A stretch of 49,919 bases of DNA from Actinomycetota bacterium (GTDB lineage: Bacteria > Actinomycetota > Acidimicrobiia > Acidimicrobiales > MedAcidi-G1), in NCBI GenBank assembly GCA_014381745.1, contig JACNLA010000038.1:1-49919 (forward strand). The letters are read 5' to 3'. Shown here piece after piece: positions 1 to 49,919 of this stretch (positions are counted from its first letter, which is position 1; each line of letters starts with the position of its first letter). Under the pieces are notes generated by a model that saw nothing but the letters and a program-made list of their open reading frames with translations, had not been told where the DNA came from and did not search any database. Position numbers and translations under genes: made by a program.

Positions 1-59
1 GTAGTCAGCGGGCCTGCCTGACTCGGCCCCCGGTGAGATGCGGGCGGTACAGTCCGCTG

Positions 60-755
60 GTGCGCGCTCTCGTTATTGAACATGATGAACACGGACCGGC
101 CGAGAGCGTCGGTGAATACCTCGAGGAACGTGGCTTCGAACTCGAGGTGTTCCTGGTCCTCGACGACCCCGATGATCCCGTTTCGCACAAGGCCTTTCCC
201 GATGCCACCGGGTACGACGCACTGGTGGTAACGGGATCACCGTGGTCTCTGGCCGACCCGGATCCAATTGGGTCGTGGATCCACCGTGAGGTCGAGATGG
301 TGCGTGCCGCCCACTACGCCGGTACCCCCGTACTTGGCATGTGCTTCGGGGGTCAGGTCCTCTCAGCGGCCATGGGTGGCACCGTCACCCGGGTAGACAG
401 CCCCGAATTCGGTTGGTGCAACATCGAATCAGTCGATGGTTGTCCACTGCCGACCGGCCCGTGGTTCCAGTGGCACTTCGACGTGTTCACCGTCCCCGAC
501 GGCGCAATCGAGTTGGCCCGCAACGACTTCGGACCCCAGGCCTTTCGGATCGGGCGGAGCCTCGGAACCCAGTTCCACCCCGAGGTCACGCCCCGTCTCA
601 TCTCCGACTGGCTCGACTACGGCACCGAGGAGTTGGCGGCGAACAGCGTCGACCCGCATGCGATGCTGGCCGAGACGGTGGAGCGGGCCGATGCAGCCCG
701 TAGCCGTGCAGCCGACCTGGTCGACTGGTTCCTCACCGACGTTGCCAAGCTCTGA
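60..755 (+). CDS. Class I glutamine amidotransferase-like protein
   Basis: Predicted cytoplasmic protein of about 231 aa with the class I glutamine amidotransferase fold. The triad is visible: the nucleophile in GMCFGGQ (Cys95 from this start) and the His/Glu pair in QFHPEV (His173, Glu175). Such domains hydrolyse glutamine or gamma-glutamyl amide bonds; free-standing ones are often annotated as GMP-synthase-like and their substrates are usually unknown. I chose the GTG at 60 because family members start close to the first beta strand (RALVIEHD); an ATG at 33 in the same frame is possible. No synthetase domain is attached. Two glutamine-synthetase-like ligases in the window make a gamma-glutamyl substrate conceivable, but that is inference. 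It converges with the dioxygenase gene. Confidence 0.8.
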   Translation: MRALVIEHDEHGPAESVGEYLEERGFELEVFLVLDDPDDPVSHKAFPDATGYDALVVTGSPWSLADPDPIGSWIHREVEMVRAAHYAGTPVLGMCFGGQVLSAAMGGTVTRVDSPEFGWCNIESVDGCPLPTGPWFQWHFDVFTVPDGAIELARNDFGPQAFRIGRSLGTQFHPEVTPRLISDWLDYGTEELAANSVDPHAMLAETVERADAARSRAADLVDWFLTDVAKL

Positions 756-761
756 GCCACT

Positions 762-779
762 TGACGGTGATCCCCGTCA
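762..779. terminator. Possible bidirectional terminator between convergent genes
   Basis: A hairpin TGACGG-N6-CCGTCA, extendable by one G-T and one C-G pair, lies in the 21-bp gap between convergent genes and overlaps the stop codon of the dioxygenase gene. There is no clear T tract, so this is a weak call. Confidence 0.35.
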
Positions 780-1655
780 GGCTGTCCAGCCGCCGGCGGG
801 ACGCTCGAACCACATGTTGATCTGGCCGGTGCCGGCTGCGGACTCATAGTCCGAGTACCGCACACCCTGCGAGGTGCAGTCAGGACCGCCCATCGCCGCA
901 ACCATCATGAGGTAGTGGCCAAAGAGTCCCTCAGGGGCATGCCGCCTGAAATCCGGGTAGTTGTCGATTACCGACCGGTGGTCGCCAGCCTCCCACCACC
1001 TCATGATCTGCTCGTCTGCAGACCTCGCCTCTTCGGAGATCATGTTTGAAGGATCCGAGGTCTCGTGACTCCGAATCTGTCGCATAGGCCAGAAGCGGTG
1101 GCTGAGGCTGCCCGAGGCCAGGATCACGACGCGCCGGTCGAGGCTGGCAATAGCCTCGCCGAGCAGGCGGCCGAAGAGGAGAAAGTCGTCGGCCTCGGCC
1201 GTCGCACAGATGCTTCCCGTGAGCCAGCGCTCGTCACCCTGCAGAAAACCCAGCAGGTTGACCGTGCCGTAGTGGATCGGCAGGTAAGGGTCGTCGATGG
1301 CTGTGATCCATGTGTCATCCCTGTCGACGGCCAGGCTCTCAAGGGCGTTAGCAAGTTCCGGGTCACCGGGGATGTCGTAGGGCACGGCAGACATGCCCCG
1401 CGGAAGCTCATCAGAGGTGAAGTGCCCGGTGCGGCGTTCATGGCTGGTCACGACCATCTCGAGAAGGGTGAACCAGTGGGTATCGAGGACGACGATGGTG
1501 TTGGGCTCGAGCCTGTCAATGCATTCGGACCGGAGCCTGTGCAGGCCTGGAACCAGGCTGATCTCAGAGCCGTCGTTGAGGTCCAGGCGATCTTCCTCGG
1601 ACATGACGATTGGCGGTACGTGGGAAACCACAGCCGCTCCGACGATTTCACCCAT
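777..1655 (-). CDS. hpaD: HpaD-like extradiol (LigB-type) ring-cleavage dioxygenase
   Basis: 292-aa class III extradiol dioxygenase related to 3,4-dihydroxyphenylacetate 2,3-dioxygenase (HpaD/HpcB), which opens the homoprotocatechuate ring using non-haem Fe(II) and O2. Visible family features, in order: SHVPP near the N-terminus (His12), DTHWF (His60), TSDELPRGM, ILASGSLSHRF and a C-terminal AGTGQIN. Length matches the family. The reading frame is open further upstream to 2213, but the family N-terminus begins at the ATG at 1655. A MarR-type inverted repeat lies 46-59 bp upstream in the gap behind the decarboxylase gene, so the gene probably has its own regulated promoter. The exact catechol is not certain; a DOPA- or dopamine-derived catechol would fit the neighbouring decarboxylase. 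Confidence 0.82.
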   Translation of the reverse strand: MGEIVGAAVVSHVPPIVMSEEDRLDLNDGSEISLVPGLHRLRSECIDRLEPNTIVVLDTHWFTLLEMVVTSHERRTGHFTSDELPRGMSAVPYDIPGDPELANALESLAVDRDDTWITAIDDPYLPIHYGTVNLLGFLQGDERWLTGSICATAEADDFLLFGRLLGEAIASLDRRVVILASGSLSHRFWPMRQIRSHETSDPSNMISEEARSADEQIMRWWEAGDHRSVIDNYPDFRRHAPEGLFGHYLMMVAAMGGPDCTSQGVRYSDYESAAGTGQINMWFERPAGGWTA

Positions 1656-1700
1656 GTTCAGCCCCCGGTCGCTTGGTCGTCTACAGGGCGAGACAATTTC

Positions 1701-1714
1701 ATTTGGACCCAAAC
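1701..1714. promoter_or_regulatory. MarR-type operator, site 1 (hpaD)
   Basis: ATTTGGACCCAAAC, an inverted repeat of TTTGG and CCAAA half-sites. Its reverse complement matches site 2 (3615-3628) at 13 of 14 positions. The 11-mer ATTTCATTTGG at 1696-1706 recurs exactly at site 3 (38761-38771). It lies in the 62-bp gap upstream of the dioxygenase start. Confidence 0.7.
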
Positions 1715-1717
1715 ATT

Positions 1718-3082
1718 CTAGTCGGCGAGAGAGTCCAGAACCCTCGCCACCCGTTCCACCTCGGTATCGGGGTTCACAAAGCAGAACCGCAGGACCGGTC
1801 GACCCTCCCACCGTGTGGGCACACAGAGCACCGTTCCGGAAACGGCGTTTTCGACGGACCACGCCTGGTACTGCTCTTCTGACCAGCCCCTTCGCTCGAA
1901 CAGGACCACGGACAGGTCGGGTTCCATCACGAGGTCCAGGAAGGGACGCAGTCGAACCTCGTCTGCCACCCCACGGGTAACCGCCAGCACGGTCTCCACC
2001 GCCTCGCTGTACCTGTCGGTGCCGTAGGTGGCCAGCGAAAACCAGAACGGAAGACCCCTTGCCCGGCGGCTGAGGTGGATCGCGTAGTCCGCCGGATTCC
2101 ACTCTGACCGGTCGAGCTGTTCGAGGTAGCTGGCGAACTGGGAATGAACGAGGGCTGCGTGCACCGGCTCTCGATAGACGAGGGCGCAGCAGTCGTAGGG
2201 AGCAAACAGCCACTTGTGGGGATCGACCACAAATGAGTCCGCACCTTCGATTCCGTCAAAGAGCGAACGAACCGACCGTGCAGCCAGCGCCGCTCCGCCG
2301 TACGCGCCATCCACATGTAACCAGACGTCGTTGTCTCCGCAGACCGCGGCCACCCCGGCCAGGTCGTCGACAACCCCGGCGTTTGTCGTGCCTGCCGTAG
2401 CCACCACTGCGAACAGGCGAGCCCGGTCATCGGTAGAAAGACCGGCTACTGCAGCAGATAGGGCTTCGCCGGTCATTCGTCCACGACCGTCACCAGCTAC
2501 CTCAAGGATGTCGCAGTCCATTACACGGGCTGCTGACCCAATAGAGCTGTGTGCAGCGGGCGACGCCGCAAACATCCACCTGCCAGCCCGTTCCACCCCA
2601 GGAGTTTCCGCCCCGGATCGCGCCGCCACCAGGGCACTCAGGTTCCCCATGGTGCCACCAGAGACGAAGCAACCACCAGCCGCCGCTGGCCAACCCAGCA
2701 GGGACGCTATCCATGAAAGCGCCTGGTTCTCGGCGGCGATCGCCCCGGCCCCGGACTCCCACGTCCCGGCAAAGATCTCGGCAGCACTGACGGCAAGATC
2801 GAATACAAGCGCCGCCTCGGTCGGCGCAGCGGCAACGTAGGCGAGGTTCATCGGGTCGTCCTGGGCTCTGGTCGCGGGCACCAACACCTCGGTGAACAGC
2901 CGCAGGGCCTCAGCTCCACCAATTCCGCCGGCTGTAACCGTGTCGCCGATCTCGTCCAGGAGTTCCTCGGGCGGCCGCGCCGCTGTCATCGGGTCCTGGC
3001 CGTCGACAATGCGGTTGACGCTCCAGTCGACAACCGCCCGGAGCAGCGATTCGTCACGCGGCCAGAACCGCCCGCTCGTCAC
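1718..3082 (-). CDS. PLP-dependent aromatic-L-amino-acid decarboxylase family protein
   Basis: 454-aa group II pyridoxal-phosphate decarboxylase. The PLP lysine is in VVDPHKWLF (Lys290), the cofactor aspartate in HVDGAYGG (Asp258), and SGGTMGN is the phosphate-binding loop. The family decarboxylates aromatic L-amino acids such as DOPA, tyrosine, tryptophan or phenylalanine to the amine; some members act on other acids or oxidise arylacetaldehydes, and the sequence alone does not fix the substrate. It starts at a GTG that overlaps the MarR stop by 4 bp, so regulator and enzyme are co-transcribed and translationally coupled. The HpaD-like dioxygenase downstream suggests a route from an aromatic amino acid or amine to ring cleavage. 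Confidence 0.85.
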   Translation of the reverse strand: MTSGRFWPRDESLLRAVVDWSVNRIVDGQDPMTAARPPEELLDEIGDTVTAGGIGGAEALRLFTEVLVPATRAQDDPMNLAYVAAAPTEAALVFDLAVSAAEIFAGTWESGAGAIAAENQALSWIASLLGWPAAAGGCFVSGGTMGNLSALVAARSGAETPGVERAGRWMFAASPAAHSSIGSAARVMDCDILEVAGDGRGRMTGEALSAAVAGLSTDDRARLFAVVATAGTTNAGVVDDLAGVAAVCGDNDVWLHVDGAYGGAALAARSVRSLFDGIEGADSFVVDPHKWLFAPYDCCALVYREPVHAALVHSQFASYLEQLDRSEWNPADYAIHLSRRARGLPFWFSLATYGTDRYSEAVETVLAVTRGVADEVRLRPFLDLVMEPDLSVVLFERRGWSEEQYQAWSVENAVSGTVLCVPTRWEGRPVLRFCFVNPDTEVERVARVLDSLAD

Positions 3083-3600
3083 CGCTGGTTGAGCTCGGAG
3101 GTTGTACGCAACACAGTTCTGAGGAGACTTGCCAGATTGTTGGTTTCGGTGGTGGTCAGCCCACCCGTCACCTTGGCCTCCTCCACGTTGAACGCCGGCA
3201 TCACCCCGTCAACGGCATCAACACCCTCGTCGGTCAACCGTACTGTCACCTTGCGCCCGTCATCGGGGTGGACACTCCGCTCGGTGAGCCCCTTGCGTTC
3301 AAGGGTGTCAAGGACCCCCGTGAGGGTGCCCCCGGTTACCCCAGCCTCTGCCGCCAGATCCCGCGATGACTGCTCTCCCCACACCCTCAACACAAAGAGC
3401 ACCACGAACGCGGTCCACGACAGGGCGTGGACCGCCAGCACGTCTCGTTCCATGTGATTGCGTACCGCAGTCGCAGCCCGAAAGATGTTCGACACAGCAG
3501 CCAGGGCCTGGAGGTCGAGGTCCAGACCCGACATCTGGTCACGAATCAGGTGTTCAGCCTCGACCAACTCCTCGTCACCGGCGGCAAAGGCTCGTGGCAT
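3079..3600 (-). CDS. MarR-family transcriptional regulator (HpaR-like role)
   Basis: 173-aa winged-helix regulator. The recognition region is SSRDLAAEAGVTGGTLTGVL and the wing contains HPDDGRKVTV, the DxRxxxV pattern of MarR proteins. MarR proteins bind short inverted repeats as dimers and are usually released by a phenolic ligand; HpaR, the repressor of the hpa meta-cleavage operon, is one. The gene is divergent from the hydrolase at 3685, and a near-perfect palindrome lies 15-28 bp upstream of its start, as expected for autoregulation. Variants of the same palindrome precede the hpaD, FAH/acetoacetate-decarboxylase and aldehyde dehydrogenase genes, so this protein is the best candidate regulator for all of them. 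That assignment is inference. Confidence 0.88.
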   Translation of the reverse strand: MPRAFAAGDEELVEAEHLIRDQMSGLDLDLQALAAVSNIFRAATAVRNHMERDVLAVHALSWTAFVVLFVLRVWGEQSSRDLAAEAGVTGGTLTGVLDTLERKGLTERSVHPDDGRKVTVRLTDEGVDAVDGVMPAFNVEEAKVTGGLTTTETNNLASLLRTVLRTTSELNQR

Positions 3601-3614
3601 GGCGTCACACTACT

Positions 3615-3628
3615 GTTTGGGTCCAAAC
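3615..3628. promoter_or_regulatory. MarR-type operator, site 2 (marR / hydrolase divergent promoter)
   Basis: GTTTGGGTCCAAAC, a 6-2-6 inverted repeat with perfect arms in the intergenic region between the MarR gene (start 3600) and the alpha/beta hydrolase gene (start 3685). It is the most symmetrical of the four related sites. Confidence 0.75.
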
Positions 3629-3684
3629 GTCCGGTTCTGAAACACTGTCCCTCAACAGACATCTTGAGCGCCTCGGATCGGCCA

Positions 3685-4524
3685 ATGACAGAGCACCACA
3701 ACACTTCACCCACCGTCGCCCAGACAGTCGACGTTGACCAGACCCCGATCGCGTGGCGTGAAGCTGGGTCAGGAGACGTGGTCCTATTCCTGCACGGCCT
3801 CGGCGGATCACGGATGGCATGGGAACCCCAACTCAGATTCCTTGGCAGGTCGCGGCGCTGCGTCGCCTGGGACATGCCCGGCTACGGAAGGTCGCAGCCC
3901 GGAACCGACCCCCTCACCTTCACCTACCTCGCCGACTCGGCCGCCTCACTTCTGGACACGCTCGGGGCCGACCGGGCCTCCGTGGTTGGCATCTCGATGG
4001 GAGGAATGATCGCCCTCCATCTGGCACTTCGGCACCCCAACCGGGTGACATCTCTTGTGCTCCTGGACTCCAGCCCCGCATTCGGCCTTGATGGAACCAC
4101 CGATGCTGGCGAATGGGCCAACCTGAGGCTCGAACCCCTCGCCATGGGAAGAACCCCGGCTGACATCGCGCCCGCCGTACTCCGGTCAGTGGCCGGCCCC
4201 CAGGCCCCGGACCCCGTCATTGACGAGGCGGTTGCGGCGATGGCACGGATCTCATCGAGCGGCCTCGCAGCGGCGGTTCGCTGCCTGCCATCCCACGATG
4301 TGAGGGACCGGCTGGCAGACATCCCATGCCCGACACTCGTCGCTGTAGGCGACCTCGATACGGAAACCCCACCTGCCTACAGCCGCTGGCTGGCAGACGG
4401 GATACCGGGGGCCAGGTATGAGGAGATCCCTGGTGCCGGCCATCTAAGCAACCTGGAGTCGCCCAACGAGGTGAACTCCCTGGTTGCCGGGTTCCTCTCC
4501 GCAACTACCCTGTCCTCTGACTGA
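3685..4524 (+). CDS. Alpha/beta hydrolase
   Basis: 279-aa single-domain alpha/beta hydrolase. The oxyanion-hole motif LHGLGGS is near residue 36, the nucleophile elbow is GISMGG (Ser104), an acid is in VGDLDTETP (Asp223 or Asp225), and the His is in GAGHLSN (His253). The layout resembles 3-oxoadipate enol-lactonases and meta-cleavage-product hydrolases, but the substrate cannot be read from sequence. An in-frame extension upstream to 3427 would run into the MarR gene, so I use the ATG at 3685. It is the first gene of a plus-strand run with the glutamine-synthetase-like and P450 genes (15 bp and 1 bp gaps), all downstream of operator site 2. Confidence 0.85.
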   Translation: MTEHHNTSPTVAQTVDVDQTPIAWREAGSGDVVLFLHGLGGSRMAWEPQLRFLGRSRRCVAWDMPGYGRSQPGTDPLTFTYLADSAASLLDTLGADRASVVGISMGGMIALHLALRHPNRVTSLVLLDSSPAFGLDGTTDAGEWANLRLEPLAMGRTPADIAPAVLRSVAGPQAPDPVIDEAVAAMARISSSGLAAAVRCLPSHDVRDRLADIPCPTLVAVGDLDTETPPAYSRWLADGIPGARYEEIPGAGHLSNLESPNEVNSLVAGFLSATTLSSD

Positions 4525-4539
4525 CTGCCGGGGGGCGAG

Positions 4540-5850
4540 ATGAGCGACATTCGACGGATACGGGTCCTGTGGCCTGATCACCTGGGCCTCCCACGGGGCA
4601 AGTACCTGCCACCCCATCTGGCCGACCGCGGGACACGCCATGCAATCACGCTGTTCGGTCTCACCTACGACCGGGACATGGTGCCTGCCCCGGGAGCAAT
4701 GATGTTTGAGGGCATGCCCGACATGGAATGCCGGTTCGACCCCACCGAGGTGCGCCTCGGCTGGGAGAACGGTGTCGGCGTAGTTGTCGGCGACCTCGAA
4801 CGTGAGGGGGCGCCTCTCCCCCTTGCGCCTCGCCACGTACTCGCCAACGCCATCGACGAATGGAAGGAGCTCGGCTACACCCCCCAGATCGGAATCGAGT
4901 TCGAGGCCTACCTCATGGAGCCGGACGGGGACGGCTGGAAGCCCTACCACTGCCCAGGGTCATTCGTCTACGGGACCGGGCCACTCAATGACCCGGCCGG
5001 AATCGTCAACATGATCCACGACACTGCAGATCAGGTCGGGTTCAGGCTGGAGTCGGTCAACACCGAGTTCGACGCAGCCCAGTTCGAGTTCACGCTTGAG
5101 TACGACAACGCCATGGCTGCCGCAGACGAGGCGTTCCTCTTCAAGGCAATGGCCCGTGACGTCGCCTATGAGCTGGGCTATCTGCTCACGTTCATGCCGA
5201 AGCCCATCATCGACCGCGGCGGGAGCGGCCTCCACATCAACCTCAGCCTCCTGGATGCCGATGGCAACAACGCCCTCCTGGACCCGTCAACCGACGATGG
5301 CCTCTCCGTGCTTGCAAAGCAGTGCATCGCCGGCCAACTCCACCACATGTCAGCGATGACCGCACTGTGCGCTCCCACTGCCAACTCCTACAAGCGACTC
5401 CAGCCGGGTCAGTTGTCGGGCTACTGGAAGAACTGGGGGCACGACCACCGGTGTGCGACGGTCCGCGTCAACCCGGAACGAGACCAGTCGACCCGTCTGG
5501 AGAACCGTATGCCCGACGGTTCTGCCACGATCCACACGGTGGTGGCAGCCGTGCTGACCGCCGCACGCCTTGGTGTCGAAGCCGGCCTTGAGTGCCCTGA
5601 CCCCGAGACGGGCGACGCCCTTGAGGCCGCGTGTACCGAGGAGCATTCTCCTGATGACCTGTCCGAGGCTCTTGCCGCTCTGGAATCCGACTCGACCTTA
5701 GCTAATGCCATCGGCCGCGAAATGGTGGACCAGTTCATGGCCGTGAAAGCAGTCGAATGGGAAAAGTACGTCACCGCAGTAGGGGACACGGACTCCGCGA
5801 GGGACATGGTCACCGACTGGGAGAACGACACGTACCTCCCCTACATCTGA
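4540..5850 (+). CDS. Glutamine synthetase-family ligase (gamma-glutamyl-amine synthetase type)
   Basis: 436-aa member of the glutamine synthetase family. An N-terminal beta-grasp part (IRVLWPDHLGLPRGK) is followed by the catalytic barrel. Visible motifs are GIEFEAYL (metal Glu), NTEFDAAQFEF (metal Glu, ExxxxQxE type), GGSGLHINLSL (metal His), NSYKRLQPGQ and the arginine-bearing ENRMPDGS. Divergent members such as PuuA, IpuC or GmaS attach glutamate to an amine rather than to ammonia; the divergence and operon context favour that role. The start has a GGGGCGAG ribosome-binding region. It is followed after one base by a P450, a pairing also seen at 25428-28008. A nearby amino-acid decarboxylase could supply the amine. 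Confidence 0.8.
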   Translation: MSDIRRIRVLWPDHLGLPRGKYLPPHLADRGTRHAITLFGLTYDRDMVPAPGAMMFEGMPDMECRFDPTEVRLGWENGVGVVVGDLEREGAPLPLAPRHVLANAIDEWKELGYTPQIGIEFEAYLMEPDGDGWKPYHCPGSFVYGTGPLNDPAGIVNMIHDTADQVGFRLESVNTEFDAAQFEFTLEYDNAMAAADEAFLFKAMARDVAYELGYLLTFMPKPIIDRGGSGLHINLSLLDADGNNALLDPSTDDGLSVLAKQCIAGQLHHMSAMTALCAPTANSYKRLQPGQLSGYWKNWGHDHRCATVRVNPERDQSTRLENRMPDGSATIHTVVAAVLTAARLGVEAGLECPDPETGDALEAACTEEHSPDDLSEALAALESDSTLANAIGREMVDQFMAVKAVEWEKYVTAVGDTDSARDMVTDWENDTYLPYI

Positions 5851-5851
5851 G

Positions 5852-7045
5852 ATGGGTATTGGCTACAACCTGACGCTCGAGGATCTGGAGCATGATCCCG
5901 GGCCGCTCCTGACCCGACTTCGCTCAGAGGAGCCGGTGTGTTTCATACCAGCCCTCGACATGTGGCTTGTCACCCGTTGGGACGACGTTGCATTCATCGA
6001 GGACCACTCTGAACTGTTCAGCGCAGCTACCGAACCCTCATTTCTGGCACGAACCCTCGGCCCCAACATGTTGACAATGGACGCGCAGGAAGCGTCGCGC
6101 TGCCGTTCGGCGATGCTGCCTCCGTTCCAGGCTGGCGGTGTGGCTGGCAGTTTCGTGGCCGGCCAACTGGCCGACATGTCCAACGATCTGATCGACGATT
6201 TTGCCTCCGCTGGTTGTGCCGACCTAATGACTTCCTACGCCGCACCGTTAAGCGCTGCCACACTTGCGACAGTGCTCGGCATCGACCACCACGGCTGGGC
6301 CCAGGTGTGGGAATGGTGCGAGGGCCTCTGCTCCGACCTCGCCAACTTCACCAATGACCCTGAGTTGAGGGCGCTTGGGCAGCGCACCCGAGATTCCCTT
6401 GCCGAGGCCATTGGCTTGGCCATTGATGCAGCCGGCTCCGGAGAACCCGGGTCCGACTTCGAAACTGCAATAGGCGCCTTCTGTTTCAGCAGACCCGAGG
6501 GCGGCCCACTCACACGGGACGAGATCATCAACAACGTCCGCCTCATGATCAGCGGGGGTATCAACGAGCCGCGTGACGGAGTGGGCCTCGTCGTAGCGAC
6601 GGTATTACGTGAGCCGGGCCTGTTGGATGAACTCCGTGCAGACCCGTCACTGTGGCGGCGCTGTGTCGACGAGGTGTTCCGTCTTCACTCCCCCGTGGGA
6701 ACAATTACCCGTCAGGCCACCCAAGGGGTAGAACTGGGCGGTGCTTTCATCAAGGGTGGTGACCTCGTGTCAGGGGTACTCCGGTCAGCAAATCGGGACG
6801 AGCGCCGGTGGACTGATCCCGACCAGTTCAACCTGCACCGCCATGACGGTGGCCATGCGGCATTTGGCCTGGGTGCCCACCGATGTCTTGGTGAGTGGAT
6901 GGGCAGACAGGTAGTCCGAATCGGTTCGATGCGACTCTTTGAACGACTCCAGAACCTGGAACTTGTCGGCGATGAGCAGGTTGATATCCGAGGCTTCGAG
7001 TTCCGCGGCCCTACGTCGCTGCGCTGCCGCTGGGACGCGCCCTGA
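5852..7045 (+). CDS. Cytochrome P450 with unusual I-helix motif
   Basis: 397-aa soluble bacterial P450. The haem-ligand loop is AAFGLGAHRCLGEW and the K-helix ExxR is EVFR. The I-helix, where most P450s carry an acid-threonine pair (A/G-G-x-D/E-T), instead reads SGGINEPRDG, so both oxygen-activating residues seem replaced. That could mean altered oxygen activation or peroxide use, or simply a lineage variant. The ATG directly follows the stop codon of the ligase gene, so the two are coupled. It probably oxidises the gamma-glutamylated product or its precursor. No ferredoxin is adjacent; the ferredoxin at 25225 could serve. It converges with the GntR gene. Confidence 0.88.
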   Translation: MGIGYNLTLEDLEHDPGPLLTRLRSEEPVCFIPALDMWLVTRWDDVAFIEDHSELFSAATEPSFLARTLGPNMLTMDAQEASRCRSAMLPPFQAGGVAGSFVAGQLADMSNDLIDDFASAGCADLMTSYAAPLSAATLATVLGIDHHGWAQVWEWCEGLCSDLANFTNDPELRALGQRTRDSLAEAIGLAIDAAGSGEPGSDFETAIGAFCFSRPEGGPLTRDEIINNVRLMISGGINEPRDGVGLVVATVLREPGLLDELRADPSLWRRCVDEVFRLHSPVGTITRQATQGVELGGAFIKGGDLVSGVLRSANRDERRWTDPDQFNLHRHDGGHAAFGLGAHRCLGEWMGRQVVRIGSMRLFERLQNLELVGDEQVDIRGFEFRGPTSLRCRWDAP

Positions 7046-7066
7046 TCCGACGCCTATGGAGCGGTC

Positions 7067-7720
7067 TCAGACCGAGGCTGCACCACGGCGAATGTGGGCG
7101 ATCGTCTCCGCTTCGGCCCTGTCGGGGTCTCCGCTCATAACTTCCCTGAAGAGCCTCAGGTGCTCATCACTTTCCTCGATGTTGTCACCTGATCGGTAGG
7201 TCTCGGCAAATGAGATCACCGCCAGACCGCGGCCCCAGATAGCGTCGAAGCAGTCGACTAGGACCGTGTTCCGGGTCGCCGAAACTATCGACCTGTGGAA
7301 TGCGCGGTTCGTGAGGAACGACTCCGATGGAGCAGCCTCGGCCAGACCGGCAAAACCGTCCAGTGCCGTCAAGATTGACTCCCGGGCCTCTTCAGCGATT
7401 CCGGCAACAATCCGCGCAGCGAAACTCTCGACCGGGACCCTCGCCTCGTACATGGCCGCCACGTCCTCTGCGGTGAGGGTCCGGATCACATAGCCCTTCG
7501 GGGCTGCCTCCAACAGACCGTCACCCTGCATGCGCTGGAGTGCGTCGCGGACCGGTGTACGGGATATTTCCAAGTCGTCGGCCAGCCTGTCCATGATGAG
7601 GCGATCACCCGGCTTGAAGCCGCCGTCAAGCACCGCAGCAAGGATCTGGTTGTAGGCAAGGTCTGAAAGGCTTCGCTCGGCAGCTGCTATCGGGCGCAGT
7701 CCAATGCCCACCGTGCTCAC
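7067..7720 (-). CDS. GntR-family (FCD) transcriptional regulator
   Basis: 217-aa regulator. The N-terminal winged helix (residues about 15-80) includes KPGDRLIMDRLADDLEIS and SRTPVRDALQRM, typical of GntR, and is followed by an all-helical FCD ligand domain with AFHRSIV. FCD regulators bind small carboxylates or CoA esters. The gene is the last of a five-gene minus-strand operon, starting at a GTG that overlaps the acyl-CoA dehydrogenase stop by 4 bp. It is therefore probably controlled from the promoter near 12640-12680, where a CGTATACG palindrome resembles GntR/FadR-type operators. The effector is unknown. Confidence 0.87.
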   Translation of the reverse strand: MSTVGIGLRPIAAAERSLSDLAYNQILAAVLDGGFKPGDRLIMDRLADDLEISRTPVRDALQRMQGDGLLEAAPKGYVIRTLTAEDVAAMYEARVPVESFAARIVAGIAEEARESILTALDGFAGLAEAAPSESFLTNRAFHRSIVSATRNTVLVDCFDAIWGRGLAVISFAETYRSGDNIEESDEHLRLFREVMSGDPDRAEAETIAHIRRGAASV

Positions 7721-8937
7721 CCGTCGTTCTCCCCGGCGAGATGGGCATACCCGTCGCGCGTCTGTGGCAACTTGCGGTCAAGGATTCGGGATGCAACGAC
7801 GGTCCTCAGAATCTGTGCGGTACCCCCACCGATGGTGAACATCCTGACGTCGCGGTAGATCCGCTCGAGGGGATTGTTCCTCGAATAGCCGGCTGCACCA
7901 AACACCTGAAGCGCGTCGTTGACTACCTGGATGCTGGTCTCAGCAGCAAAGATCTTTGCCTGGGCGGCGAGGCTGGCGTCAGGAAACCCGCTTCCATCAG
8001 GGCCCCTTGACTCAGCTGCGCGGTAGGTGAGGCTCCTGGCCGCCTCCAGACGAGTGGACATGTCAGCAAGCATCCACTGGAGGCCCTGAAATTCGGCTAT
8101 GGGTCGCCCGAACTGCTTCCGCTCGCCGGCGAATACGAGAGCCCGGTCGTAGGCGCCGGCCGCCAGACCGAGCGCAACGGTTCCGGCACCCACACGCTGG
8201 CAGTTGTAGGCGTTCATGAGGTCGCCGAAGCCCCGCCGGAACCCAGATGGCGGCAACAGGACCATGTCGGCGCCAACCTCCATGTCCTCGAATATGACCT
8301 CGGTCTCGGGGATGCCCCGCAACCCCATGGTTGGTTCCCTTGATCCGATTCGCAGCCCGGGAGTTTCGTCCCGAACTGCTAGGAACCCGCCGATTCCCTC
8401 CTCCCCACCGTCCTCGTCGTAGACCCTTGCGAATATGAGGAGCAGCCGGGAGACCCCACCACCTGTGATCCAGTGCTTCTTCCCGTTCAGGACGTAGGTG
8501 TCGCCGCGCCTGTCGGCTCGGGTGGTCATCTGCGAGGCGGCACTTCCAGCCCCGGGTTCGGTGATACAGATTGCCGGCTTATCGCCACCCAGCACGAAGT
8601 CGGCAGCCATCCGGCGCTGCTCCCCGGTGCCGTAGGCGAGCACAGCCGAGATCGCCCCCATGTTGGCCTCAACGGCAATGCGGCCGGTGACGCCGCAGTG
8701 TCTCGCAATCTCCTCGACAACGATGACCGCATCCAGTAGGGAGTGCCCGGGGCCTCCCAGGTCAGTCGGAACGGTCATCCCTGTGAAGCCGGCCTCCCGC
8801 AACGCGTCCACGTTGTCCCAGGGGTACTCCTCCGTACGATCCACCTCGGCTGCCCGGGGCGCTATCACCTCAGTGGCCAGTTCTCTGGCCCTCTCCCTCA
8901 GGGCCATCTGTTGCGGTGTTAGGTCCCACATGGTCAT
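7717..8937 (-). CDS. Acyl-CoA dehydrogenase
   Basis: 406-aa FAD-dependent acyl-CoA dehydrogenase, a cytoplasmic enzyme that introduces an alpha-beta double bond into an acyl-CoA and passes electrons to ETF. Family features are CITEPGAGSA (FAD/substrate loop), KHWITGGG, KQFGRPIAEFQGLQW and YRDVRMFTIGGGTAQILR near the C-terminus. The position that is Glu in medium-chain enzymes (YEGT) is Gly here, as in subfamilies whose catalytic base lies elsewhere. The start has a strong AGGAGG site. It overlaps the CoA transferase by 4 bp, suggesting that an acid is activated by CoA transfer and then dehydrogenated. Confidence 0.88.
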   Translation of the reverse strand: MTMWDLTPQQMALRERARELATEVIAPRAAEVDRTEEYPWDNVDALREAGFTGMTVPTDLGGPGHSLLDAVIVVEEIARHCGVTGRIAVEANMGAISAVLAYGTGEQRRMAADFVLGGDKPAICITEPGAGSAASQMTTRADRRGDTYVLNGKKHWITGGGVSRLLLIFARVYDEDGGEEGIGGFLAVRDETPGLRIGSREPTMGLRGIPETEVIFEDMEVGADMVLLPPSGFRRGFGDLMNAYNCQRVGAGTVALGLAAGAYDRALVFAGERKQFGRPIAEFQGLQWMLADMSTRLEAARSLTYRAAESRGPDGSGFPDASLAAQAKIFAAETSIQVVNDALQVFGAAGYSRNNPLERIYRDVRMFTIGGGTAQILRTVVASRILDRKLPQTRDGYAHLAGENDG

Positions 8938-10118
8938 TCGCCTCCTGTGCTCATCGGGTCAGAGGTCGTTGTCGCCCACCGCCTGATGATCTCACCGACA
9001 TCTACCTCGCCGAGTGGCCCACCGAGCCTCTGGATGGATCCGGGGGTGCCATGCAGGTTGGGCACCACACCAGGAACGCTTATCGGACCTGCCCGTGGAT
9101 CGTCGATCGTGACCACCGACCCGCGGGCTTCCACCTGCGGGTGGGCGAGGTATTCAGCGACGGTGTTGACGTGGCCACAGGGAACACCTGCGGCGGTGCA
9201 GCCCTCGACCACCTTGTCAGCGCTGACCGAGCCGACCCAGTCAGATACCGACCTGTTCACTACCTCACGGTTGGCGATCCGGGATGAGTTGGTGGCGTAC
9301 CGCTCGTCTACGAGCAGGTCGGATCTGCCCATGACCTCGACGAGGCGGTCGAACATGCGGTCGTTGGTGCAGGCGACGGTGACCCATCGCCCATCTCCCG
9401 ACAGGTAGTTGTTGTGGGGCACCGACCGGTGGGTCTCGCCACCCATGCGCTCTCGGCCGTTGCCGGTGGCGGCATGAACAGGTATCAGCTCGTCGAGCAG
9501 CCTGGCGATACCGTCGTAGAGGGCCACGTCGATCATCTGTCCCTCCCCGGTCTCGTCACGGGCCCGCAACGCCAGCAACACGCCGATCGCTCCGTAGAGG
9601 CCGGTCGTGTAGTCAGCCAGGCCGGATGAGCCCGACATTGCGGGCGGTCCATCGGCCTCGCCGGTGAGGTGGGTGAGGCCGGTGAAGGCCTCAGCTATCC
9701 GGGCTACGCCGGCGGTCGAGGCCAGCGGTCCGGTGCGGCCGTAGCCGCTGACAGAAAGTTGGATCAACCCCGGGTTGGCCTTTCTGAGGTCCTCGTAGCC
9801 GAGCCCCCACGCCTCCATCGTGCCCGTCCTGAAGTTCTCGATCAGCACGTCGGCACCTGCGACCAGCTCACGTAGTTGGTCGGCTCCCTCCTCGGTTCGC
9901 AGGTCGATCTCGACGCTGACCTTGTTGCGGGCGTCGCTCAGCCACCAGTAGGTGTCGCCGGCAGGGCTCTCGGTTCCCAGCCGGCGCATGGGGTCGCCGA
10001 CCCCGGGTTGTTCGACCTTGACGACCTCGGCTCCGAACTCAGCGAGGATCGTGGCGGCGAAGGGTCCGGCCAGGATTGTTGCGGCGTCCACGACCCGGAG
10101 CCCATCTAGCGGCCTCAT
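8934..10118 (-). CDS. CaiB/BaiF family (class III) CoA transferase
   Basis: 394-aa family III CoA transferase that moves CoA between carboxylic acids through an aspartyl-CoA anhydride. The N-terminus MRPLDGLRVVDAATILAGP and the segments FGAEVVKVEQPG, ENFRTGTMEAWGLGYEDL and SGLADYTTGLYGAIG (candidate catalytic Asp) are typical. Length is standard. The 4-bp overlaps on both sides place it between the P450 and the acyl-CoA dehydrogenase. The likely order of use is P450 oxidation, CoA activation, then dehydrogenation, as in side-chain degradation of a terpenoid or steroid-like acid. The substrate is not identifiable. Confidence 0.9.
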   Translation of the reverse strand: MRPLDGLRVVDAATILAGPFAATILAEFGAEVVKVEQPGVGDPMRRLGTESPAGDTYWWLSDARNKVSVEIDLRTEEGADQLRELVAGADVLIENFRTGTMEAWGLGYEDLRKANPGLIQLSVSGYGRTGPLASTAGVARIAEAFTGLTHLTGEADGPPAMSGSSGLADYTTGLYGAIGVLLALRARDETGEGQMIDVALYDGIARLLDELIPVHAATGNGRERMGGETHRSVPHNNYLSGDGRWVTVACTNDRMFDRLVEVMGRSDLLVDERYATNSSRIANREVVNRSVSDWVGSVSADKVVEGCTAAGVPCGHVNTVAEYLAHPQVEARGSVVTIDDPRAGPISVPGVVPNLHGTPGSIQRLGGPLGEVDVGEIIRRWATTTSDPMSTGGE

Positions 10119-11377
10119 GTCGCCACCCTCGAGTTGACCGATACGTCGAGTCGCTGGACGCCGTTGACGAAGTTGGACTCAACAAGGGTCGGCTGGCCCA
10201 TCACCTCAACGTCCATGTCGGATGCAAGGAACTCCTCGAGGAGGATCGACAGCTCGACCCTTGCGAGCGATGCTCCAAGGCAGAAATGGGCTCCTCCCCC
10301 GCCGAATGCCACGTTGGCCGGCACCCTCGGTCTGGCTACATCGAACCGGTAGGGGTCCTCGAAGTGGTTCTCGTCGAAGTTGGCGCTGGCGTACCACATG
10401 ACGACCTTGTCTCCGGCCGTCACCGGGGTTCCGGACAACACAGTGTCGATGGTCGCTGTCCGGCGGAAGTAGAGGATCGGTGAGGCGTGCCGCACGATCT
10501 CCTCAACCGCCGTGTCGACCAACGACGGATCTGACCTCACTCGGTCAAACTGGTCCCTGTGGTCTGCCAAATAGGTGGCCATGTGCGACATGGCCGATCT
10601 GGTGGTCTCGTTTCCAGCAAAGATCATGAGTTGGAAGAACCGGGCGTACTCGTTTTCGCTGAGGGCCTCTCCATCGATCGAGGCCTCGGCCAGCCTGGTG
10701 AGCAGGTCGTCGCGGGGCTTCGCCAGGCGGTCGGCACGTGCCCTGCGTGCGTACTCCTCGATTCCGTACGCGGCCGGGCTGTTGAACGGCAGCTCGCGGA
10801 GGGGCTTGGTGTTGCCGTAGGCGGTGGGATCCAGTGGGGCCGTGGCGGTGCCCTCCACCAGGTGGTCGGACATCTCGATCATCAGGTCGTGGTCGGATTC
10901 GGGTACCCCCATGATGTCGCAGATGACGCCTATCGGTATCGGCATGGCGATTGCCGAGGCCCAGTCCGCTGACCCCCTGGCGGCGAGGTCTCCAAGCAGC
11001 CCACGGACCCGCTTGCGTATGGCGGGCGCATAGTTCTGGACGTGACGGGGCGTGAACGCTGAGCTGACCAGACGCCTGAGCCAGGTGTGGACCGGCGGAT
11101 CCAGATCAATCATCGAGGCCCGGTCAGCCCGCACATCGTCGTCGATGTCGTAGATCTGGATGTGGCCGAGTTCTGATGAATAGGTGGTCGTGTCCCTCGA
11201 CACCTCAACCAGATCATCGAGGCGGGTGACCGACCAGAAGCCCGACCCGTAGGGACCGGTGTCGTTCCAAGCCAACCCGGGCTGTGCCCTCAGGTTCCTG
11301 AACACCTTGTGGGGTATGCCGCTTGAGTAGGTGCCCGGGTCGGCGAGATCGACCGTGTGGGAAAGGGTCTGGGTCAT
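10115..11377 (-). CDS. Cytochrome P450
   Basis: 420-aa soluble P450. The I-helix is FAGNETTRSA (normal acid-threonine pair), ExxR is in EEIVRHA, and the haem-Cys loop is VAFGGGGAHFCLGASLARVE. I chose the ATG at 11377 because AGGAGG lies just upstream; the frame is open to 11464 without support. The sequence is close to the P450 at 25428-26648, sharing the YSS-GIGH/ELGH region, the R-LRRLVS-AFTPR stretch and LSDHL-EGT, and both belong to the bacterial group that often oxidises steroid side chains, terpenes or alkyl groups. It overlaps the CoA transferase by 4 bp and follows the TPR gene after 28 bp. Confidence 0.9.
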   Translation of the reverse strand: MTQTLSHTVDLADPGTYSSGIPHKVFRNLRAQPGLAWNDTGPYGSGFWSVTRLDDLVEVSRDTTTYSSELGHIQIYDIDDDVRADRASMIDLDPPVHTWLRRLVSSAFTPRHVQNYAPAIRKRVRGLLGDLAARGSADWASAIAMPIPIGVICDIMGVPESDHDLMIEMSDHLVEGTATAPLDPTAYGNTKPLRELPFNSPAAYGIEEYARRARADRLAKPRDDLLTRLAEASIDGEALSENEYARFFQLMIFAGNETTRSAMSHMATYLADHRDQFDRVRSDPSLVDTAVEEIVRHASPILYFRRTATIDTVLSGTPVTAGDKVVMWYASANFDENHFEDPYRFDVARPRVPANVAFGGGGAHFCLGASLARVELSILLEEFLASDMDVEVMGQPTLVESNFVNGVQRLDVSVNSRVAT

Positions 11378-11405
11378 CTGGCTTCCTCCTCTATCGGGGT
11401 GTCGC

Positions 11406-12635
11406 TCATCTGAACCGCCGAAGGGCTTCGAGCCCGGTCCGAACGAATATGTCACGCTGGGCAATGCTGCCGCCCACGCGGTAGGTGACCGGCTTCAACT
11501 CTCGAAAGGCATCTGCTGCTTCGCCGAAATGACCCTCCCGGTAGTTGCTGATTGCTGCAGCTATGGGCCGTACGACCAGATCGAAGGTCTCATCATTCTC
11601 TGATGAGACCCCCCTGTGACATGCATCCAGACCCTCCCAGAAGGCCCCGGCACCGGGATCAGCAGGGCATCTGGCGAACGCCATGGCGGCATGGAGGTCG
11701 AGAAATCCCGTGGTGTGCAGTTGATCGTGGTTCCGCCACTTCTCAGTGATCGTCGGCCACCGGTCGCCAACGTCACATCCGGCCAACTCCAGCCTCCAGA
11801 GCAGCGATGTAAGGTCGGTGAGCCCAAATGCCCTCTCAACCTCCCCGACCTGCGAGTCGAACTCAGCCAGGCACTCATCGAACTCCCGCACCGCCACCAG
11901 CCGTATGAGCAGGTGCCAGAGAAGGTGGAGGGCCAGATGGTCGCGCTCCTCCCAGCCGGCCCTCGTGGACCTCAGGTGTTCAACTGCCTCCTCATGTCTC
12001 TCCTGCATCTCAAACACGTGCGCAAGGGCATGGAGCGCCCAGACATCGACTGGGTCGACCTCGAGTGCCAGCCGGCCGTGTCGCTCGGCTTCGTCGTAAT
12101 GGCCGGACTCCTCGAGGGCAAACGCCAACTGGCCCGCCGTCCAGCCGTATCCGGGTTCGCCTGGCTGCCAGCCAGCGAAGGCCGACTCCGATGCCTTCAG
12201 TCGCCGGGCATCATCGCCGACATGAAGGTAGATGTCGTGTGCGAGTCGCGTCGCGACAATGTCGTGGGGGTGGCCGGTCGCTACGGCATCCCACTTCGCT
12301 GCTGCCTCTGTGAAGTTACCTCCGACCAGGTCGACGAGGGCATCCACGTGCATGCGTTCGCGTAACGTCGCTCCGGCGGACCTGCGGGTCGCCTCGGTAA
12401 GGCTGTCCGTCACCTCAACTCCACTGGGATCGTCGCCACCCAATACCGCTCCGGCTGTCATAACCACGAGCCCCATCACGAAATCACCGTCGGCTGCCGC
12501 CAGGTCGGCAAGCGTGGCTCCCGGGTCGCCACGAAAGTCGAAGATGTCAGCAAGAGCGGCATTCCATCCGTTGATCGTCGACGGGTCGGCAGCTGTGACC
12601 GCCTGCCCGTATTCGTCGGTCACAACTTCTTTCAC
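11406..12635 (-). CDS. TTC38-like tetratricopeptide-repeat protein
   Basis: 409-aa alpha-helical repeat protein without signal peptide or membrane segment. Helix pairs such as GYGWTAGQLAFALEESGHYD, DVWALHALAHVFEMQERHEE and LALHLLWHLL match the TTC38 type of TPR protein, whose molecular role is poorly known. I place the start at the GTG at 12635 because GGAGGAGG lies 3-6 bp upstream; the ATG at 12650 contains that ribosome-binding sequence inside its own codons. It is the first gene of the operon leading into P450, CoA transferase, acyl-CoA dehydrogenase and GntR. A scaffold or chaperone role for the pathway is possible but unsupported. Confidence 0.75.
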   Translation of the reverse strand: MKEVVTDEYGQAVTAADPSTINGWNAALADIFDFRGDPGATLADLAAADGDFVMGLVVMTAGAVLGGDDPSGVEVTDSLTEATRRSAGATLRERMHVDALVDLVGGNFTEAAAKWDAVATGHPHDIVATRLAHDIYLHVGDDARRLKASESAFAGWQPGEPGYGWTAGQLAFALEESGHYDEAERHGRLALEVDPVDVWALHALAHVFEMQERHEEAVEHLRSTRAGWEERDHLALHLLWHLLIRLVAVREFDECLAEFDSQVGEVERAFGLTDLTSLLWRLELAGCDVGDRWPTITEKWRNHDQLHTTGFLDLHAAMAFARCPADPGAGAFWEGLDACHRGVSSENDETFDLVVRPIAAAISNYREGHFGEAADAFRELKPVTYRVGGSIAQRDIFVRTGLEALRRFR

Positions 12636-12663
12636 AGGCCTCCTCCACATTATTTATGTGCAC

Positions 12664-12671
12664 CGTATACG
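12664..12671. promoter_or_regulatory. CGTATACG palindrome upstream of the TPR-P450-GntR operon
   Basis: A perfect 8-bp palindrome 29-36 bp upstream of the first gene of the operon whose last gene is a GntR regulator. It is flanked by AT-rich sequence with CATTAT (12648-12653) and ATAATG (12672-12677) as an outer inverted repeat. GntR/FadR-type operators often have a TATAC core. A candidate autoregulatory site. Confidence 0.4.
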
Positions 12672-12726
12672 ATAATGGAAGGATAAGGCCACCCGAACTA
12701 CCCAAACCAAGACCGGATCGGCTTGA

Positions 12727-14994
12727 CTATCCGGTGCCGTTCACTGAGGTTCCGCGGCGGAACCTGCTGAGCCATCCTCGACCTCCGACAAGGTCATCCT
12801 CGTCGCCAAAGCGCGACCCGCGCAATCGCCCTCTTGCGACGAACGCATCCAGGACATTGCCCGTAACTCGTGCCGCGTCATTGTCGAAATTGTCAACCGG
12901 TAGGCCCGAAGCCCAAGCCGACGAACCCACGCTGAACACCGCACCACCATTTCGCGTAGTGAACATGACCATGTCGGCCCGCACTTGATGGTCCTCCTCC
13001 CCGGAGAGCCCCGGATGGTTGAACAGGATCTCCTCGGAGACCTTCATGTAGTCATTCGAAAGACCAACAGCACTTGCCAGAATCCGGGCATGGGGAGGTG
13101 ATCCGAGGAGTCGGTCGTATCGGTCGACCTCCATCGCTGCGGTTCCTCCCGGCCGAAGTGCCTTCGCCCCAACGTCCTCTCCATGTACGCCGTCAAATAC
13201 CCACGCCACGGAGCGATGGAAGCTGTCTGGCATCCGGGAAAACGGAATTCCCGAACTTCTACCCTCAGCAGCCATTCCCACACCGAAGACCTTCTGAGGT
13301 GGACGCCCCTTGGCCCGCCAGAGACCACACCTCTCATCTTCCAAGAAATGGTCGTACTCCCCCGGCTCCGCCTGCCATGGCCGACTACCGGACTCTGCTC
13401 GGCGAACCTCAACCATTGACCGATCGCTGTTGTAGGAAGCCAGCCAGTAGAAACCACCACCACCTAGATACATGATCCGTCCGCCTCGACACGAATACGT
13501 CTCCCATGCATCAAGCATCGCTCTGCTCGCATATGCGGGATACGAACCGGTGACCGCTACCCGGTACTGAGACAGTGCCCCAGCGCCATCACGATCAAGA
13601 TCCTCGTCCGTAATCACGTCAACACTTCGACCCGTGGAGCGGAGAAATGCCAGGATTGATAGATCGGTTGCAAGACGACCTGCAATCGGCAGATCCGGTG
13701 ACCGGTTGAGCGGTTTGAGTTCCGCTACAGGTCTTAGCCGCGATGCCAAAGATATGCCGGCACTGTCAGCGGCTACGTCCAGAGTCGAACCTCCGAAGTC
13801 TCTATAGGCAGCCGCCGGTATGGCCTTGACCTGAGTATGGACCCCTGGATGGACATTCCCCGGTCGACGGCCTCCCTCGGCCATGTAGGACATCGTCGGC
13901 AGAACCAGAACGACGTCAGCCTCCGGGCTGGCGGACCTGACCACAAACGTCAACAGCAGCCTGTCGCCAGGTGCTTCAACAGATAGTGCGTAAACGCCGG
14001 ACGGGAGATAGTCGGGAAGCTTCAGGCTGCTGGCTACCTCCCATAGGCAGTCGGTCAGAGCCTCAGCAGAGTAGCGAAGGGCTGCGTAACCCCCGGGGTC
14101 CAGAGACCACCGGTCGCTGGCGCCAGACCAGTGGGGCCCTGTGACACTGCCGACAGGAAGGTTCACGGAAAACGCATCGTTGCCACCGGGTCCACGATCA
14201 CTCATCGACCGGCCCGGATCGTCGATCCCCGGCAGGGGAATCCAGTGGGCTAGGACCCCCTCTGCTGCCGACAGCGGGTCGATAGCGATCGCATCCAAAT
14301 CAACGCCGTTGAGACCGATACCAACCGAACCGATCTTTCCGGTGAAAGCATCTGTAATTTCAGGGCCGGTGCCACCAGCTCCGATCCTCACGACCTGACC
14401 GCCGCCCCCTTCGGGATAGGAGATCTCGCCGTCGACAGTCTCGGTACCACAGTCGAAGTAGTGCGGACCGAACCTTCCGTTGTAGGGGTTAACTATCGGG
14501 CGGACCTCAAGAACCACGGATTCCGCAGCGAACCTCAGGACCATGAGGTGCCATGTGTGCAACGCAAGAGGTGTATCGATCGACAGTGAACCTCGCACAG
14601 ACCTCACCGTCGCTCGCCCTGAGGGATCCACGACAAGAGCCATCTCATCGCCACCGTTCCAGGACACGACAGTCTGGTCGCACTCGAACCGAAGAGTTGG
14701 ATACACAAACGCCCACACCAGGCGGCCAGGTCGAGCAGCCAGATGATCGTCTCCTCCCGTCACCTCGAAGTGGCTTCCGGGAGCAGTCCGCTGCGGCCGC
14801 ACCTGGACCGTGGCAGGTCCGATGCCATCGACTTCAGATATTGAGGTGCCCGGACCTAGGGGATGTCCATCGGCGTGCTCAACCCGTACGACGGTCATCT
14901 CTACCTCCACCGGTTTGTCGGCCGAGAGGTGGACAGCTATTTCAGCTCCCGGGAGGACGCTGATGTCTGCCAGATAGCCGGTTAAGCCGGTCAC
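12727..14994 (-). CDS. Dimethylformamidase large-subunit-like protein, divergent paralogue
   Basis: 755-aa cytoplasmic protein related along its length to the neighbouring large subunit. It has an N-terminal beta-rich segment, a LamG-like region (about 85-260) and a C-terminal glutamine-amidotransferase-like core with GGRIMYLGGGGFYW and KGRPPQKVFGVGMAAEG. N,N-dimethylformamidase (DMFase) hydrolyses DMF to dimethylamine and formate at a mononuclear iron reported to be held by two Tyr and one Glu. Here several positions conserved in the sister protein are changed: THPEY reads SYPAY, GVEWIF reads SVAWVF, ASSEG reads ASAVG. The Tyr residues remain. It also lacks the sister protein's C-terminal small-subunit-like tail. 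It may be a structural or substrate-specific partner. The GTG start overlaps the upstream stop by 4 bp. Confidence 0.75.
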   Translation of the reverse strand: MTGLTGYLADISVLPGAEIAVHLSADKPVEVEMTVVRVEHADGHPLGPGTSISEVDGIGPATVQVRPQRTAPGSHFEVTGGDDHLAARPGRLVWAFVYPTLRFECDQTVVSWNGGDEMALVVDPSGRATVRSVRGSLSIDTPLALHTWHLMVLRFAAESVVLEVRPIVNPYNGRFGPHYFDCGTETVDGEISYPEGGGGQVVRIGAGGTGPEITDAFTGKIGSVGIGLNGVDLDAIAIDPLSAAEGVLAHWIPLPGIDDPGRSMSDRGPGGNDAFSVNLPVGSVTGPHWSGASDRWSLDPGGYAALRYSAEALTDCLWEVASSLKLPDYLPSGVYALSVEAPGDRLLLTFVVRSASPEADVVLVLPTMSYMAEGGRRPGNVHPGVHTQVKAIPAAAYRDFGGSTLDVAADSAGISLASRLRPVAELKPLNRSPDLPIAGRLATDLSILAFLRSTGRSVDVITDEDLDRDGAGALSQYRVAVTGSYPAYASRAMLDAWETYSCRGGRIMYLGGGGFYWLASYNSDRSMVEVRRAESGSRPWQAEPGEYDHFLEDERCGLWRAKGRPPQKVFGVGMAAEGRSSGIPFSRMPDSFHRSVAWVFDGVHGEDVGAKALRPGGTAAMEVDRYDRLLGSPPHARILASAVGLSNDYMKVSEEILFNHPGLSGEEDHQVRADMVMFTTRNGGAVFSVGSSAWASGLPVDNFDNDAARVTGNVLDAFVARGRLRGSRFGDEDDLVGGRGWLSRFRRGTSVNGTG

Positions 14995-17582
14995 TGTTCA
15001 CCCTCCAGCGCTGCAATCCGATGCAGAAGGAACCGGTGGACTGCCAGTTCCGCGGAGCTAAAGACCTCTGTAGTTCCCTCACGGTGGTCGCTAAGCACAT
15101 AACGGGCATACGGCTGCTCCTCAACAAGTTCCCATCTCGCGCCACTTTCATCTCCACGAAGATGTGACAAAATCCGCAGGTTGACGTCGGAGTGTGGGCC
15201 AAAAACGGCCGCTTCCAGATTGGTCAAGACCGTCCTATCGCACAGCGCAGAGATGACAGCGTCCTGCTTCTGACGCCAAGACCTGACCACAGCCACGTCG
15301 GCATCATCAAGCTCGTCATACAACACTGGCAAGGGGCCATCAGAGGCAAACCGCCTGAGCACGTTCTCGGTAATCCTCGCCACATCATTGTCGTAACCGT
15401 CAACCGGTAGAGCCTGACCCCAGGCGATCGACCCGGTACAGAAACTGGCCCCACCTGAATCAGTCGTCGCGTAGGTCATGTCGCATCGAACACGCGGGTT
15501 GGAGACCGCCGACTGGTTTGGCAGGTTCACGTAGAGATCCTCAATCATCACCAGGTACCCATCGGCTAGCCCCTCCGAAGAAGCGAGAAGGCGGGTGCGG
15601 CCCGGGGTTCCGAGGGTCCGTGCGTACCGGTCGATCTCCATCCCAGCTGCACCACCGTGGGCCAGGCCGAAATCACCGAAGAGCTCCCCGTCCACCGCAT
15701 CGAAGATCCACTCAACACCAGCCCCGTATCCATCGATCTGACGCCTGTAAGGCCCCGAGATGTCCATCCCCTCGGACGTCGTCCCGACTCCAGTCACCTT
15801 CTGTGGACCACGGCCCCTGTTTCGCCACACCCCGCCGCGGACGCCATCGGCCATGTGGTGGTACTCGCCGGGTCGGGCCTGCCATGCACGTGTGCCACCT
15901 TCGAGTTTGCGGACCTCGATCACATCGCCGTCACCCACAAACGAAGTCACCCAGTAGTAGCCGTTGGCACCCAGATACATCAGACGACCGCCATCGGCCA
16001 TAAAGTCCTCGGTGGCCTCAAGCATGTCGCCGCTGTGGTACTCAGGGTGTGTGCCCGTGATTACCACGTTGTAGTGCTTCAGAAGTTCCAACCCCTCCCT
16101 GTGTACATCGTGGTCGGTGATGACCTCGTAATCGATTCCAGTCTGTTCCAGCCAACCCACGATCGAGAGGTCCGCCGGGAACTGCCAGGTGGTGTCAATT
16201 GCTGCAGCGCGGTGCTTTGGATTCATGTCGATGATCGGTCTACGCCAGCCCGAGTAGCAGACCCCGGAAAGATGGTCAGCGTGGTGGTCGTAGGTACTCA
16301 GCCCGAACTGTGAGTTGCGATATAACTCAACATCGGCGGGTGCCAGCACCGGAGTGTGGGAGACAATCGACTGTGCAACCTGAGCATCAAATGCCATAAG
16401 CATGTTTGCATAGGCGAGATAGGAGGCGGTCGGAACCTGGAATGCAACCTTGGCAGTCGGACTCTTCGCCCTTACAAAGAACGGGGCATACGCCTCGGCC
16501 GAACCCGCCCGGAGGCGTATCGCGTAACAGCCGGAGCGAACCTGCGGAACCTCGAATTCGATCGTCGGGGACCACCGACAATTTGTCATAGAACTCTCGG
16601 CGAACAACACCCCTCCGTACTTCTCTGGAGCAGTCAAAAAACACTCGGTCCGGCCATCCCAGTTCCATCCGGTCATTCCACGTGTGGGCATGTTCACCGA
16701 CCTGGCGGTGAGGCCGTTAGGACCCACGTCCAGCAGGTCAGTAGATGCACCACTTGGTGAATATCCGGCAGAGGTATCCCAGAACGCAATCACACCGTCT
16801 GGTGAGTCACCAGAACGGAGCGCCTCCGCCACCTCGCCAGCTCGACAGCCATCCACGATCACCGGGCGATCCAACTTTCCATTGAAAAGCCATTTGACGT
16901 GTTTCCCACGTTCGGCGTTTTCGTCCCAACAACCAGCCAACACCAAAGGTCGTCCAGACCTCCGGACCTTGCGACGGGTCCTCTCGACGACCACCGAATC
17001 AAGATCATGAGGGACCGCCGGAGAGACGACGGAGTTCGTCGACGAGACAACAGCAACCTGACTCAGGGTGATCTTCCGTCGTCTCGGATCACACGTTGCA
17101 ACCACCAGATACCAAACGCGTTCCATGAGCGGGACCTCTGCCATCACATGATCGGTATCAGTCCCATCCCCCAGCCAGAACTCCAAGTGGCCGGAAGAGC
17201 CGATGCCCAGCGCCCATCCACAGTTGCTTGACAAATCGAAGTTCCCGATCAGCACCTGACGTCCGGTTCCCACCAATGAAGGCCAGACAAAGGTTGCGAC
17301 GGTAAAGGGCTCCGTCCCCTCAAGAAGTTCCACACCATCATCGACGACCGCATGGCTGCCAAGTTGGGTGTACTGACGGTGGACGCTGTGCACGCCGTTC
17401 ACCGGATGATCAACCTCGACCTCAACGAATCCTGGCCCATCAGGGTGGGCATCACCATGAACCAACCGCACCAGTTGCACGTCGGCACTTTGAGTTCCCT
17501 CTCCCGAGACCATGACCTGAAGCGAATCGGCTGGTTTGACGCTTATCTCCTCGGAATACGCAAACAACTTCTGGGTCGCCAT
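14991..17582 (-). CDS. Dimethylformamidase large-subunit-like hydrolase with C-terminal small-subunit-like domain
   Basis: 863-aa protein without signal peptide. Residues 1-80 form a beta-rich N-terminus, about 85-260 a LamG-like concanavalin fold, and about 380-750 the DMFase catalytic core with GTHPEYHSGDM (511-519), GGRLMYLGANGYYW (531-544), GRGPQKVTGVGTTSEG and GAGVEWIFDAV (Glu624). The last roughly 110 residues (about 754-863) align with the tail of the upstream permease: GPHSDVNLRILSHLR matches GRHSPELDRLLNYFR, and VHRFLLHRI matches YHAVFLRRI. I read this as a fused DMFase alpha-subunit-like domain. The family splits N-alkyl amides using iron; the substrate here is unknown. The ATG at 17582 follows the permease stop by one base, so translation is coupled. 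Confidence 0.8.
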   Translation of the reverse strand: MATQKLFAYSEEISVKPADSLQVMVSGEGTQSADVQLVRLVHGDAHPDGPGFVEVEVDHPVNGVHSVHRQYTQLGSHAVVDDGVELLEGTEPFTVATFVWPSLVGTGRQVLIGNFDLSSNCGWALGIGSSGHLEFWLGDGTDTDHVMAEVPLMERVWYLVVATCDPRRRKITLSQVAVVSSTNSVVSPAVPHDLDSVVVERTRRKVRRSGRPLVLAGCWDENAERGKHVKWLFNGKLDRPVIVDGCRAGEVAEALRSGDSPDGVIAFWDTSAGYSPSGASTDLLDVGPNGLTARSVNMPTRGMTGWNWDGRTECFLTAPEKYGGVLFAESSMTNCRWSPTIEFEVPQVRSGCYAIRLRAGSAEAYAPFFVRAKSPTAKVAFQVPTASYLAYANMLMAFDAQVAQSIVSHTPVLAPADVELYRNSQFGLSTYDHHADHLSGVCYSGWRRPIIDMNPKHRAAAIDTTWQFPADLSIVGWLEQTGIDYEVITDHDVHREGLELLKHYNVVITGTHPEYHSGDMLEATEDFMADGGRLMYLGANGYYWVTSFVGDGDVIEVRKLEGGTRAWQARPGEYHHMADGVRGGVWRNRGRGPQKVTGVGTTSEGMDISGPYRRQIDGYGAGVEWIFDAVDGELFGDFGLAHGGAAGMEIDRYARTLGTPGRTRLLASSEGLADGYLVMIEDLYVNLPNQSAVSNPRVRCDMTYATTDSGGASFCTGSIAWGQALPVDGYDNDVARITENVLRRFASDGPLPVLYDELDDADVAVVRSWRQKQDAVISALCDRTVLTNLEAAVFGPHSDVNLRILSHLRGDESGARWELVEEQPYARYVLSDHREGTTEVFSSAELAVHRFLLHRIAALEGEQ

Positions 17583-17583
17583 G

Positions 17584-19083
17584 TCAGGACTCCATGAGAT
17601 CGTGGATCCGCCGAAGGAACACGGCGTGATATGCATCGTCCAGCGAGCCGTAGACCTTCTCATCAACCTCTCTCGGCGGAATCCCACGAACTCCAGAGAG
17701 GGCGACGACCCGATATGTGCTGAACGGCTCGACGGTCATCACTGCGTACTTATCGGCCAACTCACCCTTCCTGAAATAGTTGAGGAGTCGATCCAGTTCG
17801 GGTGAGTGCCGACCAACCGGTCTGGCCTGATGCTCGGCAACTACCGCCTCCGTAACAAGTTCCCTTAACTGCCACCGATAACGATCATTGAACCTGGCTA
17901 CGGCCACAAGGTCCTTGTCGTCGGTTAGAGCAGCCTCCTCACTGGTGAGGTCGCCCTGTCGCTGGCTTGCCGCGGCAATTCGTTCAGATTTGTGCTTATC
18001 ACGCCACCGCCGATACTGCCCGGGGATTCCGTACAGGCCTCCCTTGGTAAACAACGCGGTGAGGACCACGACAACGCCAATACCGATGATCCGTATGGGA
18101 CCGATGCTGATCAACCCGTTGTGGACGAATACCACAAGGGCGGTCCCTATGACGACTCCCTCAGCCGACCCCACACCGCCGACCACGACCATCGCGAACA
18201 TCAGCAACAGGAGGCCCATGTCGAAGACGCTTGGGGCCATGCTCCGGTTATAGGCGGCAAAAAACCCTCCGACCATTCCCAGAGCCGAGGATGAAATTAC
18301 GAAGAGGCTCAGCCTGATTCGGACGAGGTCGACACCGATTGCGTCGCCATACGCCTCTGAGTCGCGGGTCGTCCTTAGCAGCAGACCCAACCGGCGACCC
18401 TCAAGCACCCGATACAGGACAAGAACTAGCACGAAGGGAACCAACGCCACCAGCACACGGATTCGGAGACCGTCTATCGAGAACATCTGGTCCTTGGATA
18501 GGTAGGTTGGTAGGCTGATGAGACCTCCAGAGGCGGAACCGAACCCCCGCGACTGTTTGAAGAACGTGCGCGCCACCTCGACAACACCCAGCGTCAAGAG
18601 GGCGTAGTACATCCCGTCGAGCCTCTGTGCTGGAACTCCGATAACGACGCCCATTACGGCCCCGGTGACAGCACCGACGACCAACATGACATACCAAGGG
18701 AGCCCTGTCTCTAGTGCCACCCGCCCGGCAATGAATCCAGAAGTCCCGACGATGGCAAGGGTCCCGAGGCTGAACACTCCAGCCGAGCCCATTACCAGAG
18801 CCCACATGATGTTGATTGCAGCGTAGATGGCAAAGATTCCCATCACATTCAACGCTGTGCGATTGTCCACTACCACGGTTAGAAGCGCGAACAGCACCAG
18901 CGCCACAGCCCACCAGAAGGTCCTCTCGTCAACAAACTCCCTTTCCCGCCGAAGAGTCCTGGGGTTCACATAGGCGCGTCTTGCGAACGCATGCCGATCG
19001 CTCCTGACCTGACGCCACTGGTGGAGAGGCCGGCGCGACCTGACGAAGGTCTGTCTGATGCTCTTGAACTTCCTTTTACTCAT
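17584..19083 (-). CDS. LivM-type ABC permease fused to a dimethylformamidase small-subunit-like domain
   Basis: 499-aa fusion. A basic N-terminal extension (1-50) is followed by a LivM-type permease with multiple membrane segments (about 55-350, including FGSASGGLISLPTYLS and the DSEAYGDAIGVDLVRIRL cytoplasmic loop). A charged linker (355-397) then leads to a soluble domain of about 100 residues (398-499) containing GRHSPELDRLLNYFRKG and AYHAVFLRRIHDLMES. As I recall it, the DMFase alpha subunit (about 130 aa) ends in the same way, with a NYFR segment and HAVFLRRI. LivM C-termini face the cytoplasm, so the domain would sit where the two large subunits encoded next could dock. The ATG at 19083 overlaps the LivH stop by 8 bp; an upstream extension to 19152 is unlikely. 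Confidence 0.82.
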   Translation of the reverse strand: MSKRKFKSIRQTFVRSRRPLHQWRQVRSDRHAFARRAYVNPRTLRREREFVDERTFWWAVALVLFALLTVVVDNRTALNVMGIFAIYAAINIMWALVMGSAGVFSLGTLAIVGTSGFIAGRVALETGLPWYVMLVVGAVTGAVMGVVIGVPAQRLDGMYYALLTLGVVEVARTFFKQSRGFGSASGGLISLPTYLSKDQMFSIDGLRIRVLVALVPFVLVLVLYRVLEGRRLGLLLRTTRDSEAYGDAIGVDLVRIRLSLFVISSSALGMVGGFFAAYNRSMAPSVFDMGLLLLMFAMVVVGGVGSAEGVVIGTALVVFVHNGLISIGPIRIIGIGVVVVLTALFTKGGLYGIPGQYRRWRDKHKSERIAAASQRQGDLTSEEAALTDDKDLVAVARFNDRYRWQLRELVTEAVVAEHQARPVGRHSPELDRLLNYFRKGELADKYAVMTVEPFSTYRVVALSGVRGIPPREVDEKVYGSLDDAYHAVFLRRIHDLMES

Positions 19084-19966
19084 CAGCTTCTCGAACCTCG
19101 TCCAGAAGGCCACCAATACCTCGTGGCCTCGCCAGCAACACCCCGACAACAAGTGCGAACTGCGTGTAGAGCACGTACTGCCCTCCGACGAACCGAGCCG
19201 TACCAGCCTCGGTCGCCCCCAGAACCAGCGCTGCTAGAAGTGCTCCGGGAATGGACCCCAGCCCACCCAGCAGGGCTATGACGAGGCCCTTGATGAGCGG
19301 CGTGCTCCAGGAGTACGGACTGGCGAAGAAGATCTCCTGGAGGAGTACAGCTGAGAGCCCGGCGAGCGCTCCCGACACCATCATGACCACGACCGCTGTC
19401 CGGTTCAAACTCACGCCTACGAGTGCCGCACCCTCTGGATTCTGCATGAGCGCACGTACTCGTAGCCCACTGCGTGAACGCCGGAACCAGATGAGCGTTG
19501 CCAGAAGCACGACTGCTGCGGTGACAATCATTCCTGTCCGATCTGGAAGGATTACTGTGCCGAACAGGTTGATGGAGTCGAAGGTGAATACTGACGGGAT
19601 ATTCTTCGCCTTTGGTCCGAACACCCTGAGAAGAATCTGGGTGCCGACGAGGTTCAGCGCCAACGTGATCGTCAACGACCGGACCGGGAAGTTCTCCTGA
19701 CGCTTGATCGGCAGGAACGCGACGGCAACCACGACCAACCCCGTAAAAGCACCTGTAACCACACCCGCGATAACAACTCCTACGGGATTCGCGGAGACCT
19801 CCGTACCGAACCACCATGCCCCGTAGCCGGCAAATCCGAAGGTGATGCCGTGTGCGAGGTTCAGTAACCCGAGCGACGACCAGGTGAGGGAGATGCCGAT
19901 AGCAAGTAGCCCGTATCCCGCCGCCAATGACAACGTTGACACCAAAACGGCTACGAGCGTTTCCAT
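19076..19966 (-). CDS. LivH-type ABC transporter permease
   Basis: 296-aa hydrophobic permease of the branched-chain amino acid/amide (HAAT) importer family. GLLNLAHGITFGFAGYGAWW is the conserved N-terminal signature. NPEGAALVGVSLNRTAVVVM is the cytoplasmic loop contacting the ATPase, and GLVIALLGGLGSIPGALLAAL is the conserved late membrane region. It forms the membrane pore with the LivM-fusion protein. Its start shares one base with the LivF stop (TGATG) and its end overlaps the LivM start. HAAT importers carry amino acids, urea and short-chain amides, compatible with the amide hydrolase genes downstream. Confidence 0.9.
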   Translation of the reverse strand: METLVAVLVSTLSLAAGYGLLAIGISLTWSSLGLLNLAHGITFGFAGYGAWWFGTEVSANPVGVVIAGVVTGAFTGLVVVAVAFLPIKRQENFPVRSLTITLALNLVGTQILLRVFGPKAKNIPSVFTFDSINLFGTVILPDRTGMIVTAAVVLLATLIWFRRSRSGLRVRALMQNPEGAALVGVSLNRTAVVVMMVSGALAGLSAVLLQEIFFASPYSWSTPLIKGLVIALLGGLGSIPGALLAALVLGATEAGTARFVGGQYVLYTQFALVVGVLLARPRGIGGLLDEVREADE

Positions 19967-20679
19967 CAGTGGTCCACCGAGATTCCGGCGAAGGCATCTG
20001 CCGCATCCTGTTTGATCTGACCAGAGTGCATTCCCAGTATGCGGTCCATCCGTCCACTCAGCAGGGGAATGCTCTGCTCGGCAATGACCATCGCCCCCTC
20101 GCCCAGTTCGACCTGACCGAGTGCATCAATCACCCCGGCCGCGATCTTTGGCGCAAGGCCCAGAGACGGTTCATCAACAAGGAACACGCGGTTGTCACCC
20201 ATCAGCCCCCTCGCCAACGAGACCATGCGTCTCTCACCTCCGGACATCTTTCCGACAGGCATGTCCAACAGCGGTCGCAGGGGGGGGAATATCTCCAACA
20301 CCGAGTCCAGACGACCCCGCCGCCGCCGCCATGTACCTGACGAGGTGACACCGGTCAGAACGTTCTGTTCGACTGTTAGACCGGGAAAGATCGCATCGCC
20401 CTGCGGAAGGAGAGCCACACCACTGGCAGCTATGCGGTGTGTACGCCTGCCGGGAGCCGACATCCGCCTGCCGCCAATCTCACGGCCCCCCAAGAGGATG
20501 CTTCCAGTCTGCCAGTCGGTGAGGCCCAAAATTGCCCGGAACAGGGTCGTCTTGCCGTGACCGTTAAGGCCCATTATCGCCAGGCGCTCACCTGCATGGA
20601 CCACAAGGTCCAGATCATGGATTACCCGCATGGGTCCATACCCTGCGCTCAGCGATCTGATCTCCAGCAGCCCTGTCAC
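19966..20679 (-). CDS. LivF-type ABC transporter ATPase
   Basis: 237-aa ATPase subunit. Walker A is GLNGHGKTT, with the usual Ala replaced by His; the signature is MSGGERRMVSLARGL; Walker B is VFLVDEPSLGLAP, followed by the switch region ending VIAEQSIP. LivF proteins pair with LivG as the ATPase heterodimer of HAAT importers. It starts at a GTG overlapping the LivG stop by 4 bp. The C-terminal DAFAGISVDH is short and ordinary. Confidence 0.92.
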   Translation of the reverse strand: MTGLLEIRSLSAGYGPMRVIHDLDLVVHAGERLAIMGLNGHGKTTLFRAILGLTDWQTGSILLGGREIGGRRMSAPGRRTHRIAASGVALLPQGDAIFPGLTVEQNVLTGVTSSGTWRRRRGRLDSVLEIFPPLRPLLDMPVGKMSGGERRMVSLARGLMGDNRVFLVDEPSLGLAPKIAAGVIDALGQVELGEGAMVIAEQSIPLLSGRMDRILGMHSGQIKQDAADAFAGISVDH

Positions 20680-21446
20680 AGCGTGGCCTCCGAGATTTCT
20701 TCCTCTGCGCTACCGGTGTCGAAATAGGCGTCTCTGACCACGGGGTCGCTGAAGACAGCCTCCGCTGAGCCCTCGGCAATGATCCTGCCAACATCCATCA
20801 CCGCAACCCGATCCGTAATGGCGTCCAGCAGTTCCAGCCTGTGCTCGACGATTACCACGCCGATCTGGAGTTCCCAGGCGGCTTCCTTGATGATGAAGTC
20901 CAACTCGTCGATCTCCGCACTCACGAGACCAGACGCCGGCTCATCCAGCAGCAGAACCTTGGGCCTGCGCATCAACAGGCAGGCAAGCAGTACCTTCCTC
21001 CTGTCGAGAGTTTCAAGACCGCCACACGTAAGTGCCTGAGGGGCGTCCAGGTGGACCATGTCGACGGCCCACTCGGCATCCATCCTGGATCGCGTGGGGG
21101 AGAATGCCTTTCTGGAGGCCTCCATCACCTCTGCAACCGTGAGATTCTCGGGAACTACCGGATGCTGGAAGGTACGAGCCACACCGCGCCTGACACGGTA
21201 TGGGTGCCGCAGATCATTCAGGGACTCACCATCCAGCCTGACATCACCTGTGTAGTTCCGGTGGCGACCGCTCAGGACGTCCAGCAAACTTGTCTTGCCC
21301 GCACCATTCGGGCCCGCAATCCCGACGATCTCACCCGATGTGACGTTGAGCGAGACACCGCTGAGAATCTCGCGCCCACCAAGACTGAGGTGGATTTCTG
21401 AACACCCGAACTGGTGTCCAGAAATCCCTCCGCCCTCAAGATCCAC
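20676..21446 (-). CDS. LivG-type ABC transporter ATPase with a degenerate signature motif
   Basis: 256-aa ATPase subunit. Walker A is GPNGAGKTS and Walker B is VLLLDEPASGL, followed by the H-loop VIVEHRLELL. The usual signature (LSGGQ, or LSYGQQRR in LivG) is not recognisable; the matching place reads LTCGGLETLDRRKVLLA. One composite ATP site in the LivGF dimer would then be altered. LivG normally ends in a short tail that contacts the permease; here it is EEEISEATL. A GTG start 9 bp after the binding-protein stop fits the tight operon. Confidence 0.88.
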   Translation of the reverse strand: MDLEGGGISGHQFGCSEIHLSLGGREILSGVSLNVTSGEIVGIAGPNGAGKTSLLDVLSGRHRNYTGDVRLDGESLNDLRHPYRVRRGVARTFQHPVVPENLTVAEVMEASRKAFSPTRSRMDAEWAVDMVHLDAPQALTCGGLETLDRRKVLLACLLMRRPKVLLLDEPASGLVSAEIDELDFIIKEAAWELQIGVVIVEHRLELLDAITDRVAVMDVGRIIAEGSAEAVFSDPVVRDAYFDTGSAEEEISEATL

Positions 21447-21455
21447 TAGTCAGTC

Positions 21456-24032
21456 TCAGCCCTGTGCCCATGGGGGTGTGATGTAGTCCACCTCGTCGTA
21501 GGGCTCGGGGTAGATGATGCGGTGTGCACCGTCCTGCACCTGAAGGAACAGGTGGGCCTGGCCTGCCTCAGGATCCGATACCTGGTCCGGGTAGGTCTGT
21601 CCCGAGTGGTTCTCATCAAACGAGTAGAAACCGGTGACGCCTCGGTATGCAGTCTTTTCGATCGCATCGATTACAGGACCGAACTCCGTGGTCCCAGCTG
21701 CCTCGATAGCGTCAGCCAACAACTGGACGGTGTCATAGCCACCACCCGTGTAGGCAAGCCCCATTGTCCCCGGGAAACGCGCCTGGTATGCGTCCCTGAA
21801 CGCCTGACCCTGCTCGTCGGCGTAGGTTCCCAGCACCGTGCCCCACACGAAGCCCTCTGTCGCCTCACCACCAAGATCCAAGAACTCAGGTTGACTCGGT
21901 CCGTACTGCAGGTACACCAACGCACCCTCGACCGGGTCAGCACTAAACGCCTGGGCGAATGCCGCCAACTCGGCCGCCACCCAGTAGTCGATCATGATCA
22001 CGCCAGCATCCGAATCATGCAGTTCCGCAATGACCGGCGCCCAGTCCTGAACGGGGAACTGAATGTCAGTAATCCCCCCCAACTCCCATGTGCCACCCGA
22101 TGCTTCCAAAGCAGCCTGGGTGGCCTCGGAGATAACCTGGGTGTAGGCGATCTGACCCTGCACGATGTGCATCCGGTTGTTCTTCGGGACCCACTCACCA
22201 GAAGCCGCCAGGTCATCTAGAAACGCTGGAAGACCAGCCCCGTACCACACCTCAGAAGTATCGATCTGGAACATGTTCCGATAAGCGACAGGGTCCGAGG
22301 CGTAGAGATCCAACATCGACTGCTGCGTGTTGCCATGCAGATAAGGCGCCCCATAGGCAGCAGCAGCATCCATGGCCGGCTGGGGAATCAACACGAATGG
22401 CGACAGGATCGCATCAACCTCAGCATCAGCCATCGCCAAGAACCCGGCCGCCGTCCCATCAGGAGTCAAAATGTCGGTATCGACGATGAAGGTCTCCAAC
22501 GGCCGACCCAACACGCCACCAACAGCGTTGATCTCCTCAATAGCCAACGTGACACCGTTCACCCAATCCTGATGGTCCGCAACACCCACAGGACCAGACT
22601 GATTCACCGGCAAACCCAACACAATCGGCTCACCAGACGCCGGTACAGCAACCTCTACGCCCTGTGCCCATGGGGGTGTGATGTAGTCCACCTCGTCGTA
22701 GGGCTCGGGGTAGATGATGCGGTGTGCACCGTCCTGCACCTGAAGGAACAGGTGGGCCTGGCCTGCCTCAGGATCCGATACCTGGTCCGGGTAGGTCTGT
22801 CCCGAGTGGTTCTCATCAAACGAGTAGAAACCGGTGACGCCTCGGTATGCAGTCTTTTCGATCGCATCGATTACAGGACCGAACTCCGTGGTCCCAGCTG
22901 CCTCGATAGCGTCAGCCAACAACTGGACGGTGTCATAGCCACCACCCGTGTAGGCAAGCCCCATTGTCCCCGGGAAACGCGCCTGGTATGCGTCCCTGAA
23001 CGCCTGACCCTGCTCGTCGGCGTAGGTTCCCAGCACCGTGCCCCACACGAAGCCCTCTGTCGCCTCACCACCAAGATCCAAGAACTCAGGTTGACTCGGT
23101 CCGTACTGCAGGTACACCAACGCACCCTCGACCGGGTCAGCACTAAACGCCTGGGCGAATGCCGCCAACTCGGCCGCCACCCAGTAGTCGATCATGATCA
23201 CGCCAGCATCCGAATCATGCAGTTCCGCAATGACCGGCGCCCAGTCCTGAACGGGGAACTGAATGTCAGTAATCCCCCCCAACTCCCATGTGCCACCCGA
23301 TGCTTCCAAAGCAGCCTGGGTGGCCTCGGAGATAACCTGGGTGTAGGCGATCTGACCCTGCACGATGTGCATCCGGTTGTTCTTCGGGACCCACTCACCA
23401 GAAGCCGCCAGGTCATCTAGAAACGCTGGAAGACCAGCCCCGTACCACACCTCAGAAGTATCGATCTGGAACATGTTCCGATAAGCGACAGGGTCCGAGG
23501 CGTAGAGATCCAACATCGACTGCTGCGTGTTGCCATGCAGATAAGGCGCCCCATAGGCAGCAGCAGCATCCATGGCCGGCTGGGGAATCAACACGAATGG
23601 CGACAGGATCGCATCAACCTCAGCATCAGCCATCGCCAAGAACCCGGCCGCCGTCCCATCAGGAGTCAAAATGTCGGTATCGACGATGAAGGTCTCCAAC
23701 GGCCGACCCAACACGCCACCAACAGCGTTGATCTCCTCAATAGCCAACGTGACACCGTTCACCCAATCCTGATGGTCCGCAACACCCACAGGACCAGACT
23801 GATTCACCGGCAAACCCAACACAATCGGCTCACCAGACGCCGGTACAGCAACCTCTACGGTCGTAGCAGGGGCAGTCGTAGCAGGGGCAGTCGTAGCAGG
23901 GGCAGTCGTAGCAGCAGGAGCAGCGGTCGTTGCTGCAGGCTGCTCAGTTGCACCCTCTTCGGTCGATCCTCCACAACCCGCCAGCAGCAGGAGCGCAGCC
24001 GACACAAGGCCGATCAGTGTCATTCGTCGCAT
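21456..24032 (-). CDS. Lipoprotein substrate-binding protein with two identical LivJ-type units
   Basis: 858-aa precursor. A lipoprotein signal (MRRMTLIGLVSAALLLLAGC, Cys20) and an Ala/Thr/Pro linker (about 21-58) are followed by two copies of a 400-residue type I periplasmic-binding domain (59-458 and 459-858), from VEVAVPASGEP to PPWAQG. The copies are identical in protein and, as far as I can read, in DNA (two 1200-bp units). The second copy starts exactly where the stop codon of the first would be. LivJ-type proteins are usually about 400 aa with one domain. It should be anchored outside the membrane and deliver an amino acid or amide to LivHM. I chose the ATG at 24032, with GGAGGGG 10 bp upstream, over the one at 24059. 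A duplication artefact of assembly must be considered. Confidence 0.85.
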   Translation of the reverse strand: MRRMTLIGLVSAALLLLAGCGGSTEEGATEQPAATTAAPAATTAPATTAPATTAPATTVEVAVPASGEPIVLGLPVNQSGPVGVADHQDWVNGVTLAIEEINAVGGVLGRPLETFIVDTDILTPDGTAAGFLAMADAEVDAILSPFVLIPQPAMDAAAAYGAPYLHGNTQQSMLDLYASDPVAYRNMFQIDTSEVWYGAGLPAFLDDLAASGEWVPKNNRMHIVQGQIAYTQVISEATQAALEASGGTWELGGITDIQFPVQDWAPVIAELHDSDAGVIMIDYWVAAELAAFAQAFSADPVEGALVYLQYGPSQPEFLDLGGEATEGFVWGTVLGTYADEQGQAFRDAYQARFPGTMGLAYTGGGYDTVQLLADAIEAAGTTEFGPVIDAIEKTAYRGVTGFYSFDENHSGQTYPDQVSDPEAGQAHLFLQVQDGAHRIIYPEPYDEVDYITPPWAQGVEVAVPASGEPIVLGLPVNQSGPVGVADHQDWVNGVTLAIEEINAVGGVLGRPLETFIVDTDILTPDGTAAGFLAMADAEVDAILSPFVLIPQPAMDAAAAYGAPYLHGNTQQSMLDLYASDPVAYRNMFQIDTSEVWYGAGLPAFLDDLAASGEWVPKNNRMHIVQGQIAYTQVISEATQAALEASGGTWELGGITDIQFPVQDWAPVIAELHDSDAGVIMIDYWVAAELAAFAQAFSADPVEGALVYLQYGPSQPEFLDLGGEATEGFVWGTVLGTYADEQGQAFRDAYQARFPGTMGLAYTGGGYDTVQLLADAIEAAGTTEFGPVIDAIEKTAYRGVTGFYSFDENHSGQTYPDQVSDPEAGQAHLFLQVQDGAHRIIYPEPYDEVDYITPPWAQG
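21460..22659. repeat. 1200-bp direct repeat, unit 1
   Basis: Perfect direct repeat with 22660-23859, period 1200 bp (400 codons), wholly inside the binding-protein gene. No base difference was found on reading all lines of both copies. Coding for the C-terminal unit. Confidence 0.95.
22660..23859. repeat. 1200-bp direct repeat, unit 2
   Basis: Second copy of the unit at 21460-22659; codes for the N-terminal binding unit and abuts the linker minisatellite. Confidence 0.95.
23860..23919. repeat. 15-bp minisatellite coding the Ala/Thr/Pro linker
   Basis: GTCGTAGCAGGGGCA occurs three times in perfect tandem (23860-23904), followed by a diverged fourth copy. It encodes the ATTAP-type linker between the lipidated Cys and the first binding domain, on the minus strand. 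Likely to vary in length between strains. Confidence 0.8.
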
Positions 24033-24132
24033 TATCAGATCCCCTCCGGTGTCAGCCACGAGCGAATTGCCGCGCCACTTAACACCCAGTTTGTATGTCG
24101 TCTAGGATTGGGGATCATCCAGTCCTTGTACA

Positions 24133-24148
24133 TCGGTCATTTGACCGA
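24133..24148. promoter_or_regulatory. Inverted repeat between the binding-protein and LuxR genes
   Basis: TCGGTCA-TT-TGACCGA, a perfect 7-2-7 inverted repeat in the 149-bp divergent intergenic region, 34-49 bp upstream of the LuxR start and about 100 bp upstream of the binding-protein start. A candidate operator for the adjacent LuxR-type regulator. Confidence 0.55.
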
Positions 24149-24181
24149 GGGGACATGAACAGGACCTGAGGTACCAAAGCG

Positions 24182-25171
24182 TTGCACGTTCACGCTCGGA
24201 CGGCATCAGAGGTGGCAGCCATTGCCTCCTCAACTACCGGACCTGCTCAGCGCGCCCATGATCTTCTAGTTGCTCTCAAAGCGGTTGTGCCAAGCATCGC
24301 GTCGAACATCACTCTGTCGCAACAGCGCGGCCGAGGCCACGAGTCGCTCGCGTGCCACGATTACGACAGCCAAGTCGAAAAACGCCTTAACTCCATCAGT
24401 TTCGACCACGAGGTGAGACTTCTCGGTTTGCACGACCACCGCAATCCAACTCGTATGCGCGACATTCCAGACGGACCAGAAAGCAACGATTCGGTAAGGG
24501 AGTTCCTGTATCCAGCCGGTTATGAGGAGGGAATGACCACGGCCCTCTTCACTTCAAGCAACCGCTATGTGGGCCTGCTCAACATGTCAACAGATGACGC
24601 CAGCCAACCGACCAATAATGCGCGATCGCTTGTAGGGATGCTTGCAAAGGCAATAGCGAACGCCGTGGATCCGGCCCTGGACATTGATCTTCTGCTTAGC
24701 GGCTTCGACAGCTTGACGGATGCTGCCCTGATTGATGTCGATGGAGTTGCTCATCCAGTGGGTGACCGACCGATGGGACTGCTTGCCGACCACCGGGTCG
24801 CTTCAGCAGTAAGCCGACGCCTCACCAGCGGATCTGGAAGGTGGTTGTTGAACACCACTGATGGAACCTGGTTACAACTACACGCATTCAGGCGCACCGA
24901 GAGTCAGATGCAGTCGATCCTGACGGTTGTGGAACCCAGAACCGACCTGTTGGGCCTCACGCGCCGCGAACTCCAGGTACTCAGCCTTATCATCTTCGGC
25001 TGTCAGAACGCTGAAATCGCTCGACGGCTCGACATTGCCAGACGAACTGTGTCTACACATGTGGAGGCGATCCTCCACAAACTTGGCCTCCCCAACCGTT
25101 CCGCTGCCGTCGCTGTGGCTCTGGAGAACGGCCTGTCCCTACTGGACCTCGAAGAGTTGAGTGCCAACTGA
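24182..25171 (+). CDS. LuxR-type regulator with an N-terminal sensor region
   Basis: 329-aa regulator. Residues about 20-160 look like a GAF-type sensor (mixed alpha/beta, with ALFTSSNRYVGLLNMS as a typical strand pair), followed by a second small domain. The C-terminal LuxR helix-turn-helix (about 262-325) contains LTRRELQVLSLIIFGCQN, AEIARRLDIARRTVSTHV and AILHKLGLPNRS. It has no receiver domain, so it probably senses a small molecule directly. The start is a TTG with GAGGT upstream; a GTG at 24212 is an alternative. Divergent from the amide importer/hydrolase operon and next to a symmetrical inverted repeat, it is the likely local regulator. Confidence 0.82.
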   Translation: MHVHARTASEVAAIASSTTGPAQRAHDLLVALKAVVPSIASNITLSQQRGRGHESLACHDYDSQVEKRLNSISFDHEVRLLGLHDHRNPTRMRDIPDGPESNDSVREFLYPAGYEEGMTTALFTSSNRYVGLLNMSTDDASQPTNNARSLVGMLAKAIANAVDPALDIDLLLSGFDSLTDAALIDVDGVAHPVGDRPMGLLADHRVASAVSRRLTSGSGRWLLNTTDGTWLQLHAFRRTESQMQSILTVVEPRTDLLGLTRRELQVLSLIIFGCQNAEIARRLDIARRTVSTHVEAILHKLGLPNRSAAVAVALENGLSLLDLEELSAN

Positions 25172-25224
25172 GTTGACATCTGTCAGGGGACCCTTGGTTC
25201 CTACTCCCCGGCGTGTCGAAACAA

Positions 25225-25431
25225 TCATCTCCCGATGCTGATCGAAGCACTGGGACACTTGTCGGCTATCAGAGAAGCCCGGTCGCACGGAAGCAGCCCG
25301 TCGCCAACCACAACCGAGATAGCCGTCTCGTCATCCAGCCTGAAGATCTCTGGCTCAAGCAACTCACACTGACCGATGCCGATGCATTTCTCGGCGTCAA
25401 CCACCACCCGGACCATCTCAACCCCGTTCAT
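25225..25431 (-). CDS. P450-associated [3Fe-4S]-type ferredoxin
   Basis: 68-aa ferredoxin. The cluster ligands lie in CIGIGQC (Cys16 and Cys22) and KCPSAS (Cys59); CxxxxxC followed by a distal CP is the pattern of the small actinobacterial ferredoxins that deliver electrons to P450s. Other features are the acidic patch EIFRLDDET and the C-terminal SISIGR. Its ATG overlaps the P450 stop by 4 bp, which is strong evidence for pairing. It is the last gene of the operon. No ferredoxin reductase is present in the window, so that partner must be encoded elsewhere. Confidence 0.9.
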   Translation of the reverse strand: MNGVEMVRVVVDAEKCIGIGQCELLEPEIFRLDDETAISVVVGDGLLPCDRASLIADKCPSASISIGR

Positions 25432-26648
25432 GCCACTCCCAGGTCCAGAGAGAGCACACCGTGTACGAAGTTGGAAGGTGCCCTCACCGGCTCGCCCTCC
25501 TTTGAGAGCACCAGATTGCGCTTGAGCATCTCCTCCAACAGAACCCGGATCTCCATCCGGGCCAGGAACGCCCCCAGACAGAAGTGTGGTCCCCCTCCGC
25601 CGAACGAGACATGCTCGTAGTCGAGCCGCGAGATATCGAACCTGGCTGGATCCTCGAATACTTCCGGATCCCTGTTGGCCGAGGTGTACCACATCACGAC
25701 CTTGTCGCCGGCTGCGATCTCGGTCCCGGCCAGGCTGGTGTCGACGGCGGCGGTCCTCCGCATGTGCATTACCGGTGTCGCCCAGCGCAGCACCTCCTCG
25801 ACCGCCGACTCCATCAGGGAAGGGTCGGCCATAAGGCGGTTCCATTCATCCGGGAACATGGCGAAGGCCTCGGCACCGTGGGTAATTGCCGTTCTGGTCG
25901 TCTCGTTCCCGGCAAAGACAAGGACCTGAAAGAAGTTCTTGTACTCGGTCGGTGTCAGGCGGTCTCCGTTCGACTCGGCCAGCACGAGGTGCGTGACCAG
26001 GTCGTCTCTGGGATCGGCCGTTCTCTCGGCGCCGATGCGCTCGCCGTACTCGTACATGGCGAAGCTGGCCGGGCTGCCGAACGGCAACAGCCGCAGCGGT
26101 GTTGTGTTGCCGAAGGCATCATCGGGCAGCGTCATTTCGCCGGTGGTGCCCTCGATCAGATGGTCGGACAACTGCTTCAAGAAAGCGGCATCTTCCACAG
26201 GCACTCCCAGGATGGTGAGAATCACCCGGATCGGCAGAGGTGCCGCCACCAGATCCACCCAGTCGCCACCGCCTCCGGCGATGAAGCCGTCCAGGAGTTC
26301 TGCGGCTATGGAACGCGTTGTCTCCTCCCAGACCATGATGTTCCTGGGGGTGAACGCCCTGCTGACCAGTCGGCGCAACCTGGTGTGGTCTGGTGCGTCG
26401 CTGTCGATGATCGTCCGGCGTGCCTCCAGGGCGTCGGCCTCAAGGTCCCAGAGGTTGGTGTGGCCGATGCCCGATGAGTAGACCTCAGGGTGCTTGGACA
26501 CCTCGCCGACATCCACGTGCCTGGTGACGGCCCAGAATCCATTTGTCTCATAGGGATGCCACATGAGGCCAGGAAGGTCTCGGATCGCCCCTAACCGGTC
26601 GTGGGGGATTCCGTCCAGATAGATGGATGGTGTGGCTACGTCGATCAC
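25428..26648 (-). CDS. Cytochrome P450
   Basis: 406-aa soluble P450. The I-helix is VFAGNETTRTA, ExxR is in EEVLRW, and the haem-Cys loop is VSFGGGGPHFCLGAFLARME. It is a close paralogue of the P450 at 10115-11377. It is coupled to its own ferredoxin downstream and sits 13 bp after the glutamine-synthetase-like gene. A hydroxylation or N-/O-dealkylation step is likely, perhaps on a gamma-glutamylated amine, but the substrate is not visible. Confidence 0.92.
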   Translation of the reverse strand: MIDVATPSIYLDGIPHDRLGAIRDLPGLMWHPYETNGFWAVTRHVDVGEVSKHPEVYSSGIGHTNLWDLEADALEARRTIIDSDAPDHTRLRRLVSRAFTPRNIMVWEETTRSIAAELLDGFIAGGGGDWVDLVAAPLPIRVILTILGVPVEDAAFLKQLSDHLIEGTTGEMTLPDDAFGNTTPLRLLPFGSPASFAMYEYGERIGAERTADPRDDLVTHLVLAESNGDRLTPTEYKNFFQVLVFAGNETTRTAITHGAEAFAMFPDEWNRLMADPSLMESAVEEVLRWATPVMHMRRTAAVDTSLAGTEIAAGDKVVMWYTSANRDPEVFEDPARFDISRLDYEHVSFGGGGPHFCLGAFLARMEIRVLLEEMLKRNLVLSKEGEPVRAPSNFVHGVLSLDLGVA

Positions 26649-26661
26649 GACAAGTTGCTCC

Positions 26662-28008
26662 TCAACTGAAGTCGATGAACCGGGCTCGTTCCCAGTCGTT
26701 CACATTGTCGGGATCGGGGTTGTTTTCGGCAGCCAGAGCCACCTCGGCCCTGGCAATGCTGCTAAAGCTTGTGGCGAACATGTCGCCGAGCATGGCAGCG
26801 AGTGCACTCCCCTCGAAGGCGTCGATTGCTCCGGAGAGGTTCGTCGGCAGGGGCACGCAGTCCCCCGGGTTGGTGTACATGTCTCCCTCCGACATGGCTG
26901 GAAGCTCGAGCGACCTCTCAACCCCGTCGCACCCGGCGGCAAGTAGGCCCGCTATGAGCAGGTACGGGTTGGCGTCGGCGCCAGCCGATCTGAACTCAAC
27001 ACGGTTGGATGACGATCCGGGCTCGACCACGCAGCGGGCCAGGACGGTCCTGTTGTCGAGCCCCCAGTGCACGTGCGTGGGAGCGAACGTGTAGGGCCGA
27101 ATCCGCTTGGGCCCGTTCGTCGTGGGGGTCGCCACGAGCGACATGGCCAGAGCGTGCTCAAGCATTCCTGCAGTCCAGCAGGACATCAGCGGATTTGGCA
27201 GGTGGTCGGCTTCGGCGAAAGCGTTGGATCCGTCCACGATCAGGCTGGTGTGGACGTGCATTCCGGAGCCGGATTGCTCGGTAAACGGCTTTGGCATGAA
27301 GGTCGCCCTGAGGCCGTGTTTCACCGCCACCTGGTGGACGATCGACTTGAACAGAACCGTGTTGTCGGCGGTCCTCATTGCATCCGTGGGGCCAGAGTTG
27401 AGTTCGAACTGGCCAGGTCCGTACTCGGAGTTGGATGACTCAACCTCGATTCCGGCACCTGCAACAGCAACCCGCATCTCTGCCAGGACCTCCTCAGCTC
27501 CAATCGCGTCCGTCAGGGAGCTGTACTGAATGTGTTGCTGAATGGGTTCCCAGTCCGGGGTGCACAGGTAGAACTCCAGCTCGGTTGCGACGAGGGGATC
27601 AAGACCGAGTTCCAGACAGCGGTCAATCTGTCGAGCCAGCACAGTTCGGGGCGCAAGGGAGTGGAGGTCCCCATCCACCCCATAAGCGTCGGCGAACACA
27701 AGCGCGTAGCCCGGACGGTGGGTCAACAGGCGGGCGGTGCCGATGTCTGGAATGAGGCGGGTGTCCAGGTAGCCGGTGTCCATGTTCACGAACTCGTTGT
27801 CTGGAAGGTCGTTTTGCATGTCGAACACGAAGATGGCGTCGGCGATGGCGACACCACGGGTGGCACATGCTGAAAAGAACCGCTCCTTGGGAATCCGCTT
27901 GCCGCGGAGGTGCCCCTGCGTGTCGGGCACCGCTATCTCAACAGTGTGCACGTCGTGTTCGTCGCACAATGTACGAAAGGACTCGAGGGTGTGGGTGGGG
28001 GGTGTCAT
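26662..28008 (-). CDS. Glutamine synthetase-family ligase (gamma-glutamyl-amine synthetase type)
   Basis: 448-aa member of the family, distinct from the copy at 4540. The beta-grasp N-terminus (VPDTQGHLRGKRIPKERFF) is followed by motifs VATELEFYL (Glu), NSEYGPGQFELN (Glu pair), GSGMHVHTSL (His), TTNGPKRIRPYTFAP, LDNRTVLARC and NRVEFRSAGADANPYL (Arg). The retained NGPKR and GSGxH patterns resemble PuuA-type ligases making gamma-glutamyl amides from ATP, glutamate and an amine. The divergent gene at 31040 encodes a PuuD-like gamma-glutamyl hydrolase, which would remove the glutamyl group at the end. An alcohol dehydrogenase and a P450 lie alongside. Confidence 0.83.
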   Translation of the reverse strand: MTPPTHTLESFRTLCDEHDVHTVEIAVPDTQGHLRGKRIPKERFFSACATRGVAIADAIFVFDMQNDLPDNEFVNMDTGYLDTRLIPDIGTARLLTHRPGYALVFADAYGVDGDLHSLAPRTVLARQIDRCLELGLDPLVATELEFYLCTPDWEPIQQHIQYSSLTDAIGAEEVLAEMRVAVAGAGIEVESSNSEYGPGQFELNSGPTDAMRTADNTVLFKSIVHQVAVKHGLRATFMPKPFTEQSGSGMHVHTSLIVDGSNAFAEADHLPNPLMSCWTAGMLEHALAMSLVATPTTNGPKRIRPYTFAPTHVHWGLDNRTVLARCVVEPGSSSNRVEFRSAGADANPYLLIAGLLAAGCDGVERSLELPAMSEGDMYTNPGDCVPLPTNLSGAIDAFEGSALAAMLGDMFATSFSSIARAEVALAAENNPDPDNVNDWERARFIDFS

Positions 28009-28042
28009 TCAGTTCTTCCTTGTCTTCATCGGGTCAGTTGGT

Positions 28043-29011
28043 CTACTTCATGGTCAGGACGAGGCGACCCTTCAGGTCTCCCCTCCTGAGGCGGTCATGG
28101 GCCAGTTGGGCGTCGACCAGCGGAAGCGTCTCCACCGGCTGCACGATTGACGGCTCGCTGCGGGCCAGATCCAGCAAGTCGTCCAACTGTGCCCGGGATC
28201 CCCAGAAACTGGACATGAAGCGTGCCTCATGGGGTACGGCCCCGAGGCCGAATGGAATACGGCCGCCGTAGAGACCAACGACCGCTACAAGTCCCTGGCG
28301 ACGGACCGCCTCGGCAGCCAGGACCATCGTGGACTCAGCGCCGAGGAAATCCAGCACGACGTCGGCCGTACCGATCCCGTCATCGGGGCCGAAGGCCTCG
28401 TGCGCCCCGACCTCCAGGGCGGTGCCCTGCTTGGCCGGGTCGAGGTCCACGGCCACAACCGTGGTGTCGGTCAACAGCCGCAGGTAGCGGATGGCGTACT
28501 GACCGAGCCCACCGGCCCCGATCACAAGTGCCCGTCCGGCTTCGCCCCGGTCCCGTAGCAGGTCGAGGCCGTGCATTACGGCCCGGTAGGCGGTAAGGCC
28601 GCCACATGCAAGCGGTGCCGCAGCGACAGGATCAAGGCCTTCAAGCACGGAGAGATACGACTCGCCCGGTATGCGCATCCTCTCGGCGTATCCACCGTCG
28701 GTGAAGAGCCCCGCCTCTGTGGCGTCGGGACAGATCTGTTCGAGGCCGGCTTCACACTGTGTACATGACCTGCAACCCCACGGTGCATAGACCATCACCG
28801 GCCCCAACCTCTCGTGGACACCGGTCACCTCGTGTCCGAGGATCATCGGCAGGTTGCTGGGGAAGTCGCCGTCGACCACATGTAGATCGGAACCACAGAC
28901 CCCACAGGCGGTCACATCGATGATGGTCTCGCCGTCGCCGACAACGGGTTCGGCGTGGTCATCCACTACTTCGAGGCCTTCCCCGACACCGCCCAGGACA
29001 ACTGCGCGCAT
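28043..29011 (-). CDS. Zinc-dependent medium-chain alcohol dehydrogenase
   Basis: 322-aa MDR-family dehydrogenase. Catalytic zinc ligands are in CGVCGSD and LGHEVTG. The structural zinc lobe has four Cys in CRSCTQCEAGLEQIC, and the Rossmann glycines are in VIGAGGLGQ followed by the acidic AVDLDP, which favours NAD. It would oxidise an alcohol such as one produced by the P450. Its start shares a base with the upstream acyl-CoA dehydrogenase stop (TGATG). Length is slightly below the usual 340 aa but no motif is missing. Confidence 0.88.
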   Translation of the reverse strand: MRAVVLGGVGEGLEVVDDHAEPVVGDGETIIDVTACGVCGSDLHVVDGDFPSNLPMILGHEVTGVHERLGPVMVYAPWGCRSCTQCEAGLEQICPDATEAGLFTDGGYAERMRIPGESYLSVLEGLDPVAAAPLACGGLTAYRAVMHGLDLLRDRGEAGRALVIGAGGLGQYAIRYLRLLTDTTVVAVDLDPAKQGTALEVGAHEAFGPDDGIGTADVVLDFLGAESTMVLAAEAVRRQGLVAVVGLYGGRIPFGLGAVPHEARFMSSFWGSRAQLDDLLDLARSEPSIVQPVETLPLVDAQLAHDRLRRGDLKGRLVLTMK

Positions 29012-30174
29012 CAGTAACTCCTCGGCATTCCGAGCACCTTCTCACCTAGGAAGGAGAGGATCAGGTTGTTGGTGACCGGAGCCACCTTGTAGAGCCTGGT
29101 CTCGCGAAACTTGCGCTCGATGTCGTACTCGACGGCGAAGCCGAATCCACCGTGGGTGTCGAGTGCCGCGTTGCCGGCGGCCCACGAGGCCTCTGATGCG
29201 AGCAACTTGGCCATGTTGGCCTCGGGGCCACATGGTTCGCCGCGGTCGAATAGGTCGGCCGCCCGGTAACGCATGAGGTCGGCGGCCTGGAGGTCGGCGT
29301 AGGCACGTGCAATCGGAAACTGGACACCCTGGTTCATGCCTATGGGCCGACCGAACACCTCCCTCTCAGATGCGTAGGCGGAGGCCCGCTCCACGAAGAA
29401 CCGGCCGTCACCGATGCACTCGGCGGCAATGAGGATGCGCTCTGCGTTCATTCCGTCCAGGATCTGGCGGAACCCGTTTCCCTCCGTACCGACCAGGGCT
29501 CCGGCCGGCACCTCCATGTCATCAAAGAAGACCTCGGTGGTGCTGTGGTTCATCATCGTCGGGATCGGGTTGATGGTGAGCCCCGGGACCAGCTCTCCCG
29601 CAGGGTCGCGGAGGTGGATGAGGAACACGGACAGCCCGTCGGTGTGGCGCTCGCATTCGTCGGCCGGCGTCGTCCGTGCGAGAAGCACCATGAGGTCCGA
29701 GTGGAGCGCCCGCGAGGTCCAGATCTTCTGGCCGTTGATTCGCCATGTGTCACCGTCGCGTTCCGCCCTGGTCCTGATGCTGCCAGTGTCGGACCCGGCG
29801 ACCGGTTCGGTCACGCCGAAGGCCTGCAGCCGAAGATGGCCGTCGGCGATCTCAGGCAGGTACCGCCGTTTCTGGTCATCGGAGCCGTGACGGAGCAGGG
29901 TTCCCATTACGTACATCTGTGCGTGGCAGGCGCTGGGATTTCCGCCGCTGGCTGCGATCTCCTCGAGTATCACCGATGCGCCGGTGAGGCTGAGACCGCC
30001 GCCGCCGTACTCCTCAGGGATGAGGGCCCCGAGCCAGCCGTGTGAGGTCAGGTCGGCGACGAACTCATCGGGATACCGGTCCGGCTCCAGGCCCCTCCAG
30101 TACTCACAGCCGTACTTGTCGGCCAGGCGGCGGACCTCGGTACGAACTGTCTCCAGGTCGTGTGCATCGGTCAC
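29011..30174 (-). CDS. Acyl-CoA dehydrogenase
   Basis: 387-aa flavoprotein of the acyl-CoA dehydrogenase family. Typical segments are PEEYGGGGLSLTGASVILEE, GVTEPVAGSDTGSIRT, GQKIWTSRA and REVFGRPIGMNQG near the C-terminal half. The C-terminus reads RETRLYKVAPVTNNLIL rather than the usual EGTSEI pattern, so the catalytic base and substrate class are unclear. It overlaps the GntR gene by 4 bp upstream and the alcohol dehydrogenase by one base downstream, in the middle of the P450/ligase operon. Confidence 0.85.
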   Translation of the reverse strand: MTDAHDLETVRTEVRRLADKYGCEYWRGLEPDRYPDEFVADLTSHGWLGALIPEEYGGGGLSLTGASVILEEIAASGGNPSACHAQMYVMGTLLRHGSDDQKRRYLPEIADGHLRLQAFGVTEPVAGSDTGSIRTRAERDGDTWRINGQKIWTSRALHSDLMVLLARTTPADECERHTDGLSVFLIHLRDPAGELVPGLTINPIPTMMNHSTTEVFFDDMEVPAGALVGTEGNGFRQILDGMNAERILIAAECIGDGRFFVERASAYASEREVFGRPIGMNQGVQFPIARAYADLQAADLMRYRAADLFDRGEPCGPEANMAKLLASEASWAAGNAALDTHGGFGFAVEYDIERKFRETRLYKVAPVTNNLILSFLGEKVLGMPRSY

Positions 30175-30902
30175 TGGCCGGCCTCCGCCGGCCCGCCCGT
30201 GTCGGGATCGGTGAAGAAACCCCGCTCCTCGAGTTGGTCCGCTGCGGCGACACCGCTTTCGTGGAGATGACCCTCCATTGCACTTCGAGCTCCCTCAGGG
30301 TCGCGCCGGGTGATGGCTTCCAGGATCGAGGCGTGGTGCTCAACTGCTCGGTGGTTCCAACCGTCTGCGAACTCGTAGTAGTTGGCCGGAACCGTTCGCT
30401 CGAGGTGTCTGAGCAGCCACCGGGTTCGACGAGGCGCCGCAAGGTTGATCACTCGGTGGAAGTCGTGGTTCAACTGCTGCAGTACCTCCTGGTCGTCGCC
30501 CGTGAAGCGGGAGTGCAGCTCGTTTAGCTCCCGGATCTGGTCCTCATCCAGCAGTTCGGCAGCCATCGCTGCAGCCCTGCCTGACACGACCCCGAACAGC
30601 TCGTAGTGGTCGATGATGTCCTCGCGGCGAAGTTGGGCGACCGAGGCGCCCCGTCTGGGGGTGAGGTCCAGCAGTCCCTCGTGGCCAAGGACAACCAGTG
30701 CCTCGCGGATGGGGCTGCGGCTGACATCAAGTGCCCGACCTACCGCGTCCTGGTCGATCTTGGTGCCAGGGCGGAGGGATCCTGTGAGGATCAGCTGACG
30801 GACATATCCTGCGACCTCGTCGGCGAGTACCCCTCGTCTCCGCGATGATGGCGGTGCAGCCACATACGGGTCATCCTGATCCAGAGTTCCCTCAACGTTC
30901 AC
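30171..30902 (-). CDS. GntR-family (FCD) transcriptional regulator
   Basis: 243-aa regulator. The winged helix (about 22-90) includes LRPGTKIDQDAVGRALDVSR and SRSPIREALVVL, and is followed by an FCD domain whose NHDFHRVI and further His residues may bind a metal or carboxylate. I choose the GTG at 30902, with GGGAG about 8 bp upstream, over the TTG at 30917. It is first in the operon of acyl-CoA dehydrogenase, alcohol dehydrogenase, ligase, P450 and ferredoxin, and divergent from the gamma-glutamyl hydrolase. An AT-rich palindrome sits in between, so it probably controls both directions. Confidence 0.87.
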   Translation of the reverse strand: MNVEGTLDQDDPYVAAPPSSRRRGVLADEVAGYVRQLILTGSLRPGTKIDQDAVGRALDVSRSPIREALVVLGHEGLLDLTPRRGASVAQLRREDIIDHYELFGVVSGRAAAMAAELLDEDQIRELNELHSRFTGDDQEVLQQLNHDFHRVINLAAPRRTRWLLRHLERTVPANYYEFADGWNHRAVEHHASILEAITRRDPEGARSAMEGHLHESGVAAADQLEERGFFTDPDTGGPAEAGQ

Positions 30903-30968
30903 CGTGGGTGCTCCCAATTGTACCGAGGGTTGGCGGACCGGCCGTCAGAGTCTCCATATAGTAAATAC

Positions 30969-30980
30969 ATTATGCATAAT
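30969..30980. promoter_or_regulatory. ATTATGCATAAT palindrome, candidate GntR operator
   Basis: A perfect 12-bp palindrome in an AT-rich island of an otherwise GC-rich window, between the divergent GntR (start 30902) and gamma-glutamyl hydrolase (start 31040) genes. Its position suits an operator controlling both. Confidence 0.5.
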
Positions 30981-31039
30981 AATAGTCGCGGGCAAGGGAC
31001 AGAACTGGCAACACCCGACAGACACGGAGCAGTGGACAA

Positions 31040-31753
31040 ATGGCCAACAGACCTCTGATCGGAATCACCGGCAGGCGCAAGAAGGGGCGAGACATCGTCG
31101 ACAACCTGGAGGTCCTGTCCGACTTCGACGTCGACCTCTACTACGCCGACTACGCCAACGGCGTTCTCGAGGCCGGAGGCCTGCCCGTTCACCTCCCGGT
31201 CGATGCTGACCCGGTTGACCTGCTCGACCATCTGGACGGACTCATCCTCCCTGGTGGAGCAGACATAGACCCGGGTCGGTACGGGGCCGAATCGGAGACA
31301 GACGACTTTCCACCCGAACCCACAAGGGACGAACAGGAACTCGCCCTCGTGAACCGGGCCTACGAACTGACAGTTCCCATCCTCGGCATCTGCCGCGGCC
31401 TGCAGATCATCAACGTCTACGCAGGCGGAACACTCCACCAGGACGTGGCACCACACGCTGGCTTCGACCAGCCGACCACCACCGAATGGCACACGGTCAC
31501 CTTCGAGTCCGGCTCGGTCCTCGGAGGCATCTACGGAGCAGAACGCCCTGTCAACTCGCTTCACCACCAGACGATCAACCGCGTCGGTGACGGTCTCCGG
31601 GTGAGCGCCCGATCTCCCGAGGGTTCCATCGAGGGAATCGAACACACGGACCTTCCGATCGTCGCCGTTCAGTGGCACCCCGAGATGCTTCCAACCAGAC
31701 CATCAGATCCACTGTTCACCTGGTTGGTCGAAGCGGCTACCGAGCGGTCCTGA
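31040..31753 (+). CDS. PuuD-like gamma-glutamyl hydrolase (peptidase C26)
   Basis: 237-aa class I glutamine-amidotransferase-fold hydrolase. Features are LILPGGADIDPGRYG, the nucleophile in ILGICRGLQIINVYAGG, HHQTINRVGDGL and the His/Glu of VQWHPE, all diagnostic of gamma-glutamyl-gamma-aminobutyrate hydrolases. Such enzymes release glutamate from gamma-glutamylated acids after the amine carbon chain has been oxidised. Divergent from a GntR-led operon encoding a glutamine-synthetase-like ligase, it completes a plausible glutamylation, oxidation and deglutamylation route. The ATG has GGAG upstream. It converges with the second ABC transporter operon. Confidence 0.88.
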   Translation: MANRPLIGITGRRKKGRDIVDNLEVLSDFDVDLYYADYANGVLEAGGLPVHLPVDADPVDLLDHLDGLILPGGADIDPGRYGAESETDDFPPEPTRDEQELALVNRAYELTVPILGICRGLQIINVYAGGTLHQDVAPHAGFDQPTTTEWHTVTFESGSVLGGIYGAERPVNSLHHQTINRVGDGLRVSARSPEGSIEGIEHTDLPIVAVQWHPEMLPTRPSDPLFTWLVEAATERS

Positions 31754-31778
31754 GCCGTCGCCTGCCAACCTGTTGGAA

Positions 31779-33635
31779 TCAGCCCTCGGCTGTCGAACCG
31801 ATATATGCAGCCTGAACGACAGGATCAGCCTGAATCTCAGCTGGGGTGCCCTCGGCGATTACCTGCCCACAGTCAAGGCAGTAGATGCGGTCACAGATAC
31901 CGATGATGAAGTTCAGGTCGTGGTCGATGACGACCACCCCCGCCCCGACAAGGCCGGCCATCTGTCTGACCTGCTCGACCATCACGAGGGACTCCGAGTC
32001 GCTCATTCCCGATGTCGGTTCATCCAGTAGGAGGAATGCAGGTGCGGTGGCAGCCGCACGAGCAAGTTCCAGCCGACGAGAGGTTCCGTAGTCCAGTTCA
32101 CGTGCCCGACGGTCGCGCTGTTCCCAGAGACCCGCCGCAGCAATCAACCCGTCAACATCGGGAGGGGGCCGGTGCCGACGATGGGCCGCAGCCACCAGGT
32201 AGGAGACCTCCACGTTCTCCCGTACTGTCAGCGAGTCGAATAGCCGGAGGTTCTGAAAGGTCCGGACCAATCCGCTCCGGGCAATCTTGAATGACCGGGT
32301 CGCGCTCAGGTCCGTGCCACCCAGAACCACGCTCCCTGAGTTGGACTCAACCAACCCCGTGATCACGTTCAACAGGGTTGTCTTGCCGGCACCATTGGGA
32401 CCGATCACGCCGACCACCTCGCTCCGCGCTGCCTCGACATCCACATCAATCAGTGCCTGAAAGCCGCCGAAGGCCACGTCGACACCCTGTGCCACCAGCA
32501 CTGAGGAATCGTCTGGCTCCACCGGCGGAAGGCTCTCAGGCGGCGACGCGCTCCTGCGACCAAGCTTGCCGTGCAGCCACTTGTCCAGTTCCCAGTCATC
32601 GAGAAGGCCAGCGGGACGCCAAATCATGAAACCCAACATCGAGACACCCATGAATACCGACTTCAGGTTCTCCCTGAAAATCCAGTCAAGGGGTGCCCCG
32701 TCCAGACCTATGCCGAACAGTTCAAAGCCATCCTGGCCCAGTTTCCGAGCGACCTCCCGACCGACGGTAATGACCGCCACCCCAACCAGGGCTCCGGTAA
32801 CACTGCGACGGCCACCCACAATGAGCATCACCAAGGTGACGAGCGTGAGGTTGAAGAACATGTCACGGGGAAGAATCGAGCCGTTCTCGTATACCCGCAG
32901 GCTGGCCCCGACGCTAACGACAACAACCGAGATCAGGAGAGCCACCATCTGCTGGACAAGTGGGTTCACACCCATGGCCCTTGCCGCCAGGTCGTCTTCT
33001 CGGGCCGCCACAGCCAGACGCCCACCCCTGCTCTGCGCATACAACCTGGCTACGACGATGGCTGCCAACAGCGCGATATAGATCGGAACACGACTGTCCA
33101 GCGTTCCCCCAATCCGAAACGACAACCCCGCCCTGTCTCCACCGGTCAGGTCAGGCCAGTTGCGAGCCACCTCATGCGTCACGAATAGGAGCGCAAGGGT
33201 GATGACAGTTGCCGACACCGCCCCAGACTCGGCGCCTGAGCGCGCCAGCCCAACACCAACTATCAGGGCCACGACAAGGGTCACGCCGACAGCGACAGCC
33301 ACTGCCATCCACGGGCCCACGCTCACATCGAGCAACCCAAACGGTGCATCGGGGATTCTCTTGAGCTTCTCCGCCGGTGAGATGGCGAAGAGGGCGAAGG
33401 CATAGCCGGCAATCGCCCCAAAGCCGATGTGGCCAAACGACAAGATTCCCGTGTTCCCCACGTAGATCTGGATTCCAAGCACCAGGATTGCGTCGATCAG
33501 GGCGAACGTGACCAGGCGCTCCGCGGCTCCACTGAACTGGCTCTGGTACGCGAGACCTACTGCAACGAAGACCGCGAACAGGATCACCGAACCAAACACC
33601 GGGAAGACGACGTCGCGGCGGAGGTTGGGAAACAT
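31779..33635 (-). CDS. LivM-LivG fusion: ABC permease and ATPase in one chain
   Basis: 618-aa fusion. Residues 1-345 are a LivM-type permease with about ten membrane segments (including GNTGILSFGHIGFGAIAGYA and ALVGVAVITVGREVARKLG). After a short linker, about 370-618 form a LivG ATPase with Walker A GPNGAGKTT, the signature-region DYGTSRRLELARA and Walker B FLLLDEPTSGM, ending VIAEGTPAEIQADP. Fusion of permease and ATPase is known among HAAT importers but is not the usual layout. It is the last gene of the second Liv operon; its start shares one base with the LivH stop. The ligand is unknown. Confidence 0.9.
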   Translation of the reverse strand: MFPNLRRDVVFPVFGSVILFAVFVAVGLAYQSQFSGAAERLVTFALIDAILVLGIQIYVGNTGILSFGHIGFGAIAGYAFALFAISPAEKLKRIPDAPFGLLDVSVGPWMAVAVAVGVTLVVALIVGVGLARSGAESGAVSATVITLALLFVTHEVARNWPDLTGGDRAGLSFRIGGTLDSRVPIYIALLAAIVVARLYAQSRGGRLAVAAREDDLAARAMGVNPLVQQMVALLISVVVVSVGASLRVYENGSILPRDMFFNLTLVTLVMLIVGGRRSVTGALVGVAVITVGREVARKLGQDGFELFGIGLDGAPLDWIFRENLKSVFMGVSMLGFMIWRPAGLLDDWELDKWLHGKLGRRSASPPESLPPVEPDDSSVLVAQGVDVAFGGFQALIDVDVEAARSEVVGVIGPNGAGKTTLLNVITGLVESNSGSVVLGGTDLSATRSFKIARSGLVRTFQNLRLFDSLTVRENVEVSYLVAAAHRRHRPPPDVDGLIAAAGLWEQRDRRARELDYGTSRRLELARAAATAPAFLLLDEPTSGMSDSESLVMVEQVRQMAGLVGAGVVVIDHDLNFIIGICDRIYCLDCGQVIAEGTPAEIQADPVVQAAYIGSTAEG

Positions 33636-34522
33636 CAGACCCTCTCCGCGTGCGGCACGGAAATCAGGCCCTGCGGTCTGAAGATGAACAGCAGTGCTAT
33701 CAGGAGAAACACCACGCCTTCGGTAAGGCTCGCCACTGAGTCAGGTAGGCGCGAGCGCAGGATTACCTCTGCCAGTCCAAGGGTGAACCCACCGAGGACC
33801 GCGCCACGAAGACTGCCCAGACCACCAATGAGCGCTGCCAGCACCCCCTTCAGCATGGGATCGATCCCAGCGGTCGGGCTTGTGCTCCCCGACCTCATCA
33901 GCCAGAACACGCTGGCGATTCCGGCCAGCACCCCCGACAGGGCGAATGCCCCCCGAATCACGGAGTTGGATCGGACGCCCATCAGTCGGGCGGTGTCGAA
34001 GTCAGCCGCAGCCGCCCGCAACGACAACCCAAAGGTGGTTCGCTGGAGGATCAGGGTGGTGGCAACGAGGGTTGCGACCGTAACCACGATCACGACCGTG
34101 TCGAAGACCTCGATTCGTAGTGAGCCAACGGCATAGGTGTTTGTCACCCACGTCGGGCGGGGAAAGGTCTTGACCGACGCTGAGACGTAGAGCAGGAAGA
34201 TCGCCGATACCACGAAGTGCACACCAAACGATGTGAGCAACAGCGTGAAGTCATCAGCCCCCCTCACCCGGCTGAAGGCGACACGCTCAATGAGCAGCGA
34301 TGTCGCCACGCTGACCGCCACTATGAGCGGCACCATCACATACCAGGACCATCCGGCACCCAGCGCCCAGAAGGATGCATAACCCGAGACGGTGATGAGT
34401 TCGCCGTGGGCAAAGTTGAGCAGGTGCATAACCCCGAAGATGACCGCCACACCCAGTGCCAACAGGGCATAGATGCTTCCGCGCCCGAGGCCGTCGATGA
34501 GGTTCTGGAGGAGCTCGGTCAT
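33635..34522 (-). CDS. LivH-type ABC transporter permease
   Basis: 295-aa HAAT-family permease. Conserved regions are VMHLLNFAHGELITVSGYAS near the N-terminus, DTARLMGVRSNSVIRGAF (cytoplasmic loop) and GVLAALIGGLGSLRGAVLGG. Together with the LivM-LivG fusion it forms the importer of the second system. The ATG follows the LivF stop after 3 bp, and AGGAG-like sequence precedes it. It is only distantly similar to the LivH at 19076, so the two operons are not recent copies of each other. Confidence 0.9.
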   Translation of the reverse strand: MTELLQNLIDGLGRGSIYALLALGVAVIFGVMHLLNFAHGELITVSGYASFWALGAGWSWYVMVPLIVAVSVATSLLIERVAFSRVRGADDFTLLLTSFGVHFVVSAIFLLYVSASVKTFPRPTWVTNTYAVGSLRIEVFDTVVIVVTVATLVATTLILQRTTFGLSLRAAAADFDTARLMGVRSNSVIRGAFALSGVLAGIASVFWLMRSGSTSPTAGIDPMLKGVLAALIGGLGSLRGAVLGGFTLGLAEVILRSRLPDSVASLTEGVVFLLIALLFIFRPQGLISVPHAERV

Positions 34523-34525
34523 GGC

Positions 34526-35227
34526 TCAGTTGCCGACGAAGGTATCGAAGAGGTCCTTGTTGTCCCTCAGTTCGGTACCGGTACCTTCGGCTACGACCTC
34601 ACCGCTGCGCAACACGTAGGCCCGATCGGCAAGCTCGAGCATCCTCGTCGCATTCTGTTCAACAACTAGCAGCGTTCGACCCTGGGCACGGAGAGCGTCA
34701 ATCAACTCGAACACCACGTCGACAAGCAGAGGGGCCAACCCGAGGGAGGGTTCATCCATCATGAGAAGTCGCGGCCTTGACATGAGCGCCCGGGCAATGG
34801 CGAGTTGCTGAGCCTCACCGCCGGAAAGGTATCCGGCCGATGTGGTCCACTTGTCGCGGAGCACCGGGAAGCGTTCACTCATCTCCTCGAGCAGACCCGG
34901 GCGGTCCGCCGAGGGGACCGTGACGCCACCGATCCTGAGATTCTCCTCCACCGTCAGGTTCACGAAGATCCGGCGGTGCTCTGGAACAAGAGCCAGGCCT
35001 GATCTCAGCAACCTCTCCGGAGAGTGGCCGGTTACGTCCTCGTCGTCAAGTGAGACCCGGCCACCACTCGGTGCCAGAAGCCCGGCAATGGTGTTCAACA
35101 AGGTTGTCTTGCCGGCACCGTTGGGTCCGATGAGGCCTATTACCTCACCGGACCCAACGTGCAGGCTTGCTTCTCTGAGTGCCGAGATCTCACCATATTT
35201 GGTTGTAAGACCCGACACTTCGAGCAT
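34526..35227 (-). CDS. LivF-type ABC transporter ATPase
   Basis: 233-aa ATPase. Walker A is GPNGAGKTT, the signature YLSGGEAQQLAIARAL, Walker B LLMMDEPSLGLAP, and the H-loop VVEQNATRM. All nucleotide-site motifs are intact, unlike those of the first system's LivF and LivG. It starts 6 bp after the binding-protein stop. It works with the ATPase half of the LivM-LivG fusion. Confidence 0.93.
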   Translation of the reverse strand: MLEVSGLTTKYGEISALREASLHVGSGEVIGLIGPNGAGKTTLLNTIAGLLAPSGGRVSLDDEDVTGHSPERLLRSGLALVPEHRRIFVNLTVEENLRIGGVTVPSADRPGLLEEMSERFPVLRDKWTTSAGYLSGGEAQQLAIARALMSRPRLLMMDEPSLGLAPLLVDVVFELIDALRAQGRTLLVVEQNATRMLELADRAYVLRSGEVVAEGTGTELRDNKDLFDTFVGN

Positions 35228-35233
35228 GGAGTA

Positions 35234-37717
35234 TCAGCCACCGACGGTGGCGACGAGTACGTCCTCACCGTTGACTATCTGGTTGATCGGAACCGCCTTG
35301 GGCGGAATGCCGTTGGTGCCTGCATAGGTGATCTCACCAGACAGGCCCTGGAAGCCAGAAATCTGCTGCACCGCCTCACCGATACCAGACGGCTCAGTGC
35401 AGTCACAGTCCAACATGCCCTGGATCCCGAGGAACAACGAGTCCACGTAGAGGGCCATGAACCCACGGCTCTCGAGCGCCTCACCACGTGAAGCCTCATA
35501 GCCGGCAAGCAACCCGTCGATCGGGTCACCGGCGGTGATGCTGGTGTGAGGTGTGTGGGCTATGCCCTCGTTGTTGGCCTCGAACTGGATGCCGGTGGCA
35601 TCCATGGCATCTGTACCTATGTAGGTCAGACCGTCGAGGCCCTGCCCCTCAAGCTGGCCACGAAGCGCCGTCACCTGGAAGGCAAGAGCAGCAGAGAAAA
35701 CCACCTCGTTGTTCTCAGAAATGCCGGCGATCTCATTCACCTGTGCCGAGAAGTCGGTATCGGCAGCCCACACATACGTCTGGGTGCTGACAACCTCACC
35801 ACCACCAGCCACGAAGGCAGCCGCGAAGGCATCAGGGTTCACGCCGGTGTAGGGGATTCCCTCACCCTCTGTGAACACGATCGCACGGTTAATGCCCTGA
35901 TCAAGCGCCCACTGCGCAGCAGCACCCGACATACCGAAGTCATCAAAGGTCACCAGATACGAGTTGATCGAAGCGTCCGCAAGGGTCGGCTCAGTTGAAG
36001 CCGCCACGAACAACGGCACCTCGCCACCAGTGGCCTGGAGGATCGGAAGGGCAAAGTCGGCAAACGGAGGACCAATCAGGAACTGTGCACCCCAGTCCAA
36101 CAACTCCTGAGCAGCCAAACCGGCATCGTCACCCACCTCAGCCACACGGACCTCGACAGGATTGCCGTTGATGCCACCAATGCAGTTGATCAACTCGGCG
36201 ACATAGGGCACCAGGTTCGACCCCGGAATATCAACAAACCCGACGACCTCGCTGAAGTCCATGGCCATACCAACCCGGATCGCATCACCCGACGGAGCCG
36301 CAACACAACTCCCCAGATCAGCACCCAGAATCGCATCAATATCAAGACCCACAACCACCGGAGCAGCCGCCGAGGCAGCACCGGCTGCGGTCACCGACAC
36401 ATTGGATCCACTGACGGTGGCGACGAGTACGTCCTCACCGTTGACTATCTGGTTGATCGGAACCGCCTTGGGCGGAATGCCGTTGGTGCCTGCATAGGTG
36501 ATCTCACCAGACAGGCCCTGGAAGCCAGAAATCTGCTGCACCGCCTCACCGATACCAGACGGCTCAGTGCAGTCACAGTCCAACATGCCCTGGATCCCGA
36601 GGAACAACGAGTCCACGTAGAGGGCCATGAACCCACGGCTCTCGAGCGCCTCACCACGTGAAGCCTCATAGCCGGCAAGCAACCCGTCGATCGGGTCACC
36701 GGCGGTGATGCTGGTGTGAGGTGTGTGGGCTATGCCCTCGTTGTTGGCCTCGAACTGGATGCCGGTGGCATCCATGGCATCTGTACCTATGTAGGTCAGA
36801 CCGTCGAGGCCCTGCCCCTCAAGCTGGCCACGAAGCGCCGTCACCTGGAAGGCAAGAGCAGCAGAGAAAACCACCTCGTTGTTCTCAGAAATGCCGGCGA
36901 TCTCATTCACCTGTGCCGAGAAGTCGGTATCGGCAGCCCACACATACGTCTGGGTGCTGACAACCTCACCACCACCAGCCACGAAGGCAGCCGCGAAGGC
37001 ATCAGGGTTCACGCCGGTGTAGGGGATTCCCTCACCCTCTGTGAACACGATCGCACGGTTAATGCCCTGATCAAGCGCCCACTGCGCAGCAGCACCCGAC
37101 ATACCGAAGTCATCAAAGGTCACCAGATACGAGTTGATCGAAGCGTCCGCAAGGGTCGGCTCAGTTGAAGCCGCCACGAACAACGGCACCTCGCCACCAG
37201 TGGCCTGGAGGATCGGAAGGGCAAAGTCGGCAAACGGAGGACCAATCAGGAACTGTGCACCCCAGTCCAACAACTCCTGAGCAGCCAAACCGGCATCGTC
37301 ACCCACCTCAGCCACACGGACCTCGACAGGATTGCCGTTGATGCCACCAATGCAGTTGATCAACTCGGCGACATAGGGCACCAGGTTCGACCCCGGAATA
37401 TCAACAAACCCGACGACCTCGCTGAAGTCCATGGCCATACCAACCCGGATCGCATCACCCGACGGAGCCGCAACACAACTCCCCAGATCAGCACCCAGAA
37501 TCGCAGCAATATCAAGACCCACAACCACCGGAGCAGCCGGTGCCGCGGTTGTGGCCGCTGGGGCGGCAGCGGTGGTCGCTGGTGCTGCAGCCGTTGTGGC
37601 TGGCGCTGCAGCTGCAGTGGTAGGTGCGGGCGTTGTGCTCGCCTCCTCGTCGCTCCCGCATGCAGCGGCTATGAACGCAAGGACCGCCACAACGGCGATA
37701 AGAGATTTGGACTTCAT
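35234..37717 (-). CDS. Lipoprotein substrate-binding protein with two near-identical LivJ-type units
   Basis: 827-aa precursor. A lipoprotein signal (MKSKSLIAVVAVLAFIAAAC, Cys20) and an Ala/Thr/Pro linker precede two binding units of about 375 residues, from APVVVGLDI to VNGEDVLVATV. The DNA units of 1127 bp differ at one position (Asp versus Ala in GLDIxAIL). They are joined by a unique linker (SGSNVSVTAAGAASAAA) that does not match the natural C-terminus (GG-stop). It is unrelated in sequence to the duplicated binding protein at 21456 but has the same architecture. I chose the ATG at 37717, preceded by AGGGGGAG. Likely ligands are amino-acid-like or amide compounds. Confidence 0.87.
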   Translation of the reverse strand: MKSKSLIAVVAVLAFIAAACGSDEEASTTPAPTTAAAAPATTAAAPATTAAAPAATTAAPAAPVVVGLDIAAILGADLGSCVAAPSGDAIRVGMAMDFSEVVGFVDIPGSNLVPYVAELINCIGGINGNPVEVRVAEVGDDAGLAAQELLDWGAQFLIGPPFADFALPILQATGGEVPLFVAASTEPTLADASINSYLVTFDDFGMSGAAAQWALDQGINRAIVFTEGEGIPYTGVNPDAFAAAFVAGGGEVVSTQTYVWAADTDFSAQVNEIAGISENNEVVFSAALAFQVTALRGQLEGQGLDGLTYIGTDAMDATGIQFEANNEGIAHTPHTSITAGDPIDGLLAGYEASRGEALESRGFMALYVDSLFLGIQGMLDCDCTEPSGIGEAVQQISGFQGLSGEITYAGTNGIPPKAVPINQIVNGEDVLVATVSGSNVSVTAAGAASAAAPVVVGLDIDAILGADLGSCVAAPSGDAIRVGMAMDFSEVVGFVDIPGSNLVPYVAELINCIGGINGNPVEVRVAEVGDDAGLAAQELLDWGAQFLIGPPFADFALPILQATGGEVPLFVAASTEPTLADASINSYLVTFDDFGMSGAAAQWALDQGINRAIVFTEGEGIPYTGVNPDAFAAAFVAGGGEVVSTQTYVWAADTDFSAQVNEIAGISENNEVVFSAALAFQVTALRGQLEGQGLDGLTYIGTDAMDATGIQFEANNEGIAHTPHTSITAGDPIDGLLAGYEASRGEALESRGFMALYVDSLFLGIQGMLDCDCTEPSGIGEAVQQISGFQGLSGEITYAGTNGIPPKAVPINQIVNGEDVLVATVGG
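35243..36369. repeat. 1127-bp direct repeat, unit 1
   Basis: Direct repeat with 36413-37539 (period 1170 bp). One mismatch was found, T at 36336 against G at 37506. A 43-bp unique segment (36370-36412) separates the units and codes for the inter-domain linker. Confidence 0.93.
36413..37539. repeat. 1127-bp direct repeat, unit 2
   Basis: Second copy of the 35243-36369 unit, coding for the N-terminal binding unit of the protein. Confidence 0.93.
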
Positions 37718-37867
37718 TATTCTCCCCCTCAAGGTTTCTGGTTCGTGGTGTTCGGTAGATCAGCAGATCGAATAGGCGCACTTTTGCATAAAATATACAG
37801 ACGGAGCAAATGCTGTTGTCGTCCGACGGGCGGAGACGCCTGACCGGGGGCGGTGGACCCGAACTCC

Positions 37868-38716
37868 TCAACCACGCTTCGGGCCCCTTACCCCGCGAAA
37901 CTCCCAGTCGCCGCCAAGGGCTGTCGAGAGAACCTCTTCGGACTCGGTCGGCTGGGCTCCGCAGTCATCTCGGATCGGCGTCGGGCCAGCAACGATCGTG
38001 TTTGTGAGCGCTCCCAGCCCTTCCACCTCGACCGTCACGACATCACCGGGTTGCACCGGTCGCGAGTTGGCCGGCGTGCCCGAGAAGACCATGTCTCCCG
38101 GTACCAAGGTGATTGTGCGGGCCAGGTCGGCGACGAGGTAGTGCATGTCCCAGGTCATCTCGTCGGTCGTGCCGTCCTGGGCCACGTCGCCGTTGACGAG
38201 CGTCCTTATGGACTTTCCGTGGAAGTCCCAGTCGGTGGTGAGACCCGGGCCGACCGGACAGAGCGTGTCTGAACCCTTCACTCGCAGCATCGAGCCCGCA
38301 TCAGTGTCGCGAAAGTCGTGCAACCCGAAGTCGTTGCCGATGGTGTAGCCGGCGATGTAGTCGCCTGCCTCAGCTGGGCTGATGTTACGGCAGACCTCTC
38401 CGATCACGATAACGATCTCGCCCTCGTAGTTGAGCCACCTGCAGCGGTCAGGTCGGACAACGTCGCCCCGATGAGAGTTGAGCGAAGAAACGGGCTTGTG
38501 GAAGTAGGTAGGAGCCGGTGGCAAAGACACCTGGAACTCCTCGACCCGACTCACATGGTTCAGGTGCACGCAGAGGATCTTTGAGGGTTCGCTGGGTGGA
38601 AGGTGGACTGCGTCGGCCTCGGAGACCCTGCGACCATCATCTGCGACAAGGTCAGTGCCATCAAGCGAGGCTGTGGTGACCGAGCCGTTCAGGAGGATTC
38701 TACGAACCTCGGCCAT
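37868..38716 (-). CDS. Fumarylacetoacetate-hydrolase family protein (HpaG-like)
   Basis: 282-aa FAH-family enzyme. The fold signature is FHKPVSSLNSHRGDV, the metal ligands are in YEGEIVIVIGEV (ExE) with an Asp in GNDFGLHDFRDTD, and the active-site stretch VFSGTPAN lies near the C-terminus. The family includes the isomerase/decarboxylase HpaG of homoprotocatechuate degradation, along with other 2-keto-acid hydrolases and decarboxylases. A MarR-type site lies 50-63 bp upstream, tying it to the hpaD gene. The ATG at 38716 is preferred to a TTG one codon upstream. The 150 bp after it hold the AT-rich promoter region of the second ABC operon. Confidence 0.85.
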   Translation of the reverse strand: MAEVRRILLNGSVTTASLDGTDLVADDGRRVSEADAVHLPPSEPSKILCVHLNHVSRVEEFQVSLPPAPTYFHKPVSSLNSHRGDVVRPDRCRWLNYEGEIVIVIGEVCRNISPAEAGDYIAGYTIGNDFGLHDFRDTDAGSMLRVKGSDTLCPVGPGLTTDWDFHGKSIRTLVNGDVAQDGTTDEMTWDMHYLVADLARTITLVPGDMVFSGTPANSRPVQPGDVVTVEVEGLGALTNTIVAGPTPIRDDCGAQPTESEEVLSTALGGDWEFRGVRGPKRG

Positions 38717-38765
38717 CAATCGTCCCCCCTAGAGCGTTCCGCACAGGCGCTGGCCCGGCGATTTC

Positions 38766-38779
38766 ATTTGGTACCTAAT
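38766..38779. promoter_or_regulatory. MarR-type operator, site 3 (FAH / acetoacetate decarboxylase divergent promoter)
   Basis: ATTTGGTACCTAAT, an inverted repeat with one mismatch between arms. The 11 bases ATTTCATTTGG at 38761-38771 are identical to those at site 1 (1696-1706). It is 50-63 bp upstream of the FAH start and 16-29 bp upstream of the acetoacetate decarboxylase start. Confidence 0.65.
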
Positions 38780-38794
38780 GATAGGGTTCCCGCC

Positions 38795-39595
38795 ATGCCA
38801 AACGTCAAGGGATTCACCTTTCCACGAACCGGAACGGGAAATTCCTCTCTTGTACCCCAACCACCGTGGCACTACTCAGGTGACATGCTCACCATCGAAT
38901 ACCGCACCGACCCGGCCGCAGTAGCCGAACTTCTTCCCGAGCCCCTCAACCCGGCCGAGAATGACCCCGGCGCCGTTGCAGTCATCTGGGCCGACTGGCA
39001 GTCATGCTCAGACACCGGGGGCGAACTACTCGACCCTGTGAGGGCCCAGTACAAGGAGTGCTTCGTTGTGGTCCGGTGCAGCTACGACGGCGACGACTAC
39101 AGCCGCTGTGCCTACATCTGGGTGGACAAGGACTACGCAATGGTCCGCGGTCACATCCAGGGGTACCCGAAAAAGTTGGGCGAGATCTGGGTGACCCGAC
39201 CGGTGACAGTCGGAAGGGCCGGTCCCCGCCTCGAGCCCGGAGGGCGCTTTGGTGCCACCTGCTCGGCGAACGGACGACGTCTGATCGAGGCCGAGTTCAC
39301 CATCACCGGACCGAGCGACAACACCGGCTTCGTAAATGCCCTACCCATGCTCCACAACCGGATTGTTCCGGCAATCGAGGCCGACGGAACCGATTCGCTG
39401 AATGAACTGGTCACCATGCGTGGCTACGACGCCGACGTGGGCCCCGCCTTCACAGGCGACGTCGAGCTGCGAGTGTTCGACTCACCGGTCGAGGAGTTGA
39501 CCCGCCTGGCCCCCACGGAGATGATCGCCGGCTACTGGCGAAGCGTCGGCGTCTCATGGAATGGCGGAACCACCCTTGTCGAGGAGGCGCAATGA
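38795..39595 (+). CDS. Acetoacetate decarboxylase-family protein
   Basis: 266-aa protein of the acetoacetate decarboxylase fold. The Schiff-base lysine region is IQGYPKKLGEIW (two adjacent Lys, as in the classical enzyme), preceded by RCAYIWVDKDYAMVRG. Family members also catalyse aldol, dehydration or lactone reactions on keto acids, so decarboxylation of acetoacetate is not assured. I use the ATG at 38795, since the frame upstream runs through the operator and the FAH gene. It overlaps the P450 start by 4 bp, so the two are translated together under operator site 3. Confidence 0.82.
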   Translation: MPNVKGFTFPRTGTGNSSLVPQPPWHYSGDMLTIEYRTDPAAVAELLPEPLNPAENDPGAVAVIWADWQSCSDTGGELLDPVRAQYKECFVVVRCSYDGDDYSRCAYIWVDKDYAMVRGHIQGYPKKLGEIWVTRPVTVGRAGPRLEPGGRFGATCSANGRRLIEAEFTITGPSDNTGFVNALPMLHNRIVPAIEADGTDSLNELVTMRGYDADVGPAFTGDVELRVFDSPVEELTRLAPTEMIAGYWRSVGVSWNGGTTLVEEAQ

Positions 39596-40860
39596 TCGAG
39601 AACCACCCCTGGATGCCCGACAGCGATGACGGCTTCGTTGACCTGACCAGCCACGACGCATGGGTGCCCGGCGCCCCGTACGCCACATTCCAGCGGCTCC
39701 GCGACGAGGATCCGGTCTCGTGGTGGGACGAGGAGGACGGCTCAGGGTTCTGGTCCCTGACCCGCTACGCGGACGTCATCTGGGCGAACCACGAGTGGGA
39801 GACCTTCACCTCAAGCCTCGGAATCCGCCTCGAGGAGATGGACGCCGAGGAGACCGAGGCACGCCGCACCCTCATGGAAAACGATCCGCCACACCACACA
39901 AGGCTCCGCAGGCTCCTGAGCCGTGGCTTCACCCGCAGGTCCGTCGAGGCCTACGAGGACCCGATCCGCGAGCTCACCGTCGGCATCATCGACGATGCCC
40001 TGCAGTTGGGCGAGTTCGACTACGTCGAGGAGGTCTCTCGGGTACTCCCGATGCGGATGCTCGGCCGCCTCCTGGGCGTTTCCGACGAAGACGCCGCACA
40101 GTTCGTGGTATGGGGTGACCAACTGCTCTCAAACACCGACCCCGAGTACACCGACCACGTCGTGGACCAGGTTGACACAGACGAATGGCGGCTCATACCG
40201 TTCCGCAGCCCCACCGGCCTCGAGGTGTTCAAGTATGCCGAAGAGGTGGCGGCCAAACGACGTGCCTGCCCGGGTGAGGATGTCATCTCTCAACTGCTCG
40301 CCCCTACGACGAGCGGCGAGCCGGCCACAGACCTGGAGTTCAAGAACTTCTTCACCCTCCTGGTGGCAGCCGGAAACGACACGACCCGCTACACGCTCAC
40401 CGGCGGCCTCAAGGCAATGCTGGACCACCCCGACCAGATGGCACTCCTGCGTGCCGATCCCACCCTTATGGACAGCGCCGTTGAGGAGATCCTGCGGTGG
40501 ACCACGGTTACCACCCACTTCCGACGCACCGCCACCTGCGACCTGGAGCTGGGCGGAAGGCAGATCAGCAAGGGCGACAAGGTGGTCCTCTGGTGGATCT
40601 CCGCCGACTACGACAACCGCAACTTCGACGACCCCTACCGGTTCGACATCACGAGGGACCCCAACGACCACGTCGCCTTCGGCCGCAACGGGCCGCACCT
40701 GTGCCTCGGCTCCTGGCTGGCACGCATGGAGATCCGTATCACCATGCAGGAACTCCTGGACCGCACGTCAGACATCGAGATTGCTGGGCCGGCCGAACGT
40801 CTGCGCTCCAACTTCATCAGCGGCTTCAAGCACCTGCCCGTCAGGTGCACGCCAGCCTGA
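39592..40860 (+). CDS. Cytochrome P450
   Basis: 422-aa soluble P450. The I-helix is VAAGNDTTRYT (normal acid-threonine), ExxR is in EEILRW, and the haem-Cys loop is VAFGRNGPHLCLGSWLARME. The ATG at 39592 overlaps the preceding stop codon. It shares the actinobacterial layout of the P450s at 10115 and 25428 but is more distant from them. Coupling to an acetoacetate-decarboxylase-like protein is unusual. It converges with the NicX-like gene; a hairpin sits across the short gap. Confidence 0.9.
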   Translation: MIENHPWMPDSDDGFVDLTSHDAWVPGAPYATFQRLRDEDPVSWWDEEDGSGFWSLTRYADVIWANHEWETFTSSLGIRLEEMDAEETEARRTLMENDPPHHTRLRRLLSRGFTRRSVEAYEDPIRELTVGIIDDALQLGEFDYVEEVSRVLPMRMLGRLLGVSDEDAAQFVVWGDQLLSNTDPEYTDHVVDQVDTDEWRLIPFRSPTGLEVFKYAEEVAAKRRACPGEDVISQLLAPTTSGEPATDLEFKNFFTLLVAAGNDTTRYTLTGGLKAMLDHPDQMALLRADPTLMDSAVEEILRWTTVTTHFRRTATCDLELGGRQISKGDKVVLWWISADYDNRNFDDPYRFDITRDPNDHVAFGRNGPHLCLGSWLARMEIRITMQELLDRTSDIEIAGPAERLRSNFISGFKHLPVRCTPA

Positions 40861-40881
40861 CGGTGACGTAGCAGGTCAGGC
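40855..40881. terminator. Possible bidirectional terminator
   Basis: GCCTGAC at 40855-40861 pairs with GTCAGGC at 40875-40881 (7-bp stem, 13-nt loop) between the convergent P450 and NicX-like genes. It has no T tract and overlaps both gene ends. Confidence 0.4.
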
Positions 40882-41913
40882 CAGGACGTCGATCAGGCGA
40901 CCCTCGACAACCACGGGCTCACCGTCCAAGGCGACGGTGCAGTTCCGCATGGGAAGGTCGAAGTGACCTCTACAGAACCTGCCGGCCGTTTCGTTGGCAC
41001 CGGTCGACCAGAGGAAGTTCCCGGCAAAGGCCCGTAGTTCGGTTCCGTTGATGTCGGCCTTGTCGTAGAGGGGAAGGACATCCCACCTACACGCTCGGTT
41101 CATTCCCCAACCGACGTGGCTGATGGCATAGGCCTCGGGTTCCTGCCATGCGGCCAGATATGAGGCGAAGAGCTCCGCATCCAAGCCGTCACCGGCGACA
41201 TCGGTGACGTGATCTGCCTCGAGGGTGACCGTGATCGACGACCGCATGTACTCCTTGAATGTCAAGTTCACGTCACCGGGTGCCATCACCACGGTTCCCG
41301 AGACGGTATTGGCAGCCGGAAATGCCAGGACGAGGCCCCCGGGCCAGTGGGCTATACCTCCGGGCTCGGTCACCACGCCGTCAGAACCGGCGACCACGGC
41401 GCCTTCGAGGTCAACGACAAGGTCGGTGCCGGCAGCAGAGGTGACGGTCATCTGAGATGCCGCAACCATCAGGTCGTGACCGCGAGCGACCCGGTCGCAG
41501 AGGGTTGAATCGTGGCCCAGCCTGTCGAAGACCTCCGGGTGTTCGTTGGAGATCATGAGGACCCTGGCGCCCTGGGCGAGGATGTCGGACCGTTCAGGTG
41601 CATGGAGGAGCCCCTCTACCGTGCAGTCCACAACGAAGTCGGCAGCGGCAAGGTCATCGATTACCGACCTATCGCCGGCCACGGCGGTCGATGCCCCCGT
41701 GGACCGGATTGGCACCGGTCCGGGATTAGGCGGCGTGGGAACCACCACGGTCGACACCGGCGCTCCCAGACGTTCGAGTGCGGCAATCGACGTTGCCACA
41801 AGCTCGGCGCGGCTCTCGTCTTCGGAAAAGACCACGGCCGTCGTGGCTGAATCCACCGCACAGCGGTCGAACTGGTCGGCGAAGGCCTTCACCCGGTGCG
41901 CCGAGACCGTCAT
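40876..41913 (-). CDS. NicX-like (2,5-dihydroxypyridine 5,6-dioxygenase family) protein
   Basis: 345-aa member of the NicX / M29-aminopeptidase-like family. Regions shared with NicX as I recall it are IAHWPGGLVLAFPAANTVSG (NicX has HWPSGFLFTWP), YAISHVGWGMN (iron-binding His), FAGNFLWSTGAN and GHFDLPMRNC (His and Asp ligands). NicX cleaves 2,5-dihydroxypyridine with Fe(II) and O2 to N-formylmaleamate without needing a catecholic arrangement. Whether this protein acts on a pyridine, another ring or a peptide is open. The ATG at 41913 overlaps the flavoprotein stop by 4 bp; the frame extends upstream to 42126 inside that gene, which I reject. It is the last gene of an operon controlled near MarR site 4. 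Confidence 0.78.
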   Translation of the reverse strand: MTVSAHRVKAFADQFDRCAVDSATTAVVFSEDESRAELVATSIAALERLGAPVSTVVVPTPPNPGPVPIRSTGASTAVAGDRSVIDDLAAADFVVDCTVEGLLHAPERSDILAQGARVLMISNEHPEVFDRLGHDSTLCDRVARGHDLMVAASQMTVTSAAGTDLVVDLEGAVVAGSDGVVTEPGGIAHWPGGLVLAFPAANTVSGTVVMAPGDVNLTFKEYMRSSITVTLEADHVTDVAGDGLDAELFASYLAAWQEPEAYAISHVGWGMNRACRWDVLPLYDKADINGTELRAFAGNFLWSTGANETAGRFCRGHFDLPMRNCTVALDGEPVVVEGRLIDVLA

Positions 41914-43094
41914 GCGGGCAGGTCCGCGTCGTCGAAGAGGTCGGCCCGACCCAGGCGTTCGAGGCAGACCTCGACGCTCCATGGGAGCATGGTGGCACCA
42001 CAGCGTGCATCCCTGTAGAGGCGCTCCAGTACCTGCGGGCGTAGCAGCGAGCGGCCACCACAGATACGCACAGCCGTCGAGGCCATGTCCGGCGCCGCCT
42101 CCATCGCGGTAACGACCGCAGCCCATGCCCGCTGAACCTGCTCGGGGGCCGGGTCCACGCCGGCTTCGGCCAGCACCCGGTAGGTGAGCGCCTGGGAGCG
42201 CTCATGGGTAAGCCTCATCTCGCCCCAGCCGTGCTGCTTCTGGTGATTGTCCCGACGCTCGGAAGGCCCGTTGTCGCCACGCAGGTAGGTGCTGGTGAAG
42301 TCCAGAACCGCACGTTGGATACCGAGGAAGGAAAACGAGAGCGTCATGAAGAAGTAGGGCCAACGCTCTGCTGCCTGATCGAAGCAACCGGGTGGCAGGT
42401 ACTCATGTTCGGCCGGTACGAACACGTCGTCGAACAGCAGGTTCCGCGAAACCGTGCCGCGCATCCCGACCGGATCCCAGTCGCCCTCGATCGTTATGCC
42501 ATCTGCGTCGGCGGGAACTCCCAGGAAGCGGATCTGGTCCTCGCCCTCGACCATGCAGGTGACGTTGTGGCGGTCGGCAGCCCCGGCCAGCGAGGCGAAG
42601 ATCTTGCGGCCTGTGACGCGAAATCCTCCATCCACCTGGACAGCCCGGGTGCTGACACCTGCAGTCGCTCCGGGAAGGTGCCCCTCACTGAAAGGTTGGG
42701 CGTGGATGTGGCCATCTTCGACAACCCCGCGGTACATCTCGGCCCGCCTGGTGGCGTGGACGGCCCTGTCGTGATCCGACATTTCCAGATCGTCGGCGAT
42801 CTGACTCGTGAGGAGCATGGTCGCCGTGTGCATGTTGAAGGTGAGAGCGGTGGAACCGCAGTGCCTACCCAGTTCCTCAGACACCAGCGCGTATGTGGCG
42901 AAGTCGGCACCGAGGCCACCATGCTCCTCTGGGATACACAGGCCGAGGAAGCCAGCATCACGGAAGTCGTCGAAGTTCTCGAAGGGGAACGTCGCCTCCC
43001 GGTCGTAGCGGTGTGACCGCTCAGCGATCGCAGGCCCGAGGGCCGCCATCCTCTCAACCAGTTCCCGGCCACGCTCGGTGAACAACTCGGTCAT
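41910..43094 (-). CDS. Acyl-CoA dehydrogenase-fold flavoprotein, possibly a monooxygenase
   Basis: 394-aa protein with the acyl-CoA dehydrogenase fold: CIPEEHGGLGADFATYALVS, GFRVTGRKIFASLAGAAD, GMRGTVSRNLLFDDVFVP. The C-terminal region, where dehydrogenases have EGT or GGGT, reads YRDARCGATMLPWSVEVCLE, and the mid-region TEPxAGS motif is replaced by SEGHLPGATAG. These changes resemble the class D flavin monooxygenases (DszC/HpaA-HpaB-like relatives) that share this fold, so hydroxylation of an aromatic ring is as likely as acyl-CoA dehydrogenation. It sits between an HpaE-like dehydrogenase and a NicX-like dioxygenase with 4-bp overlaps on both sides, which favours hydroxylation before ring cleavage. 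Confidence 0.75.
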   Translation of the reverse strand: MTELFTERGRELVERMAALGPAIAERSHRYDREATFPFENFDDFRDAGFLGLCIPEEHGGLGADFATYALVSEELGRHCGSTALTFNMHTATMLLTSQIADDLEMSDHDRAVHATRRAEMYRGVVEDGHIHAQPFSEGHLPGATAGVSTRAVQVDGGFRVTGRKIFASLAGAADRHNVTCMVEGEDQIRFLGVPADADGITIEGDWDPVGMRGTVSRNLLFDDVFVPAEHEYLPPGCFDQAAERWPYFFMTLSFSFLGIQRAVLDFTSTYLRGDNGPSERRDNHQKQHGWGEMRLTHERSQALTYRVLAEAGVDPAPEQVQRAWAAVVTAMEAAPDMASTAVRICGGRSLLRPQVLERLYRDARCGATMLPWSVEVCLERLGRADLFDDADLPA

Positions 43095-44560
43095 GAGGTA
43101 CTTCCCTCCCTTATCTGCACTGTTGTCAGATCACTCTGGAAGTCGAGGGCGTAGTCGCCACCCTCACGCCCCAGTCCACTGATGCCACAGCCACCGAACG
43201 GTGCAGTCAGGTCGCGCACAAGGAAGCAGTTGACCCAGACCGTCCCAGCCCTCAACGCCCTGCCCAAGCGCTCGGCCTTTTGTTCGGAGCCGGTAAACAG
43301 CGTTGCAGAGAGGCCGTACTCGGTGCTGTTGGCGAGGGCCAGCGCCTCTTCCTCATCTGAGAAGGTCTGAAATGTAAGGACCGGTCCGAAAACCTCGCGC
43401 TGGACGATCTCGCTGTCATTGGAAAACGGCGATACGAGCGTCGGTTCATACCAGAGGCCGTCTTCGGTAAGTCGCTCCCCGCCACGTAGGACTGTGTCAC
43501 CGGCCTCCCTGGCCCGATCCACGAATGCCTTGACCCCGGCGAGGTGGTCGGGGTGGATCATCGGGGTGATGTCTGTGACGTCGTCCCGGCTGTCGCCCAG
43601 GACGAGTGCATCGGTAAGTGCGTGAAACCGCTCCAGGAATCCATCTGCCACCTCTTCGGCTACAAGCAGTCGGGTACCTGCGAGGCAGACCTGGCCCGAG
43701 TCGCCGTACTGATCAGCGGCAACAGCGGCAGCCGCATCCAGGTCGGCGTCGGCCAAAACAACGAGCGGCCCCTTGCCGCCCAGTTCAGCCGTAAAGGGCA
43801 CGATGTTGGCCGCTGCCGCTGCGCCGATGATCCGAGCCGTCTCAGGGGACCCCGTGAAGGAGATCCGGCGTACCCGCCTGTCAGACACCAACGGCGGTCC
43901 CACCTCCTCGCCGATTCCCTGGACCATGTTGAACACACCGGGTGGCATCCCGGCCTCGACGGTCAAGTCGGCGAGCAGGCTCGCCGACAGCGGGGACCAC
44001 TCGGCTGGCTTTAGCACCACGGTGTTGCCGGCAGCCAGGGCAGGTGCCACCTTCCAGGTGGCGAGCATGAACGGTGCGTTCCACGGCGTGATCACAACAG
44101 AAGGCCCGGCGGGCATGCGCTGGACCAGGTTGGCTGTTCCGTTGGACGACCACCTCCGCTCCTCGTAGGCCTCGGCCAGGTCGGCGTAGGCGCGGAAATT
44201 CCGGGCTCCCCTGGCGATGACCCGCTCCCTGAGGCTCTCGTGGCGCATTGCCATGTCCATGCACTCGACGGTGGCGATGTCGGGGACGTTCTCGTCGACC
44301 AGGTCGGCCAGCCTGCGCAGGATCACCGCCCTGCCCGAAGCGCCCAGACCAGCCCACTCCGGAAAGGCCGCCGCTGCAGCGGCCACCGCTGCTTGGGCCG
44401 TCTCGGCATCGCCCGCCGACACGTCCGCCAGCAGGAGCGACCAGTCCAGCGGGGATCGGTCCTCGAAGGTTCTCGCGGATGGGACCCTTGCACCGTTGAT
44501 GAGGTGGTCCACCGACACCTCGACGCCAGCCACATCGGACCGTTGGTGCTCTGTTGACAC
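43091..44560 (-). CDS. Aldehyde dehydrogenase (HpaE-like)
   Basis: 489-aa NAD(P)-dependent aldehyde dehydrogenase. Motifs are ITPWNAPFMLATWKVAPALA, FTGSPETARII, the general base in AELGGKGPLVV, the catalytic Cys in SGQVCLAG, and REVFGPVLTFQTF. The C-terminal VNCFLVRDLTAPFGG and GREGGDYALDF resemble 5-carboxymethyl-2-hydroxymuconate semialdehyde dehydrogenase (HpaE) and 2-hydroxymuconic semialdehyde dehydrogenases, which take up the ring-cleavage aldehyde. It is first in the operon with the flavoprotein and NicX-like genes and lies 24 bp from MarR site 4. Confidence 0.88.
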   Translation of the reverse strand: MSTEHQRSDVAGVEVSVDHLINGARVPSARTFEDRSPLDWSLLLADVSAGDAETAQAAVAAAAAAFPEWAGLGASGRAVILRRLADLVDENVPDIATVECMDMAMRHESLRERVIARGARNFRAYADLAEAYEERRWSSNGTANLVQRMPAGPSVVITPWNAPFMLATWKVAPALAAGNTVVLKPAEWSPLSASLLADLTVEAGMPPGVFNMVQGIGEEVGPPLVSDRRVRRISFTGSPETARIIGAAAAANIVPFTAELGGKGPLVVLADADLDAAAAVAADQYGDSGQVCLAGTRLLVAEEVADGFLERFHALTDALVLGDSRDDVTDITPMIHPDHLAGVKAFVDRAREAGDTVLRGGERLTEDGLWYEPTLVSPFSNDSEIVQREVFGPVLTFQTFSDEEEALALANSTEYGLSATLFTGSEQKAERLGRALRAGTVWVNCFLVRDLTAPFGGCGISGLGREGGDYALDFQSDLTTVQIREGSTS

Positions 44561-44583
44561 TGCTCATCCTCCCGAGACCGGTC

Positions 44584-44597
44584 GTTAGGGACCAAAG
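44584..44597. promoter_or_regulatory. MarR-type operator, site 4 (divergent aldehyde dehydrogenases)
   Basis: GTTAGGGACCAAAG; the reverse strand reads CTTTGGTCCCTAAC, close to sites 1-3. It lies 24-37 bp upstream of the minus-strand aldehyde dehydrogenase and 69-82 bp upstream of the plus-strand one. It is the least symmetrical of the four. Confidence 0.55.
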
Positions 44598-44665
44598 AAT
44601 CTGCCGCAGTGTAGATTGCCGCTCACCATCCTGCGATCCAGAGCCAGACACGACGAGGTGCCTCC

Positions 44666-46090
44666 ATGTCTTCCCACCACCTGATGATCATCGGTGACGA
44701 ACGCGTGGACGCCGACACCCGGATCGAGGTCAGGTCGCCCTACGACGACCGTCTCCTCGGCACGGTCGCCGAGGCCACGACCGCCAACCTTGATGCAGCC
44801 GTGGCAACTGCCGGGGAGACCCTGGCTGCCGGCGTGATTCCCACGCACGAGAGGGCCGCGATCCTGGACCGCCTCGCAGCGAGCCTCACTGACCACCATG
44901 AGGAACTGGCCCAGACCATCTCGGCCGAGGCCGCCAAGCCCATCACGATCGCCAGGGGCGAGGCTGCCAGGGCAGCCGACACCGTCCGGTTCGCCGCCGC
45001 CGTGGCCCGCACCATGACCGGTGAGCTGCTCACGATGGACGCGAGTTCTGCCGGCGTCGGCAAGACGGGTTGGGTCAAGCGGGTCCCGATCGGCGTGGTG
45101 GGTGCCATTACACCGTTCAACTTTCCGCTGAACCTGGTCTGCCACAAGGTCGCCCCGGCCATAGCCGCCGGATGCCCGGTGGTCCTCAAGCCTGCCGACA
45201 AGACGCCGCTCAGCGCGATCCGCCTCGGCGAGCTGCTGTTGGACGAGTGCGGCCTGCCGCCGGGTTGGCTGAACGTCGTCCCCTGCTACGGGCCGACCGC
45301 AGCCCACCTGGCCGAACACCCCGACGTTGCCATGATCACCTTCACCGGTTCGGCCACGGTGGGCTGGCAGATCCGGGCCAACGCCCCCCGCAAGCGGGTC
45401 TCCCTGGAGCTGGGCAACAACTCTCCTGTGATCATCGAGCCGGACACCGATGTGGCCTCCACGGCCGCCAGGATCAAGAATGCAGCATTCGGCTTCACTG
45501 GCCAGGTGTGCATCTCCACGCAGCGGATCTACGTGCATGAAGACATAGCGACCGAGTTCACCGAGGCGCTGGTAGCCGAGACCGGGTCGCTCGTCGTGGG
45601 GGATCCGGCAGATCCGTCCACCGAGGTTTCCGCCCTCATCAACGGTGAGTCCACGGAACGGGTGGCTGCCTGGGTCAACGAGGCGGTCGCCTCAGGTGCC
45701 GTGGTCGAATGCGGCGGAGAGGTCGGTGACAACGGAGTCCTCTCACCAACCGTGCTGTCCGGCGTGACCCCGGACATGAAGGTGAGCTGCGCCGAGGTGT
45801 TTGGACCCGTCGTGGGCATCGCCACCTACACCGACTTTGAGGACGCCCTGAAGAGGGCCAACGACACCATCTACGGGCTGCACGCAGCAGTGTTCACGAA
45901 CGACATCGCCAAGGCCCTCCGGGCGGCCGAGGTGCTCGACTTCGCCGGCGTGCTCGTCAACGAGGTGCCTACCTGGAGGGCCGACCAGATGCCCTACGGG
46001 GGAATCCACGAGTCGGGTAACACCCGTGAGGGACCCGCCTACGCGGTACAGGAAATGACCGAGGAACGCCTCATAGTCATCCAGGCCTGA
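44666..46090 (+). CDS. Aldehyde dehydrogenase
   Basis: 474-aa aldehyde dehydrogenase, distinct from the divergent neighbour. Motifs are ITPFNFPLNLVCHKVAPAIA, FTGSATVGWQI, the general base in LELGNNSPVI, the catalytic Cys in GQVCISTQR, and AEVFGPVVGIATY. The C-terminus has MPYGGIHESGNTREGP. The LVCHKVAPAIAAGCPVVLKP stretch is typical of the lactaldehyde/succinate-semialdehyde-like branch. Shared control with the divergent operon through site 4 suggests it removes another aldehyde of the same pathway, for example an arylacetaldehyde from amine oxidation; that is inference. Confidence 0.88.
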   Translation: MSSHHLMIIGDERVDADTRIEVRSPYDDRLLGTVAEATTANLDAAVATAGETLAAGVIPTHERAAILDRLAASLTDHHEELAQTISAEAAKPITIARGEAARAADTVRFAAAVARTMTGELLTMDASSAGVGKTGWVKRVPIGVVGAITPFNFPLNLVCHKVAPAIAAGCPVVLKPADKTPLSAIRLGELLLDECGLPPGWLNVVPCYGPTAAHLAEHPDVAMITFTGSATVGWQIRANAPRKRVSLELGNNSPVIIEPDTDVASTAARIKNAAFGFTGQVCISTQRIYVHEDIATEFTEALVAETGSLVVGDPADPSTEVSALINGESTERVAAWVNEAVASGAVVECGGEVGDNGVLSPTVLSGVTPDMKVSCAEVFGPVVGIATYTDFEDALKRANDTIYGLHAAVFTNDIAKALRAAEVLDFAGVLVNEVPTWRADQMPYGGIHESGNTREGPAYAVQEMTEERLIVIQA

Positions 46091-46129
46091 ACAGAGCCTC
46101 CGTGGTCCCCAGTCCCGGGAATGCCGCTT

Positions 46130-46145
46130 ATGACATTGGACCCTG
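46130..46145. promoter_or_regulatory. Weak DevR-box-like site before the first response regulator
   Basis: ATGACATTGGACCCTG fits GTGAC-N6-CCCTA at all but the two terminal positions. It lies 110 bp upstream of the receiver-only gene. A possible autoregulatory site. Confidence 0.35.
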
Positions 46146-46254
46146 AATGCCGTCAACCTTTGCCTCTGGCAGGCATCTCACCCCTTCATGAGGCTTGGAG
46201 AAACCCGGGGCACACAGACCCCCGGCACAGGAAGAGAGAAAGGATGGGCCAACC

Positions 46255-46719
46255 GTGGAAACAACCACAGATGCCAGGACCATTCGGGTCTTCCTCCTTG
46301 ACGACCACGAGGCCTTCCTTCGGGGAATCTCGGCTGTAATTGGAGCTCAGGCCGACATCGAGGTCGTCGGTAATGCACACACGGCCCAGGAGGCACTTGG
46401 TGCACTCGCTGCCTGTAATCCCGACATTGCCGTGCTGGACATCCGTCTTGATGGCCCGGACATGCACGACGGGCGGCGGTCCGGAATCGACGTCTGCCGC
46501 GATATCCGCTCCACCCACCCCGAGGTCGCCTGCCTGATGCTCACGGCATTCGCTGACGACAGCGCCCTCGTAGAATCAGCCATCGCCGGGGCCGCCGCCT
46601 ACGTCCTCAAACAGATCAACGGAACCGACCTCCTGGAGTCGATCCGTTTGGTCGCTGACGGTGAGCAGTTGTTGGACCCGGACACCGTTCAGGAAGCCCT
46701 TCACCGTCTCGCCAGCTGA
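46255..46719 (+). CDS. Receiver-only response regulator (DevR/NarL-type without DNA-binding domain)
   Basis: 154-aa protein consisting of one receiver domain. The acidic pocket is in FLLDDHEAF, the phosphoacceptor Asp in IAVLDIRLDG, the switch Thr in LMLTAFAD and the Lys in YVLKQING. It is parallel to the receiver of the next gene through LLDPDTV, but ends at HRLAS exactly where the other continues into a LuxR helix-turn-helix. I found no lost helix-turn-helix in the next 100 bases, so this is a true end rather than a simple frameshift. There is an insertion (GPDMHDGRR) after the phosphoacceptor. The GTG start is chosen because the homologous N-terminus begins just after it. It may compete for phosphate or dimerise with the next protein. 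Confidence 0.82.
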   Translation: METTTDARTIRVFLLDDHEAFLRGISAVIGAQADIEVVGNAHTAQEALGALAACNPDIAVLDIRLDGPDMHDGRRSGIDVCRDIRSTHPEVACLMLTAFADDSALVESAIAGAAAYVLKQINGTDLLESIRLVADGEQLLDPDTVQEALHRLAS

Positions 46720-46820
46720 CACTGGGCCAGCGAGACTCCTGGACCGCTGCACCCACACCCCCCGATCCGCTACCGTCATCAACAACCCGCAACCACGGGC
46801 CCTGAACTCGACTACGAACG

Positions 46821-47474
46821 GTGAACGCGGTGGACACGGTCTTCCGGGTATTCCTGCTTGATGACCACGAGGTGGTGCGCAAGGGCATCGCCACGATGAT
46901 CGACGCCCAGCCCGACCTTGAGGTCGTGGGCGAAGCCGAATCGGTTGAACAGGCGGTCGAGGTGGTCGCCGGATGCAGCCCCGATGTCGCCGTACTTGAC
47001 GTCCGGGTCGCGGGCCAGTCGGGTATCGATGCGTGTCGTCAGATCAGGTCCGCCCATCCCAATGTCGAGTGCCTGATGCTGACCTCGTTTGCCGACGATC
47101 AGGCAATGGTCGATGCCAGCATGGCCGGTGCATCGGGTTTCGTGCTCAAACAGGTGCGGGGAGACGAGCTGGTCACCGCAATTCGAAAGGTTGCCAGCGG
47201 AGCACACCTCCTGGATTCAGCCACGGTTCGGCTGGCAGAGGGTCGCCTTCGCGAATCGGGTGAGGAGGCAGTCGACTCGCTTTCGCCACAGGAGCAGCAG
47301 ATCTTCGGGTATCTCGGTGAGGGAATGTCAAACCGTGAGATAGCAGAAGAGATGTTCCTCTCCGAGAAGACGGTGAAGAACTACGTGAGCAACCTGTTGC
47401 GCAAGTTGGGCATGGACAGACGTACCGAGGCGGCAGCATTCGCCGCACGCCTCGATGAACGCCACCAGCTCTGA
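46821..47474 (+). CDS. DevR-like (NarL/FixJ family) response regulator
   Basis: 217-aa two-domain response regulator. The receiver (about 6-125) has FLLDDHEVV, phosphoacceptor VAVLDVRVAG, LMLTSFADD and FVLKQVRGDE. The LuxR-type helix-turn-helix (about 150-212) has LSPQEQQIFGYLGEGMSNRE, EMFLSEKTVKNYVSNLL and KLGMDRRTEAAA. Its wording is very close to mycobacterial DevR/DosR, a regulator of dormancy and hypoxia genes. No histidine kinase is in the window. GTG at 46821 or 46830 could be the start. DevR-box-like sites precede the secreted-protein genes that follow, making these its likely targets. Confidence 0.9.
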   Translation: MNAVDTVFRVFLLDDHEVVRKGIATMIDAQPDLEVVGEAESVEQAVEVVAGCSPDVAVLDVRVAGQSGIDACRQIRSAHPNVECLMLTSFADDQAMVDASMAGASGFVLKQVRGDELVTAIRKVASGAHLLDSATVRLAEGRLRESGEEAVDSLSPQEQQIFGYLGEGMSNREIAEEMFLSEKTVKNYVSNLLRKLGMDRRTEAAAFAARLDERHQL

Positions 47475-47546
47475 GCGTCGCCTCGACCGGCGAGGTCGAT
47501 TCTGCCAGCCCGAGCGGGCGCACCGGCGGCGCGCCTGCCTGAGTTT

Positions 47547-47594
47547 GTGACCTTCCTCCCTACTACCGCTGAGGCCTTGTGACATTCCTCCCTA
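47547..47594. promoter_or_regulatory. Pair of DevR-box-like sites before the first WxL-like gene
   Basis: GTGACCTTCCTCCCTA (47547-47562) and GTGACATTCCTCCCTA (47579-47594) with a 32-bp period, inside a 30-bp imperfect direct repeat (25 of 30 identical). A CATACT sequence at 47617-47622 could be the -10 element, which would put the nearer box on the -35 position, as in DevR-activated promoters. Confidence 0.65.
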
Positions 47595-47681
47595 GCAGCG
47601 CTCAGGATCAAGATCTCATACTGAGGATGAGGTGCAGGCCAACTAGCGAAGGACTGTGAGCAAAGAGAAAGCCGTGTTCTC

Positions 47682-48254
47682 ATGATTGGAAGCGCAGACT
47701 TGAGGCGCCGGACACTGGCGTGTCTGACCGCGACCGCTATCGCGGTCGTGGGAGCCGTGGGTCCTGTGGGCGCTGAATCAACTTCGGTCACCATCACGGG
47801 TGCGACGCCGGCGTCGACCACCCCAGTCATCACCTTTGACACCGTCACGCTCAGTGGTTCGGACACCACCACGACCGGGTCTGCCACCTGGAGCGTCGCA
47901 GACCCGAGGGGCACCGGGGCCGGCTGGAACGTCACGGTAGTATCGACAGACTTCATCGGGACCATCGATGGGGTCGTGAAAACCATCGACATCGATGCCG
48001 GCAACCAGGACCTGCTGGTGAGCATTGCCTCGATCGCGATCTCGGCAGGCAATGCGGCACCCACCACAACCATCACAAGTGACACCGACGTGCCCTTTTC
48101 CGGTGCAACGCCCCTCAAGATCCTGAGCGCCGCGGTGGACGCCGGAATGGGCAGCTACACGTATGTCCCCACCTTCACACTTGAGATCCCGACCTCGACC
48201 GTCGCAGGCACCTACGCCGCGGCCGTAACGGTGACGATCAATGCCGGCCCGTAG
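47682..48254 (+). CDS. Small secreted WxL-like protein
   Basis: 190-aa protein with a signal peptide (about 1-31, ending GPVGA) and one beta-rich domain. ATWSVADPRGTGAGWNVTV resembles the WxL domain (DxRGTGAGW-x-V/L), which binds the cell wall in Gram-positive bacteria; NQDLLVSIASIAI, DVPFSGATPLKIL and GMGSYTYVPTFTLEIP follow. The protein is rich in Thr, Ser and Val and has no Cys in the mature part. It is followed by a paralogue whose start codon overlaps its last codons. Expression is probably driven by the DevR-box-like pair upstream. Function unknown; a surface or envelope role is likely. Confidence 0.82.
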   Translation: MIGSADLRRRTLACLTATAIAVVGAVGPVGAESTSVTITGATPASTTPVITFDTVTLSGSDTTTTGSATWSVADPRGTGAGWNVTVVSTDFIGTIDGVVKTIDIDAGNQDLLVSIASIAISAGNAAPTTTITSDTDVPFSGATPLKILSAAVDAGMGSYTYVPTFTLEIPTSTVAGTYAAAVTVTINAGP

Positions 48255-48840
48255 AGATGCTTCAAGGTCGTTGCTGGCCGTTTCGGCAGTCCTGGCGCTC
48301 CTTGCCGCCTCATCTGCTACCGCCGGCGCCCAGGAAGAAACTGAGGAATCCAACTCCCAGGGAGTTCAGATTGTCTCCATCGTCGGCTCCTCGTTGTCAT
48401 CGGCAACCGTGCCGATCGTTTTTAGCGCTGTCACGCTCGACGGCTCTGATTCAACCCCGACGGGGTCAGCCACCTGGGCCGTGAACGATTCCAGGGGCAC
48501 TGGTACAGGCTGGAACATCACCCTCGTGGCAACCGACTTCACCGGTACCTTCGGAGAACTGGTCCGAACAGTCGACATCAGCGAACCCGACCAGGACCTG
48601 CTGGTGAGGGTCGAATCCATCAACACCAGCTCGGGCAACACTGCTCCGACCACCCCGGCTGCCAGCGATACCAGCGTTCCCTTCACCGGAGAAACCCCCC
48701 TGAAGATCCTCACCGCTGCCGTCAATACCGGAATGGGGGTCTACACCTACGTGCCGACCTTCACGCTCAAGTTCCCGGCGGAGGGGTACGCGGTCTCCTA
48801 CAGCGGCACCATCACCGTCACCCTAAGCGCCGTTCCATAG
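48241..48840 (+). CDS. Small secreted WxL-like protein
   Basis: 199-aa paralogue of the preceding protein. The signal peptide is ARRDASRSLLAVSAVLALLA followed by ASSATAGA. The mature part begins with an acidic QEETEESNSQ stretch, then the same domain: ATWAVNDSRGTGTGWNITL, DQDLLVRVESI, VPFTGETPLKILTAA and GMGVYTYVPTFTL. The ATG at 48241 overlaps the previous gene by 14 bp, so the two are one transcript. It differs more from the others than they do from each other, mainly in the N-terminus. Confidence 0.8.
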   Translation: MPARRDASRSLLAVSAVLALLAASSATAGAQEETEESNSQGVQIVSIVGSSLSSATVPIVFSAVTLDGSDSTPTGSATWAVNDSRGTGTGWNITLVATDFTGTFGELVRTVDISEPDQDLLVRVESINTSSGNTAPTTPAASDTSVPFTGETPLKILTAAVNTGMGVYTYVPTFTLKFPAEGYAVSYSGTITVTLSAVP

Positions 48841-48866
48841 CGGACCTGGCGGAAGCTGTCGTCCGA

Positions 48867-48909
48867 GTGACCTTTACCACAGCAACGATCATAGTGACTA
48901 TTAGCCCTA
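48867..48909. promoter_or_regulatory. Pair of DevR-box-like sites before the third WxL-like gene
   Basis: GTGACTATTAGCCCTA (48894-48909) is a full match to GTGAC-N6-CCCTA; GTGACCTTTACCACAG (48867-48882) matches only in the first half. Period 27 bp. They sit 82-124 bp upstream of the gene at 48991, in a 150-bp gap, showing that this gene has its own promoter. Confidence 0.6.
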
Positions 48910-48990
48910 GTCAAAGTACTCGCAACGGCCAACACTGGCATTGGAAGAGCAAACAGATCGGCAGATCGCCGAGCAGAAGGGAGCGTAATC

Positions 48991-49578
48991 ATGAAGACAA
49001 CCCGCCAGATCAGGCGCCGACTCGCTGTCTTTGTGACAGTGCTCGGTCTCGCCGCATACGCCGCCGGCCCCGTCGGCGCCGAGACAACCACAATCGATGT
49101 CAACGGTGGAACGTTGTCATCGACCACAAACTCCATCAGCTTCAGCACCGTGACCCTCGACGGCACCGACACGACCACCACAGGTAACGCAACCTGGACC
49201 GTGGTTGATCCGACCGGCACAGGCGCAGGCTGGAACATCACCGTCGTCTCAACAGACATCACAGGCCTCGAGGTTGACGGTCTCACCACCCGCACCATCG
49301 ACATCGATGCAGCCGGTGGCGACCAGGACCTCCTGGTCAGCGTCGCCTCCATCGCCGTCACAACAGGTAACGGGCTTCCCACCACCGCAGTCGGCTCCAA
49401 CACCGACGTTCCCTTCACAGGCGCATCAGCACTCAAGATCCTGAGCGCAGCAGCTGACGACGGAATGGGCACCTTCACCTACGTGCCGACCTTCACCCTT
49501 GAGGTCCCAGCCGAGACCTACGCAAGCGCCGGCACCTTCGACGGAACGATCACAGTCACCATCGCCTCCGGCCCATAA
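48991..49578 (+). CDS. Small secreted WxL-like protein
   Basis: 195-aa paralogue. The signal peptide (RQIRRRLAVFVTVLGLAAYA, then AGPVGA) is followed by ATWTVVDPTGTGAGWNITV, DQDLLVSVASIAVTTGN, VPFTGASALKILSAA and GMGTFTYVPTFTLEVPAET. The ATG has GAAGGGAG upstream. Its N-terminal coding DNA is nearly identical to that of the partial fourth copy at 49826, pointing to recent duplication. A strong hairpin terminator follows at 49613. Confidence 0.85.
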   Translation: MKTTRQIRRRLAVFVTVLGLAAYAAGPVGAETTTIDVNGGTLSSTTNSISFSTVTLDGTDTTTTGNATWTVVDPTGTGAGWNITVVSTDITGLEVDGLTTRTIDIDAAGGDQDLLVSVASIAVTTGNGLPTTAVGSNTDVPFTGASALKILSAAADDGMGTFTYVPTFTLEVPAETYASAGTFDGTITVTIASGP

Positions 49579-49612
49579 ACCCAATAGCGGGGAACGGCCC
49601 CGAACCAGTTCT

Positions 49613-49644
49613 CCCCGGGCTCCTGAGCACCCAGGAGCCCGGGG
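49613..49644 (+). terminator. Strong hairpin terminator after the third WxL-like gene
   Basis: Perfect 13-bp stem: CCCCGGGCTCCTG (49613-49625) pairs with CAGGAGCCCGGGG (49632-49644) around a 6-nt loop, followed by a short T-containing stretch (ATGTTCTATT). It separates the third and fourth paralogues into different transcripts. Confidence 0.85.
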
Positions 49645-49696
49645 ATGTTCTATTAACAGAGCTCAGTTCTCTCCTCCTTGACGACCTGTGTGTCTG

Positions 49697-49735
49697 GTGA
49701 CGTTTGGCCCTAGGGGGCGGTGACGTTTGCCTCTC
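49697..49735. promoter_or_regulatory. Pair of DevR-box-like sites before the fourth WxL-like gene
   Basis: GTGACGTTTGGCCCTA (49697-49712), the best match to the mycobacterial box as I recall it, and GTGACGTTTGCCTCTC (49720-49735) with a weaker second half; period 23 bp. A TTGTTG-TGAT-CAACAA hairpin (49759-49774) follows in the probable leader. Confidence 0.6.
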
Positions 49736-49825
49736 GTAGCTGCGTCCGCAGAGGTCCATTGTTGTGATCAACAACTACAGGGGTTCCCGAAGGGGGCCCC
49801 ACAAGACTCTGAGAGGAGTACAGCC

Positions 49826-49919
49826 ATGAAGAACACCCCCAACACCCGCCAGATCAGGCGCCACCTCGCTGTCTTTGTGACAGTGCTCGGTCTCGCCGCA
49901 TACGCCGCCGGCCCCGTCG
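49826..49919 (+). CDS. Fourth WxL-like secreted protein, partial (cut by window end)
   Basis: The first 31 codons of a gene that runs off the window. The ATG at 49826 has GAGAGGAG 8 bp upstream. The translated start (MKNTPNTRQIRRHLAVFVTV, then LGLAAYAAGPV) is a signal peptide almost identical to that of the gene at 48991. About 73 bp of DNA (49847-49919 against 49003-49075) match with one difference seen. Confidence 0.85.
   Translation, partial: MKNTPNTRQIRRHLAVFVTVLGLAAYAAGPV

Follow-up and report, generated by a model that had tools for sequence, protein, structure and literature searches.

The N,N-dimethylformamidase (DMFase) of Paracoccus (DmfA1/DmfA2; PDB 6lvb) is described as an α2β2 assembly with activity dependent on α (PMC7686228): β expressed without α is inactive, and the active-site cavity is located at the α/β interface. 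The catalytic residues reside in β, where Y399, Y440 and E521 serve as the iron ligands and H519 is required, and the α domain carries no iron ligand; the Y440A, E521A and H519A substitutions abolish activity, with Y440A and E521A also losing iron (PMC7686228). The dmfA1A2 genes are activated by DmfR, a member of the LuxR family (PMC4543880).

The locus described here lies within a window (the whole stretch of DNA that was analysed) of 49,919 nucleotides from an Actinomycetota bacterium. As in DmfA1/DmfA2, an α gene is followed by a β gene, the α tail and the large subunit β1 are homologous to their Paracoccus counterparts along their lengths, the two-Tyr-one-Glu iron ligands plus the catalytic His are found in β1, and a LuxR-type regulator is nearby. 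It differs from the Paracoccus system in that α is covalently built into an ABC permease and preceded by an importer operon, a second and putatively dead β is present, and β1 bears an α-like tail. Relative to the LivM/HAAT ABC permeases (LivM, UrtC), the fusion has the same BPD_transp_2 domain and the same order of substrate-binding protein (SBP), ATPases, LivH and LivM, yet differs by a C-terminal enzyme-subunit domain of ~100 aa and a basic N-terminal extension of ~50 aa.

The N-acetyl-(R)-β-phenylalanine acylase (PDB 8huy) has a related large subunit (E = 4.8e-97 for β1), but the 8huy entry consists of a large-subunit-type chain only, and we know of no transporter association for this acylase. 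Single-chain α-β DMFase-like proteins (L010, L013, L015 and L016) likewise join α to a partner in one polypeptide; however, this partner is β, while that in the window is a permease. In these proteins, most of which come from a single family within the order of the window, an α-like domain is positioned N-terminal to β in the same open frame, and their architecture indicates that α and β act together.

The features of the locus, in window coordinates, are as follows.

12727..14994 (-): DMFase large-subunit paralogue β2, 755 aa
14991..17582 (-): DMFase large subunit β1, 863 aa, catalytic residues intact
14994..15323 (-): diverged second α-like domain (α′) at the C terminus of β1
16041..16412 (-): iron-site stretch of β1, by alignment to Paracoccus DMFase
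16410-16412, 16290-16292, 16047-16049 and 16041-16043 (-): β1 counterparts of Y399, Y440, H519 and E521, respectively
17584..19083 (-): LivM-type ABC permease with in-frame DMFase α (small-subunit) domain, 499 aa plus stop
17587..17919 (-): DMFase α (small-subunit) domain of the fusion, residues 389-499
17920..17988 (-): charged linker from the last transmembrane helix to the α domain, residues 366-388, low pLDDT
18103..18855 (-): BPD_transp_2 (LivM-type) transmembrane domain of the fusion, residues 77-327, Pfam E = 1.2e-22
18928..19083 (-): basic N-terminal extension of the fusion, residues 1-52, with 17 K/R and 4 D/E
19076..19966 (-): LivH-type permease, in the same place in all fused cassettes that are long enough
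19966..20679 (-): LivF-type ATPase
20676..21446 (-): LivG-type ATPase
21456..24059 (-): periplasmic SBP (Peripla_BP_6), its single ORF reading as two exact copies in tandem
24182..25171 (+): divergent LuxR-type regulator, conserved in actinobacterial cassettes

The permease and its C-terminal α domain

The ORF at 17584-19083, from which the initial annotation had inferred a permease continuing into a DMFase small-subunit-like domain, is real and uninterrupted; its strand, left unstated there, is the minus one. The 499-aa product is a single minus-strand frame, and translation of the plus strand of this stretch encounters 11 stops. Against BPD_transp_2 the fusion scored 80.8 bits, which passes the Pfam gathering cut-off of 26.8. 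The NCBIfam LivM equivalog NF008450 scored 68.1, below its cut-off of 366, and two UrtC models, at 65.2 and 45.9, missed their cut-offs of 575.6 and 296.2, respectively. In the AlphaFold2 (AF2) model of the fusion, which was built with natural homologues and has a mean pLDDT of 78, the membrane part is similar to the BtuC-type permease fold (Foldseek). Structure prediction covers single chains only, and the linker of the fusion was modelled at low confidence. The basic N-terminal extension, with the motif NP[KR]TL..E...DK[RK]P, is common to all full-length LivM-α fusions (alignment columns 1-95).

No Pfam or NCBIfam model recognises the fusion tail. In a phmmer comparison of the 98-aa tail with PDB chains, however, the DMFase small subunit 6lvb_B was matched over 84 residues (E = 8.5e-9), with the second-best match at only E = 0.37; the two segments that the initial annotation had likened to the DMFase α subunit, GRHSPELDRLLNYFR and AYHAVFLRRI, both align to 6lvb_B. 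The tail blocks of the AF2 model are mostly at pLDDT 84-95, and the best Foldseek matches of the tail are 6lvv_B/6lvb_B (probability 1.00; TM (target) 0.82-0.83; rmsd 1.1-1.4; 115 columns), the α fold of four helices and two strands being present (TM 0.83 and rmsd 1.1 to 6lvb_B). Sequence and fold agree on a DMFase α identity, the one first proposed for the tail. A chance resemblance to DMFase α is excluded by the phmmer and Foldseek matches. Rather than a free-standing soluble subunit of ~15 kDa, α is here joined to LivM, and likewise in 17 other loci.

Right behind the last helix of the fusion is a strongly basic segment, QYRRWRDKHKSER, and β1, with the N terminus MATQKLFAYSEE, has no evident signal peptide. 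Thus the tail is most likely cytosolic, an inference from charge and family knowledge.

Distribution and gene neighbourhood of the fusion

When 84,980 species genomes were scanned with an alignment of four tail rows, 28 loci were obtained. By translating the frames upstream of the tail, the LivM fusion was found in 17 loci besides the window (16 genomes, with one MAG holding two), which are distributed among Actinomycetota (aquatic MAGs), Betaproteobacteria (Rhodocyclaceae and Ideonella) and Alphaproteobacteria (Hoeflea, Rhodopseudomonas, Bradyrhizobium and Acidisphaera). At a coverage of 80% or more, the fusion is matched by 26 records of the plasmid collection, the matches listed including plasmids of Rhizobium, Agrobacterium (pAt), Aminobacter (pMDW2, from the methomyl-degrading strain MDW-2) and Ensifer; in Agrobacterium, Rhizobium and Aminobacter the in-frame fusion is present on finished plasmids. 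The architecture that the initial annotation described from this window alone is thus present elsewhere, in distant bacteria as well. Where annotated (RefSeq), the plasmid-borne proteins are merely called 'branched-chain amino acid ABC transporter permease', and the public annotations examined do not name the tail.

Among 396 genomes of the phylum, one member of the α family was found besides that of the window. In the sampled genomes of the same genus and the same family the tail remained unmatched, free-standing α included, indicating that the cassette is sporadic there; a phage search gave no match. Free-standing α genes are found in Pseudonocardia, Natronococcus, Paracoccus/Labrys/Methylorubrum, an actinobacterial MAG (L035) and Rhizorhabdus (L044). 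On both the β and the α trees the fused label requires two changes, versus ~6.2 with shuffled labels, with modest support for the fused node. As Rhizorhabdus is an exception inside the fused group, its α being unfused though located within the fused clade, the trees suggest, as the simplest reading, a fusion that arose once and was later lost once.

The order SBP-LivG-LivF-LivH-LivM::α-DMFβ holds throughout the fused loci to the extent that their contigs cover it, and the β gene is immediately 3′ of the fusion in every locus showing that region. In the window, a single base separates the permease stop (17584-17586) from the β1 ATG (17582), and the next two genes are indeed DMFase large-subunit-like (DMFA2_C; E = 1.6e-82 and 7.4e-68, Pfam), both points having been correctly read in the initial annotation. 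The LuxR-type regulator of the window is weakly similar (25%) to the LuxR gene that precedes the DMFase genes in L042.

The cassette is adjoined by a flavin amine oxidase gene in L023, a methylamine-dehydrogenase heavy chain gene in L031, an HDAC-like deacetylase gene in L022, a gene for a PotD-like polyamine-binding protein in L026 and, in the window, genes for glutamine-synthetase-like/γ-glutamyl-amine type enzymes and for a PuuD-like hydrolase. Since amine-handling genes adjoin it in different lineages, the substrate is inferred to be probably a small N-substituted (N-acyl) amide whose hydrolysis releases an amine, which does not imply DMF itself; the genes vary from lineage to lineage and hence do not point to one particular substrate.

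In the window, the glutamine-synthetase-like genes are located at 4540-5850 (+) and 26662-28008 (-), with P450 genes beside them; the nearest NCBIfam models of the two enzymes are γ-glutamylputrescine synthetase and type III glutamine synthetase, both below cut-off. The PuuD-like hydrolase is encoded at 31040-31753, and a second HAAT-type ABC cluster at 31779-33635 (-) features a permease fused to an ATPase (618 aa, judged from translation).

All three Peripla_BP_6 genes found in the genome are exact in-frame tandem duplications: 21456-24059 (-) with 1201 bp at an offset of 1200, 35234-37732 (-) with 1093 bp at an offset of 1170 followed by one mismatch plus 33 bp, and G000:C13:25765-28041 with 1131 bp at an offset of 1146. 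Comparable exact SBP doubling was not evident among the matches listed for sampled family members. These repeats either arose as an artefact of assembly or are a real, if odd, feature of the genome.

The large subunits β1 and β2

The β1 subunit matches 6lvb_A with an E value of 2.6e-170. In the alignment, Y399, Y440, H519 and E521 are kept in β1 and in those βs of fused cassettes for which the region is present, except the Aminobacter duplicate. At the C terminus of the window β1 are ~105 extra residues that are absent from all other complete βs examined; the other βs of the fused group mostly end with a short EEKxW motif. As α rows aligned to full-length β1 did not fall on its tail, the tail was tested alone. 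It then matched α in hhalign (95.6%, E = 1.1e-8, 102 columns) and scored 25.3 bits against the α HMM, the best of 2000 shuffles reaching 14.3 bits, which bears out the likeness between the fusion tail and the β1 C terminus that had been noticed within the window. The predicted fold of this α′ domain has 6lvv_B as its first match, with moderate agreement (probability 1.00, TM 0.63, rmsd 5.2), yet this test is partly circular because the AF2 alignment included α sequences.

In β2, the alignment revealed the changes Y399E, Y440L, H519Y and E521A, that is, loss of all three iron ligands and of the catalytic His. With E, L, Y and A in these positions, β2 should not bind iron and is predicted to be catalytically dead. 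On Aminobacter pMDW2 (L049 15538-20281), two tandem DMFβ genes are positioned behind the fusion; the second is 84% identical to the first and thus stems from a separate duplication. It has A at E521, the same change that inactivates the Paracoccus enzyme, with the two Tyr and the His kept. Therefore, judging from these alignments, the live/dead β pair appears to have arisen twice.

It is somewhat doubtful, though by no means excluded, that β2 is a decaying pseudo-enzyme or performs new chemistry instead of partnering β1, a possibility that is not exclusive of the other alternatives considered below. Its long branch in the β tree and the loss of three iron ligands would be expected of such a protein; yet the β2 ORF is intact over 755 aa and overlaps β1 by 4 nt (start/stop), and a β with the E521A loss has evolved independently on Aminobacter pMDW2.

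Proposed coupling of uptake and hydrolysis

We consider it probable that the locus is a dedicated uptake-plus-hydrolysis operon, in which α is carried on LivM, β1 is docked there and paired with β2, and an amide is hydrolysed beside the cytosolic exit. The SBP/LivHMGF ABC importer would take up a small N-substituted amide; the LivM C terminus, facing the cytoplasm, would be the α of a dimethylformamidase-type iron amidohydrolase; soluble β1, with its 2-Tyr-1-Glu iron site plus His, would bind this tail, giving an active enzyme only on the importer; and beside the cytosolic exit the amide would be converted into a carboxylic acid and an amine. As each transporter contains a single LivM, and hence a single α, we hypothesize that the α-like tail of β1 stands in for the second, and that pairing of β1 with the putatively dead β2 would complete an asymmetric α-α′-β1-β2 unit, each transporter then bearing a whole complex in which one active site is live.

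The hydrolase is likely to be docked on the importer; the inference, drawn by analogy, is a strong one because Paracoccus β is inactive without α (PMC7686228), and should α be equally indispensable here, the enzyme would be active only when assembled on the importer. Since the fusion and the gene order recur in distant bacteria, the enzyme is probably kept at the importer so that the amide is cut on entry, with the docking itself being inferred. An active-site entrance at the permease exit, with direct channelling, is possible but unproven; the region beneath the permeases is taken up by two ATPases, which may preclude such a placement and leave the enzyme next to the exit instead of directly at it. 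A full importer-hydrolase metabolon, with one live site per transporter, a tunnel at the exit and hydrolysis before cytosolic mixing (an ABC analogue of group translocation), can only be put forward tentatively and is rather unlikely.

The fusion could instead serve co-expression and membrane anchoring only (stoichiometry, anti-aggregation), without coupling to transport. This seems unlikely: translational coupling through the one-base gap is already there, and the unfused α of Rhizorhabdus within the fused clade indicates that the fusion is not strictly required, both of which speak for such a role; but in Actinomycetota and in two classes of Proteobacteria the long-conserved fusion is specifically to LivM, and not to its neighbours LivH, LivF or LivG, and unfused α genes are also found near transporters, that of L035 directly behind an SSS symporter gene and that of L040 near a BCCT-like carrier.

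C-terminal regulatory domains are known on some ABC importer subunits, and the α tail may by that precedent be a regulatory sensor, with transport gated by the binding of β to LivM and without any special link between hydrolysis and entry. The lack of an iron ligand in α, with the catalytic residues in β, is compatible with this; however, in the Paracoccus enzyme β needs α (PMC7686228), by which a tethered α would control the enzyme as well as transport. In addition, no free-standing α was noticed in the fused cassettes, and gating alone leaves the preserved β iron site unexplained, which makes a pure sensor distinctly improbable. Scarcely credible, finally, is a frameshift or chimera that joined adjacent genes, which the initial annotation had named as a possible refutation: the 44-contig assembly of a 2.19-Mb genome and the exact tandem SBP repeats nearby do cast doubt on the assembly, but no sign of such an event was seen, and a local error of frame or joining is ruled out because the fusion, its linker being homologous throughout, recurs at 17 other loci as well as on plasmids finished by independent laboratories.

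In the dimethylformamidase literature, judged in part on title and abstract or by keyword, no description of a LivM::α fusion was found; the locus is a new conserved architecture made of known parts. Whether substrate passes directly from ABC importers to catabolic enzymes is difficult to examine, since as a rule importer and enzyme are distinct proteins. In this cassette an essential enzyme subunit is welded to a permease in several bacterial groups, making the coupling testable by cutting one linker. If it is indeed a dedicated uptake-plus-hydrolysis operon, it would add a function to proteins annotated solely as branched-chain amino acid permeases, would point to the natural substrates of the little-known 2-Tyr-1-Glu iron amidohydrolases, and would offer a case of a dead partner subunit that evolved repeatedly.
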